Origin: Craspedostauros australis
Taxonomy: Eukaryota > Bacillariophyta > Bacillariophyceae > Mastogloiales > Achnanthaceae
DNA length: 64,000 bases
Assembly: GCA_026770025.1 (NCBI GenBank)
Contig: JAMXDE010000041.1
Coordinates: 496,001-560,000 of the forward strand
Direction of reading: 5' to 3'
A program made the position numbers and the translations under genes. Positions 1-64,000 of the stretch are shown piece after piece (the stretch's first letter is position 1; every line of letters begins with the position of its first letter). The notes under the pieces are model-generated. The model did no database searches. It was not told the origin of the DNA and saw only the letters and a list, made by a program, of their open reading frames with translations.

Positions 1-172
1 ATGAAGTATGATAAAACAAAAATTCAGTGGTTCCTGACAATGGCACTAGTAAACGATGGTACCGATTTAGTTTTCACGTAGGCCGTGGTAGGACAAACGC
101 GTTCAAAAATTTACACGGTGTCGAGATATACGATATAATAGTGCAATTATCTCTGGGTCATGAAGGGATAGA

Positions 173-690
173 GTGTGCATATGGAGGGAAGGCAGTGTGT
201 GCTGATTGAGACATGGACGAAGCTCAACGTCCCAGGGCATGAACGGGAGCAGAACCGAGAACAAGGCAGTGTGAAAGTCAAGGCGGGGGTGAAGATCTGG
301 ATTACCCACCAACCCACAACTCTGGATTTCGACCACTGATCCACAGCCCAGATGAAGCATCATCATCACCATGCCTACTGCTACCGCGCAATCCTCAACA
401 TCTCTTCGCACCCAACCGCCTTGCCCACGCGAAATGTGAGTCTGTCGATCAAGGGCACGACTGGACAGCAAGCTGAAGCACGACTGGTGATTCCCAACAC
501 AATTTGTCCTTCTGCGTCCGCATGCCTTTCGTTTCTAGTCGTAGATTAATGCGAAAAATATAAACTTTTTAACTATAAGGTCCAGGCATCTAATATTTCA
601 CACATATACCCTCCACAACATAATAGGATGATATCGGCCCTCAAATTAAAAATCGGCACGAATGTACTATCGTATCCTGAATGGGGTCCT
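173..690. repeat. Dispersed repeat R1, copy 1
   Basis: This stretch aligns, with many substitutions and small gaps, to 37092-37590. Shared landmarks include GTGTGCTGATTGAGACA, ACCAACCCACAACTCT, TATAAACTTTTTAACTATA and CTGAATGGGG near the right end. No coding capacity is convincing in either copy. It could be an old solo LTR or a non-autonomous transposon; termini and target duplication were not found. The rest of 1-1050 has no gene I can support and includes the promoter side of the cyclase gene. Confidence 0.7.
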
Positions 691-1050
691 AAGCGTCAAA
701 GACTATACTATTGTGCATGTCTGGTCGCCACAGTGTGGTCACTGAATCCGTCTTCACTCCCTCCGCAGCTCACAATCAACGCCATCACACAAGCCCTTCA
801 CAAGTGGGAACTGAGAGATCCAATGGCCTCACCCAACGCGGATCTCGAACACGACGCCCAAGGTCAAGGTAGAACCAATGCACACAGTACATCTGGCACC
901 TTCACATTTTTCCTTCCGATTAACCTCCCAAAGTGGCATCGCTTCAATTATTCCCGGATTCATTCATCCACCTTCACAGTTACGCACGCTGCGCTCACTT
1001 TGTGCCACCGTAACTGCAACCCATAGTACCACACTCGCAACCTCACAAAA

Positions 1051-1897
1051 ATGGATTCCACAAACAAGGACAACCAAACAACATCACCAGCGACGATGAC
1101 ACCACCACCACCACCGCCACCGCCATCACCATCGGTGCAAGGCACTCGCATCACGAGAGGAAGTCGAAGGATCAGCCTCTCCTCACCGATTCACGAGCGA
1201 CGACGACCAAGACGCAGCTGCTCCTCCACGAAGTCAGCGCCAACGGTATCAGAAGAAGCGGTGCGCAAAGGCGTTGGCCCACATCCGACGCCGCAATCGC
1301 CGCCCACCAACAACGCAACGAACGACAACCACAAGATCGCGACCGTTGGCCCTAAGATCGTGTCGTTCTCCACATCCGTCCCCTCACACAAAGCGTCACA
1401 GTTGGATCGGTCCAACCATCTGGTGTCGCCCATCAGCGCCCGCAGCGTCACGGGTGTTGGCAGTATCGCCTTCGCACCATTGACTCCAGGGACAGCGCGG
1501 CCGCTCACGCAGATAATGACTGCAGGCGAGTTCAGTCAACATGGCGCGGACAATGATGACGATGATGGTGTTGCTTCCCTTCCTCAACGACCCGCATCAT
1601 CCTCGTCGATGCTGCATGTTGGCGCTCCACCGTTGAATCAAGATGCAGCGAAACAAACCTCATCGCACACTCTATCCTTGGCAGCCGGATCCAATGATTC
1701 GCTTGGCATGTCGTCGCACACTTTTGCGAGAGAGTCGCAGGGCAACACTTACCATGACGGCCATCTCGATGGCGACGATGATGACGACAGTGGCAGCGAT
1801 GTTGGCAGTGATGTAGAGAGTGGCGGCCATCATTGCCACCATTGCAATCATGATGCATCTCACGAGATGCATTCTCATGCTATCCGCACACCCGCCG

Positions 1898-1928
<31 letters not shown>

Positions 1929-4900
1929 CGCCTGTCATCATAGCAGCACCAGCACCTGCCACCGATGCAATCACAAATCAGGAAGAGCGCAAGAGAGAAA
2001 GCAAAGGAGATGGCTCCGATTCAATCGACGCAAATCAAAGCAGCAGAGGGAAAAGAGAGCAACAGCATCACCGCCAGCCATTGCTCAAAGCCAGAGTTCG
2101 GATGAGGAACACAATCCTACCCAGATCACCGTCCGCGATGTCTTCACGCCCAAAAGCCTTCCGTTGAGATTGCGCAGAGCGATGATGGTCTTGTGCTCTA
2201 TGGTCTTCATCATCGTCCCAGTTATCCTCTTCCACTTGGATAGCGAGCATCATCAGGAAGTGTTTGAATCATCGTATGAGCACTTGGCGTTCGCCGCCTC
2301 TCACGGCATCCAAAAGCAATGGGATGGCATCCAGCGCACGTTGGCGACACAGAGCCAATTCATAGCGGAGTCGCCCAGGTTGAGCTCCGACAGCAACGCG
2401 ACTGACGGTCTGACTGCTAACCAGTCATCACCGTCGATGGTACTACCCGCTCAGACAATCTTGCATTTCGACACCTTGGCTGCTGCCGAAATCACATCAA
2501 CGCAAGGCGTTATTTTTGTGGGATATCATCCGCTCTTCCATTCCACGGACGACGTGCAACAGTGGGAATCCTACATCTCGCAGGCGCATGTACGGGGCTG
2601 GTACGACCAGACGGTGCAACAGCAACCATCTTTCGTCACGAGACGCGATCGCACGATCTTAAAGGCACGATCCAGTCCACACCTCAACATCGACCTGGCT
2701 GATCCACCCACGAACTTGTACGAGTACTCCGCCAAAGTCGAGCCATGGCCGATGGGCGCGATTACCAGCGCCTCGCCATCCTCGCAAACCATCAAGGAGG
2801 AGGCGTCGCAGTATGCACTTCCGCTGTGGCAGAGCATGCCAATTCACTCCTGGCTCGTCAATCACGATTTGCTGTCGCAGTCGTCACAAGATCGGCGCAC
2901 GCTGGTACAGGATCTCGTGATCGAGCAGCAGCGCACCGTCATTGATCCCATCCCATCCATCGACAGCGACGAGTCGACGCTTTCACCAACAGATCGCATC
3001 TTCATGAAGGATTACCATGCCAGCTTCTTGAGAGGCTACTACGGCACGAATAACGTGCAGTACGATGACGACCCCATGTCATGGGTTTACCATCCCGTCG
3101 TCGAGCAGACATCAACGGGCACTGTGGAGAACGAAGTCGTTGCTATCATCTCGATGCTGATCGATTGGAAGCAGATGCTGAAACTCCAATCCTCTCATGC
3201 AGAGCATTCTTCCTCCCATGATGATCATGACGAGGATCATGACGAAGATCATGACGACGAGCATGACGAGGATCACGACGAGGATCATGACGATGAGCAT
3301 GACGAGGATCATGACGAGGATCACGACGATGAGCATGACGATGAGCATGACGAGGATCACGACGAAGATCACGACGAAGATCACGACGAGAATCATGACG
3401 AGGATCATGACGATGAGCATGATGATCACGACGATGATCATGGTGATCATGATGATCACAACCATGATCTCCATCGTCTGCTCTTCGTCGTTGAATGCGC
3501 ATGTGGGCCCACATTCTCCATCGAATACGACATAGACACGTGGACGCCAAACTTCCTGGGTCACATCGACGCCCATGATCCATCCATGGAAGGCAAGTGG
3601 AAGACCGTCGTGCACCTAGGAGATTTGCACCAACCAACGAACGGCGTAGAGAAGCACTGTCCGTACACTGTCAACATATACCCATCCGAGGCTATGCACG
3701 AAGGTCTGGAGTCTCACTTTTCGTACATCCTACAGCTGGCAGGGTTGATCATCTTCACAGTCTTGCTGGGGTTGCTACACGACTTCATCACACGCCGGCA
3801 ACTGGCCAACATCATGACTGCCGGACAGGCTCATGAGGCCCTGGTGACCCAAATGTTCCCGAAGCACGTCCTTCAACGGATGAGGGCGAGAGGTTACAAC
3901 CGGCATTGTACCGACGTGACGAACAACAGCAGGCACGGCAAAAGCAGGGCGTCATCCTCGTTGATGTCAATGGTTGGGGAGGAGGAAGCCAACAGGCTCG
4001 GCACTTCCCTTCACAAAATGAGGCGAGAACTCTCTTCGTTCCTGGACGGCGTCAGCGATCACTACGGCAACGGCAGGGCTTCCCGAAGCACAAGCGCCAT
4101 CATGCACGAAGTATTGGCAAGTCCCATCGCGGAACTGTTCACCAACTGCACCGTCTTCTTTGCCGAGATCGACGGATTCGCCGGGTGGTGCTCACAGCGC
4201 GAACCGGAGAAGATCATATCCCTGCTGGAATCCATCTTCCATATCATGGACAGGCTGGCGAAGCGTCGGCAGGTGTTCAAGGTGGAGACCATCGGAGATT
4301 GCTACATGGCGGTGACGGGAATACCCGACCTACAGAGCGATCACGCTGTCCGTATGGCGCGTTTCGCCCGAGATTGCATCAACGCGGTCCACGAACGCCT
4401 GCGGCAGTTAGAACTGGTCTTCGGCCCAGATACGGGCGATCTGAGGCTGCGAATCGGAATGCACAGCGGGCCAGTCACGGCTGGCGTGCTGCAGGGCGAG
4501 AAGGCGCGATTCCAACTCTTCGGCGACACGGTCAATACGGCAAGCCGGATGGAATCCACCGGCGCCACGAATCGCATCCAAATATCGCAAGCCACTGCGG
4601 ATCTCATCATCGCCGCTGGTAAGAAGAGCTGGGTGAAAGATCGCGTCAAGACGATCAGCGCCAAGGGCAAGGGCATCGTGAACACATTCTGGCTGACAAT
4701 ACCCAAACGAATCGAAAGCTCAGCATCACAAACGACCAGCCAGTCGCAATCGAAGTATGCAGATGCTGTCGACAGCGACGATGATGAGCTGTACGTCGCC
4801 GAGAAGCTCGACGGTGCTTCAGAAGAACAAAGGAACGATGAAATGCTCACCAAGTGGTCTCGGAACCTCAAGCAAAACCGCCTCATTGATTGGGTCACTA

Positions 4901-7482
4901 GTATCCTAAAATCCCATCTGGAAGAATTAGTGGCGGAGCGCAACCCGAGCGATGCAACGTCGCGAACATCGACATCGTCGTCATCATCCTCTCTGCCATC
5001 ACCGAAAGCAGCACAATCAAGCCAAGAAGCAACAAAGAAAGCCACCGTCCTTGATGAGTATCGGGAGGTAATCGGACTGACACACTCGTCGTCGCCGTCG
5101 TCGCGATCGCCATTGCCATTATCATCATCATCATCTGGTGTGACGAAGGATCGGATCAAGACAGAACCACCATCTCGCGATCATCAGCACAAAGTCAAAA
5201 CCAAGTTGCCATCGCAAGTCCGCCAACAACTCCGGGAGTTCGTCGCGTCCATCTCCGATCGATACCCCAAGCACAACTTCCACGGCTTCGAACACGCAAG
5301 TCACGTCACCACGGCTGCCACCAAACTCCTCAGGCAAGTCGGCGACATGAAGCAGGGAACCAGAGACGGAAGGAATTTATTCAGCGATGATGCCGATGGG
5401 TTGCACCCCTCGTGGACGCAATCACTCCATTCTGTGACCGCAAGCAGTGCAATCGCAAAGTTCGCTGTTGTTTTCGCATGCGTGGTCCACAACGTCGATC
5501 ACAGCGGCATCTCAAATGCACAACTGGCCATTCAATCGCCGGCAATGAGCCAAGCTTTCAACGGCCGATGCATCGCAGAGCAGAACTCGTTCCAAGTTAC
5601 ATGGAACCTGCTGGCGCAGGATCAATTTGAAGAACTCCGCAGCTGCATCTTTCCAAACCAGCAAGCGGAGGAACAGTTCCGGCAATTCCTGGTCAACTTG
5701 GTTCTTGCCACAGATCTGTTCGATCCTGAACTCGCTCAAATCAGGCAGAACCGGTGGGACAAGGCATTCCCCAGCGCAAGTGGATCCGGAGATACATCCC
5801 CTCACGGCTCGGTGGATCCACACTTCGCGAGGAATGGTGACACACGCCAGACGAAACTCGATGTCGACACGCAAACGACGGCCCTCCTGGAGCACATCAT
5901 GCAGATCGCCAAGACCAGCCACGCCATGCAGCACTGGAGCGTCTACAGCAAGTGGAACGAGCGGTCATTCCGTGAGACGTTCCGGGCGTTCCAGGCGGGC
6001 AGAGCTACGGCAGATCCAGCCATCGACTGGCACAACAATGAGCTCGCTTTCTTCGACGACTACGTCATACCGCTGACAAAGCAGCTATCACGCTGTCACG
6101 TACTCCAAGGAGTGTCCGTGCAGTTCTTGGAGACTGCACGTCAGAACCGGCAGATCTGGTTATTGAGTGGGGAGGAAACCGTGCGAGAAATGCACGAACT
6201 CTGTCAACAGAAGGCCAAGGTGAATGTCGGCGGTTTTACTGACGAAGAGATTCGGTCCATGTCAGCCAAGCAGCTCGAGTACAGTCTCACGGTGCTGATT
6301 CGCAAAGGCAAGGCATTTGGCACGCTCAAGGCCTGGGACAAGGCAGGGATTCGCAATGCTGCGCAGTCGTGGCTGGACGCCATCGATATCTTTGAAAAAT
6401 GCTCCGCTTCCGCACATCTTGAGAACAAGTCCATCATCTTCCCGGTGTACTCAGGATTGTTTGCATACATTTGCGGGGGGAAGATCCTGCAGGAGACGGA
6501 CCTTTCCTTCGAGACCAACCTGGCTGCACGCTTCGTCCGAGATTCTCAACGCATCGTGCGCGAAGATCCAATCCATTGCTGCCGTGCGTTGGCGATGCAA
6601 ACTGCCGTGCTCTCATTCCAAGGCAAATATGAGGACGCTCTCGAGAACTCCGAACTGCTGGAAGAAATCTACGAACCGTCGCAGCATTCGGCAGACATCG
6701 TCAACAACTACGGTATCGATCATGCCATGATCTGCATCGGGTATCGTGGAGTTTGGTTGCACCTGATGGGACGGGAAGAAGCAGCGATCAAGGCCTCGAA
6801 TTTTGCGTTGGATACTCTCCTTCCCGTCATCGGCCCAACGAACATTCTGAACATCTTCCATGTGATCCTGCCTGCCATCCAAGTGCTTCAGCACCACGGC
6901 CGCCTTCCAGATCTGTTGAACATCTTCCAAACCAACGTCGTGGACAACCAACGAAGGTACAAGATCAAGACTCCTGTGGTGCCTCTCATCAAGCCAACCC
7001 TGTATTTGCTACAAGTCCTATCCGATCCTGCCCAATTTTCGCAGGAGGGCATCGATTGGATCTTGGACGAGAGCAACGGCAAGATCCCAGCTTTTCTCGA
7101 CAGTATTCTCACCAGGTTTTACTGGTCACCGAGCACCATTTGCACAGAGCTATGCCTCCGGGTTGCACAAAAGCTGCACCGCGAACAGTCGCAGACTGAA
7201 AAGATCGAGGTGCTGCTGCGCAGAGCCCGCAGCTTCTCTGAGGCTGCCATGTGCTTTATCATGGGAGATTGCAAGGACACGGGCAAAAAGGTTTTGAGAA
7301 ATCCAGCTGCGTGGAAGTTCCACAAGGAGATCATCGACGAGGTGAACACATTTTGCGCAAGCATCGGTGCGGAATGCGGGATCCTGGATGCTGCGGGTCA
7401 TGCGGATGGCAATACTGGCGACGTCACGCCAAGATCGCAAACCTTGCAGACGAGCCTTGGAGTGATTTGGTTGGCTGATTGA
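1051..7482 (+). CDS. Receptor-type class III nucleotide cyclase fused to a degenerate HD phosphodiesterase domain
   Basis: A single uninterrupted 2143-aa reading frame. The cytosolic N-terminus (1-378) is low complexity, with His/Cys-rich patches and an Asn run. Transmembrane segments lie at about 379-398 and 890-912. The loop between them, predicted to be extracellular, carries a His/Asp/Glu array at about 723-806. The class III cyclase domain spans about 1024-1184. Glu1079 in KVETIGDCY is the guanine-type specificity residue, Asp1083 is the second metal site, and Asn1162 and Arg1166 lie in NTASRMES. The first metal position is Glu1039 (FAEIDGF) rather than Asp, and Gln1155 replaces the usual guanylate-cyclase Cys. 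A PDEase/HD region at about 1388-1720 keeps FHGFEHASHV but has HNVDH (Asn1481) for HDxDH and Lys1621 where a metal-binding Asp is expected. The C-terminus (about 1750-2143) is helical and TPR-like. It probably makes cGMP in response to an outside signal; the phosphodiesterase part looks inactive. Confidence 0.9.
3218..3468 (+). repeat. His-Asp/Glu coding minisatellite inside the cyclase ectodomain
   Basis: Tandem CAYGAYGAKGAY-type units encode repeated HDED, HDDE and HDEN blocks, about 80 residues, without breaking the frame. They lie between the two predicted membrane segments. The residue pattern suggests a metal-binding or strongly acidic spacer. Copy number is probably variable between strains. 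Confidence 0.85.
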
Positions 7483-7894
7483 TTGATTCATCGATCGATG
7501 GATTTCATGCGGCGTTCGTAGGGGGAAGATCAAGCTCTAATACTAGTTGTATTTACTTCTTGGTTATTCAATAGATTATCTTGTAGAATATGAGTCGTCG
7601 TCTGATAAACGCGTATAGTATGCACAAGCAGCGAGAGCGCAGCCAAAGACACAGTTTCCATTTCATTGCATTGCATTATCGGACTGCCATACCTGCTACT
7701 CTGAAGGGTTGAGTATGTCATCTGCGTGCGATTTGCTCGGCGGATAGAACCTTCAACCTAACTTGCATTGCGATGAGTGCGGGTACTCACGTAGAACCCC
7801 CGTCAATTGAAGCTGTTCGCGCTGGTGCCACGCTAAACACACCAGCCGCGGGAGCTTCGCCAAAGACCTTGCTTTGACCCTTGAAGGAGATGCA
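7483..7894. other. Convergent intergenic region
   Basis: It lies between the 3' end of the cyclase (+) and the 3' end of the first LRR gene (-), so it should hold two polyadenylation regions. I see no gene in it. Confidence 0.6.
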
Positions 7895-10800
7895 TCAGGC
7901 CGGCTCATGGTCATCCAACGAAATACAGCCGTCGGTCCCCACCATGTCACAGCACTGCTCAGCGTCGCAGCACATGGTACAACATGCGCACGGAATCCTC
8001 GGAGAATCCCCGAGACAGTCTGTCACGAAATCTCCGTCCTCGGTTGGCTGTTGCATCTCATCGCAGATGCTTGGTGTGAAGCTCCCAGTCATGTTGTTGC
8101 CAACCAAAGAGAACTTCTCAAGGTTGGATAGCTGATACAGCTCAGTCGGTATCGCTCCCATAAATCTGTTATGATCCAAGGATAGGCGTGCCAGATTCGC
8201 AAGTTTCCCAATCTCCGATGGAATGGAACCAGCAAGCTTGTTGTTGTCTATTTGCACAAATGTACGAGCATGGTGTTTGATCCATACCAACGCATCACCC
8301 GGACACAGCGCGCATAGAGGGAAATCAAGAAGCAATTCACGCCGCGTTGCCGCAGCAAGGGGAAGGATGCGGAAGGACGATCATTCGACAAAGGAAAGGA
8401 AAAGGATGGATTTCATTCGTGAGAGAGTGGGCACAACTGACTCGGGCGACGCCTGCATACAACTATATAATGGTATGTACCAACACAAGTAAGGAAGACG
8501 GATACGCAGATTCAAGTCCATGAAGAGATGCCGTTTTTCGTTTCCGCAGCACGGTTCTTTGGATCTGGGACTTACGCAGGTAGAGTCTGGTGAGCTTGGT
8601 CAATTTGCCGAGCTCGGTTGGGATGGTACCTTTGAACTTGTTGTGGGCTATGACACAAGCACATGTTGGAGGCGGGGTATTGGATACAGTAGCGAGGTAG
8701 AGTGAGGAAGATAGTGGCACAAAGGCAGCCGTTGTGGCAACATACAAGCGTGAATGTTCGTGTCAGAGGTCAAGAGGTCAAACGGAGCCACAGCATCACT
8801 TGCAGCCGCAGAGCACCATTACAGCAGATCGTCGTTCCTGCGGCATCAGTCGCAGTCTGGACTGTCTTGGGCTTTGGACAAAGTCGCACTGTTTGTAGGC
8901 AGCAACTATCGCCTCCATTCAAGCGTACGGCCATCCTGTCTACTCGCCGCTGATACACGCACATGCATACATATCCAATGCATAGACAATGCTTTGCACT
9001 TACATAGCTGCGCAACCTCCAGGTCACTCAAGTAAGCAATCTCTGTCATGAGCGTGCCACGCAACTGCTTGGCAGCTGCGATGTGGTGATCGTGAATGTG
9101 GTTCCAACGAAGGGGATTCAATGACGCGACGAGGTGGTGAGATTCGATGGAAACGGCGCCACACATAAACGCATAACCACGGAGCTTGGTAGGCGACGCG
9201 ACGCGACACCACATTCACCCACAAAGTCACAAGGAACGCAAGCACGAGATGCACATGCGCACTTACAAAGTCGGAGCTTTTCGACATGACCATCGTTGTT
9301 GCATTTGATCGCAGTCCAATCGCAAATCGGAAGATCGGAGAGCCATTTGAAGGCGAGGGCCAGTTGGCTGGAGTCCTGTTCGTAGAACAAGGTGACCATG
9401 ACGTAGCGTTCCTGGATAATCTGGAATGGTGTCGTGCGAGGATCCAGCTCCGCCCCGTCGTCCTCGGCCAACCAGCGGACGGCCTTGCGTTGCGACGTCT
9501 TCTGTGCGAGGACGATCGCAAGTTCATCGTCTGTGTAGTTGGCGAAGAGGACGCTAATGAAATCGTCATATCTCGTGTTGTTCGACGCAAAGAGATTGAC
9601 GGTCGGGCTGGATGACGGCATTTGCGAGGGTGCTTGGGATGGAATTTCCGACGGCGTGTGCGACGGCTGGGATGTTGGAGAAGACGACGCCACCGCTGTC
9701 GGCTGCGCCGTAAGTACCGTTGCTCTGGTGGGACTTCCAGTGCCTCGACCTTGCGAGTCCCGGTCGTTGTTCTCCTGGACGGACTTATTCGAGTCACTGT
9801 TTCCACCACCACCGTTTTGTGAGGAGACAACGACAGCCGCAACAATGACACCGACTGCCACCAGCAAAGCGATGGCGCAGAACACGAAGAATCGCTTGCG
9901 CGGCATGCCGCAGATCGTGCGATCCTCCCGTTTGACGATCATCGCAATCTCGGCTTCGCTGGTGGGAAAATCCGTTCCCTCCGGCTTCGCGCACACGGCG
10001 GCGGCCTCCATGATCGTGCCCGAGACGGCCGTAGCGTCGTAGAGGTGGGGATTCTGCTGGCGCATGAGCTCCCTCTCCGCCTCGAGCTCCCTCGCACGCT
10101 GCTCCAGCTCGCGCACACGTTCCTGCGTCTGCTGCACGTCATCGGCGGCGACCAACGTGGCTTCGTAGAGCGGGATCTGCGTCGTCGTGCCGATATCGTG
10201 CGAGGTGTTCGGCGCGGATGTGCGTGCGTCATCGTGCAGCGTGGTGTTGGGGTCGTTCGTAGCAGAAGCATTTGGCGCTGAGACGAATGCCGGGCGTTGC
10301 AGGCCCTTCTCGACGACCGACGGCGTTTCTGGTGCGCTCTGTAACGATGAAGGCTGCTTCGTCATCGCCCCACCTTGCTCCTGCGTGAAGCCAGGCGCCT
10401 TGTCCGCTCCGGTCGACGCAAAGACTTCCTTTTGAAGTGTCTGTTTCTGCGATTTTGCCGATGCGGGGACTGCGGTCGATTGCCCCGGCTTCAACAGGGT
10501 CTCCGTCTTGGAAGGAGCCGGCGTGGCACTCGAGGATTGCACACCGAGACCAGTGAGAGGAGGCGAGAGATGCTCAAAGAACGCCCCGGCACGTTCTGCT
10601 GCCATGACTTCCTTGTCGTCCACCGAGGCTTCTGTTCCTCCCTGAGGCTGCTGATCCGTTTGGATTGTGGGAGATGGCTGCCCCAACATGGACACAGTTG
10701 TTGACTGGGACACGCGCGCCAAGGCACGGCGCTTCGATTCCTGATCAGCCAGGCTCGAGTTCGGCGTTCCTCGACGACGCATGGAACGTCGACTTGCCGA

Positions 10801-10965
10801 TGGAGAGGCATGGGATGCACCTCCAACTGGCGAGAAGCCATTGCCATCATCTCTTTCGCTTCTGCTGCGCCTGCTGTTGTTGCTGTCACCGGTGTTTACA
10901 GCGTTGATCGCATCATCACCAGCCTCCTGATGATTGGAGGCATCTTTCTTGTCGTCGTTCTCCAT
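7895..10965 (-). CDS. Single-pass LRR receptor-like protein 1
   Basis: Four exons read on the minus strand: 10965-9267, 9075-9004, 8647-8576 and 8247-7895. All introns are phase 1 with GTAAG donors, and the total of 2196 nt gives 731 aa. The long N-terminal part (1-357) is Ser/Thr/Gln-rich and has a short charged coiled coil (RVRELEQRARELEAERELMR region). Next come a juxtamembrane CGMPRKR and one transmembrane helix at about 358-381. An outside Pro/Thr/Ser stalk (SQPSHTPSEIPSQAPSQ region) follows, then an LRR N-cap with CDWTAIKC, about five leucine-rich repeats and a C-cap with CACCTMCC and CC pairs. Exons 2 and 3 are each 72 nt and carry exactly one repeat. No kinase or TIR domain follows. 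The ligand is unknown; a surface adhesion or recognition role is inferred from the layout. Genes at 11654-13619 and 46623-49761 have the same plan. Confidence 0.88.
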
Positions 10966-11653
10966 GATGACTTGCTTTCTTCTGCAACCGTGCGTGAGTA
11001 TGTGAGTATGTCAGTATGTGGGGATGTGAGTGTGGGTATGAATGAGTGTGTGAGAACCGAGACGAGCAGCGAGCATTGACACGGCCTGTGGATCAGTGTG
11101 GTCGCTATCCTCAATCAGCAGGATGGAATGAAAGTGGTCATAGAGTGGTGACCATGGCTTCTTGTTTGGGAGATGGTTGTGACATCGTTTGTTTCCTCAC
11201 GCCCATCGATCCACAGAAAGGGGAAAAGCTCAACTCGGCACAAGCCACTTGGACCTTCCGTCGTCACACGCACAAAGATACGGGGGACTCAGTGTTTAAA
11301 TGTTCTCTGTCTCATCCACGTCGTGATCGACAAGGACAAAAGGCAGTCATTGTTCTTAAATATCAGTGTTATGCAGAATGGCGAACTAGAAGCCATTCAC
11401 ACCACGTTTGCGAGCACACAGGGCAAGGTGATGGATCGGAGATAGGTGCCTTCACCATCCTCCACTCGTCGATCGTTTTACACAACCTACTGTGCTCTCT
11501 CCAAGCGTGGTAACTTTCAGAGTTACCCACGTCCATAGCATGCTCCGCAACTTCATGTCGATCTCGCTTCGCTCTGACACGCAATCCAACAGAATTGTTC
11601 ACCACTTCAGAGTGCGTGTGCACTCCAACGCCGACGCAAACATCATGCCCCAA
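10966..11653. other. Intergenic region between LRR genes 1 and 2
   Basis: 688 bp separate the start codon of LRR gene 1 from the stop codon of LRR gene 2; both are on the minus strand. It holds the upstream region of gene 1. Open frames here have no recognisable features. Confidence 0.55.
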
Positions 11654-13619
11654 TCAAAACGGATGATACGACCACACGGAGGCGCAGCCATCATCTCCGA
11701 CCTGATCGCAGCAATCCAAACCATCGCAGCATGTCGTGCAACAGGCGCATTCCATGTTAGGATTGAAACCGCCGCAATCGACTGCGAAGGAACCTGCCGT
11801 CTTCGGTTGCGTCGGATCCGCATCACTGCACACGACGGGAGTGACGCTGCCGGACACGTCCATGTTGTACAAGAACAGTTCAATGAGGTGCTGCAAATTG
11901 TTGAGCTCGGTCGGGATGTCTCCCCTGAAGCTGTTGCCGCTCAATGACAGCTTTCTGAGGTTCACGAGGTTGCCAAGCTCGGATGGGATCATTCCGTCGA
12001 AACGATTGTGGTCTGTGACAGGAGCACGGGAAGTTTGCGATCGATTGGCACGTGTGCGCGAACAGTACGTGTAGAACGTTTAGGATCATCATGAATAATT
12101 GCAGTTCAAGACGCATGTTCCATGGTGTGAGGTATAATATTTTGCAATGCGTGTACTGGATTGCAAGGGTTCAACAGAGATCGTCGTCACAAGCCATGGA
12201 AATCGCATGAGCAACTGCACCAACGTGTCAAAGAAGGTTGAACGAATGAACGTCGAGTCGCACTTACGCAGGTAGAGCTTGGTGAGGTTCTTGAGCTGTC
12301 CGACTTCTGTTGGTATGTGCCCATCGAGACTGTTGTAGGCTGTGACGGTGGAAATGAAAAGCGAGTTGCAGCAACGACATTTGTGAGAGACACCTTGATT
12401 TCGAGACCATCTCATGTCGCCATTCGTCAAGTCTCTCTCGCTCGCTGTGTCATGTGTGCCAGTGTTGTACCAGTATAACAATACACTTACAAACGTCGAC
12501 TGACTCCAGGTCCGCGAACCGTCCTATTTCAGTCATGATGTGACTGTGAAACCCCAGACCGGCTGTAGGACATTGAAGAGGGTAGATTATATAATACAAA
12601 TGGGACGCAGGTGATGCGAGTTCGTGTGGTGAGTTGGAAGTAGTTTTGCTCTGGAACACATTGCATACAGCATCGAATACTAGTATTGCACGGGAGAACA
12701 GAGTTGGGGTTCAGGTGTCTGGTCACGTGGTAAACCGCGGAACATGTGCGCACTTACAGAACCGGAGCTTTCGGACGGTGCCACCGTCATGGCATCGCAC
12801 TCGGGCCCAGTCGCAAACAGCATCCCCGGACAACCACCCGAACTGGAAAGCCAGCTTTGAACCCGAGTGATGGTAGAAGAGCAGAGCCATGAGGTATCGC
12901 TCGCTCAGAATCTGCAAGGAAACATGGCTGGACACAACATTTGCAGGATCTTCTTGCACGAGCCACTTCAGTGCCTTGTGCGGGGCCGTGCCAGGCGTCA
13001 TCAGAAGTGTAAGGTCATCGTCCGTGCAATTCGGATAGAGCAATTCGATCACGTCGTTGTATGCCGATGCATCGAAACTTCCCGCTTCATCAGGCGGGTT
13101 AGTTGGTGGTGCTGTGGTCGGCCACGAGGTTGGTAGCGCTGGGGGTCCAGTGTTGGACGGGGTTGCAGGTGATGATGCCTCGAATGCACTTGGAGGCCAT
13201 GTGGGTGGAGACGTGGTTGGTGACGAGGTTGGGATCATGTTCGGTTGTGATGGACTGGGATTGCCACCTTCGACAACGGATCCGTCTCCCTTATCGCTGT
13301 TTTGCGCCTCGTCACTTCTTCCCGGACGGCTCCCGTCATTGCCTTGAAGGCTCACGACGATGCCCCCGATAAAGACAGACACCAGGATCACAAGAGTGAC
13401 GGCAACCAATGTGAAACATTGTTTCTTCTTGAGGCCGCACGTGCCTTCATTTTCGTGATGCTTGGCATCAGCAACTGGTACGCCTGATCTCACGTCCTCA
13501 TTGTGCTCGGGATCGACATCAGGTGAATAATTGTAGATGGATGTTTCGTTGCTGATCATTGTGTCGACGTCAGTGTCGGCGTAAGTGTTGGTGTCGGCAA
13601 GGGTGCTTGTACCGGCCAT
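11654..13619 (-). CDS. Single-pass LRR receptor-like protein 2
   Basis: Four exons on the minus strand: 13619-12758, 12562-12491, 12339-12268 and 12012-11654. Total 1365 nt, 454 aa, all junctions phase 1. The N-terminal cytosolic part is much shorter than in its neighbour (about 64 residues). A juxtamembrane CGLKKK precedes the membrane helix at about 65-88. A Pro/Thr/Ser stalk of about 70 residues (PTSSPTTSPPTWPPS region) comes next, then the LRR N-cap with CDWARVRC, about five repeats, and a Cys-rich C-cap with CACCTTCC. Exons 2 and 3 are 72 nt each. The first repeat (exon 2) is degenerate at the usual Asn and Gly positions. It is probably a tandem duplicate of the upstream gene, with an N-terminus that has diverged or been shortened. 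Confidence 0.88.
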
Positions 13620-14142
13620 TTTGTGGATTGTGGACTCGTAGCGTGCGCTCTCAGTGTGGATTACCTGTTGCTGGTGTCGCTGTGGTTGTTGCGTTTGCTA
13701 TTGTTCTTGTTCTCGAGTATACTGGTATGTTTGGTTTTTATGCCCAGATGGTCGTCGTACGACCTATTATACTATGTAGTCATGGCCTCGATGGGTCTGG
13801 AACACCGCACTATGGCTATTGCAATCGATCGCACGTTGGTGGCGTACGTATGGTTGGGACATGGAAACTTGACGTGGTGCGATGCCATCCGTCGTTTCAG
13901 TCTCACATGCAGAGAGGATGAAAGTGGAAGTTGTTAGGGGGAAAAGCACCGCAGCTCACGAAGTAGTCGCAGGAGTGTGCAACTGTGATGGCTCAAGTTG
14001 CTTGGTGTTCGCCGTGGGCGACTTCGTCGTGTGTGTCTCGATGTCGGAGAAATGTTCTGTGAAGTGTTGGCGCGAAGTGTTTCACACATGTCGTCTTGCG
14101 TCGTCCGAAACGCACAGAGCTCGATAGGACCCGGTTGAGTGA
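13620..14142. other. Upstream region of LRR gene 2
   Basis: 523 bp between the LRR gene 2 start codon and the Harbinger target duplication. No gene is supported. Confidence 0.5.
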
Positions 14143-14145
14143 CAG

Positions 14146-14168
14146 GGACACTCGGCAGAAAGTCGGGA
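14146..14168 (+). repeat. Left TIR of the Harbinger element
   Basis: It matches the reverse complement of 19608-19630 at about 18 of 22 positions. Preceded by CAG at 14143-14145. The same terminal sequence occurs at 41482-41504. Confidence 0.8.
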
Positions 14169-14290
14169 TTCCATTCAACCTATCATTCGTTAAGTAATTT
14201 AGTATCATGACATTATCCTCCAGTCATTCAAAGTTGCTGCGTTTGGCGTCAATTACTCCCTTTACAAAACCTTGAGTCGCAACAGAGAAA

Positions 14291-14438
14291 CTCCCGACAT
14301 TCCCGACAAAGCACCCGACATTCCCGACAACGCACCCGACATTCCCGACAAAGCACCCGACATTCCCGACAAGACACCCGACATTCCCGACAAAGCGCCC
14401 GACATTCCCGACATTCTCGACATTCCCGACAAAGCGCT
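14291..14438 (+). repeat. 21-bp satellite array, left subterminal
   Basis: Tandem CATTCCCGACAAAGCACCCGA units with small variations, about seven copies. The same unit forms a second array at 19355-19501, in direct rather than inverted orientation. The CCCGAC core resembles the reverse complement of GTCGGG in the left TIR. These may be transposase-binding sites. Confidence 0.85.
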
Positions 14439-14695
14439 CAATACTCGTCACAAGGCAGTCGGCGTGTTTGAGTACCTTTGCCCATCTGCTCGTGCTCGCT
14501 TGTTGGACAACGTTGATGGAGTGTGTCCCAGTGCGATCCATCAGTTGTACCCAGAACACACACCAGACACCACTCAAAGCGCTGAGGCTATTTGGATCGT
14601 TACGGTGCGTTCGTTGGTTCTACCGTGGGGATTCGGACAATCAAGGGACAACCTTTTCCATTTGATGACACAACAACACCCCATTTCGCCTCGTG

Positions 14696-14815
14696 CCATT
14701 TTGCCTCACATCATTTCGCCTCACATCACATCACATCACATCACACCACATCACACCACATCACACAACATCACACAACATCACACAACATCGCACCACA
14801 ACGCATCGCATTGCG
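14696..14815 (+). repeat. CATCACA-type simple repeat
   Basis: Imperfect run of CATCACA, CACCACA and CACAACA units inside the Harbinger element, next to the 3' end of the 174-aa gene. Confidence 0.75.
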
Positions 14816-14913
14816 CGAAAAAAGACAACTGATTGAGCCTGTTCTTTGTTTTGCTGATTGGTATTGAACTATAATAGGTTAATCTGGAGAGTGTTGCTTG
14901 ATGGTCATTCGAC

Positions 14914-15438
14914 TCACTTGGAGCTCTTCTTCTTCGATGCTTGCTGGATCGCGAGGTAATGAATGAACTTCTGATGACGGACCTCCTGATAAATTCGATG
15001 GCGAAACACGTCCTTGTTAAAATGCATGTACTCCTTGCGTGTCTTTTGGAACTCGGAAGGTGGCAGTTGAGTGTGTCGGTTGTTCTTGACATCATCAGCA
15101 AGCAGTGCCTTTGCCTCAGACATGTCAAATACTGGCTGTCCCATGTTGTTAGTTGATGCTCTTGGATGCATTGCACGATCACGTTCAAGCGCTCTGCGTT
15201 CCAAGCACGATCTTACATGCCGCTCGCTGGCTTTCTTCTTGTAGTCGTTGTATCGTGCCTTGAATTGACCAAACACCACACCAGCAAATTCAGGCGTGTC
15301 GCAATAGACCTCGAATGCAACCTCAGCAGGATACTCTTTGTTGTACAATACTCCACCGGGTTCCAAATCCTCCATTAGGATCGCCCGCGCTGGGCTCTTC
15401 CTCCAATCGATCCAACCAGGTTGAGTTGACTTTGGCAT
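14914..15438 (-). CDS. Harbinger accessory protein, putative Myb/SANT-like DNA-binding
   Basis: 174 aa, single exon. The N-terminal half contains WIDWRKSPARAILMEDLEPG and the pattern PEFAGVVFGQFKARYNDY. This resembles the small proteins that accompany DDE_Tnp_4 transposases in algal and oomycete elements. The C-terminal half is basic and ends in a Lys-rich tail that could be a nuclear signal. PIF/Harbinger elements typically encode a second, Myb-like protein needed for transposase import and end recognition, and this is the best candidate for that role here. The assignment rests on context plus weak pattern resemblance. It is transcribed away from the unassigned gene at 15895. Confidence 0.6.
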   Translation of the reverse strand: MPKSTQPGWIDWRKSPARAILMEDLEPGGVLYNKEYPAEVAFEVYCDTPEFAGVVFGQFKARYNDYKKKASERHVRSCLERRALERDRAMHPRASTNNMGQPVFDMSEAKALLADDVKNNRHTQLPPSEFQKTRKEYMHFNKDVFRHRIYQEVRHQKFIHYLAIQQASKKKSSK

Positions 15439-15894
15439 TGTTGGATTTATGACTCATTTGCAGTGGTCCAGACAGGAGGATGTGAGTGGGGCAGATTCGA
15501 GCTCTTGTTTCAATCAGCATTGTGTGGAAACCTCGTCCTGTTCTTCTACTGTTGAACAGAGTGTAGAATACGAAACGCGATCTATCGATACATGTGGGGC
15601 AATCACCATGACGTCCATCATGAACCACGAAGTTTCTTGAATTGTCTTTGTCCATAGTGCCGATCCAATACTATGTGGTTTGTTGTTGTCTTGTCTATGT
15701 AAGAAAGTTCTATGGAGCAATGCTGAGACAGGTCTTGAAGCAATGCTATGTCGTAGCTTTTGCGAAAGCAATGACGATGTCACGGAGGTGATGAGCGTCA
15801 ACTTTGACATGCATCTAGGCTGCAGCTCGACCATTTTGCAACCAGACATCGCACAAATTGCATGTTGCATCTAGTAATACATGTAGCACCAAAC

Positions 15895-17144
15895 ATGACA
15901 CTCCCTGTTGTCGAAGATGCTGTGCTCAAACTTTTGCTTCAGGAGATCCAGAACTCCCCGATCCCTCTCAACCTGATCAACCTACGAGAAGTTTGCAACT
16001 CTAACCCAACCGTGTACGGGCTGTCTGGGACAACCAAGCGCAGAGCAGTCCAGAAACGCTTCTCCGACATCCAGAGGCTCACCCCGAAAGGATACGAGAA
16101 GCTGTTGGTGAGGCTTGGAATCGATCCAACCAGCAAGACCAAGATCCGCACTCCGGTGACAGCGACTACTGCAACACCAGCGACTACTGCAACACCAGCG
16201 ACTACTGCAACACCAGCGACAACCTCCTCAGTCGCTACCGCCACCGCTGTTGCCGCCGCTGCTGCCATCATACAAAACACAGACGAAGACGACCTCACCT
16301 CCGCATTTAGCCGTCTACGGGTAACTTCGCCACCATCCACAAGAGCGACTCCCAGCTTCTCTCGCCCCCAACATTCTTGCGACAATTCTCTTCAATCACC
16401 TCTACTTCGCCCATACACTACAATGACCGCAAGAGCTCTGTTCACGCCACCTGGTGCTGTGGACACTGCCAGCATCTCCCCATCCGCGGCAAGTCTCGAA
16501 TCGCTTGAAACGCTCGTTCAAGAGCAGCAAGGAACACGCAATCGCCCATTCATCACGATGGTCAGTGTGGACCATCCTGAGCGCAACCGTGAGTTCAACG
16601 TGCAACACGTGTCTGGCATCAACCACAATGATCACACGTTGAACGCTTTCCATATTTCCAAATCCATCCCGCCACCAGACTTCAATGAATGGAAAGCAAC
16701 AATCCCAGCAACCGAAACAGAGTTGGCAGGCCGTGTCATCCAAATTGAGGGCCCTTCTGTTGACTTCTGGACCCGTGATCGTGAGCGGTACCACGAAGAC
16801 CTGGAGTGCGGTGCCACCAAGCTCGCCCACCAGTCCACACAAGTCGCAATCGACGAAGCGCAGGGACGCAGCACTTGTTTCTATTGGTTGGTTTTCCAGA
16901 TGTTGTCCGTCTTGACAACACTGTGTTCTCCAACAACAACGCGACGCTCAAAGAAGACCACATCCCACTCGAAGCAGATGCGAACGAGTTCGGATTTGAT
17001 GACGGCAGTGTGCTGACTGGGTTGATCATTTATTGGAGAATTGGTTTGGATGGTGGCGTTCGCAACACCAAGGACAAGACTAAAACGACCGCTGGTGGGC
17101 TCTTCAAGAAGAAGAAGAGCAAGAAGAAGAAGACGGGTGCTTGA
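15895..17144 (+). CDS. Unassigned Harbinger-borne protein, split by a -1 frame change
   Basis: I do not recognise this protein. The main frame opens at 15895 (an in-frame ATG at 15862 is an alternative) and runs to a stop at 17016. Near 16860-16900 sensible coding moves to the -1 frame, where it reads LFLLVGFPDVVRLDN and ends at 17144 in a Lys-rich tail (KKKKSKKKK). An N-terminal helical domain of about 90 residues is followed by a Thr/Ala/Pro linker made of 18-bp repeats (near 16155-16225) and a globular part of about 200 residues rich in Asp, Glu and His. The break may be a one-base indel, a short intron or a programmed shift; I see no classic heptameric slippery site. It is probably a transposon accessory gene or captured cargo. 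Confidence 0.5.
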
Positions 17145-17278
17145 TTGCATTCTGTTTGTTGTGGTTAATTGATAATAAGACTAATTGAGGTTACTTGTGC
17201 CTTGTTGAGTGTTGCTGGTTGTCTTTCCATCTGTTTGTTGATTCGCAACGATCGCGCAAGTTCGTTGTGTTCTCTGAT

Positions 17279-17695
17279 TCACTTCTCAAAGTGGACCTTT
17301 CTCCATTTCGCCTTGCTGCCGAGACTCTCTTGACGACTGTGAGCAGCCGTCATCTTGGCGGTCAGGATGGTGCCGACGTCTTCGGTAAATCCACTGATCG
17401 AACACTCTGCAAGCATTTTCACCAAGTGGTCAGCTGCTCTCTCGATGTCCTCGTGCTGTTGGAAAATTGCCTCGCCGTATGTTTCAGGCTTGGTGTGGCG
17501 TGGTGCGACGCTCGTCTGGCTGACAATGGTGTGCTTGTGTTTTCCTTGGCCCAAGTCCACAAACACGTACACTTTCTTTGGTGTTGGCTCTTTGGATGCG
17601 TCGAGCCATCCAACCTTTCCTTGGTACTTTCCTGCGCAGAAGCGCACCTCCCTGCCAAGCTTGGTCTCCGTTTTCGCTGCTGTCACCTTGCTCAT
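17279..17695 (-). CDS. Small KOW/SH3-like protein inside the Harbinger element
   Basis: 138 aa from the ATG at 17695. The frame stays open further upstream to 17848, but that part is low complexity. The N-terminal half reads LGREVRFCAGKYQGKVGWLD followed by KKVYVFVDLG, which fits a KOW or SH3-like beta-barrel with a GKxGW turn. The second half is helical and ends in basic residues. KOW folds bind RNA or chromatin proteins; its role in a transposon is unknown. It lies tail-to-tail with the gene ending at 17144 and shares an upstream region of about 480 bp with the divergent transposase. Confidence 0.55.
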   Translation of the reverse strand: MSKVTAAKTETKLGREVRFCAGKYQGKVGWLDASKEPTPKKVYVFVDLGQGKHKHTIVSQTSVAPRHTKPETYGEAIFQQHEDIERAADHLVKMLAECSISGFTEDVGTILTAKMTAAHSRQESLGSKAKWRKVHFEK

Positions 17696-18175
17696 GGTTG
17701 GGTATGTGATACTATGGGGAAGCAATACCAGTATAGAGTGACTCGCGGTTGTTGGATGAGAGTACCAGCTGTGGTTTGCTGCATTTCGTCGAGCTGAGTC
17801 GCGTCGCTGCGAGCTCTTGTTCTTGTCAAGACGGATCAGTCCTGGCAACGTGATTGGCGATACTCACATACTAGCAATCGATAGCAGCAACACATGGCCT
17901 TGTGTGTGTACTTGTGTGTGATGACTAAATCGTCGCCAACTAACGGCCAAGCGGGTCTACTGTAGAACGAGAAGAACTCAACAACTATGACAACGACTAC
18001 TACTCTTGTTGTTACTATGGCTGCCATCGTGATGGTTCCAACTGCAATTCTGAATACGGTTGCAAGGACTGGTACTATGTCGCTAGTTCCAAGAACAAGC
18101 AAGCGATGGAACACAACAGGAATTGGCTTGATTTGCTGCAGCCGATGTTGATCAACCACACTCACAAATCAACAG

Positions 18176-19105
18176 TTGAGAAGCAACACTCACATCATGT
18201 TACTGACCACCACCGACGTCATGACCATTGGTCTCCAGTACACTGGCCAACAATTTCAGAGCGCCGCATCCATCGACCAACGCACAAAAGCATTCCGTCA
18301 ACACTACGGGTCTTCACCGCTGGACCTGTCAGAAATGTGGTTTGACATGAATTCAGACTCATTCGATGGTGCCAAGCTCTCAGCCAAAGAGAAGTCACCC
18401 TCAGGATTCAAGCTCTTCATGATGGCACACCACTTCCTTTGGACATACCCAAAGAACGCGAGCATCCTGGCATCGCGTTTTGGTGTGTGTGAACGATACT
18501 GCCGTGGAGAGCCATTGTGGAAATGGATTCGCCGCATCGCCTCGCTGAAGTCCAAAAAAATTGTCTGGGACCCAGCACTCGGCGCGGACAATTCGCCAGT
18601 GTTCGCCATCACTGTGGATGGAACAGATTTTCGCACTTGGGAGAAAAAGCACCCAACGCTCCCCATCGACCGCAAGTACTGTTCCCAAAAATTCAACCAC
18701 GGAGCAGTGAAGTACGAACTCGCGATGTCGGTTTTTGGAGCAAAGTGCGTGTGGATCAGTGGGCCACACCGAGGCGGCGAACACGACATGACAATTTTCC
18801 GGAGTGGTCTGATGCACAAGCTGAAGCCAGGCAAACTCGCGATTGCCGACAGAGGGTATGCCACCAGCAGACCACAAGAACGCAAGCTCCTTTCTCTCCC
18901 GGACAAAATGGACTGCAAAGAGCTTGCCAAATTCAAAAGCAGAGCTCGTTGTCGTCATGAGACGTTCAATGGACGGTTGAAGTTCTTCAACAGTCTTGGC
19001 CATACATTCCGACACGGAAGCGAGCTGCATGAACATGTGATGGTCGCGGTTTGTGTGATTGTTCAATATCAGATGGACAACGGGTCTGCAATATTCAATG
19101 TATAG
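18176..19105 (+). CDS. Harbinger-type DDE transposase (DDE_Tnp_4 family)
   Basis: 309 aa, single exon. The catalytic triad can be read: Asp148 (or Asp151) in VDGTDFRTWE, Asp225 in IADRGY, and Glu262 in RCRHETFNGRLK. The 36-residue Asp-Glu spacing and the GYATSRPQE and HEHVMVAV stretches are typical of PIF/Harbinger transposases. An upstream helical region (about 75-115) would be the DNA-binding part, although a clear helix-turn-helix is not obvious. No stop or frameshift is seen, so the enzyme could be active. Initiation at the second in-frame ATG (18197) is possible. Confidence 0.88.
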   Translation: MRSNTHIMLLTTTDVMTIGLQYTGQQFQSAASIDQRTKAFRQHYGSSPLDLSEMWFDMNSDSFDGAKLSAKEKSPSGFKLFMMAHHFLWTYPKNASILASRFGVCERYCRGEPLWKWIRRIASLKSKKIVWDPALGADNSPVFAITVDGTDFRTWEKKHPTLPIDRKYCSQKFNHGAVKYELAMSVFGAKCVWISGPHRGGEHDMTIFRSGLMHKLKPGKLAIADRGYATSRPQERKLLSLPDKMDCKELAKFKSRARCRHETFNGRLKFFNSLGHTFRHGSELHEHVMVAVCVIVQYQMDNGSAIFNV

Positions 19106-19354
19106 TTGATCAGCAGTAGTAGTTGTGAATTAAATGGATAGCACCATTACTTATTAATGTAATCAACCCTACTCTACTCTCTCTCATTGAGTCAAGTGCA
19201 CATCCACAAAATGAGCGCAAGCGTGTCGGTTTCGCACTCTGTGTGACTGTGTCTGTTGTTACCACAACACACGTTTTTGTTTTCTTCATTCTTTCGTCTG
19301 TCCGTCGCCAGGGGCTGTGCTGAATCAGCTGCGGGTGTGTGTCGGAGAGAATCC

Positions 19355-19501
19355 TGACATTCCCGACATTCCCGACAACGCACCCGACATTCCCGACAAC
19401 ACACCCGACATTCCCGACAAAGCACCCGACATTCCCGACAAGACACCCGACATTCCCGACAAAACTCCCGACATTCCCGACATTCCCGACATTCCCGACA
19501 A
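19355..19501 (+). repeat. 21-bp satellite array, right subterminal
   Basis: Same CATTCCCGACAAAGCACCCGA family as 14291-14438 and in the same orientation, ending about 130 bp inside the right TIR. The last few units collapse to CCCGACATT repeats of 9-10 bp. Confidence 0.85.
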
Positions 19502-19607
19502 TGACACATGGCAGCATGATACTATCAATTTAGACGTGATGACCAAATAAATATCAAACATCACTGAAACTGTCGTTCGTATTTAAGTCATGAGGTTTTG
19601 GGGTCAT

Positions 19608-19630
19608 ACTCGACATTTTGCCGCGTGTCC
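19608..19630 (-). repeat. Right TIR of the Harbinger element
   Basis: Inverted match to 14146-14168, followed by CAG at 19631-19633. A close relative of this end occurs at 39714-39736. Confidence 0.8.
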
Positions 19631-19812
19631 CAGGACCTGCAGTCTGTCCTGGAGTGGTGGCAACATACGGGGATTTCAACCGAACCACTCACATAATCAC
19701 AAACTAGATAAAAATATAAGATGCTTAATGGACGTAGACTTTGCTCAAAGATCTGATGACGTCAGGCCTTTGTTCTGCTCCAAAACGTGAAATACGTTGA
19801 GAACAAGAAAAT

Positions 19813-20500
19813 AGTTAGGATTCGGGCGTAGACGTCGCGAATCGGTGGAGAATGCCTCGTGAATCTGCCGACTTCGGGATAGCCGTGTGATGCAGTTCAA
19901 GAGAGGTGTGCTGTTTGAAGAGTTATAACTGTAACGATGAGTAGTAGAGTGCTTTGTAGCTAATCCTTGTCTGTGTTTATTATGAGTTAGCTTGTAGTGT
20001 TAGTAGGGTGAAGAAACGATGCCACACAACTTGGCGAGACCCTGCACTGATGTACTTGGTTCAGTGCTACAGGGTATACAGTCATTACAGCGCCTTGCCC
20101 TCCACACACGTAGATACACTGCAGTGTAGATCATGGCACATGGCAGTGACGACCATGAAGCAGTGGCTGTGGTTGGAGCTGGCTCTCGGATTCCATTGCT
20201 TGTGTTGAAGCAGGTTGGATACACGCGTTAAGACTACAGCAGTGGTGCAGTAGTCATCAGCATGGAGGGAATCGAGATATGTTGCAGTAAAGGGATCTGA
20301 GGAGCATATAGTTCCCAAGGTGGATTGTGAGTCAGGTCGGTCATGTTTGAGTCATGATGGATTCGTGAATGGAGGAGAGAAAGGAGGAGAAAAAGGTTTG
20401 GTGGTCGATCAAGTCGGAAGATTTCGCGCCAAAACAAGAATTTCTCTCATCTGGTTGATACCGTATCCGGTAATAGTCTGTCCCTCATTGAATCTCAACT
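19813..20500 (-). repeat. 3' LTR of the outer copia element
   Basis: 688 bp, from AGTTAGGATT to CTCAACT. It differs from the other LTR near 19919, 19923 and 20238. The ends are AG...CT instead of the usual TG...CA, but the 5-bp duplication AAAAT fixes the boundary. Confidence 0.93.
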
Positions 20501-20509
20501 CTCCCTCTC
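20501..20509 (-). other. Polypurine tract of the outer copia element
   Basis: On the minus strand GAGAGGGAG lies directly against the 3' LTR, the expected place for plus-strand priming. Confidence 0.7.
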
Positions 20510-20583
20510 AGTGTTGGGTCGTGATTTGAGTTGTGGTATCGATGAAAACTTCATCCTTCGTTGTTGTTTGTTGTTGTTGGTCG

Positions 20584-23500
20584 TTACCAACCCATGATTT
20601 TGAGCCGCAAGTATTCGAAGACCGCAATAGACAATCCCTTGGTAAAGATGTCTGCAAGCTGCTCCGGCGTGGCGATGTGCTGGATGCAAATGAAGCCTGC
20701 CTTGACCCAGTACCAAAAGAAGTGCCACTTAGTCAGGAAGTGTTTGGTGCGCGCGGTTGGTTGATGATTGGTGGCGAGAGAAATGCAAGCTTGGTTGTCC
20801 TCAAAAACCGTGCACTGGAGGTTGGTGTGCAGCGGCATGTCGGTGCCGGCGTTGTTAATCACTTGGCGAATGAGTTGTTGGATGGGAATCAATGTTCGCA
20901 TTGCCAGGGAGAGAGCGGCGTACTCGGACTCCATCGTGGACAACGCAATCTCAGTTTGGAGTTTCGACTTCCAAATGAGAGGGCATCCACCCAATGTGAT
21001 TAGGTATCCCGTGCGTGATTTCACCGACACTGGATCTTTGCTGTCCTCACGTTGGTAGAGGCCTGCGAAGTCAGCGTCCACGTAGCACTTGAGATCGAGT
21101 TGTCCTGTAGGGCGAACGATGGTACCCATAGTTTCGGTGTGTTTGAGATAGCGCATGATGCGCTTGACCGCTTTGGCGTGTGATCGGCGGGGATCGTGTC
21201 CGAAGCGGGCGACTTGGGAGACTGCGAAGGCGAGATCGGGACGAGTGTTCGTTGTGAGGTAGAGCAACATGCCGACGACAGAGCGATAGTTCCATTTTTC
21301 GTTCATGGCTGGTTCATCCTTGCACTGTCCGAGTGCGAGTTGGGTAGTAGGTACCGGGCATGGATTGCAGTTCGACATCTTCGTTGTCTCAAGGACCTTT
21401 TTGATTAACCCTGGTTGTCGAAGATGGACAGTATCCGCCTTCGGGTCACGGCAGAGCTCAATCCCCAGGAATTCAGTGAAGCTGCCTTCCTGGGTAAGCT
21501 CGAACCCGAGTTCACGCATTGATGCAATGAAATCGTCTGCATCCTTCTTGGTCTTGGAGGCGATTCCTGCATCGTCAACGTAGAGAACGATCATGATGTT
21601 GCGCTTGATGAACAAACATTGCTCTTGGTCGCAGGCTGTGAAGCCGACTGTGATTAGAGCTCGGATGAGGTGCTCGTACCACAGGCGCGGGGCGATCGTC
21701 AATCCGTAGAGACTTTTGCGAAGCCGGAGACAGGTGTTGGACCCCTTGCTTGACTTGAAGCCGCAAGGAAGGTGGAGATGCACAGGCTTGTGGATGGAGG
21801 CCTGTACGAAGGCGTTGGTGAAGTCGATTGACGTGGTTGTCCAACCCATCACGATGGAGGTGCTCAGGAAGATGCGAACCGATGACCAGGCCACGACTGG
21901 CGCGTAGGTGGATGCATCCTCATTCATGAGGTCTCCGCGGCAACACCAGCGACCCTTGTACTTCTTGATAGTACCATCTGGCAAGCGCTTGCGACGGAAG
22001 ACCCAGGTCCCTGGGAAGATTCGATCGTTAACGACGTCGGCCTTTTGAATCTCTTCCCATGTTCCCTTTTCGGTAAGTGCCTTGATTTCCTTTTCGGCTG
22101 CTTGCATCCACTCATCCTTGTTGTCGTCGCGAATCGCTTCGTCGAAGGAAAGGGTGTCAGGGTCATTGCTGGATGCCTTGTACGTGGATGAGCGTTCGGC
22201 GATATCCAAATCGCCGCCTGTTGCGAAGTAGCTCATCATGTGTCCATCAACATAAGTTGGGAAGTTTGTCGAGTCTCGTTGTGGCTCGATGATCGAGACT
22301 GCATAGGCATGTTGTTCGATGTTAGCCCACGCGTGCTCTGGAATGCATGTTGCTGTGTCCAGGATGGACGATGGGTCAACTTCAAGTGTCGATCCGATTT
22401 TGTCGGAGACGCGCGTTACTGGAGCCACCTTGAGAGGTGCCGTGTTGGTCTCGATCATCCCTTGGACAAACTTCTCGACTTCGAATGCACTTGGCTGTGG
22501 CCATGGCCCTGGACGGATGGTCGTGACTTGACGACGGAGCAGTTCGAATGCGAGACGATAGTGATGATTCTCAGAGATGGCGTTCCACACGGAGCGAGTC
22601 CTTTTGAAGAAAGTGTTTCCACTGATTCTGGATTCGGGAGGAAGAAAACCCTTCATCATCAAGTATTCCGGATCCTGGTACGACCATGGCTCTGGTTTGG
22701 CCGATGACATGTAGTCAAAGGCACCGAAGCTGGGGTTCATGATGCCGGTTCGAATGAAAGTGCTCAGTCTGTTGACGAATTGGCCGATAGCGTAGTCAGT
22801 TGCTTGTCTCCTGAGGTCGTCGCAACGAATCTCGCAGTGAAGGTCGACTTCGAAGTGTCTCTCCATGTCCGAGTAGAAGTCTTCGTAGACGTCTTGGAAT
22901 GGCGTTGGTCCCTCTTCGACCATGTCGTCTGGATCCGGCTGCCACCAATCGGCCATGTTGATGCTTGCTTCTTCTGCTTTAGCCGGTTTTGGAGCGAACG
23001 TTGGAAGGACGATGTTGGTTGGTTGTGGATTCAATGTATTGAATCGACCTCGAAGTCTGCGCAACAAGTAGTGAGCGTCTACCTTGAATTGGTGTAGGTC
23101 GATGGAGAGAGAGTCGCTGCCCTCGCGTTGGAGAGGTTCGATTGTATGTAGGCAATCGACGACAGCTTGTGAGAATGTTATGATCGATGACGAGTCGGGG
23201 TGCAATTCCCTGGGTGTTGTGGCTTGTTCAATCTCTTCCAAAGTAACTACTGCGGGGCAGAAGTAGTAGTCATCGGTATCTTCGTTGTCTAACCATGCGG
23301 CTTTGCCTCCCATGCGCGCATACGTGAATCGCTTTGGTTGTTTGCGATTTCTCGTGCTTCGAGGTCTTACTGGCGTTGGTTCAAGCTTAGGCATGATTGG
23401 TGTCGTGGAACCGGTTTCAGTTAGTGTCGGATCTGAAGGTGGTAATGGAGTTGCCGGTTCCGAGATTGGTGACTCTCGGAGAGGTGAGTCCAATTGCGGT

Positions 23501-25980
23501 TGAAGTGTTCGCTGGTCCGGTGACTCTATAGTAGGGTCAGGTACCGGGGACTCATCGGGAGCTCCCTCTGTCAAAGACATTTGCTTGTTGGCTCCCTCTG
23601 AAGCTGGCATCGGAGGGGCGAGAGTTTCACTCATGAGATCCGGGATCTGTTGTGTCGTTGGTTGCGACTCTTTCGCCAATACCTGTGGCGCTCTTTCACG
23701 GATGGTTCGTTGGTTTCGCGTCTCAGTTATCGGTGGTGGAGTATTATTGTCGTTGCGTTGTAACCGGTTGTGGTCTCGCGTGTCTGATGCAAAGATGTCG
23801 TCCTGCTCCATTGATTCCACATCGTCGTCATCGAATGGATATTGAAAGGTGGTGTCACCGAACATGCAAGTCCATTCTTCCGATTGATAGCTTGGAAGTT
23901 GCTTCAAGTCGGTAGCAATTGTTGCGAACCAGTCGTCGAACACAACATGGAACTGTGGTGTGATCGAACCTGTCCGTGGTGATAGGACCAGGGGTACGGT
24001 TGAAGCATGCTTCGTGGAGAGACCCATGTTCACGTACCTCTCTCCTCTTGGTTCCCATCGGGGTATCTTGCGCCCGTCGGCCAATGCTTTGTTAAGGACA
24101 TAGACTGGACTGCCCCATACGTGCAGGTTATGAAGTTGCTTGAGGGGAAGACGGATGCGTGACAGAACATCGTAGGGTGTGAGGCCAGTGGCAGGATTAG
24201 GCACGCGATTGTAGATGTACGCGGCGTGTACAACGGCCATTGGCCATAGTTGAGCGTCAAACATCGTTGGCCAGTGGATGCTTTGATGCATCATCATGGT
24301 TCGGGCCATTGAGACAATCGTTCGAATGCTTCGCTCGGCGATTCCATTGTGGTGATGTGCGCCAACACCTGCGAATCGATGGACTTGATGGAATATCTCA
24401 AGGTGTTTGGAGTATTCGGGTGAGGTGAAGGTGGTGGCGTTATCTGATAGATACGATCGTACGGGGACTCCAACATCACGACACATCAATTCGAACCGTT
24501 CCTTGGCTTCGAGGGTGGCGTGCGTGGTTAGCGCTGCCACGGGTTCCACATGGATGTATCCTGATGCGTGATCGACGAAGATGGCTCCGCCTTTGTACAT
24601 TTCGTTTGGATCGCCTTTGCCTCGTCCTGAGAAGAGGCGTCCTGGTGTTCGACCGACGAAGTGGTCCACTGATACTTGTTGTCCTGGGAACAAATGATCG
24701 GTGCGCAAAACTCCTTGTTTGTCACGGACGACATGTTGAGTTATTCCTGGGGAAGGTCGACGGTGCAGCTTTCCGAATTGGCATGCGGCGCAGAGCGGAA
24801 GGCTTGTGACCCTTGCCGCAGCTGTGTGCATCTTTCTAGACGATTCTGACCCAGTGAGCGTACCCGAACGCAGCAGGAACTTCACTCGACTGAAGGATAA
24901 GTGTCCGAGACGATAGTGCCACCGAAGAAGTTCCTTTTGCGGTTGGGTGAGGTTCACGTTGTGGTCCGACACGGTAGAGACGATGGACGTTAGTGCAGCT
25001 GGCACGTCACAGATGTTGTCGGCGCTGTAGCCGACTGATGTTGGCAGCCTTGTGGACTTCTTGTAGTTCGCTACAATTGCATTGCGATCGTCGTTTCCCA
25101 GGATTCCGCTGAGTTTGCAGGAGGACTTGTCGAACACGATTGTTTCGCCCTGATACTCTTCGAGGAGACTGGAAGTGCTGATTAGCTTGACCTTTGATTC
25201 GGGAACATGGAAAGCAGGCAGTCGCAATTTGCGAGGGCTTCCAGTTACATCAAGGACATACCATTCGACGGTTCCCAACGCATTCACTTGGATTTTCTTG
25301 AGGAATCCGTTGAGAAAGGTCGGTCTTGGTGGAGGACTTGGAGTAGAACAGAAGTCGTTGAGGTCATTTGTCACAGAGATTGACGCTCCGCTGTCCCATA
25401 CAAGTTCGAATGGAGCATCGGGCGAGAGATAACTCTCAGCTTTAGCTGGAGATGCGAAAGCATTGCGATTGGAGAAGTAGGAGGCTAGACCTTGCAGAGT
25501 GAGTAGTGCGGGCATGTCATTGTCACATTGTTGCTTTTGGTTTCGATCACACATCAAGTCGATTCCACGAGTTGGGTACAGGCTCCAGAGGTTTCGTGAG
25601 ATGGATGAGGTGCGACCTTCCTGGCGGGGCAATTTTGCTGTCGTGAGTGTTTGGTTTTTACCATAAGTGGAATTTTTCGATTGATTCCAGTGACGACGTT
25701 TTGATCTGTGATTGCGGGATTTGGTCCGAGCCTGGGGATGCCACACACGTTTTGTTCGTGGGGAGTTTCCTTTCGACACGTTCACGGGTTTGGGTGCATC
25801 TGGGTCGAGACTTTCCATTACGAGATCGTAAAGACTGCGTTTCACGGCTCCATTGAAGTGTGTTGGGCGTTTGTGCACTTGCTTGTATCGTTCTTTGACT
25901 CGCGCCTTGTTGTAGACTAGGTCAGCAGAGTTGATTGAGTCGGGTCTTCGTGGAACGTTCGTGTGAAGGAGTAGTAGAGT
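20584..25980 (-). pseudogene. Outer copia pol half: protease, integrase, reverse transcriptase, RNase H
   Basis: About 1800 aa with no internal stop. This is the downstream part of a gag-pol polyprotein whose upstream part lies at 33914-35761. Domains in order: aspartic protease (VWDSGAS, Asp199 counted from 25989), pre-integrase zinc region (HYRLGHLSF, CAACQFGK), integrase (SVDHF, LSDNATTF, NGIAERS), a Pro-rich linker, copia reverse transcriptase (FPGTWVFRRKR, YVDD at about 1470) and RNase H (CYVDADFAG, TMESEYAA, ADIFTKGL). All catalytic motifs look intact. The apparent start in the inner LTR is an artefact of the insertion. Order PR-IN-RT-RH is diagnostic of Ty1/copia. Confidence 0.92.
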
Positions 25981-26771
25981 TGTTGGCAAGTTCCGCTCAC
26001 GGTAACCTACGATCGTGGAAGATGGTGTTGGTTGATAGTCGTCTGTTTGCTATTTCATTACTTGGCTACTCCGATGCTCTCGGTGTACGCCCGTTCTCTT
26101 GCCCGATGCTCTCGGCGCTTCAATCTGTTTCGTAGATTCGGTCTCCGACTATGAGTCGGTACGCGAGATCCTCTCTCGCTCCTCTCTGTATTCTCTCTCT
26201 CTCTCTCAACATCGTGTGCTCGTGCTACACGATCCTCCGTGTTTGATGCGTGCTCCGCATTCGACACTCCGTTCATTCAGTACTGGCTTCTACTCCATGA
26301 GTACTTACCATTTGAAGTTCACCTTCAGTATCCATGATCTTCATGAGTCATCGTATCTTCGCCTCCTGCTCTGACTTGGAGACAGCTGTCGACGTGGTGA
26401 CATGTTGACATCCTGTCGACGTCAGTAGGCGTCCTTCTGCTCTCCAGATGTCACGTTCCATTGGTGATGCAGTAGTCTGTCAGATGATATCGTCATCTGA
26501 GGTTTAGTTGGGAAGTACCTCGAGATTCTCTTGGTACCATTGATGCATGGACGGACGATTTTCTGATTCTTCCAGAAATCGTTATTTGCAAATTTCCTCC
26601 AGAAATCTTGCCCCTTTTTGTGTGTTCCATTTCCCCTGTAATTCTGACGAATCACAGCATACTATCGACACGAGTATAGTTATACCGTCCAAGTGCGTAT
26701 GAGAGAATAGCGGGTGAACGATGCACATATACATGTACATCTTGATATATACTCACATGTACATCTCGACA
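25981..26771 (-). repeat. 3' LTR of the inner copia element
   Basis: 791 bp with canonical TG...CA ends. It matches 33117-33907 except in GATGCTCTCGGCG versus GATGCTTTTGGCG. The short open frames inside it also occur in the other LTR and are not genes. Confidence 0.94.
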
Positions 26772-26779
26772 CCCTTCCT
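26772..26779 (-). other. Polypurine tract of the inner copia element
   Basis: AGGAAGGG on the minus strand directly abuts the 3' LTR. Confidence 0.65.
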
Positions 26780-26791
26780 GTGTGCATTCGG

Positions 26792-29700
26792 TCATTCGAA
26801 TGTTCTCGATATGTCAAGGTATGACTTCTCATGTTCACGTTGCAAGTCGGCCTTGATGTTCTTGGTGAATCCGTCGCTTGTGTTCTGCTCGGATTTGACG
26901 AAAATGATTTCGATGGTTTTGTTGATTACCATGTTCCTCACGTAGTGATGGCGCACGTCGATGTGCCGCGATCGTTGGGATGTTGATGGGTTCTTGGCGA
27001 TGAAGATCGCCCCGATGTTGTCCACGCGGACCTTGATCGGTGTCTTCACTGGGACGCCCACACTTTCGAGTAGCTGCATGACGAAGAAGATCTCCTTTGC
27101 CGCTTCGGAAAGGGCAATGTATTCTGCTTCGGATGAGCTGAGTGTGACGGCCTTCTGTGCCTTGGATCGCCAAAGGATTGGTACCTTGCACAGGTATAGG
27201 ATGAATCCCCCTACGCTGATTCTTGTATTCTTGTCTCCTGCATATTCGCTATCGCAGAAGAGCTCCATGTCCCAGCCGTCGTCATCTGGACGCGCTGGAT
27301 GGATCTTCAATCCATAGTCCTTTGTATCGATCACATACTTGATGATCCGATACATCTCCTTCATTGCGGCCTTGGTGGGCCCGATCAATACCTTGGAGAG
27401 TTCCCTCACAGGGTTCGCGATATCTGGTCGCGAGTGCTTGATGAGGAAGAGTAGCATACCGACGCCTCGGCGGTATTCGGCATGTTCTTCCGGTCCGACC
27501 TTCTGCAGTCCGTTATCTTCGGATGGTCGTACGATGATTTGACCCGGGGTTCCCGGTGTCCCATAACGTTGCATCTTCTCAACTTTGGCTCCGAATTCCT
27601 CGATGAGGTGTCGGATGAGATGTGGTTGACGCAATGTCGCTCTAGTCTTGTCATGGTTCAATTCGATGTTGCAGCTGAGGTAGTCTCCGAGTCCGCGCTC
27701 GATTGTCACCTTGAATTTGCTGCCTTGGATGTCCTTCAGGAATGTCTCCAGTGCCTTGGAGTCTCCGCAACAGAAGCAATCGTCCACGTAGATGGCCACG
27801 ATCATGCTTCCTTCGTTCGTCTTCCTGTAGAACAGGCACGGGTCTGCTGCGCTCTGTTCGAAGTTGATATTCTTGAGGGTCGATACCAACATCTTGAACC
27901 ATTGCCTGGCGCTCTGCACAAGTCCGTAGATTGGCTTGTGTAGGGTCAGGGCTTCGTCTGGTTGATGATCCATCCCATTGGGACAGTTCATGTAGATCTC
28001 CTCGTCGAGGTCTCCATGTAGGAATGCCGTTACGACATCGACGAGTGCGCAGTCCATCTTCTTGATTAGCATGATCACCATCATGACCCGATAGGTCACG
28101 TCATGGATGACGGGTGAGTAATGCTCTTGGAAGTCTACTCCTGCGACTTGTGAATAGCCACATGCAACGAGCCGCGCTCGATGTGTGCCGTCACGCTTCA
28201 GCTTGAAGACCCATTTGCACTTGCAGCATCTGCGGCCGCGTGGAATGGCGTCTCATTTGATCTTACTGTATACCTTGCGTGTATCCATGGAGTCGAACTC
28301 TTTCTTGATGGCTGCTCGATATCCTTTTCGATGGATAGGATCTGGGTGATTGAAGGCTCCATCGAATGTTGTAGGTTCGATGTGCTTCTCTGGTTCCTTG
28401 TTCTCGTCTTGCATCGACAATCCGATGTCGATCGCTGGTCTCTCGGTGATGATTGCATTCATTCCGTATAGTCCTGTTGTGCTATAGTGAGTGATCTCGA
28501 TCTCTTCATCTTCGTCTTCGATTTCTTCGTCATCTGTAGTTTCGTTGTTGGAATCGTCGATCACCTCGTCGCTGAGTTCGTCACTCGCCTCACTGGATGA
28601 TGGATCGCTCTCATAGCCTTCTTCCTTTCGACCTCGTTCGTTGAAGTCTTCGAGCTCGCGCAGAGCTCTGGGAATACTCTTCCCTGTGGTTGGCTTGGGA
28701 TTAGCTTCTCCCTTCCTGCCTCGTGCTTCGTGACGTCGGATCCTCTCCTTTCTAGCTATGTCACGCTTGTTTGGTTTGCTTGGTGGAGATCTAGATGGTG
28801 TGTCATGTGTAGACCTTGCTGGTGTGTTCGGAGGAGTGACACCTGTCTCGTCATCGGCTTCGTCGCCGGAGGGTAGGATTTCGTCATCCTCATGATTGGA
28901 TTCGCTCCGATCTTCCTCGTCATTCTGGATTAGTTGAGTCACTACTCCGTCGTCCTCATTATCCTCGTCATCACTGTCTGATAGAATGTAGTACCTGTTG
29001 CTGTCAGCGAAAGATACTCTCTTCGCTTCCGATGTTTGACGCGTTGCCGTCCTTGGCGTTGCTCCCTTTCGTCCGATGGTTGTGAAGCCGTCTGCGTCCG
29101 TTGTTCCTGTTTCGTTGGATATGTTCGGTGCTGGTGCCCAACCACGGAACTGTCCGTATGATTGGTTGAGCCACTTGATGTCGCGTGAACAGATGAGTGA
29201 CTTGGTCGATGGTCTGTACATGTTGTAGACCCCTGATGCATGTTGGTGTGCATATCCGATGAACACCATCTCTTCTCCTCTGTTCTTGAGTTTCGCGGTA
29301 ATCCCGCCGTAGGTAGTCTTCACAACACCCACCTCTCCAAATGTGCGGAGCGCGTTCGCATATGGTGGATCGTTGCCGAAGAATTGTCGATGTGGTGACT
29401 CCTTCTGGTTCTTCGCTACGGTGATATTGGCGATAGCAGTGGCAGTGCTAGCAGCTGCTGCCCACAGGCCATGCCTATACTCTTCGTCGAGCTGTGCTCC
29501 GTTGAGCATGGAGCGAATCTTGGTGTAGAGGTACGCGAACTTGCGTTCCACTCTTCCGTTCTGTTGCGGCGTGTTCGATGCCGTGTATTCGAATTTCACG
29601 TTGAGTCCTGCATCGATGAGAATATCCTCCGTGGATTTGTTCTCTCCGCTGTTGTCACCTCGGAAGATGATCTGTTGGTCACCAGTCTGTGACTTGATCG

Positions 29701-32700
29701 TCTGGATGAATCGTTTGATGTATCCTGGTTGATCACTCTTGTTCTTGAGAAAGAAACTCCAGCAGTGATCCGTGCAGTCGTCCACGATCAGGGTCCAGTA
29801 GCGTTTATCTCCGAAGCTTATGTGTTTAGTGTAACTAATGTCAATGAAGAACCGTTCGCCGCGGCGAGTAGCTCTTGGAATAGTTGCCTTCGGAATATTC
29901 TTCACTCTTGCGTTCGCGACCGCGCAGTCACGACACACCGGCATCTCGCCGATGATTTTCCATCCGTATTGAGCGGCCGTCCGCTTCATGGTCTCGAGTG
30001 GCGCGTGGCCGAGCATTCGGTGCAAGTTCACCGCGCTGATCTCCTTGGATGGATTCTTGACGATGGCTGTGCAAGCCTTGTCGTCGTCTGTTGGCATGAT
30101 GGGATGCATCTGCACTCCCGTGATGAATCCGTTGGATGTGGGGAAGACTCGATCGAACACGATCTTCGTTCCGGATCCGTTGATGATGTCCATCAGAATG
30201 CCGTTGTTACCAAGCTGGTAACCGTTGTACAGAGCCTTGTTCGTGGAGAAAAGGTTCACCGCCATCTTGGGTGTGTACTTCACATCATCGAGCCGGATGA
30301 CGTGGCCAGTGTTGTCTCGCTGTTTGACTTTCAAGCGAATGGATCCCATCTTGGGAGAGTCCAGCTTCGTGCTGTCTCCCACTTGGACGAAGGACTTGAT
30401 GTGCCGCACGTTGAAGAGAGCGGCGTCCGAGTTGACGATGTGACACGAAGCTCCGCTATCGGCGAGCCAGGTGTCTTTGTTGACCTTGTCCTTGTACTTG
30501 GTGCTCAGTTCGTGGAGTTGCTCCACAGCTGCCGCAGCTATCTCGTCGTCGAAGCTGCCGTCGTCGTTGTCTTCGTGGACTCCATCTTCGTTGTATGGAT
30601 GATGATGGTCTCCGTCATCCATGTCGTCGGGTAGTTGCGCGTAGTCCGATGGAATTGTACTGTTCCGATGAGATCCTGTGGCTGGATCGTATGGGTAGAC
30701 GCGTGATCGCTCTCGCAAGAGCACGCGCATGCATCCTCCAAGGATGTAATGCAGATCCGTATCTGGGATCGTTTCCGAGTCGTTCCCTTCCAGTATGCGG
30801 TTGACGATGATTGCATTGGCGAGGATCTCTTCGATTGAGTCGAAGTGCTCGGATAGGATGGATCCCATCATGTTCACCCATATTGGCATGAGTGCTCCTC
30901 GTGTCGTTCCTGGGAATACTCGCATTCCCGCTTCCATCACGGCGTCAAAGATGAGCTGCTTTTGGATTATCAATGCTGTTGCTGTTGCATTCGGGATGGT
31001 GCTGTGACGGAGGAGGTAGTCGACGCTATTGGGATTCTCAATATCCGGGAAGTCGATATTCGATGGATAGACGACACGCTCGTTTGGATTGAAGCTGTCG
31101 TCTGGATGATTGCCGTCCTCGGATTCGTCGCTGTCATCCTCGTCGAAGATGCCCGATCTGTTGTTCCCCGCCGCTGGAGGAGGCGGCGCCGCGGCGCGGC
31201 GCGTTTCGCCTTGATTGATGAAGGTTCCCGTTCTCTCGTATCTCCCAGCTTGAGGAGGAGGCAACTCGTCACGGTTCGCCTCGTCGTCTTCATCTGCGCC
31301 GTCCTCGTCGGCGTCGTCGTCGTCGTCATCGCTCATGGCCTCTTCGATGTCGCTATCGTTGGCCTCGTCCATCTCAGCTTCGTCGCCGTATGAACCGATC
31401 AGGTCGTGCGCGTTGAAGCAGCATTCGTAGCTCACTTCGCGTCTTGGATCCACCTCGTGGATGATTGGCTCCTCACTGAGCCACTCCGGGATGATCTCAT
31501 CATCCTGCACTTCGTCGTCACTCCCGACGTATTCGAAGTTATCGAAGAAGGAGTCTTCGATGTAGTCGTCGGACACCAACATGCAGAGCGGCATGTCCTT
31601 TGCAGAGAGTACCATCTCGTGCCCGCTCTTGTCGTGTCCTTCCGTAGCCGCGTTGGCTTGTTCGTTGTTCTTCTTCTCGTTGAACTTCTTCTTTCGACAT
31701 TCCGCCTCGCGGTGTCCGAAGATGCCGCAGTAGTTGCACTTGCCCTTGAAGCCGCTTCCCTTGTTGCGCTTTCCGTTCATCTTGTTGTTGTTGTTGTTGT
31801 TTTTCTTGTTGTTCGGTTTCTTGCGTTCTGGGCAATCGGCGGATCTATGGCCATACACGCCACAGTTGTGGCAAGTACCCTTGAAGTTACCGGTGCTTGT
31901 GAAGCCGGTGTCGTTGCTCTTCGTGTTGCTGTCTTGGAAGTCGTCGACGTATGCCTTGCCTCCTCTGTGGGTGGCGTATGCAGTACGGAGTACTCCTCTG
32001 ATCGCGTTGATGGTAACCAGTTCCGGATTGAACGTGAGTTGGTGTTGGAAGTTCACGACGTGGGTTTTGTATTCCACGCTCACCGTGCTGAGGATTTGCA
32101 TGATCATTTCCTCGTCTGTGATCTCGTACTTGACATCGTGGAGACGCGATCGTAGACTCTCGAGTTGCGTGATGTAGATGTCGGGGTCCGTGTCTCTCTT
32201 CATCTTTTCGTTGTTGAATTGGCGCTTGAGTTTGATCTTCGTTACTGCGTCGGATGGTCGGAACTTCTCCGCGAGAACGTTCCACGCTCCGTGTGCGTCT
32301 CCTTCGGGGTAGTCGACGGAGATGCATTGGTTGATGTACTGGATGGCTTGCTTGCCCTTTCCTTTCTCTGCATCCATCATGAGGATCAGATCGCTGAAGC
32401 AATCGCATCCCAGCTCGTAGATCTCCTCCATCGCTTCCTTGTCTTCATCGGCGGCTGCCGCGATCTCGCTCACTGTTGGCACCTTGGTCTTGCCCAACAT
32501 CACGTCTCTCGTCTTCTGTGCACGAGCGTATGCCTTCGCTTGGGACTCCCATGCGCTGTAGTCTTCCTGTTCACCGCTGAACATCGGCGCCTTGATGCGT
32601 CGCTTGTTCACGTTGGCTGATGTCGCCATGTTGATTCGTTGTTTCGTCGTTGGTGCGCTCGCGCCCTTGATTTCCGTCTGTTTCTGTGTTGTCGATTCTT

Positions 32701-33034
32701 CGATTTTCGCCTGTTGTTGCGCGGAGATTGTTTTCGTCACAAATTCTCCTCCTGGTGGTGTCTCACTTTTCCCACCCTGTTTGGCTGTGCGAATGCTCTT
32801 CGTCACACCAGTCTCCTCTTGCTTGATCGCCTTGAGAATCCTCTTCTCCTTACGATGTAGTCTTGCAGACCGTTCTTCTTCGGTCTCGTCGATCGCGCTT
32901 GCGTCTGCGCTTGATAGGACAGTAGCCGCGGCTGCTTCCTTCTCTTCTCGTGGTGGAGTCTCACTCGCACCTTCTTCTCTCTTGATAGTCGGATTGGACA
33001 GAGGGATGTCTTTCAATTCCTCTTCCTCGCTCAT
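26792..33034 (-). pseudogene. Inner copia gag-pol polyprotein with one in-frame TGA
   Basis: One continuous frame of 2081 codons apart from a single TGA at 28253-28255. Domains in order: acidic N-terminus; gag with two CCHC knuckles (CHNCGVYGHRSADC at about 385, CNYCGIFGHREAEC at about 432); a long acidic spacer; protease (WLADSGAS, Asp859); GAG pre-integrase (NLHRMLGHA, CRDCAVANA); integrase (FIDISY, GDNSGEN, NTPQQNGRVERK); a charged linker; reverse transcriptase (CKWVFKLKRDG, IYVDD at about 1747); and RNase H (ELFCDSEYAG, SSSEAEYIALS, DGFTKN). The TGA falls just before the conserved start of the reverse transcriptase, where related proteins read through. It is a recent nonsense mutation or, less likely, a recoded stop. 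Confidence 0.9.
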
Positions 33035-33116
33035 TCAGCCTGCTGCTCTTGAATGATGTTCGTCTTCCTCGCACGATACGATTCGCGGGCTCGCCCTGAT
33101 CTATCGTTTATAAACG

Positions 33117-33907
33117 TGTTGGCAAGTTCCGCTCACGGTAACCTACGATCGTGGAAGATGGTGTTGGTTGATAGTCGTCTGTTTGCTATTTCATTACTTG
33201 GCTACTCCGATGCTCTCGGTGTACGCCCGTTCTCTTGCCCGATGCTTTTGGCGCTTCAATCTGTTTCGTAGATTCGGTCTCCGACTATGAGTCGGTACGC
33301 GAGATCCTCTCTCGCTCCTCTCTGTATTCTCTCTCTCTCTCTCAACATCGTGTGCTCGTGCTACACGATCCTCCGTGTTTGATGCGTGCTCCGCATTCGA
33401 CACTCCGTTCATTCAGTACTGGCTTCTACTCCATGAGTACTTACCATTTGAAGTTCACCTTCAGTATCCATGATCTTCATGAGTCATCGTATCTTCGCCT
33501 CCTGCTCTGACTTGGAGACAGCTGTCGACGTGGTGACATGTTGACATCCTGTCGACGTCAGTAGGCGTCCTTCTGCTCTCCAGATGTCACGTTCCATTGG
33601 TGATGCAGTAGTCTGTCAGATGATATCGTCATCTGAGGTTTAGTTGGGAAGTACCTCGAGATTCTCTTGGTACCATTGATGCATGGACGGACGATTTTCT
33701 GATTCTTCCAGAAATCGTTATTTGCAAATTTCCTCCAGAAATCTTGCCCCTTTTTGTGTGTTCCATTTCCCCTGTAATTCTGACGAATCACAGCATACTA
33801 TCGACACGAGTATAGTTATACCGTCCAAGTGCGTATGAGAGAATAGCGGGTGAACGATGCACATATACATGTACATCTTGATATATACTCACATGTACAT
33901 CTCGACA
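33117..33907 (-). repeat. 5' LTR of the inner copia element
   Basis: 791 bp, near-identical to 25981-26771. On the minus strand it is followed by CGTTTATAAACG rather than a TGG-initiated primer site, so a tRNA primer matching its 3' end is not apparent. Confidence 0.93.
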
Positions 33908-33913
33908 TAGAGT

Positions 33914-35761
33914 TACGGCGATTAGCATCCAGGCATTAGCTGCCGCGATGTACCACCCATACTCTACTCCGATAGTGATGACTTGGAGTGAGGCGAAGAG
34001 GAGGACCATTCCAACGATGCTACCGAAGTAGTTGAAGGAGGTGAAGAGGTTCCAGACTAGGGACCACCAGGTGTCTTCGTCTTGACTGGAGGTGGCTGTG
34101 AAGCATGTCCATGCAGCCATGTCAATGGAGAGGTTGTCCTGTTTGGGAACGTTCTTGCCCTTTGCCTTCGCCTTGAACTTGAAGTTGTCCTGGTGGCTCT
34201 CGGTGTTGTGCGAGAGACGCCAGCGGCGGCACTTGGCGCACCACATGAACGTCTTGTCGTTGACAAGCTTGCGTTGTGGCTCACCGGGCTTGGGAGCTTT
34301 GGACGACCAGCCCTGGCCGGCGTTGCGTTTGGCGTCGCGTTCCTTGGGCTTCTTGAAGTTGTTTCTCTTTCCATCGTTCTTGGAGAAACCCTTGTGTTGC
34401 TCGAGAACGTTGGCGCTTGGATTCTGGACGACGTTGTTGGCGTACGAGTACTTGGGCACGTTGCTATCTCTGGTACGCCTGATGGCATGCCAGCGATTTC
34501 CGCGCACTTCGTTTTCGTACGACGACTCGGCCTTGTTGCAGATTGCCATCCATGTGAGATCTTTTGCGGCAAGCTGGGGGCGAGCGTACTCGTATGTGAA
34601 GACGGGGAGACGCATGAGGATTTCCTCAAGGTCATCCTTCATCACATAGAGAGGACGTCGGTACTGTTCACCAGACCGGATCTGTCCTCCAGCCTGTAGG
34701 AAGGCATCGAGGATCGTTCGAAGGAGACGGAGGTCGAAGCGACCGGCGTCGTCGAGGCGCTTGCAAAGAGCACGAAGGTGGACTGCCATGAGACCAACGT
34801 TCTCGTTTGGAAAACGTCTGCAGTTGACTTCGCGGATCTTGGCTGCGAGGGCGTCTTGTTCATCCAAGGAGTTGGCCGAGTTGCTGTTCATGAACTCAAC
34901 GAAGAGAGTGATGAAGTTATCGTGGAACTTCGGCTCAATTCGGTTCATGAGCTGGTCTTCGAGGGCTGGATCAAGACTGTCACGGAAGAACGCTGAGGCT
35001 GTCTCGTTGTTCTGGACGTCGTAGTGATCCCACTTCAGATGGAAGTCGTCAAAGTGCTTGGTGGCATCTTCAAGAGTGAAGGCGGCTGGTGAGTCCAGGA
35101 CGCAAGTCATCCCTGACTCTACGTTGGCGTCAGCAATGTACGCCATGGTGAGGAGTCCGGTTCTTGCCATGTGGCTTCGCACCAGGCAGATGAACTGCTG
35201 GATGTTCCCTCCTTTCTTGAACTTGTCGGTGAGTCCTTGCTCTCGCTTGGACTGGTTGGTGGAGTCAGCACCGTTATGGAGGATTCTCTGTTGTTGAGAG
35301 TTAGTCCACCTGGTGTGTGACTCGTCTTGGAGGCCGGTCCAATGTCCGTTTGGCGCGCCTGCGGTCCAGGGCACCCAGTTGCGTCCTTGCTTGAGGATGC
35401 CTCCCATGATGGGAACGGTTGGTTTCCCAGAGAGGTCGTGGTCGTCGTCTTCGCTCTCCTCTTCTGACTTTCTGCTCTTCTTGGGCATGGGTGTTTCCAT
35501 GTCAAAGATGCTGTCGTTGAGGAAGGACTGGTCCGTCCGGGTTCTTGTGTCGCCAGCGGAACGGCTGCGCTCAAGTCCGGGACGGCTTGGGGTCGTGGTG
35601 GCTGTCGCCGCTGCTTGGGCAGTGGCTATAGCCGCGTTTGCTGCTTCTGCAGCGGCTTCGGCCGCCAACGTCGCCTGTGTGAGGCGAGCGTTCTCGACCG
35701 TGATTGCTTCGAGCTGCGCTTGCAGCTCTTCCAGCGTGGCAGGGGTTGTCACTTCCGCCAT
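33914..35761 (-). pseudogene. Outer copia gag half
   Basis: 616 codons from the ATG at 35761 to the insertion point. The N-terminal segment (about 5-60) is a heptad-rich Ala/Glu coiled coil, followed by an acidic hinge and the gag core (about 170-420). A basic region with Lys/Arg runs precedes a single Cys/His cluster (MWCAKCRRWRLSH). Two hydrophobic stretches fill the last 55 residues (WNLFTSFNYFGSIVGMVLLF and WYIAAANAWMLIAVTL). They look like membrane helices at the gag-pol junction, which is unusual for copia. The frame continues without a shift into the pol half at 25980 once the inner element is disregarded. Residues read past 33913 come from the inner LTR and are not native. Confidence 0.88.
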
Positions 35762-36190
35762 GATGGATGACGGGGACTTCTCGAATTGTCTTCGGACTTC
35801 GAGTGGATCGATCTGTTTGCCTTCTCTTGCCTTTGCTCGACTTCACTTCGTTGGGAAGGTGTGCACTGAAGTTCGATGCAGGCTTGGAGAGGCTCGCACT
35901 CGGTTGGCGAGTGCGGTTATTGCTTGCTTTGGCAGAGGCTACTGAGGTTCGACCTTGGGTCGCTTACCTTCAGCTGGGACTTTTGTCCTCTTGAGTTGCT
36001 CGGTTTTCGAGCGTTGGGAGTCTGATTTCAAATCAGATGCATGCGATGAGGGCGTGGTCCTTCGATGGAGGCTCGGTCTGCGAGCTATGCCTTTTGGCTT
36101 CGTCTCAGAGAGACTCTTTGCGATCGGTTGGCAGAGGAAGATGCTCGGTGGAGTTGATTAGAGAGTATTTGGCAACCACTCGCAGCTACC
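35762..36190 (-). other. Leader of the outer copia element
   Basis: 429 bp between the 5' LTR and the gag start; no gene. It would carry the primer site and any packaging signal. Confidence 0.65.
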
Positions 36191-36191
36191 A
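36179..36191 (-). other. Putative primer binding site of the outer copia element
   Basis: On the minus strand TGGTAGCTGCGAG starts with the last T of the 5' LTR. TGG complements the CCA end of a tRNA, as expected. Which tRNA is unknown. Confidence 0.5.
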
Positions 36192-36878
36192 GTTAGGATT
36201 CGGGCGTAGACGTCGCGAATCGGTGGAGAATGCCTCGTGAATCTGCCGACTTCGGGATAGCCGTGTGATGCAGTTCAAGAGAGGTGTACTGATTGAAGAG
36301 TTATAACTGTAACGATGAGTAGTAGAGTGCTTTGTAGCTAATCCTTGTCTGTGTTTATTATGAGTTAGCTTGTAGTGTTAGTAGGGTGAAGAAACGATGC
36401 CACACAACTTGGCGAGACCCTGCACTGATGTACTTGGTTCAGTGCTACAGGGTATACAGTCATTACAGCGCCTTGCCCTCCACACACGTAGATACACTGC
36501 AGTGTAGATCATGGCACATGGCAGTGACGACCATGAAGCAGTGGCTGTGGTTGGAGCTGGCTCTCGGATTCCATTGCTTGTGTTGAAGCAGGTTGGATAC
36601 ACGCGTTAAGACTACGGCAGTGGTGCAGTAGTCATCAGCATGGAGGGAATCGAGATATGTTGCAGTAAAGGGATCTGAGGAGCATATAGTTCCCAAGGTG
36701 GATTGTGAGTCAGGTCGGTCATGTTTGAGTCATGATGGATTCGTGAATGGAGGAGAGAAAGGAGGAGAAAAAGGTTTGGTGGTCGATCAAGTCGGAAGAT
36801 TTCGCGCCAAAACAAGAATTTCTCTCATCTGGTTGATACCGTATCCGGTAATAGTCTGTCCCTCATTGAATCTCAACT
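36191..36878 (-). repeat. 5' LTR of the outer copia element
   Basis: 688 bp, near-identical to 19813-20500, followed on the outer side by AAAAT (36879-36883). A diverged, truncated relative lies at 41635-42130. Confidence 0.93.
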
Positions 36879-37091
36879 AAAATCATGCTTCTCCAGAAAT
36901 GGGAAAACACGCGAAAATGCCTTCAATTCGGAAGAATAAAATGATCGACACCGAAATAAGAAGCTGATAGGAGAACAGATGAACAACGGCCAGAAGCCAA
37001 TGATGGCTGTTGGCAACGACGAGCAGAGAGGAGGTCGAAAGGAACAAACAGAGAATAGACCTGAAGCAAGGATGAGGCCACAGAATAGATT

Positions 37092-37590
37092 GGGCATGTA
37101 GATGGAAGTCAATGTGTGCTGATTGAGACAGGGACAAAGCTCAACGTCCTGGGACATAAATGGTGACAGAACTGTGTGACAGTCAAGCTGGGGGTCAAGA
37201 TCTGGATTCCCCACCAACCCACAACTCTGAATTTTGACAACTGATCCACATTCCAGACGAAGCAGAAGCCTCAGCGTGCCTACCGCTGCCACGCAATCCT
37301 CAAAACCAACCGCCTTCCCCACGCGAAATGTGAGTGTCTCGATGGTGGGCACGACTGGAAATCAAGCTGAAGCATGACTGGCGATTGCGAATCCAAGTTG
37401 CCCCTTTGCGTCCGCATGCTTAACGTTTCTAGTTGTAGAGTATTGCAAAAATATAAACTTTTTAACTATAGGGACCAGGAGCTTGCAACTTCACACATAT
37501 ACTCTCTACAATATATTAGGATGATATAGCTTATAAAATAAAAATCCGCATTTGCGTACGTGCGAACCCTGAATGGGGCCATAACACGTA
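37092..37590. repeat. Dispersed repeat R1, copy 2
   Basis: Diverged copy of 173-690 in the same orientation. Shared landmarks are GTGTGCTGATTGAGACA, ACCAACCCACAACTCT and TATAAACTTTTTAACTATA. Confidence 0.7.
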
Positions 37591-37964
37591 GGCGGAGTTT
37601 GGGAAAAACTGATCCAGGATCTGAAGCCAACTGTAGCCAAACATCGCCAAAAATCGACAATTTTTTGGTCTGGCTCTTTGAGGCACTAGTGGCTATTGGC
37701 TAATTTCCGGTTTTTTGGCACTTATTGGTAATTATTGGTAACCATTGGCATATCGCCGACGGCACAAGCTGCCATTCGATGAGTTGATGGCCGTTGCCTG
37801 ACATCTTTACATTATTAGAAAGAGGAGAGTGAGAGCTCTCTGTTGATGTGTTCATTGTTGGCAAACGATCTCCGCTTTCCGTTCATCTCGATGCCTCTTT
37901 TTACCCTTTATCGGCCTTTTTCACACGGACGACGTACGGACGCGATTTCGGAATTTTTTTCGTT

Positions 37965-37980
37965 GGTAACCATTGGTAAC
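37965..37980 (+). repeat. Left arm of a 16-bp inverted repeat
   Basis: GGTAACCATTGGTAAC here; its exact reverse complement lies at 39455-39470, about 1.5 kb away. Each is next to a run of T or A. Possibly the ends of a decayed transposon. Confidence 0.6.
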
Positions 37981-39454
37981 CACGTAGAGTCTACGACGTT
38001 CTGGTACAGAAATTTGTTGCGTTTTGGTCCAATAGCGACCGACTGTCTTCCAAAGACCCGCATCCAAATCTGCTTCGTCAATTGCTCAAGTGAATGGCAT
38101 GGTTGTATTCGTCGCTTCATTCTGCTTCGGGTGGTGTGTTGGTCAGCGGTCCAGGATGCCTTTGTGTGTTGCTTTGGGTGTTTGAAGTTAGTCACTAATG
38201 CTCGTGACAGCCATGATCATCAATCCGTGAACGCACAAAAGTTCGCGCCAAAAAATATCCCGCGTTTTTACGTGTTGTTGATTCGAACTGTTTTATTCGC
38301 AGGAGTCTCTTTACTTTATGCAAGGTTGTGCATCGCCCTGACGTCGGATCATCGTTCCGTTGCTTTCAGGTGACGCATAATCCTCTCTTGCACCTGCCCA
38401 TGTAGTCTTGGTCTTCGAATCTCACTTCCTCCAAAGATATACCAATTGCAACTTTTTCGTCACTTTATCGTGTACTATCCTCGCGAGGAAACATCGCTTC
38501 CTGATAAGGCGCCAAAACTGTCTTCATTGACACCGGTTGCTACACTCATGCGATGGGCGGGGTCGTTGATGCAGTCGCTGTTTGTGCTCTATCAAACCGC
38601 GTTCGAACCGTTCTGTAGAGGTAGCCTGATGTTCTACACTGGTCTTGAGTGCCGCTAAGGCCAATCGAACACTGGCATCTACATTGCGCACGCGATACAT
38701 GCTAACATGTGCTCACACCGCGTGGAAATTGTGCGCGGCGCAGTTGCACATGCTCAGCGATGCGGAAGATCCAAAGAAGAGCGATCAGAGCATGGCGAGA
38801 TTGGACTCCTCGATGTCAAACAGTCGACTCTGCTCTATTTTGGACTGCTCTTGTGTGCTGCTGCTAACCAAGGGATCATTGCTCTCCCAAGCAGGATGGA
38901 TGCAACAATACACATGCATCCAAGTTGCTGTTGCCAAGACTGTTGCTGGTGTACAGTATTCTGGAGTAGAACTGAAACATATTGTAGAAAGTATCAACCA
39001 TATCATCAACTACAATTCAATACGATGAACGAAACCACAATGGATGATATCAGGATGTAAGGAACTGATCATGGCATGTGAGGAACACATCGGTTGGTAT
39101 CACATTGTTTTGTGATCATTTCCACCGCGTGTTAACACGCGCTGGGGTACACAAAATTCGCCACGATACATCGCGGTGATTGGCATTCGTGAATGACAAT
39201 ATGGAGTGGTGGCCCCAGAGAAACGAGCAGATCTCGACAACTACCCATCCAATCGCCACCAAACTTGGAGAGGGCGATAAAAAACCACACGTGCGAATGC
39301 TCACAAAAGGAGAGCTCAAACAAATGGAGCGGCATGAACTTGCCGAGGAGGTTTGTGGCAGAAAAGGTGTTTTTTGGGCCGCTTCGAGTGGGACTGACGT
39401 ACAAAATGTACCAGCGTCTACGGCGAAATTGACTCATACGACTAGTTACCAATT

Positions 39455-39470
39455 GTTACCAATGGTTACC
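39455..39470 (-). repeat. Right arm of a 16-bp inverted repeat
   Basis: Exact reverse complement of 37965-37980, followed by AAAAAAATTG, which mirrors the AATTTTTTT before the left arm. Confidence 0.6.
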
Positions 39471-39713
39471 AAAAAAATTGGCCTCCACCCAAGCCAAAAG
39501 ACACTAGAATCGATCCGACACAGAACAGATCAATTGCGTCACACGGTTCCGAATTAGAACCCCAAGCGCAACAAAGCTCGGGATAAATCACCCAAACTCC
39601 CCTCAATTCACCCTTCATTGGGATGGCTTGCTCTCGGCAGAGATATAGACCAAGCCATTTGATTGGCTGGGGCTCCATTGATTTGGTTGAAGACACGAGG
39701 TCCTTTGATCGCA

Positions 39714-39736
39714 CCCCGACATTTTGCCGCGTGTCC
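39714..39736 (-). repeat. Detached right end of a Harbinger-like element
   Basis: CCCCGACATTTTGCCGCGTGTCC nearly repeats the right TIR at 19608-19630 and is followed by CTG, the other CWG form. No matching left end was found upstream. Confidence 0.65.
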
Positions 39737-39739
39737 CTG

Positions 39740-40268
39740 TAGCTGGAATCCATCATCTTGTCCGTGGCGGACATCGAGATCGCGATCCAGCAAGCGTTGA
39801 TGCTGTCGCCCCTCTTCCCTCCGATCCGAAAAGAGGAACCACATCAGCTACGCGGAGATCTCCGCGCAAGCACGTGGGAGACTTTTCGAACTTTCCACAA
39901 CAGCCAAGAGCCATTTCGCTTGTTTTCGCCCACGAGGCTCTTCGTGCACCTATTTTCTGTAGGTAATTTGACCGTTGGCTCGCGCAGCCGTCGAGTCTGG
40001 CAACAACACAGGAGGCTCGCGCCGCCTCGCCAAAAAAAGGTAGAGTATCAGAAAAAGACACACACATCAAAATTCTTTGGGCCAGGAGACAACTCAACTC
40101 AACTCTCCTCAACTCAACTGGATTCAACCCGATTGCATTGCACTGCATCTCATCACACTGCATTCAACCACTCCTCATGGACAGCTGCATTCCACAACCT
40201 CACACAACCTCACACAACCTCACACAACCTCAAACAATCTCGCACAACCACCAAATCAAGGCAACATC
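39740..40268 (+). other. Upstream region of the methyltransferase gene
   Basis: 529 bp. From about 40082 to 40250 it is made of short CAACT, TCATCACACTG and CCTCACACAA repeats, the last a 10-bp unit repeated about four times. The frame stays open through part of it (from 40077), but composition says this is 5' untranslated sequence. Confidence 0.55.
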
Positions 40269-41180
40269 ATGGCGCAACTTCGACGACCAACACAGAAGGA
40301 CGGGCAGAATTGCACAAGGCTGCTGCCGACGATCCTGCTCACTGCCATGATCATCATTCAACTCCAATTCACCAACTTCACACGCCCCATATCCGAAAGC
40401 AACGAGGACACTTTCGACAACCCTCCCCTCCCCCCCGCTCAACCGGTTCTGCGTTCGGCTACAGTCGTCAAGACGCAAGCGACCCCTTGTCAACGACAGC
40501 TGGCCCCAGGACTCCACTTGTCGCAGTCGGGAGAAGACAAGATCCTCCTGAAATGGTTCAATAACCTCTGCGGTGGCACCTACATCGAAATGGGCGCCCT
40601 CGACGGCCTTCGGTACAGCAATTCCCACGTCTTCAACACAGGTTTGGACTGGAAGGGCGTCCTGATCGAGGCCGACCCCATCAGCTACGAGAAAGTGCTG
40701 GTGAACCGCCCCAACGAGCTCGCCAGGATCCACGCAGGTGTTTGCCTGGAAGAACGCGACCTGCATTGGGTATATTTCAAGCCCGATCCTGCCATTTCTG
40801 GATTCGTTGAATTCGCCGCGGAAGAATTCAAGGCCAAATGGTGGAATAAGCGCCTCATCAACAACGCGAGGGTCGTGAAATGCCGTCGGTTGGACAAGAT
40901 TCTGCAGGAGGCTGTGGGCGATTCGTTCCACTTCGACTTCTTCTCCCTGGATATCGAGGGTGCCGAGCTGCTGGCGCTGGAGTCGCTCAATTTCGACCAG
41001 TACCAATTCGGTACCATCCTCGTCGAAGCCGACGGAAGGAATGGGCGCAAGGATCAATCCATCAAGGCCATCCTGGACCGTGCTGGGTACGAATTCTTCG
41101 GCGCATTCAATCGATCGAACTGGTTCGTCAACAGGAACTTTGATCGGATCTACAGAGATGTTGTCTACACCACGAAGTAG
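40269..41180 (+). CDS. FkbM-family methyltransferase, type II membrane anchor
   Basis: 303 aa from the ATG at 40269, chosen because upstream in-frame codons are repeat DNA. A hydrophobic stretch at about 17-33 (LLPTILLTAMIIIQLQF) fits a signal anchor, followed by a flexible Pro-rich stem. The catalytic domain shows GGTYIEMGALDG (about 101-112), SNSHVFNTGLDWKGVLIEAD and FDFFSLDIEGAELLALES (about 222-240), the signatures of FkbM SAM-dependent O-methyltransferases. In algae such proteins are often in the secretory pathway and may methylate sugars or other polymers; the substrate is not known. Single exon and intact. The gene is flanked on each side by a lone Harbinger-type end. Confidence 0.87.
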   Translation: MAQLRRPTQKDGQNCTRLLPTILLTAMIIIQLQFTNFTRPISESNEDTFDNPPLPPAQPVLRSATVVKTQATPCQRQLAPGLHLSQSGEDKILLKWFNNLCGGTYIEMGALDGLRYSNSHVFNTGLDWKGVLIEADPISYEKVLVNRPNELARIHAGVCLEERDLHWVYFKPDPAISGFVEFAAEEFKAKWWNKRLINNARVVKCRRLDKILQEAVGDSFHFDFFSLDIEGAELLALESLNFDQYQFGTILVEADGRNGRKDQSIKAILDRAGYEFFGAFNRSNWFVNRNFDRIYRDVVYTTK

Positions 41181-41481
41181 GGAGGAAGGAGGGACCGGGA
41201 GCAAGCAAAGTATTATATCATTTTGCGCAAGATCTATACAATGGAGTGCGCTGAATCATCTTTACAGTTGTAAATCATCTACAGGACATGGAGTGGGGCA
41301 GTCCTTTCTGGAGCACGGCCAATGTTCGAGAGTGCAGAATAGAGCGGACTACTCTAGGTAAATTGTATACACTACAATACCATATAATCGGTGGTACGAG
41401 CAATGGTGGCAAGCTCGTCAACGCACACTCCAGCGCGCTGTGTGCAACGAATTGGATGAGTTTGATGTCTGTGTTTGTCAG

Positions 41482-41504
41482 GGACACTCGGCAGAAAGTC
41501 GGGA
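41482..41504 (+). repeat. Detached left end of a Harbinger-like element
   Basis: GGACACTCGGCAGAAAGTCGG, identical to the left TIR at 14146 and also preceded by CAG. Similarity fades but continues for about 60 bp (CGTTAAGTA shared). No right end was found downstream. Confidence 0.7.
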
Positions 41505-41634
41505 TTTGCTACAACTGGCAACGCGTTAAGTAGAGTTGGGACACACTAGCCCCACAGCCGTGTTAGAACCGTGAGTCCGATCACGTGCGTCCTTATGCGA
41601 ACAAATTTAATTTGTTCAGATGAAACTGGTACTC

Positions 41635-42130
41635 AGTTAGGATTCAAGCGTAGTCAGCGCGAATCGGTGGAGGATGCCTCCTGAATCTGCCGGCTTCGAG
41701 ATAGCCGTGTGATGCAGTTCAAGAGAGGTGTACTGATTGAAGAGTTGTTACTGTAACGATGAGTAGAAGAGTGCTTTGTAGCTAATCCTTGTCTGGTTAT
41801 TATGAGTTAGCTTAGTGGTGTTAGTAGGGTGAAGAAACAATGTCGCTCAGCTTGGTGAGACCCTGCACTGACGTACTTGGTTCAGTGCTTGAGGGTAGAT
41901 CATTATTACAGTTCCTTGCTCTCCACACACGTAGATACATTGCACTGTAGGTCATGACACTCAATAGTGACGGTCATGAAGCAATGGCTGTGGATGGAGC
42001 TCACTCTCGGATTCCATTGCTTGAGTTGAAGCAGGTTGGATACACGCGTCAAGACTCCAGCAATAGTGCAGTAGTCATTAGCATGGAGGGGATCGAGATG
42101 TGTTGTAGAGAAAGGATCTGAGGAGCATAT
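41635..42130 (-). repeat. Truncated, diverged copy of the outer copia LTR
   Basis: 496 bp matching the first 70 percent of the 688-bp LTR with many substitutions and small gaps. It stops exactly where the piggyBac-like TIR begins. No internal copia sequence is attached. Confidence 0.85.
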
Positions 42131-42173
42131 CCCTTTACGACCAGAGCATAACGCCCATATTATGGGCAATATA
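42131..42173 (+). repeat. Left TIR of the piggyBac-like element
   Basis: CCCTTTACGACC, then GCCCATATTATGGGC as a subterminal palindrome. Inverted partner at 46314-46350. Confidence 0.8.
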
Positions 42174-42292
42174 ATGACACTAGTTGTTTGTTGAACGAAT
42201 TTTCCCTACCAAGGCCTACGTGAAAACTAAGCATGTACCCCTCACAAATAGTGTTATCGTGGGAAACTACTGATTTTTTGTTTGTGTCTGTT

Positions 42293-44942
42293 TCACTTCT
42301 TTCCATGGTATATATCCCAATGATCCCTACAGATATAGACTTGGCAGAAGCTATACATCCTGGTAACCCGTTTAGGTTTGGTTCCCTCCTTGCCAGAAAG
42401 TCTTGCATTTGCAGCCAGAAATGCACAGTATCTGCACGTTTTTGCCCAATCTCCTTTCACAATAACTTGCTCATGTTCTCTGTCTTCTCCCATCAATCTT
42501 GCTTCTGGGAGGGTGGGGGCATTTGTGCTCATTCTGTGCCTTGTCACTATGAGTCTAGGTGCCTGGGAAGACGATCTTGTGCCCCTTGAACTCGATGTGG
42601 ATGACTTCCTCACAAGGGCTTCCACCATCTCCAGCATGAATTCTTTTTGGGGCAACCTCTCCTCTTTGTCTGCCAGATGACAATGACTGATCCATGCGTT
42701 CACTCTGAGGATATCCAGGAAATGGAACATGAGTGGCATCCATATCCTCCTGCACCGCATGTTTGGACAATGATATGATATGAGCTGATCACATTGGTCA
42801 ACCCCACCCATCCAGTGATTGTATTCATTGATCATTTTGGGAATGCGGATTCTTGCATTCCAATCATCCCCCCACACCTTCTTGAGATGCTTCTTGTTGA
42901 TCCGTGTCTCTCTTGGCTTGTGACGATCATGAACAACTGTCTCATTTCCATAGTGAACCATGCTCACCATCAGGACAATGTTGTTGTCCACCCACCAAGT
43001 CACCACATGCTCATTTGGTTCAATCCAGATGTACAGACTGTTGAACCTGTCATCCTCCACCTCCTTAACTGCCTTTGGAGGAAATCCGGTCTGATTGCGT
43101 GCTGTGCCCAAAATGCCAATGCCTATCTGCCTTGACTGCTGGAGAACCATCTTGGTGGTGAAGAAGTTGTCCATGGTGACCACATGATGATGCCTTCGAT
43201 CAAATTCATTCATCAACTCCTCCACAGTGTTGTTGATTCTTGTGGTCTTGTCAAGTCGACCTGCTGGTAGGATATTAGCGCAACGCTATATTCCTAACAA
43301 TAGCGACACCCGTCGACCAATCAGAAATCTTCACTTTTCTTACCTTTTCCGTTCCGAACGGAAATTCTGGTAAAAATTCCGTTGTGTCAATTTTGTGTCA
43401 CATTTCGCGTCGCAAGAACCGTTTTCCCGTCAATCCCAGTTCCAACATGTCGCGGAAATGAATTTCTTGCCAAGATGAACCACTCTGTCCAATCAGGACA
43501 GACTTCCGTCTTGGGTCCAATAAATACGGAACCGTCCCCAACCTTCTTGAGTGAATACAATCAATCGTCTGATCGTTCTACTCGCAACATCGTGAGGAGT
43601 TGCACACTACAACACGGCGTATCGCGGTGTTTGTTTTCTGACTTTTGCAAATCCGAACCCACGCAGTAACACGCACATTTGTTGTGTTGTCTCCGTGTTA
43701 TATTCCATCTGCAATTGCATGAGACCTGCAAGTTGCCTCTCATGCTCACAGTTCCAAGATCTCAATCTTTGGAGCTTGACAGTCTTCATCTACTCATACG
43801 AATAACACACTAATCAAACAATCATCCTCACCAACAACCACGAATTGATCACTCTGCGTTTTTGGTGTGGTACGCTACCCATATTCAATTTCGCTCTATC
43901 ATAGGATATGGTACATGAACCCAGTGCTTGAACAACACAGTGCAAAGAATTTGAAGCTTTCTTTGATTGGCTTCATCTTCATCCTGTGTGTCTGTGCAGA
44001 ATGACCTTTGAACCGCACCATCATTTTGTCAATGGCGCATGCAGAGCCTGGTCTTGTACAGATGCGTTGGGCCACTTGATTGGTATGGTTGGGGAGTGAC
44101 TGCACCTTCCTGTACCATGATTGGCTCAACTGAACACTGCTGCCCTCCTTCTTGGCCTTCTTTTGTGCTGGCAGCTTTGTATTGGAGGCTCCGGTATCCT
44201 TGGACTCTGCACTGTTCAACTTCAATGAAGCTGTGCTGATGGATGATAGCTCACTTTGTGATGCAATGGTGGTACTGTCTGCACTCTTCTGCATATCATC
44301 TTCATTGACATTGAAGTTGATGGGTGTGGTGGAAGATGCTGAAGATCCGTTGTCATCATCTGGAAGCTCTGCAGTGAAATGGATATGCTGGAAGATGATG
44401 TCATATCGATTCCTGCTCAGGTGGGTCATGAGTGTGTTAGTAGGGACGGATACGCAGGTGCCACACCAATAGTCCCTTTTTGATGGTGCGTTCCATACTC
44501 CCATGTAGTAGTACATTGCCAGGAATATGTACAGCTTGGAAATTGTGATGGCATTGGTCATGCTGCCGCTCTTCTGCAGATGCTTGTTTGAATGCCGTTG
44601 GATTCTTTCCATCAATGTATGTGGAAAAATGATCTCGAGAAGGCTGTCCACTGTGGTCTTCAAATTCCGAATGCCAGCAAATCTTGGCTTGTGATTTCCA
44701 ATGGGTAGGGGCGTGTATGGAGGAGGAACCATGGGATGAAGAGGTACTGGAGGACTGGCAATTTTGTCCTCTGGGGAGGCTGCATGACAGGAATCCCAGG
44801 GTGGCTTGGTGGATTCTTTGGAGCAGACAACGGTATTGCGCCTGGATTGCCCATCTGTTGGTGTTGGGAATGGAGGGAAGTTCAGTTGCGGAATGGTTCT
44901 CTGGTTGCTGCCATCCCTAGTGAAGCATGCACAACCCTCCAA
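42293..44942 (-). pseudogene. piggyBac-like transposase split by a 626-bp insertion
   Basis: The N-terminal part (44942 to about 43902) and C-terminal part (about 43275 to 42293) share a frame across the insertion, making about 671 aa. The N-part shows YWCGTCVSVP, the first catalytic Asp305 in AIDKMMVRFKG and MKMKPIKESFKFF. The C-part shows VVTMDNFFTT, VDNNIVLMVS and MGGVDQCDQ, giving the Asp residues typical of DDE_Tnp_1_7, then a C-terminal Cys/His cluster (CRYCAF, YICRDHWDIYH). A TGA at 44949 closes the same frame upstream, so a longer original N-terminus is possible. Apart from the insertion no catalytic residue seems lost. Confidence 0.85.
43276..43901. mobile_element. 626-bp non-autonomous insertion with 8-bp target duplication
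   Basis: Bordered by TAGGATAT at 43268-43275 and 43902-43909. No coding capacity; it contains a CCAAT box-like site, a short palindrome (TTCCGTTCCGAACGGAA) and an AATAAATA stretch. Eight-bp duplications fit hAT-type or similar cut-and-paste elements, but clear inverted ends are not visible. Confidence 0.8.
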
Positions 44943-44948
44943 GTTTCC

Positions 44949-46196
44949 TCATGTGGTGGTGCTGTCTGTGGAGAACTCTGGTGTAGTACTGCTGTTGGTG
45001 TAGGATTTTCGTGTTGGCGAAGGGATGGGGCTGACTGTGCTGCCATTTGTGGCATCATCATGGCAGGACTGATGGTTGGCATCAATGTTCAATGAGGAAG
45101 CAGTGGTATCCAAAGCAGGCAGATCAGGATTGCCCCAGATGTTGCTGGTGTTGCAGGATTCATTGTTTCCAAGGAAGTCTCTGTAGGTTGGACTTTGCTC
45201 AGAATTAGATGTGCTGTTGTTGTCTCCAAAGAAGATGGCAGAGGAAGGCACACCATTCAGGAATATGATATGTGGCCGTGAGCTGCTGTAGGGTGACCTG
45301 TTGTATGCAAGGGGCTTGTGTGCAGGCAAGGATGGCAATGTGCCTGTGGGGGTGTGCACTTTTGTGATGGCTTTTTTGGGGGGTCGACCATGATGTGACT
45401 TGGACTGATGTGATCTGATGCTGTGATGTTGCAATGCCACGATGCTGTGATGCCACGATGATGTGATGCTGCAATTCCACGATGCTGTGATGCTGCAACA
45501 ATGTTGTGATCCTGCGATGATGTGATGTTGCAATGATGTGATGCCATGATGGTGTGATCCTGCAATGCCGCTACACTGTGACGTTTCAATGCCGCAATGC
45601 TGTGATGCTGCGATGCCACGATGCCATGATGGCTCAATGCCACAACGCTGTGATGCTACGATGCTGTGATCCTGCGATGTTGCGATGATGTGATTCCATG
45701 ATGTCGCGATGCCACGACGCTGTGATGCTGCGATGTCGCGATGATGCGATGCCGTGATGGTGCAATGCCGCGACGCTGTGATGCAGCGATGCTGTGATCG
45801 TGCGATGTTGTGATTATGCGATGTTGCGATGCAGCCATCCTGTGATGTTGCCATGCTGCGATATTGCCATGCTGCGATATTGCCATGCTGCGATATTGCC
45901 ATGCTGTGATGCTCACATGATGCCATGCTCACATGATGTGATGCTGGTTGCATGGTAAGAGAAGCAGGCACCGCAACCTGCAAGCATTGCATTGGGAGGA
46001 AGAGGCATGCCGATTCGCAACAGCAAAGGTATGACGCTCGGGTGTTGGCGAGGAAGCAAATTCGAAAAACGAAAATGCGACCTCGCCAATTTGGCGATTC
46101 GCGTCTCGCCAATGGATTGAGCGACAGTCCCGCAGCTCGAAATTGATTCACGAGTACTTTAGGCGACGATATTAACCTAACGACAGTAAAAGACAT
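44949..46196 (-). other. Low-complexity 5' part of the piggyBac-like element
   Basis: A frame of 415 codons is open here, in the same frame as the transposase but separated by TGA at 44949. Its middle is a translated minisatellite; 45000-45390 encodes a Ser/Thr/Asn-rich stretch that may be an old N-terminus. I do not call it a gene. Confidence 0.4.
45395..45945 (-). repeat. GATGCTGTGATG-type minisatellite
   Basis: About 550 bp of degenerate units such as GATGCTGTGATGCCACGATG, mostly 8-bp and multiples (TGATGCTG, CGATGCCA, CGATATTGCCATGCTG). On the minus strand it reads as His/Ser/Ala/Ile repeats. Confidence 0.85.
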
Positions 46197-46313
46197 ATGA
46201 ATGTAGTAGCATGGTTGGAAAGAAGAGCTCGAGAGGATTCAGAATATGTAAAGAAAAGAGGTTCCCACTCATAGGCGTTGGGGTCGAAAGTTGGAATAAC
46301 TGATTATGAAATT

Positions 46314-46350
46314 TTTATTGCCCAATTATTGGGCGTTGGGTCGTTAAGGG
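46314..46350 (-). repeat. Right TIR of the piggyBac-like element
   Basis: Reverse complement begins CCCTTAACGACCCAACGCCC and contains GCCCAATAATTGGGC, matching the left end apart from a 5-bp gap and a few changes. Confidence 0.8.
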
Positions 46351-46622
46351 ATAGTACGCGACTTCGCTGAATGGGGTCTTACAGGCTCGATGCATTTTCT
46401 GTTCTCTGCGGGTAGTATGGCTAAGTGGATTCACCAGTCCCGAAAAATTCCTCACGGATATCTTTCGTGCTTTGCACTCGAGTTTAGGGCTCCTCCGCAT
46501 TCGTTTAGAGTGAGACACGTGATTGTGCAGAACCTCTCGAATTTGGAATGCCACATCTGATGGCACGCGGATCTCTTTGTCCCGCCACTCCATGGTGCAT
46601 ATCCACTGCCCGTAATGGCGAT

Positions 46623-47510
46623 TCAGACAGCAATGCAGTTCGTCAGGTTGCAGCATTGAGAACAGCAAGTACAGTCAACTTGAAAGAAGAGCTTGTTCTC
46701 CAGACAATCGGCTGATGCAAATGTGTTTGGCAGCTGACATATCACGTCATCGAATCGGGTGTTGTCGAAGAAATTGGCTGCCAAGTCGAGCACCGTGAGG
46801 GTGTCGGCCAAGTTGGCGAGTGTCGTAGGAATGGGGCCCCTGAGCGCGTTGAAGTCTACCGTTTGCATGAAGTGCAGGGGATGGTTTGAATTGCGATGTC
46901 ATGGAATGTGGAGTACAGGAGAGTTTGCAATGTGGTGTGGAGATGTGAGCATATCATGGAGTGATGGTGTGCTGGATACAAGTGGAAAGGGGAAATGTTG
47001 CAGAGAAGAAGATGGACATAGCGGCGGTTTTCACTTACAGAGATCGAGAAGCGTGAGCTTTGAGAATAGCCCAAGTTCGGAGGGGATTTTTCCCGTGAAA
47101 ACGTTGCGCCCTGGGGGCCAAATAGTAAAACGCGGACATGCATAGACATGTATACACACAATGGATGCGGCGTAGATGTGGTCGTACGGGTGAAGGCAAG
47201 ATGAAATGGATAGTGTGAGAGTGGAGGTGTCTGCGTCACTCTGTCAAATGGAGATGGATGCAATTGGACGAAGCGCAATGAAAAGAAGGCAACCATCTTG
47301 CCAATACCCCAGTGGCACAGGCTTGCCGCACGTACTCAAATCCAAGCTCTCCAAGTCGGTCAAACGCCCCATCGTAGATGGGATGCTATCCGTCATGGAT
47401 GTATTCGCTACGCTCAAAAGCGGGAGTGCCAAAGTTTTTTCCATGTGCAGAAATTGGTGGTGCGAGAGTGCATGCATCGCGCGCATGTATTACAATCATA
47501 TGGCGTGCAC

Positions 47511-47550
<40 letters not shown>

Positions 47551-49761
47551 GAGGGCACGTTTGCGGCGAAGGGCAGTTGAGACACTGTTCAAGCCTCCGA
47601 GTTGGCGTAAGTGCTGAACCGCCCGCTCGCCCACAAGTGCGACATGGCAACATGCCGTTCTTTGTACTTACTCATTGTGATTGATGTCAGACGGGTGGCG
47701 AGGCCAATCTCTGTTGGTATGGCTCCCAGCAACGAGGGTTGAGATACTGAAGATGGACGAGGAACAAGCAATAAAGAGACACAGAGATAGAGAGAAAGTG
47801 CGAGACAAAGAAAGGAATGGACGAGCCGGGGAAGCGCGCGAATTGCAAGGCATGTGGTGAGCCTCGATCTGCCGTGCAACACATGATGCATCGCACGAGT
47901 GCAGAACGAGCGCACCTCTTCAGCTCGGCACTGAGATCCCGTCAACGATGAAGAACTTACTGATCCTGAAGTGATTCAATACAGTTTCGTCATCTCCACA
48001 AGCATCCATCCATCTGCATACCGGCAAGTCCGAGAGCCAAGCGTTGTCTTCGGGTGCCAGATCATTTTCCCATTTGCTTGATGAGAAGAAAAAGAGCGCC
48101 GAAACGTATCGTTCAATGAGGACGGAAATGGAAGTGTTCGTGAAGTCCAGCTTTGCTGGGTCATCGTCGGCCATCCACGTCAAGGTTTGGAATGGCTTGG
48201 AATTCTGATCGATCGCTGTGGCGTCGCTGGAATCACCACCAGTCAACGACGGAGGTAGGAACTGGATGCCGATGCTCTGTTCGTGTTCATGAAATCTCTC
48301 AACCAAGTCGTCGAAACGAGAGACGGTTGGTGCTGATGTTGGTGATGGTGTTGGCGGGATTGTCGGTACCGCGGCAGTGCCATTCTGGCTGTCATCAGTA
48401 CTGTTGCCGTTGTCTGACACTCTCAGCACCACTCCAACGATTATTACAGCCAACACGAACGCACTTCCGATCAGGACGACGGGTAGATTGCGTCGCGACA
48501 CACCGCACACGTTGCGGTCCTCTTCACCCTCCGAGCTGTCGTCGGACACCGCATCAGCTTGCACGATGATGGCTGTCGACTGCGCACTGACCGTTTGTCG
48601 CAGCTGCTTCTGTTCCTCCTCCCACTCCCGTCGGAGCTCTTCGATTCGGAGCTGCGGTCTGGACGACATTCTCTTCACCAACTCTGCACACAGGATGGTC
48701 GGTGTTCCGTCCGCGGTGGTGGCCACTACCATATCCCCACCAGATTTCGAAGGAGGTGCAGTTTCATCGTCATCATGACGAAGTCCGCGCTCTGGATCTG
48801 TTCCTGCATCATTTCCTTCGTCAGGACTGTCATCAAAATCTCCATCGCCAATCACGACGGTATTATCCATCATGGAATCGGCTCGTGCAACATCTGCACC
48901 ATGGGAAATGCCGATTCGAAAGGCGCCCGGCGTAGTATCGTCTTCATGGCTCGTGGTTCTCCGCAGTGGGACTTTGGGCGCGTCCGCTTGGGTGGAAGTG
49001 TTGGTTTCAGCTCGAGCCGAGGCAGTCCACGCTGCACCATGCTGCTCAAGCATGGAAAGGTGATGCTGCGACGGATCTTTTGCTTGTTGATGCGGTGCAG
49101 GTTGCATTTTCTCAGCCTCATCCGCATCCGACAATCTGTCCCCCGATTTCATCATGGAGTTGGTTGTTGATGTCGACGTCTTGGGTGGTGGCAATGGCGT
49201 AGCCGATGCTGATAGTTTTGATGTTTTTTTGTCGATGTTCGCCTCTTGGGATCCTGTCGCCATTTCGTTCGGTGCATGCCGATTGCGTTGATCGCTCAGC
49301 TCGTACTCGTTCTCGTACTCGGCGCGTTGCCCGTCATCTCCAAGGTACACGCCATCGTCATCCGGTAGTGCTGCAGCGACGCGAGACTCTTCATAGTTGT
49401 CAACGCGTTCTTCGATAGCAGATTGCATCCACTCGGACAAGTCGGACTCACGGTTGGAAGTTCTGTCGACTACCGAGCTTTGTCGCGTGAATACATCTGT
49501 TGCTCTTCGGTGATGGTCCGAATCCAGCCACAACTGCTGCGACGGCTCTCGCGTTGGGTTGTTCTGCATTGCGCCTCCAGCAGCGGATTTCGGGCTTCTC
49601 GTCTGTGTGGGAGCAACACGGACGCCGTCGTTGTCATTTTCAACACCATCGTCGTCGATGCCGTCCACACTCGATCCGAGTTGATGCGTCCGAAGCCACC
49701 GAACCGATCTCGGCCGTTCGCCATTGTCGCTCATGGCGTTGCGGCTGAGGTTTGACTGCAC
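46623..49761 (-). CDS. Single-pass LRR receptor-like protein 3
   Basis: Five exons on the minus strand: 49761-47961, 47746-47672, 47407-47336, 47110-47039 and 46855-46623. Total 2253 nt, 750 aa, all junctions phase 1; three donors are GTAAGT and one is GTACGT. The cytosolic N-part (1-423) is Asp/Ser/Glu-rich with a short coiled coil (RIEELRREWEEEQKQLR) and a juxtamembrane CGVSRR. The membrane helix is at about 424-447. A short TIPPTPSPTSAPT stalk, a DACGD-containing N-cap and about five LRRs follow (for example IPSTMGRLTDLESLDL). The C-cap has CTCCSQCC. LRR exons are 75, 72 and 72 nt. Ligand and partners are unknown. It is separated from the other two family members by 33 kb of mostly mobile DNA. 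Confidence 0.86.
47513..47547 (+). repeat. GA dinucleotide microsatellite
   Basis: About 17 GA units in the intron between exons 2 and 3 of LRR gene 3. Confidence 0.9.
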
Positions 49762-51004
49762 TTCGTCCTGATTGGAGAACTGGTTGCCTGCGCTTGCTTA
49801 TGGTAGAAGCCGTTGCTCGTGAGCTTCGGCGTGACACTCGTATCCTCCTCGATGTCCCAACCACGCCGCAACTCGGCTTGGCTCAGCTGAGCTGATCTGA
49901 TCTGATCTGATCTGAAGCATCCAATGGCAGGACCGAGCTCGAGAGAGTCGCTCATGGCCTCTTCTCTTGCTGTTCTCACTGCTTCGTGGGTGCTATTCTC
50001 ACTGCTTCGTGGGTGCTATTCTCGCTGATTCGTGATGATCGGTGGAGGCGTGACTCCACATCAGCCGCTTCCGATCCATTTCTCTTTGTGGGTGCGAAGC
50101 GCACCGTTGTTGATGTTCTTTGTTGGATTCTCACAAAAGTGATGGAGAAACGAATCCAGGCGTAACAACCTTGGGGAATTGTGAGCCTCTTCCAGTACTT
50201 CTGGCTTGGGGAGAGAATCCGATGAATCGTGAGTACTACACAGGCATGTCTACATCGTACGCTAATAGAGATCATACGAGATCTCCCCTTGATCGGTTGA
50301 TGAGATCTATTCAAATGAGGGCACATACTCGTTCATCAAGAGAGCAGAGGAGGATGCTTCTCGCAACTGCATTTGACAGTCAGAGTCACCAGGTGGAAGG
50401 ATAGCAACAGACCTGTGCAATCACAGTGTCGTAAGCTGCTGGTTGTTGCTGCTGCTGCTGCAAGGATTGCGTTCTAATCCCGTTCCACCCTGTGTCTCCA
50501 GAGGCATCAGTGGATCAATCCAACCCGCGATCTGCAGTATCTCACTCACTTTCAAGAGCTCTGAAGAAAGTACCAGCCGAGAGAGATGAGGGCAAAAGAT
50601 GACAGCGTTCTTCGGGAATCGTTGCATTGCAGTTGCACGCCCTCCAGCCACCAGAATCACACATAAAGTCACCAGCATGGCGTTCTCGTGAATGGATTGT
50701 CTCGATGCCTCCCCTCCACCTGCTTTTCCCCCCTCGATCTCGTTCCACCTTGATCTCAGGTGATGTGATCAAAGCCAACGCATCAAGATTCGTGGGGCAA
50801 TCAAACGGGAACGGTTTCTGGCGCCCACGGAACCTTCAGTACTGTTCCTGTTTGCTCTCTGCCTCCTTCACGCGTTTGTGGCAACAACGAAAAGAAAATC
50901 CAGGAACATGGTTTTGTTCGTGGCGTTTCCGTTCTTGTTGCAACCGCGCGAGTCCCGACTCGTGACTCATCGCTTCTCGTGCGACGCGCAGCATACTTCT
51001 CTAT
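49762..51004. other. Upstream region of LRR gene 3
   Basis: 1.24 kb with no supported gene. It includes four TGATC repeats near 49897-49916, a 23-bp duplicated CTATTCTCACTGCTTCGTGGG stretch near 49970-50020 and a GCTGCT run near 50446. Confidence 0.5.
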
Positions 51005-51165
51005 GAGCCCCCCGAGTGAGTCGATCAAGACTTTGAAATAGACCTCGCAACTTTTTTCCTGCGATTTCAAAACTAAGTACATATTCCCAATCCTCGTAGA
51101 TCTAAAACATATACCAATCCATTCCAGATCTGAGGTTGGCCGTATTTTAAGTTTTATGGACCGAT
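51005..51165 (+). repeat. Left TIR of the 6.05-kb transposon
   Basis: Aligns to the reverse complement of 56898-57057. The outer 33 bp differ at one position; the inner part is gapped and about 60-70 percent alike by eye. Confidence 0.85.
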
Positions 51166-52855
51166 GGATGTGCGCATTTTTCGATCTCTTTCGGGTTTCA
51201 GCTGTTTGGCTACGACTACATCGATCCAACTTAACCCTTTGCTGTTCTTTGTTTCAGCAAGGTTGTTCCCATTTTGAATTGTTTAGTCTCTTTTTCAGGC
51301 GTTCCGATCAGAGCATCCAACACCCTGTCCACGATAGCGCTAGTTGTAGAGTTCTGGGAGAAGCGGCGGGTGCGCGTTTACGTCCAATCTACTCTGTGCG
51401 TGTCCAATCCGTCGTCGACGTCAGCAAACTGGCTGCTGCGTCATGAACCACCAATCACAGCACGATGTGCTAGGTTCTCACCAATGCCTTGTTGTGGTGG
51501 AATGGTTGAGTGAGGTTGGTACTCTCGAAGTGTTTTGTGTCATGCATTTTTCGTACGTGCGTTGCAATGTTTGACATTTACCTCAGCCCCCAGGATGCCC
51601 GACTGGCCGAGAGCGCCAAACTCGACACAAGAAGATGACAATGGCGGAACACCAAAAAAACATCACAATGGACACCCAACGGCATCGTCAGCGCCGCACC
51701 AACCAGCGGCCCAATGAAAAATCCAAGCACATCTCCGTCACCGCCATGCAACCCTTGGTGGGTGGACGAGCGGAGGCTGCGAGAGCGGTTGATTTGGGGC
51801 CGCCGCAGGCCTCCGCGCAAACGTCTCAAAATTGCGGCAGATTGGCTCGTTGGATGTAGCCTGTGTATTCCATGCACAGGCCACACCAACACCTGCGAAT
51901 GGGCAAGACGCATCCAGGAGGTCACCATCAAGGTCCCCACGAAGTTTGAGGCTCGGGAAGGACCGGGAAGGTGTCCGCGCGGAGGAATCAGTGGAGGGCA
52001 AGAGTTTTGTTGGGCGGATCGTGGCGAACCTGCCATGTGACTTTGGCAGTGAGGGGGCAGCATCATCAAGCTGCCCAATCTCCAAGTCACCCATACAAGA
52101 CCCGCGCGTCATCGCCTGAAGATGCACGTCGCGAAGTTCGAGCTGCTGCAACGGTCTGGAAGAGGCTGCGGCATCGAATGAGTGCATACCTGTCATTTTT
52201 GGTGGGGCACCGAAAACCAACAGGGCCATCACCAAATGGAGGTGTGCCATCGGGACCATCCACACCCAGCCCAGTCTGGATGCATCAGCATGTCGCCAGG
52301 TAGTGTGGGAATGCACGAGGGTCACGTGGAGGGGCTGAAAGGGTCCTGTGGATGAGATATGGATCCGTATCCATACCGCATCCGGCTTGCACTTCGTTTT
52401 TTGAAATCTTTCTTTTTCAGTGTATCAACACTTTGGGGTGTGCAATGTGGCAGAAATGTTCTGTCCTTCATGGAGTGGATAGCTGGGGAGCATACAGAGC
52501 CATTGTGGTGCGCAGTTTGAAGAAATACAACGATGATGATGATGATCATGGGTGCTGAGGGGAGGGCAACATTGTGCCATCCAGAATTTTTCGAATTCAC
52601 CACACAACTGTGTGGTGGTCAAACATGACAATAAAAACAATTTCTATGTCAATTTAACTTTGATATTCTGTATAACCTATAGTCAGGCGTCTGAATGCAA
52701 TGTTTAGATTTAATTGCAAACGATGTGTTGTTGAGATATAGCATGACAAGCAGATATTGGATGTGTTTTTTGGATGGCCTCTAGACTCGTTGTAGTAGCA
52801 TGGTCTGCCACCCACAAAACTCCACAACTCGTGTTATCGCGGCGATGCACATCCA
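51166..52855. other. Transposon interior without a recognised gene
   Basis: 1.7 kb between the left TIR and the transposase stop codon. The longest open frame is 195 codons on the minus strand (51738-52325), with no motif I know. Region 52620-52760 is AT-rich. Confidence 0.45.
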
Positions 52856-55800
52856 TCACAAAATTTCCATCCCATCATCCAACACAGCCTCACTTTCTGT
52901 GTTGGCCTTCAGTGTGTCAGCATCACACCACATCTGATGATCCAGCTCCTCCTCCTCTCTCTGCAACTCCTTCTCTGTTCGTTCCTCCTGTGTTTCAGCT
53001 GGCGCATAGTGGGTCGCCACGATTGCAGATGCTGTTGCTTTGCTTGTTGGGTTGGTGTTGGTGTTGGCTTCCGCCTTGATGAGAGCGGCCTCCTTCTTGT
53101 CCTTGCGTTGTTTGGCGTTGTACGCTGCAGACAGCGACGCTTTCACGCGCATGGGATTTGCGTGCAGTTGTACGTACCAGTCAGTTTTGGTTCTTTTGTT
53201 GGCCATCAATTGTTCGTGTGCTTCGTGTTCGGATGGCCTGTTTTTTGGGTCCTTCGCGGACGCTTCACTGATGTCCTTCAACTTGTCCGCGATGTAGTCT
53301 GGTAGTTCCGCTGGTTTGCGTGTTGTTTTGCTCGCCCAGCCTGGCACTGCGAGTGGAGGGTGTTCGGTTTCGGCGGTCTGGTCTTGTAGCGCTGTGGTGT
53401 GATCGGATGGTAGATGTTGTTGTCCGTCTGCGATGGCTTTGCCGAACGCCAGCCCCTTGCTCTCTGCCGCTGTGCGCCCGAGTTTTCGCGTCTTGTCCGT
53501 CTTCCTGAACGATTCGGATGTTATCGGCAGCTTGTCGGACTTGTGTGTGTGAACATCGGCAACGCCCAGCTGGTTGATGATCCAGCCGTCCCATTCAGCG
53601 CTCTTCACAAGGACGTCTTCCGTGATGCCAGATGCAGCCACCAACCGCGCCTGGTCATCATCATACTTCACCTCGTGAGTCTGACGTACCTGTTGCCCGT
53701 TCGCACGGAATCGTCGTTTGGGTGCGCCAGGAAGCGCGGTGATGTTGCCTTGGAGGGACGACGCGTTGACCAGTACCGTGGTGGTACCCGCGATGTCACC
53801 GGCTTTCAGTGCAAGGAAGAGTTGGAACGGGGTCTTGATGTCCTTGCCACTTTGCACGTATTTTCGCAGTACACGTGTGATGTACGCGAAGTGGGTGTCC
53901 AGCATGCTCTTACCAGTTTGGGCCTCTGTGTAGATCCACGCGATGATTTTGGCTGCTTTTCGTGTCACAAGGTTCTTGTTGAGTACCGATGTGATGAGCG
54001 CGATGTGCTCGTGACTGGAAAAGCAACACGCGTTATCGCTCTGTAGGATGATCTCAGTCACGGATGGGAGAATGTCTTTGACCGTTTTTTGCAGGATGTC
54101 AAGTAGTCCACCAACTTGAAGTGTGTCTTGTGTCGGTCTTCCGCCGACCACAATGTCAATGAACTGATAAGTAAAAATGTCGTTGCGACACGTGATGACC
54201 ATCGCCCCAAGCAGTGACATTCCCTTCTTCCCCCAATATTCTTGTTGGGCTTCGCTTTGGCCTGTCGGTAGAATTTTTTGCTTATGGTCAAGTACCACAT
54301 AGGCTCTTTCAGGCTTATCATTGAGTTCGGATTGATAAAAGGCGATTTGTCGGAATTGAACTTTTGCACGCACTTTGTGAGCCATGTAGTTAACAATTTC
54401 GTTGGCGAATCCCGGCGCTGCCGCAAGCATGGATTGCAATTCGTCCTTGTGTTCTGCGAGTTCGTTGTCCTTAAGCATTGTGACAAAAGGAACGAAACGA
54501 TCATTCACAAATCGCATTGCTGATCCACAACGGTTGCATACTTTACGTGGTTGTTCGGTTGTGGTGGTGGGAGGAATGTCAATTGTGATGGTTGGAGTGT
54601 CGTTTGTGATAGCAGTTTTCTTCTTGCACTTGTGCTTGTTGGTGCGTGGTTTGCGTTGATTGGTTGATGTGGTTGGTGCCTTCTTCTTCTCCTTTTTGGT
54701 GGTGAGAGCGAACGCGGCCGAATGCATGGGGTCGTCACACTGAAGCTGCATGTGCGACGCGGTGAATTCCCATTTGAGGAACACAACAAGCAGCTCGAGC
54801 GCATGCAAGAGGGAATGGGCTGTGCGTACATGATGTGCGATGACGTCATCTGGCTCATCGGTATCGTTGTGGCTCCTGTCATTGGCATCGTTTTGTTCCT
54901 CCCCATCAGTTTCATACTTAGCCTTCAGTAGGTCTACTAGGCGCGAAATTGCCTGTTTGAGTTTCTCCGTCGCCATCCAGAAGTAACTCTCGAAGGAAGA
55001 GAGGCCCGTCTTGATCTTGCTTTTGCGTGTTAGTAGGTTGGTCATGGTGGTGAAAGCAGGCATTCCCACTGGGCGGTTGGTCGTAGACGAGTACATGTCG
55101 AATAGTTGTTCGATAGTCGTGCTTCCTCGATCGAACACCGGAACATTTTCAAATACAACTCCACCATACTGTACCGTGTGACTCAACCCTGCCTTATATG
55201 TAGTAGTTGTCATGAGGAAGGACACCACGCCAGACAGGTCGCAAGCACACACACGGTACTGGAGAACTCGCTGTGGAATGCTTTCGCCATGGCTTAACAT
55301 GTCGTAGTAACGACGCAAGGTGTATGTCTGGCTGGGTGTGATGATGTCGCGTTTGGCAAGCATGCGAGCCTTCTGTTCCTCCGACAGTCCATGTGTGTGC
55401 CTACCCAGAATAGCAGTACACAGTGCAGACGGTGCAGACATGGCCAAAGCAACTCTTGCCGTGCGGGAAGAAGAAGATTCTCCGAGCAAGCAGAGGGTGT
55501 AGAGGTTAGATGCCAACATCGTGGGAGGAAGCTCCACGTTCCCGCGCACGTATGCAATCACCTGTTCCATCTGACGAGTTGGCACATTCTCTTCTGGAAG
55601 CAGGACAGTCCAAAGTGCAGATGATGTGACACTCCACATCAGTTTGATGTAGCTCCAGATGGTCCGTTCGTGTCGGCCCGCGAGGACAAATCCTTTTTTT
55701 GGCATGAGCTGCAACAGTTTTGGATCTAGGTTAGATCTAAGCGCTGCCATCACACGAACAATGGCATGGCGCCTCCAGTTTCCCCCCTCCTCTTCCTGAT

Positions 55801-56485
55801 CATGCCCGAACTCGCCTCCTCTCCTGTCCCAGCCAGCGCGCGCCTGTTTTTCGTCCTCGTCAACGTACGTACTGTCGCTGTCAATAGACGGATCTGCGTA
55901 CCCCCCGGCAACAACAGTGTTGCAACGCCGGGGAACCCTCCCTGGCGGGGTAGGCTCGACAGGTGGTGCAACGTCGGCTGCAGTAGGCGAGGGTGGCGCG
56001 TTCACGATAACGCTCACCAAAGTCCCATCGCCGACACCTCGTCCCTCCGAACGCACCTCGACATGGGAGTCGTCGAAGACGCCTCCGTTGTCGTTGAGGA
56101 TGTGGACGAACACATGCAGCTCGCGAGCGTGCGCATGCGTGCTGTTCGGGACGAGGTTGCCATCCGCTGCATGCATCGGTTTCACATCGATCACTCGTGT
56201 GATGGTGCTCTGCCTCCCCAATACAGCGAATGGCTTGTCAGGCAACAGTTGCTCAGAGGCTGGCAGCAGGGCCCCCTTGGAGTCGAATGGGTGAGCAGGC
56301 ATGGGGTGAGCAGAACACAGCTTCTTACGAGGAGAGGGGTTGCCATCCTTGGGGAGGGCTTTGTCAGCAGCAGAGGTAGGCATGGTGGAGTTGTTGCTGG
56401 AGAGTAGTGCTGTTTGCTTGTTGGATGTGATGAACTGGTCTGAGAGGAAGTGAGGTAAGGAGAGCACAGGATGAAGGCCGATCAT
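52856..56485 (-). CDS. Large D-D-D protein, candidate transposase of the 6.05-kb element
   Basis: 1209 aa, single exon; the ATG at 56383 (residue 35) is an alternative start. The N-terminal 200 residues are Pro/Ala-rich and disordered. Residues about 220-560 are helical, with a possible Zn site (CACDL). A Lys/Thr-rich linker then precedes CNRCGSAM. The core has Asp733 in VVLDHKQKI, YWGKKGMSLLGA, Asp817 in ILQSDNACCF, and Asp863 in TEAQTGKSMLDTHFAY (Glu854 is an alternative). Acidic spacings of 84 and 46 residues fit an RNase H-fold nuclease. The last 200 residues are charged and helical. I recall similar GKKGMS/SDNA/GKSxLDxHFA patterns in uncharacterised proteins of other eukaryotes but cannot name a domain. 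Its position between long inverted ends makes transposase the best reading. Confidence 0.7.
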   Translation of the reverse strand: MIGLHPVLSLPHFLSDQFITSNKQTALLSSNNSTMPTSAADKALPKDGNPSPRKKLCSAHPMPAHPFDSKGALLPASEQLLPDKPFAVLGRQSTITRVIDVKPMHAADGNLVPNSTHAHARELHVFVHILNDNGGVFDDSHVEVRSEGRGVGDGTLVSVIVNAPPSPTAADVAPPVEPTPPGRVPRRCNTVVAGGYADPSIDSDSTYVDEDEKQARAGWDRRGGEFGHDQEEEGGNWRRHAIVRVMAALRSNLDPKLLQLMPKKGFVLAGRHERTIWSYIKLMWSVTSSALWTVLLPEENVPTRQMEQVIAYVRGNVELPPTMLASNLYTLCLLGESSSSRTARVALAMSAPSALCTAILGRHTHGLSEEQKARMLAKRDIITPSQTYTLRRYYDMLSHGESIPQRVLQYRVCACDLSGVVSFLMTTTTYKAGLSHTVQYGGVVFENVPVFDRGSTTIEQLFDMYSSTTNRPVGMPAFTTMTNLLTRKSKIKTGLSSFESYFWMATEKLKQAISRLVDLLKAKYETDGEEQNDANDRSHNDTDEPDDVIAHHVRTAHSLLHALELLVVFLKWEFTASHMQLQCDDPMHSAAFALTTKKEKKKAPTTSTNQRKPRTNKHKCKKKTAITNDTPTITIDIPPTTTTEQPRKVCNRCGSAMRFVNDRFVPFVTMLKDNELAEHKDELQSMLAAAPGFANEIVNYMAHKVRAKVQFRQIAFYQSELNDKPERAYVVLDHKQKILPTGQSEAQQEYWGKKGMSLLGAMVITCRNDIFTYQFIDIVVGGRPTQDTLQVGGLLDILQKTVKDILPSVTEIILQSDNACCFSSHEHIALITSVLNKNLVTRKAAKIIAWIYTEAQTGKSMLDTHFAYITRVLRKYVQSGKDIKTPFQLFLALKAGDIAGTTTVLVNASSLQGNITALPGAPKRRFRANGQQVRQTHEVKYDDDQARLVAASGITEDVLVKSAEWDGWIINQLGVADVHTHKSDKLPITSESFRKTDKTRKLGRTAAESKGLAFGKAIADGQQHLPSDHTTALQDQTAETEHPPLAVPGWASKTTRKPAELPDYIADKLKDISEASAKDPKNRPSEHEAHEQLMANKRTKTDWYVQLHANPMRVKASLSAAYNAKQRKDKKEAALIKAEANTNTNPTSKATASAIVATHYAPAETQEERTEKELQREEEELDHQMWCDADTLKANTESEAVLDDGMEIL

Positions 56486-56487
56486 TC

Positions 56488-56546
56488 AGCAACAACAACA
56501 ACAACTACTACTACTACTGCTACTACTACTACTACTACTACTACTA
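56488..56546 (+). repeat. CAA/CTA trinucleotide microsatellite
   Basis: CAACAACAA followed by CTACTACTA, just upstream of the 1209-aa gene. A second set of about four GTGATGTGTTTT units lies at about 56650-56703. Confidence 0.85.
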
Positions 56547-56897
56547 CTCTGACAAGAACGGGCATTGAGCGAAAGAGCGAGTGTGCATGCCATTGGCGAG
56601 GAAAGTTGTGAAACGGAGCGAAAGTGTGGCGCGATTTTGCAAAATGATGGGGATGATGTGTTTTGTGTGATGTGTTTTGTGTGATGTGTTTTGTGTCATG
56701 TGTTATGTGACGAGCAGAATGTGGAATCATGCGCCACATGCTAACGTGTAATTAACGTGTACCAAACGACTGAGACCTTCGGAAGCAAGTTCGTGACTGA
56801 TCACCAGACGATAAATACTTGAGAACATCATCGAACCTTCGGCAGAAACAAACGAATTTTGTGCTGTTGGATTCACGCGACTAGACTAAACACATTG

Positions 56898-57057
56898 ATT
56901 GATCCATAAAACTTAAAATGAAACTAACTACAATCTGAAAGGTTCCATTATACATAAAGAGACTACAAGGACTTCGAATATGTGCTTAGTTTGAAAATCC
57001 CAGAAATCCGATTAGACTTTTCATTTCAAGGTCTTGATCGACTCACTCGGGGGGCTC
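56898..57057 (-). repeat. Right TIR of the 6.05-kb transposon
   Basis: Inverted partner of 51005-51165, followed by CTAT at 57058-57061. Confidence 0.85.
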
Positions 57058-57412
57058 CTATCCGAACAACGGCAGCAAACAAGTCGTGCAAGGGAGGAAA
57101 AGTATCACGAGACGACACACAAGCCCCACCACGCGCTCTGTCGCGCTGGGGTCGGCAACCATCCTGTGATCCAACGTGTGGTCGCTACTGATCGTACTGC
57201 GAGACTTACAGGAATCCATTCAACATTCGGCGCCTGACTTGCTCGGCCGAGTAGTGTTGGCGGCACGTGCGAATCGTCACCGACAACAAGATCTTGCCCC
57301 CATCAGATCATAAAACAAAATCCTGTTCGAAGCAAACAACGGAAAGGACGACAACAGCCACAGCCCCACAGCGCACCTCTCCTGTACACCAACGCCACAG
57401 CAAACAAGCAAG

Positions 57413-58416
57413 ATGCAAGCCAACACGATGGAAGGCCGCGGCACCAATGCCATGCAGTCGCACCTCAGCAGTTGCGTGAAGATGGACATTCGTCAAACTC
57501 GTCGTGGATGGTGTCAGGTAAGGGCACATCGAAGCAATAGTCTCCATCAGCCGTCATGGCGGTATCGTTTGTTGTTCTCGTTGTTGTTCTGGGTTACTCA
57601 TTTGACGTGAGATTCGCCTCGTCGCAACCACGATGTTGGTCATGGTGCCCTCGTATCCGCATTGCACTCACACTCTCTCTCACGTACACTCACTCTGCAT
57701 GCCACACCATTCCACAACTATAATACTTTCAATACCACCACCCAAATCCAACTTTGCAGGAGCTGCTGGGTTGCGACGCACGCACTGAGTTCAAATACTT
57801 CATTGGCAACGACCAGGTCTTCGAGTCTCTCGAAGACGCCAGCTGCATGTGCCGCTTCTGCTGCGCGCCGATGCACCCTTACACGATGACTGTCAAGGAG
57901 CTGACCACGGAGTCAGAAATCGTCACGATCGATCGTCCTTTCCGTTGCATGCCGTCTGGATGCAAGTGCTGCTGCTACCAGGAGGCCTCCTTCACCAGCG
58001 GCGGCACCATGCTGGGCACCATCAAGGAGGACTACTGGTACTGCGTCCCATCCTTCAAGATCTTCGATCACACCGGCGAACCGGTGTACAAGATCCACCA
58101 GCCAACCTGCTGGGGTGGTATGTGCGTCAACTGCTGCGCCGAAGGCAATCCATGTGGCAAGGGTTGCTGCAAGGTGTCGTTCCGCATGTACCCCGCCGAT
58201 CAGGCAGAGACCGACGGCGAAGCTCCGTACATCGGAATGATCATGAAGAAGCCAAAGTCTTTGAAAACCGAGCTCTTCACCGACGCCGATGCCTTCGAAG
58301 TGGACTTTCCTGAGACTGCGACAGTCGATCACAAGGGAATGCTGATGGCAACCACCATTTTCATCAACACCAACTTCTTCGAAGGCGCTGAAGGAGGTGG
58401 CGATGCGGCGGCGTAA
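57413..58416 (+). CDS. Scramblase-family (LURP-one-like) Cys-rich protein
   Basis: Two exons, 57413-57517 and 57760-58416, joined in phase 0 across a 242-bp intron (CAG/GTAAGG donor, TTTGCAG acceptor). The product is 253 aa. The body shows CRFCCAPMHPYTM, CMPSGCKCCCYQ, GGTMLGTIKEDYWYCVPSFK, VYKIHQPTCWGGMCVNCC and GKGCCKVSFRMYP, the order seen in phospholipid scramblase-like proteins with a tubby-like beta-barrel. Several Cys clusters could be palmitoylated or bind metal. No clear C-terminal membrane helix is present, and the tail is Gly/Ala-rich. Family members are linked to lipid movement at the plasma membrane or to lipid binding; enzyme activity cannot be told from sequence. The gene begins 350 bp beyond the transposon end. 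Confidence 0.85.
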
Positions 58417-59714
58417 AGTTCATGACCATGTCTCTCTCAAGCCTGGACAGAAGCCGAAGCATGCCAGCACAAGTACATCACCAACATTTTAGCTTGCCTT
58501 TTCCTGAGTAAACGATAACAGAAGGAAAACTCTCATTCTCCACTAGTATTTGCAACGCACAACAACAACGTTACCAAAGCGCTGCACAAATGAAGATGAA
58601 CGAGAGGCATGACGCAACACATCACTCGCAAACACACACACACACAGAAGGAGAGAGAGAGAGAGGGTGGGTGGCAGCATGGTCAGTCTGCAGGGGCCAT
58701 TGCAAACATCCAGCGCTCCGACGCCATCTGGACCTGCAGCTGCCCTCGTAATAACTTCGTATCTTGTCGTCATTTCTTCCAACTCTCTCGCTCTCTCTCG
58801 CTCTCTCTCGCTGCGGCAAGAGACTTGCGTGAGCCAAATTTCCAAGATCGCGCGTTGCCCAAAGAGTGGGGGCGGTCGCAAGATCCGAACGCTGGTGAGG
58901 CAAGTTCCGTTCTTCCTCCTTGTGACTAGAACAGTGTATTGAATGCGACATGGTTGCGACCAATTTTGTATCATTCTGTCTTCGTTGCTTACTAGTCATG
59001 GAACGGTTTGGAAGTTCCTGCAGGTCGCTGACACGTGCGATTTCGCCTCAAAAGATTTTGCCCAAAACGGTTCTGGCACAAGATACTGGAACATCACAGC
59101 ACACCACGAATCACCGAAAGATCATGTTCCCCTCTTCGCAAGGGCCCACGTCCGCGCCTTCTGCGCTCTGTGCGGTGGTGGCAGCCAACCCAACCCAACA
59201 GCACCTTCGACCCTGCCTGCCGCAACCCCAGGCACATTCACATTTACAACCGCAGCCGCAGGTCGATCGTGCCACACTCTCGCTCGCTTGGGTTAGACTT
59301 GCATGCAACGAACATCTCTCCGCACAATCGTATGGTTGATAGATGCATGGTCCAGACGCTCTTGATTCCGACACAACTCAAACCAACAGAGGCAACGAAG
59401 GCAACGCAGTTGCATGCGGCAATACGAACGATCCAGGCACAGTTGCGCACGCCATTCCACGCCATCCGAACCACAGCCACAACGACATCCGCAAACACTG
59501 GAGCAGCCAACAAGTCTGGCTAAGCAACATCAAAGACAGCCAAGTCGACCGCCAAGTCGATAGCCAAAGCAACACTACTGGTAGGTATCCTACAGAAGCG
59601 ATATCACCACATGCTTCAGGATCGACACCACTGTCTCCACTTCAATCGGCACCGATTGTCACCCCGCATCGTACGAGTACTCGTATCAACACACTCATTG
59701 TGACCAACCACGCC
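58417..59714. other. Intergenic region with simple repeats
   Basis: It contains a CA/GA run (58631-58668), CTCTCTCG repeats (58784-58812) and the upstream region of the EGF protein gene. The downstream frame is already open from 59343, so its 5' end is uncertain. Confidence 0.5.
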
Positions 59715-62024
59715 ATGAATCCAACAACAGAAGCAACACCAGCTGCCGAAGTTGAAATGAGCACGGGAGTGTCCATCGTCTCGCGTTCAAACGGAGATGA
59801 ACCAGAGACTCCTGTTCACGACGAAGGAGCTCCGGATGGAGGAGGTAGCCTTGAGCTTAGAGATTTAAGCACCCGCAACGCTGATGAGACCAATGCCTTC
59901 CTCGACGGGGCAAACGACAACACGCCTGAAGACGAAGTCATGGCTGCAACCATATCACGACGCAAGCACAACAGGCGAGAGTCAGTCATCGAACTGAAAG
60001 AACTGCCGCACAATCTGTACAGCGTCATGTTCCTCGCCGCGCTCGATAGCAACAGCTTCACCTTCGCGACCATCGTTTTCATGTTCCAGGCCGCCATGAT
60101 CTCGCTCGCTCTCGTCGATCTCATCGACATGGACAACGAGAAGAATCCGTTGAAGGTGCCAGAAGATGTGGTCGGCACCATCCGCGCTGCACAGGGGCTG
60201 GCGCTCATTCTCGCGGTGGCCGTCCAGAACGATCTCAAGCAATCCATCCAGATGCTGCACGCGGGATATGATCCCAGCATCACAAACCGGCTTCCGGATG
60301 CGACGTTCACCACGTGGATGATTGCCTACATTGCGCAGCTCCTGGTCGGATCGGCATTCCTTGCCGTCATCTTCGTCCTCGTCGTCCGCAGCAGCTCCGT
60401 CATCGAGATCTTTCTCAACTTCGCCGCGCTGGCCTTCATCTCCGAGATTGACGACGTCTTCTTCGAGCTCGGGCTGCAGGGATTCTTTGAGGAGTCGATC
60501 CGGGATACTTGCAAGCTTGTCGACGAGCAGCGGGTTCCAATCCAGAAACGCCGGTACCCTCTCCATAGAATCATCATGACCTTTACTCTTCTGGGTATGC
60601 TCGGCGGTTGGTGTCACATCATCGTCCAACAGTTCAGCGGCTACTATATATGCAAATCCATCCTCGTGCAATTCGGAGACGCCTACCATGCCACACTTCC
60701 GACTCACAGCGGAACATTCGTCAAGAAGGGCACCCATCACCTTGACGGACGCCAAGTATACATCTCTCGTGAGTATGAGGGAGATCTGGCATCGTACTTC
60801 CGATACTGTCACAAGCACAAGGCGTGGGTCTTTCAGGTCATGGACTACGCGGACGCCACAAGCGTTGACCAAATCTGCGACGACTACCTCATGATTTCAA
60901 AACAAACGGAGACCTTCAACCTCCTGAGGCTCAGCAGCGCCTCCGACTGGAAGATCCGAACGTTCGGCACGAAGCAGAACATCCTCAGCTCTCTCGAAGT
61001 GCCGGTTGATCATTTCTACATGCAATGCGTGACGTGCGGCAGCGGGAATTGCAACGGACCCTGCCACAACGACCGATGCATTTGCGATGACAGCCAGTTC
61101 GGTGAACGGTGCGAATTCGATGATGTTTGTCCCGCCATTGGCATTGATTCCAGAACGAGGTCATTTTCCAGCACCTTCATCTTCCTTTCCGAGACGTTCA
61201 TCCGACTGGATTATAGAGATGAGTCGACGAACACCACCACGCCCGTGAGAGTCAATCATCGTCCTGTGTACATCGACGAATACGTCACCGATTATCCCCA
61301 CCTACACGAGCTCGTCATGTTCAACGGCCGCCGTTGGATGATCATGGATTCCAACCGCTTGGCTACGTCGCAGGAGCTCGCCGAAGCCTTTCGAGATGAG
61401 TCGTTTCACATCCTGCTGGCCAACGACTTCCAGTCCGTGCCATTGTACCTCTCGTCGACGGTGGATCTCGCCACGCCTTCCAACGTGGCCACGCCCACAG
61501 GCCTCAGCTGGTTCCGACGCGGATCAGTCACTGCGCAGGACTACAGCGTGGGACAACCGATCGATTCACGTTTCCTTTGTGAGGTATGCGATGCCGTCAC
61601 CAACGCGTGCTTCAACGACCTCGCTTGCAACGACGGTAAATGCGAATGCCTCTCACCAGTGACCGCGACGACCGGCGCCCTGTGCGAGAAGGAAGCATCC
61701 TGCTTGGACGAGCCATGTCAGAATGGCGGAATCTGCGATGCGACCACGGGAGTATGCGACTGCGAAGGGTCCTTCGTGGGCGTTCTGTGCCAGATTCACC
61801 TTTGCCTCGAATCCGACCAAATCTGCTTCAACAAAGCGACCTCGTGCAATGCTGATGGATCCTGCAATTGCACGGCAGGCTACATCGGAGAGACTTGCGG
61901 TATCTTTGATTGCAGCGACGCCAGTATTTGCAAGAACGGTGGCACATGCACCGTGGTGAATGGCTGCGACTGCTCGGACACCTTCTTCGAGGGCACATTC
62001 TGCGATATTCCGCTCATCATTTAG
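59715..62024 (+). CDS. Multipass membrane protein with C-terminal EGF-like repeats
   Basis: 769 aa from the ATG at 59715; the same frame opens at 59343, but that segment is low complexity. The N-terminal 100 residues are acidic and Ser/Thr-rich. Hydrophobic helices lie at about 112-136, 200-224, 230-254 and 286-305, with a weaker one at about 157-172. A conserved-looking acidic stretch, FISEIDDVFFEL, ends the third strong helix. A large domain of about 130 residues of unknown type follows, then one EGF-like module (about 438-470, CNGPCHNDRCICDDSQFGERC), a second globular part, and at least four EGF-like modules at about 624-765. Such proteins recur in diatoms; no function is known to me. The EGF part would be outside the cell or in a lumen. 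Confidence 0.8.
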   Translation: MNPTTEATPAAEVEMSTGVSIVSRSNGDEPETPVHDEGAPDGGGSLELRDLSTRNADETNAFLDGANDNTPEDEVMAATISRRKHNRRESVIELKELPHNLYSVMFLAALDSNSFTFATIVFMFQAAMISLALVDLIDMDNEKNPLKVPEDVVGTIRAAQGLALILAVAVQNDLKQSIQMLHAGYDPSITNRLPDATFTTWMIAYIAQLLVGSAFLAVIFVLVVRSSSVIEIFLNFAALAFISEIDDVFFELGLQGFFEESIRDTCKLVDEQRVPIQKRRYPLHRIIMTFTLLGMLGGWCHIIVQQFSGYYICKSILVQFGDAYHATLPTHSGTFVKKGTHHLDGRQVYISREYEGDLASYFRYCHKHKAWVFQVMDYADATSVDQICDDYLMISKQTETFNLLRLSSASDWKIRTFGTKQNILSSLEVPVDHFYMQCVTCGSGNCNGPCHNDRCICDDSQFGERCEFDDVCPAIGIDSRTRSFSSTFIFLSETFIRLDYRDESTNTTTPVRVNHRPVYIDEYVTDYPHLHELVMFNGRRWMIMDSNRLATSQELAEAFRDESFHILLANDFQSVPLYLSSTVDLATPSNVATPTGLSWFRRGSVTAQDYSVGQPIDSRFLCEVCDAVTNACFNDLACNDGKCECLSPVTATTGALCEKEASCLDEPCQNGGICDATTGVCDCEGSFVGVLCQIHLCLESDQICFNKATSCNADGSCNCTAGYIGETCGIFDCSDASICKNGGTCTVVNGCDCSDTFFEGTFCDIPLII

Positions 62025-62421
62025 AGAGGTATTGTTGATGCAGAGCGCTGGTAAGCTAAGCTTGCGGATTACAACTTCAAGATTGCAAAGTCTACAAAAT
62101 CTACACAACCGTCGTAGACTTGAAAGTGCTTGGTAAATCTGTTGATCGCGAAATAGCTGTAAAACAGATTGAAATTGTACATATATTTAGCGTAAATTGT
62201 CATACCGAATGTTACGTAGCGCTAATACAACCACCAAAACACGAATCAAGAATTGATGCCAACCCAACGCCTCAACCTGAATAAGAGCAACAAAGACAAC
62301 AACAACAACAACACGTACTCATCAGCGCAGCAGGTTGAATGTCAAAACGAAAGAGTGATGCTCCATTTGCGTATTGCCATTGCGTCCGTCCATCGATGAC
62401 GGATCAACAAGCATCCATTTG
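62025..62421. other. Intergenic region
   Basis: 397 bp between the EGF protein stop and the next start; AT-rich, with a CAACAA run near 62296. No gene seen. Confidence 0.55.
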
Positions 62422-64000
62422 ATGGTGCGACGTATCAAAGAATGCGGTCTCTGCGTTCGTCGATTCATCGCGTTGGCCGACGCACCTGTGTGCGATGCAT
62501 GTTGCGACGCAGTTGACACAGCGCAGAGTTCCGATGCAGCACCAACGAACACAGTAGACATGATCGATCTGCTGTCTTCAGCTCCTGAGGAGGATGCGGG
62601 TGGCACTGCTCATGTTCATGCTGCTGGTGCCGATGATGCCAGCGTGATTTGCTGCGGCAGCGAGGGCGGCGACGACATTCATTGCACACAAGGCAGCTTC
62701 GACGTGGAAGACAGCAACAACAAAGATGGACGGTTGGATGATACTGAGGATGGGACAACAGATTCAGCACTTTGCAAAGCCGGACCTGCCAATGTCAATG
62801 CACACGCACGCACTCCACCCATACAGACGACTCCGGTTGATTTCCACACCGTGACCATCACGAAGACAGCAACTGCCAATGGCAGCAGCAGCACCGACTA
62901 CGACGCACACCGCGAGGACAGCATCTGCTTCATATGTGGCAAGTCGCTGCTGCAGATCAAGCACCGTGTTGCTCACATGAAGCGGTGTGCCAAGAAACAC
63001 CAAGGCGCGACGGCCGATTTGGGAATGCGGGACAGCCGGATTGGTCTGATGAAGGATGATGGTGCATTCCCGAACGATCAGTGCCAGGTAACGCAGAGTT
63101 CTGCCTCCACCAACACCACGATTACCCGCAACCCCTACGCTCAGAAGGGAAGCATAACCTGGCATGGTGACGCAAACGATGTGTTGAAATCTCATGAATC
63201 GGAGACACACAGCCGAGTCTCCAGTATGGCGAGCAGCAGTACGCTTTCTTCGTCCATCGCTGGCACTGGCGGAGGATCAGCGCAAGTCAGCCAGCACGGT
63301 GGAGAAGGCACGTCGCTTGCCAGCAAAAAGCCACCAGCGCGTGATTTGAACAGCGTGCTGATTGCCAATGCACGACGATTGTCACAAATCGAGGCAATCC
63401 GGGCAAAGCAACGTGCAGACAGCCGCACGCAACACACCTCCTACGGTCGTGGGAGGGGTGCTTGGAGAGGGCCGTACAAGAATCGCAAATACAACAGCGT
63501 AAGTGATCTTGCTTTGTGTGTCCGCGATATGTCATGCATGGAAAGATCGATCATTGAAAAGTCTGCATTCAATCTTCATCTCACAAGTCGCACCTGTGCA
63601 TGTCCATCATTTCTGCCCATCCTGTATCCTCCACCACTGTACATACACGTATGCAACTGCAGGAAAACTGCCCATCATACAAGAAGATCACTGGGACCGA
63701 TTTCGTCTGCGATGGATTTTACTACGCCAACGAGTACGTCGCCTGTCTCATTTTCATCTCGCCATCAGCTGGCTGCATTCCTCGACCCGGCCGCTGACCT
63801 TGTCCACCGATGAGACTATCCCTTTGTAGCGTGCTTCTTTTCATCCGAAGGTCGTACCTTGCCGACACATCAACGACGACGACCCCCTGATGACACCTCG
63901 TCTCATCCTGCCGTAATTCTCGTACACCAAATCGCCCACTGCCATACTCGTATGAATACTGACACAATGGCATTCCTATCAATTATACTATGCAATGCGA
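62422..64000 (+). CDS. SNM1/PSO2-like DNA cross-link repair nuclease, 5' part only
   Basis: Exon 1 runs 62422-63498 (start ATG encodes MVRRIKECGLC). The frame is open from 62374, but only with a non-ATG codon. It ends at a GTAAGT donor. Exon 2 starts at 63663 after TGCAG, in phase 0. A UBZ-like finger CFICGKSLLQIKHRVAHMKR with a following Cys lies in exon 1, and an NCPSYKKITGTDFVCDGFYY signature opens exon 2. The latter closely matches the CPFYKKIPGT stretch that starts the metallo-beta-lactamase/beta-CASP nuclease of SNM1/PSO2 proteins. Exon 2 probably ends at 63733 (GTACGT), because the frame afterwards loses similarity and stops at 63797. The nuclease core, including HxHxDH, would lie beyond the window or after an intron I could not resolve. 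Confidence 0.65.

Follow-up and report, generated by a model that had tools for sequence, protein, structure and literature searches.

The window analysed here is a 64-kb stretch of DNA (C39:496001-560000 of a host genome of 74.8 Mb in 90 contigs), and it raises the question of whether the interval from 51005 to 57057 is a complete transposon and, if so, to which kind of element its transposase belongs. In the window sequence both ends begin GAGCCCCCCGAG and CTAT adjoins each of them (51001-51004 on the left, 57058-57061 on the right), the same letters in which the original prediction had recognized inverted ends flanked by a duplication. The left terminal inverted repeat (TIR), which starts GAGCCCCCCGAGTGAGTCGATCAAGAC, lies on the 3' side of the gene (51005-51172, plus strand) and was delimited by arm alignment and genome copies, while the right TIR on the 5' side (56890-57057, minus strand) was delimited by arm alignment. 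Their outer 38 nt (51002-51039 and 57023-57060) are 95% complementary and their inner 29 nt 86%. Besides, alignment of the 168-nt arms gave 127 identities in 177 columns and a score of 142, against a maximum of 23 among 200 random pairs of window stretches, confirming that true TIRs are present at both ends, as had been proposed. The TIRs, the many copies, the NTAN duplication and the RNase H-like predicted core described below also agree with the earlier reading of a complete DNA transposon, and the element is very probably a recently mobile, autonomous TIR transposon of the DDE/D type.

By eye, the remainder of the window contains Ty1/copia-like polyproteins (20584-26049 and 26792-33034, minus strand), piggyBac-like fragments (42293-46238, minus), a Harbinger-like DDE gene (18152-19105, plus), and a large frame (1027-7482, plus) that looks like a nucleotide cyclase-HD phosphodiesterase fusion and carries a His/Asp-rich repeat. 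Elsewhere in the host genome, the silicon transporter family PF03842 gave 88 matches, 32 of them above 760 bits (for example C2:977655-1028778 and C11:710408-712021). This number suggests that the host is a silicifying stramenopile, most likely a diatom and less likely a member of Parmales; it is large, although more than 30 copies of silicon transporters are reported among diatoms and Parmales (PMC13403384).

The genome search with the left TIR, which had been suggested as a check for other copies, returned 258 first-look candidates, of which 40 matches were scored, and the search with the transposase protein returned 561, of which 38 were scored with 83-100% identity (96-100% in the best 8 of these 38, the top copy being identical). 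A 22-position terminus pattern matched the genome 272 times, 136 per strand, and the reversed control 0 times; 268 matches were retained when TAN was required in front. Within the first 100 termini of the list, 37 pairs of adjacent, convergent ends were at most 20 kb apart, 30 of them spanning 5.99-6.11 kb, seven longer and none shorter. If termini are paired, the copy number would be at least about 136, and the family probably exceeds 100 copies, many of them intact. Since copies are nearly identical and frames are open, the element appears young by sequence comparison, and it is probably still mobile. At one locus (C32:477000-497192; L014 and L002) the two ends of a copy lie about 19.5 kb apart; as TTAT occurs in both flanks, this copy is probably a single element into which other DNA has been inserted.

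Insertion preference was evaluated in the flanks of these copies. Of 30 copies fetched, the 20 whose upstream end matched the first search string all had a central TA in the flank, as did nine of the remaining ten by eye, the end of L015 being altered. Tetranucleotides at both ends were identical in all five copies having both ends at the usual spacing and in 17 of a further 20 pairs chosen among the 30 that span about 6 kb. Each of these 22 duplications, read at both ends, has the form NTAN, and its outer bases vary freely, the first base being A in 11, C in 5, T in 4 and G in 2, and the last T in 8, A in 6, G in 6 and C in 2; three are ATAT and one is TTAA. The 4-bp duplication of the original prediction was thus upheld, CTAT being one instance of NTAN, and a fixed CTAT target is rejected.

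Two of the three mismatching pairs lie together at C6:1182200-1196504 (L077-L080), where two family copies stand in opposite orientation with their duplications swapped. Un-inverting the stretch between them gives shared ATAG and ATAT flanks, and because the exchanged flanks match as pairs once the stretch is flipped, the arrangement likely arose by inversion through recombination between two family copies. For the third pair (C1:2668996-2675037) the flanks differ and no explanation was found.

Two further copies (C9:1599227-1605326 and C9:1067394-1073450) are nested within other family members, about 150 and 80 bp inside their outer end, and provided an empty-site test in which the flanks of the nested copy were joined with one tetranucleotide and aligned to uninterrupted members. 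Against the member beside L026, 249 of 287 joined bases aligned through the junction with 84% identity, and against the member beside L018, bases 25-182 of 210 did so, also with 84%. ATAA or ATAT is present once in these empty sites, and a duplication of fixed length, single before insertion, is therefore documented by 17 of 20 pairs, five of five copies and two nested insertions. For the window copy itself, the joined flanks match only themselves in the host genome. L026 also adjoins the end of another family member at an ATA (L026:627-876).

These observations bear on the idea that the inverted pair arose from a segmental inversion or an assembly artefact. The C6 locus does look inverted, though between two family copies, and such an origin is contradicted by the 272 termini, the TAN before 268 of them, the nested empty sites and the open genes, leaving it a negligible probability. 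What the original prediction had named as grounds for abandoning it (a TIR lacking other copies together with a fold lacking an RNase H-like core, or an inverted segment) was not encountered: TIR copies are present, such a core is predicted, and inversion is contradicted.

The transposase is encoded on the minus strand in an open frame of 1,209 codons (52856-56485). Met35 (codon at 56381-56383) is kept in 30 of 30 fetched copies, and 13 of the 30 have a stop upstream of it, at index 5-23, so the protein probably starts at Met35, judging from sequence conservation; the gene would then occupy 52856-56383 and encode about 1,175 aa. From Met35 onward 28 of 30 copies are open, the exceptions being the truncated L016 and L025, whose frame is interrupted by a stop at index 434. 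Among eight scored copies that were not fetched, the matched stretch has one TAG in three, two TGA in two and no stop in three. In-frame TAG as a sign of recoding or decay was considered and mostly rejected, since the stops in 13 of 30 copies precede the conserved Met35. Pairwise dN/dS values of 0.23-0.34 in all 36 pairs of nine representatives show purifying selection on the protein across subfamilies, so the transposase has been selected for function.

Between the gene and the left TIR lies a 1.7-kb interval (51173-52855) in which no frame is kept across all copies inspected and whose alignment between subfamilies is rich in gaps. Six of 30 copies have an open frame of 247-261 codons on the strand opposite the transposase gene; it is reduced to 147 codons in two copies and split into two frames in six, the window copy included, while the remaining 16 showed none of its marker motifs. 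A second gene is accordingly not claimed here.

The modelled catalytic core (residues 650-1000; 53486-54538, minus strand) is predicted to be RNase H-like. The three aspartates singled out in the original prediction were read in the 1,209-codon translation within the motifs it had quoted and are the proposed catalytic residues of the core model: D733 (VLDHKQKILP; 54287-54289) at the end of strand 1, D817 (QSDNACCF; 54035-54037) after strand 4, and D863 (GKSMLDTHF; 53897-53899) where the helix that follows strand 5 begins. In an alignment of eight proteins (window, L039, L042 and five other members of the window's own family, so that six of the eight are of that family), D733, D817 and D863 are invariant, as are H578, H588, C650 and C653 before the core (54527-54754), which by their conservation may form a zinc site. 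With moderate confidence, the model suggests an RNase H fold in which the three aspartates are placed to hold two metal ions, in line with the fold anticipated earlier and with the RNase H-fold core and three acidic residues of DDE/D enzymes. Integrase cores head the VIA-align fold-comparison rows, and among the 50 rows listed there are no transposases besides mariner-type ones, which has no bearing on kinship. A BFVD fold search gave two matches at E<=0.001, both to herpesvirus proteins with TM about 0.2, and a model of residues 232-1060 (pLDDT 45) was set aside.

In the mechanism that these features suggest, the transposase would bind the TIRs and pair them, excise the element at the GAG/CTC boundary, and link each of its 3' ends to one target strand at positions 4 bp apart flanking the central TA; gap filling would then generate the NTAN duplication. 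Eukaryotic DDE/D TIR elements usually move by cut-and-paste, and we infer this mode here, rather than copy-out, from the transposon class. A replicative copy-out/paste-in DDE/D element would accord with the high copy number, the near-identical open copies and the lack of shortened copies in the set of 37 convergent pairs; nevertheless, cut-and-paste would equally be expected to show TIRs and a short duplication, and we regard replication of this type as rather improbable.

Divergent relatives were found in the same genome. Transposases of similar look may carry GKS-x-LD-x-HF around the third aspartate, and this motif, written as a DNA pattern, matched the host genome 207 times (control 0); a narrower pattern without the two commonest variants matched three sites (control 0). 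Four divergent loci share the motifs. L039 has an open frame of 1,269 codons with 30% identity overall and 41% over the core, and L042 an open frame of 1,062 codons with 40% over the core. L041 is partial, its aligned piece lacking the first aspartate, and L040 has two in-frame stops and 73% identity over an aligned piece that ends before the third aspartate. The inverted repeats of L040 measure 182 nt (87%), and its ends, read by eye, are ACCC-GGTCAGTGAGT with ATAT on both sides; NTAN together with TIRs thus characterizes the window's family and also L040, in one copy by eye. Terminal-looking inverted repeats were not seen in L041 and L042, and element ends of L039 were found neither in 9.4 kb of contiguous sequence nor against a second copy. 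L039 with L045/L046 (C1:1401000-1410400) forms a sister group of the window family.

Beyond this genome, the whole window protein had no sequence match in Pfam, NCBIfam, PHROGs or PDB at E<=10, a silence that is weak evidence since Pfam, NCBIfam and PHROGs may have no Sola or Academ model. The core or its relatives reached E 0.043-1.2 in Pfam, under the family cut-offs, gave no match in NCBIfam, and reached E 0.062-0.58 in PHROGs for L042 and L039. No relatives were confirmed in IMG/VR, prokaryote genomes, phages or plasmids: five contig scans gave 2 to 59 stretches with the peptide pattern, none confirmed by tblastn, in sets from which records near the host genome may be absent. Some eukaryotic proteins have similar SDNA and GK-x-x-D motifs; of the patterns written in that form for the host genome, one gave 0 matches and another 7 against 2 in the control. 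The literature searched, which covers neither the 2009 Sola paper nor Yuan and Wessler (2011), showed no description of this transposon family.

The kind of transposon is known, and none of the library searches placed its enzyme in a named family. The complete transposon of the original prediction stands; its 'undescribed mobile system' goes further than the data allow, the element being by its look a DDE/D TIR transposon. The absence of matches in Pfam (E<=10), NCBIfam, PHROGs, PDB and prokaryote or IMG/VR contigs, and the four divergent relatives sharing motifs in one genome, would suit a DDD transposase lineage outside the named superfamilies, marked by NTAN targets, D-H-K-Q, QSDNA-x-CF and GKS-x-LD-x-HF. 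We hold such a lineage to be unlikely, considering that the silent libraries may lack Sola and Academ models and that some eukaryotic proteins have SDNA and GK-x-x-D motifs like its own. Equally doubtful is its fuller form, a separate eukaryotic DDD lineage with NTAN, GKS-x-LD-x-HF and the pre-core His-His-Cys-Cys set that expanded in a silicifying alga and is still mobile.

The transposition mechanism appears ordinary, and the significance of the locus lies in an apparently young DNA transposon family, from what is probably a silica-forming alga, for which the ends and the NTAN target are defined and a single genome supplies divergent sister groups, features that make its classification against Sola directly testable. 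The element is also a candidate transposition tool for diatom-like algae.

Compared with known superfamilies, the window family differs from Tc1/mariner (Mos1) in its 4-bp NTAN instead of a 2-bp TA, and no sequence match links them. Ginger and retroviral integrases resemble it in the predicted RNase H core, integrase cores being the top fold rows, and differ in the third acidic residue, which is proposed here to be the Asp of GKSMLDTHF; the integrase (rve) Pfam gave no match at E<=10, which a very divergent integrase could escape. No Pfam match to Academ, KDZ, Zator and others was obtained with the whole window protein, in a library that may lack their models. The piggyBac and Kolobok elements share a 4-bp duplication with central TA and a DDD/E core, yet the TTAA that they use (PMC9587614) accounts for only one of 22 confirmed duplications. 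The same paper describes a C/DxxH motif as a feature of five superfamilies, and by eye this motif is absent between D817 and D863 in the window translation. Sola elements, as outlined in PMC10741241, have a DDD triad, 4-bp duplications, a size of mostly 2-9 kb and TIRs of 11-1124 bp, and the window element fits all of these by description, as the original prediction had noted for the triad and the duplication, its duplication being 4 bp and its triad DDD rather than DDE by model position and invariance in eight of eight proteins. Sola has also been reported in a diatom genome (PMC7466962) and a brown alga (PMC12477816). The AWWT duplication reported for dictyostelid Sola2 elements (PMC3627910) departs from the NTAN of the window family, fitting only the three ATAT among 22 confirmed duplications. 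Overall, we give about even chances to membership in the Sola superfamily, as a divergent Sola1- or Sola3-like lineage that would work in the same way.
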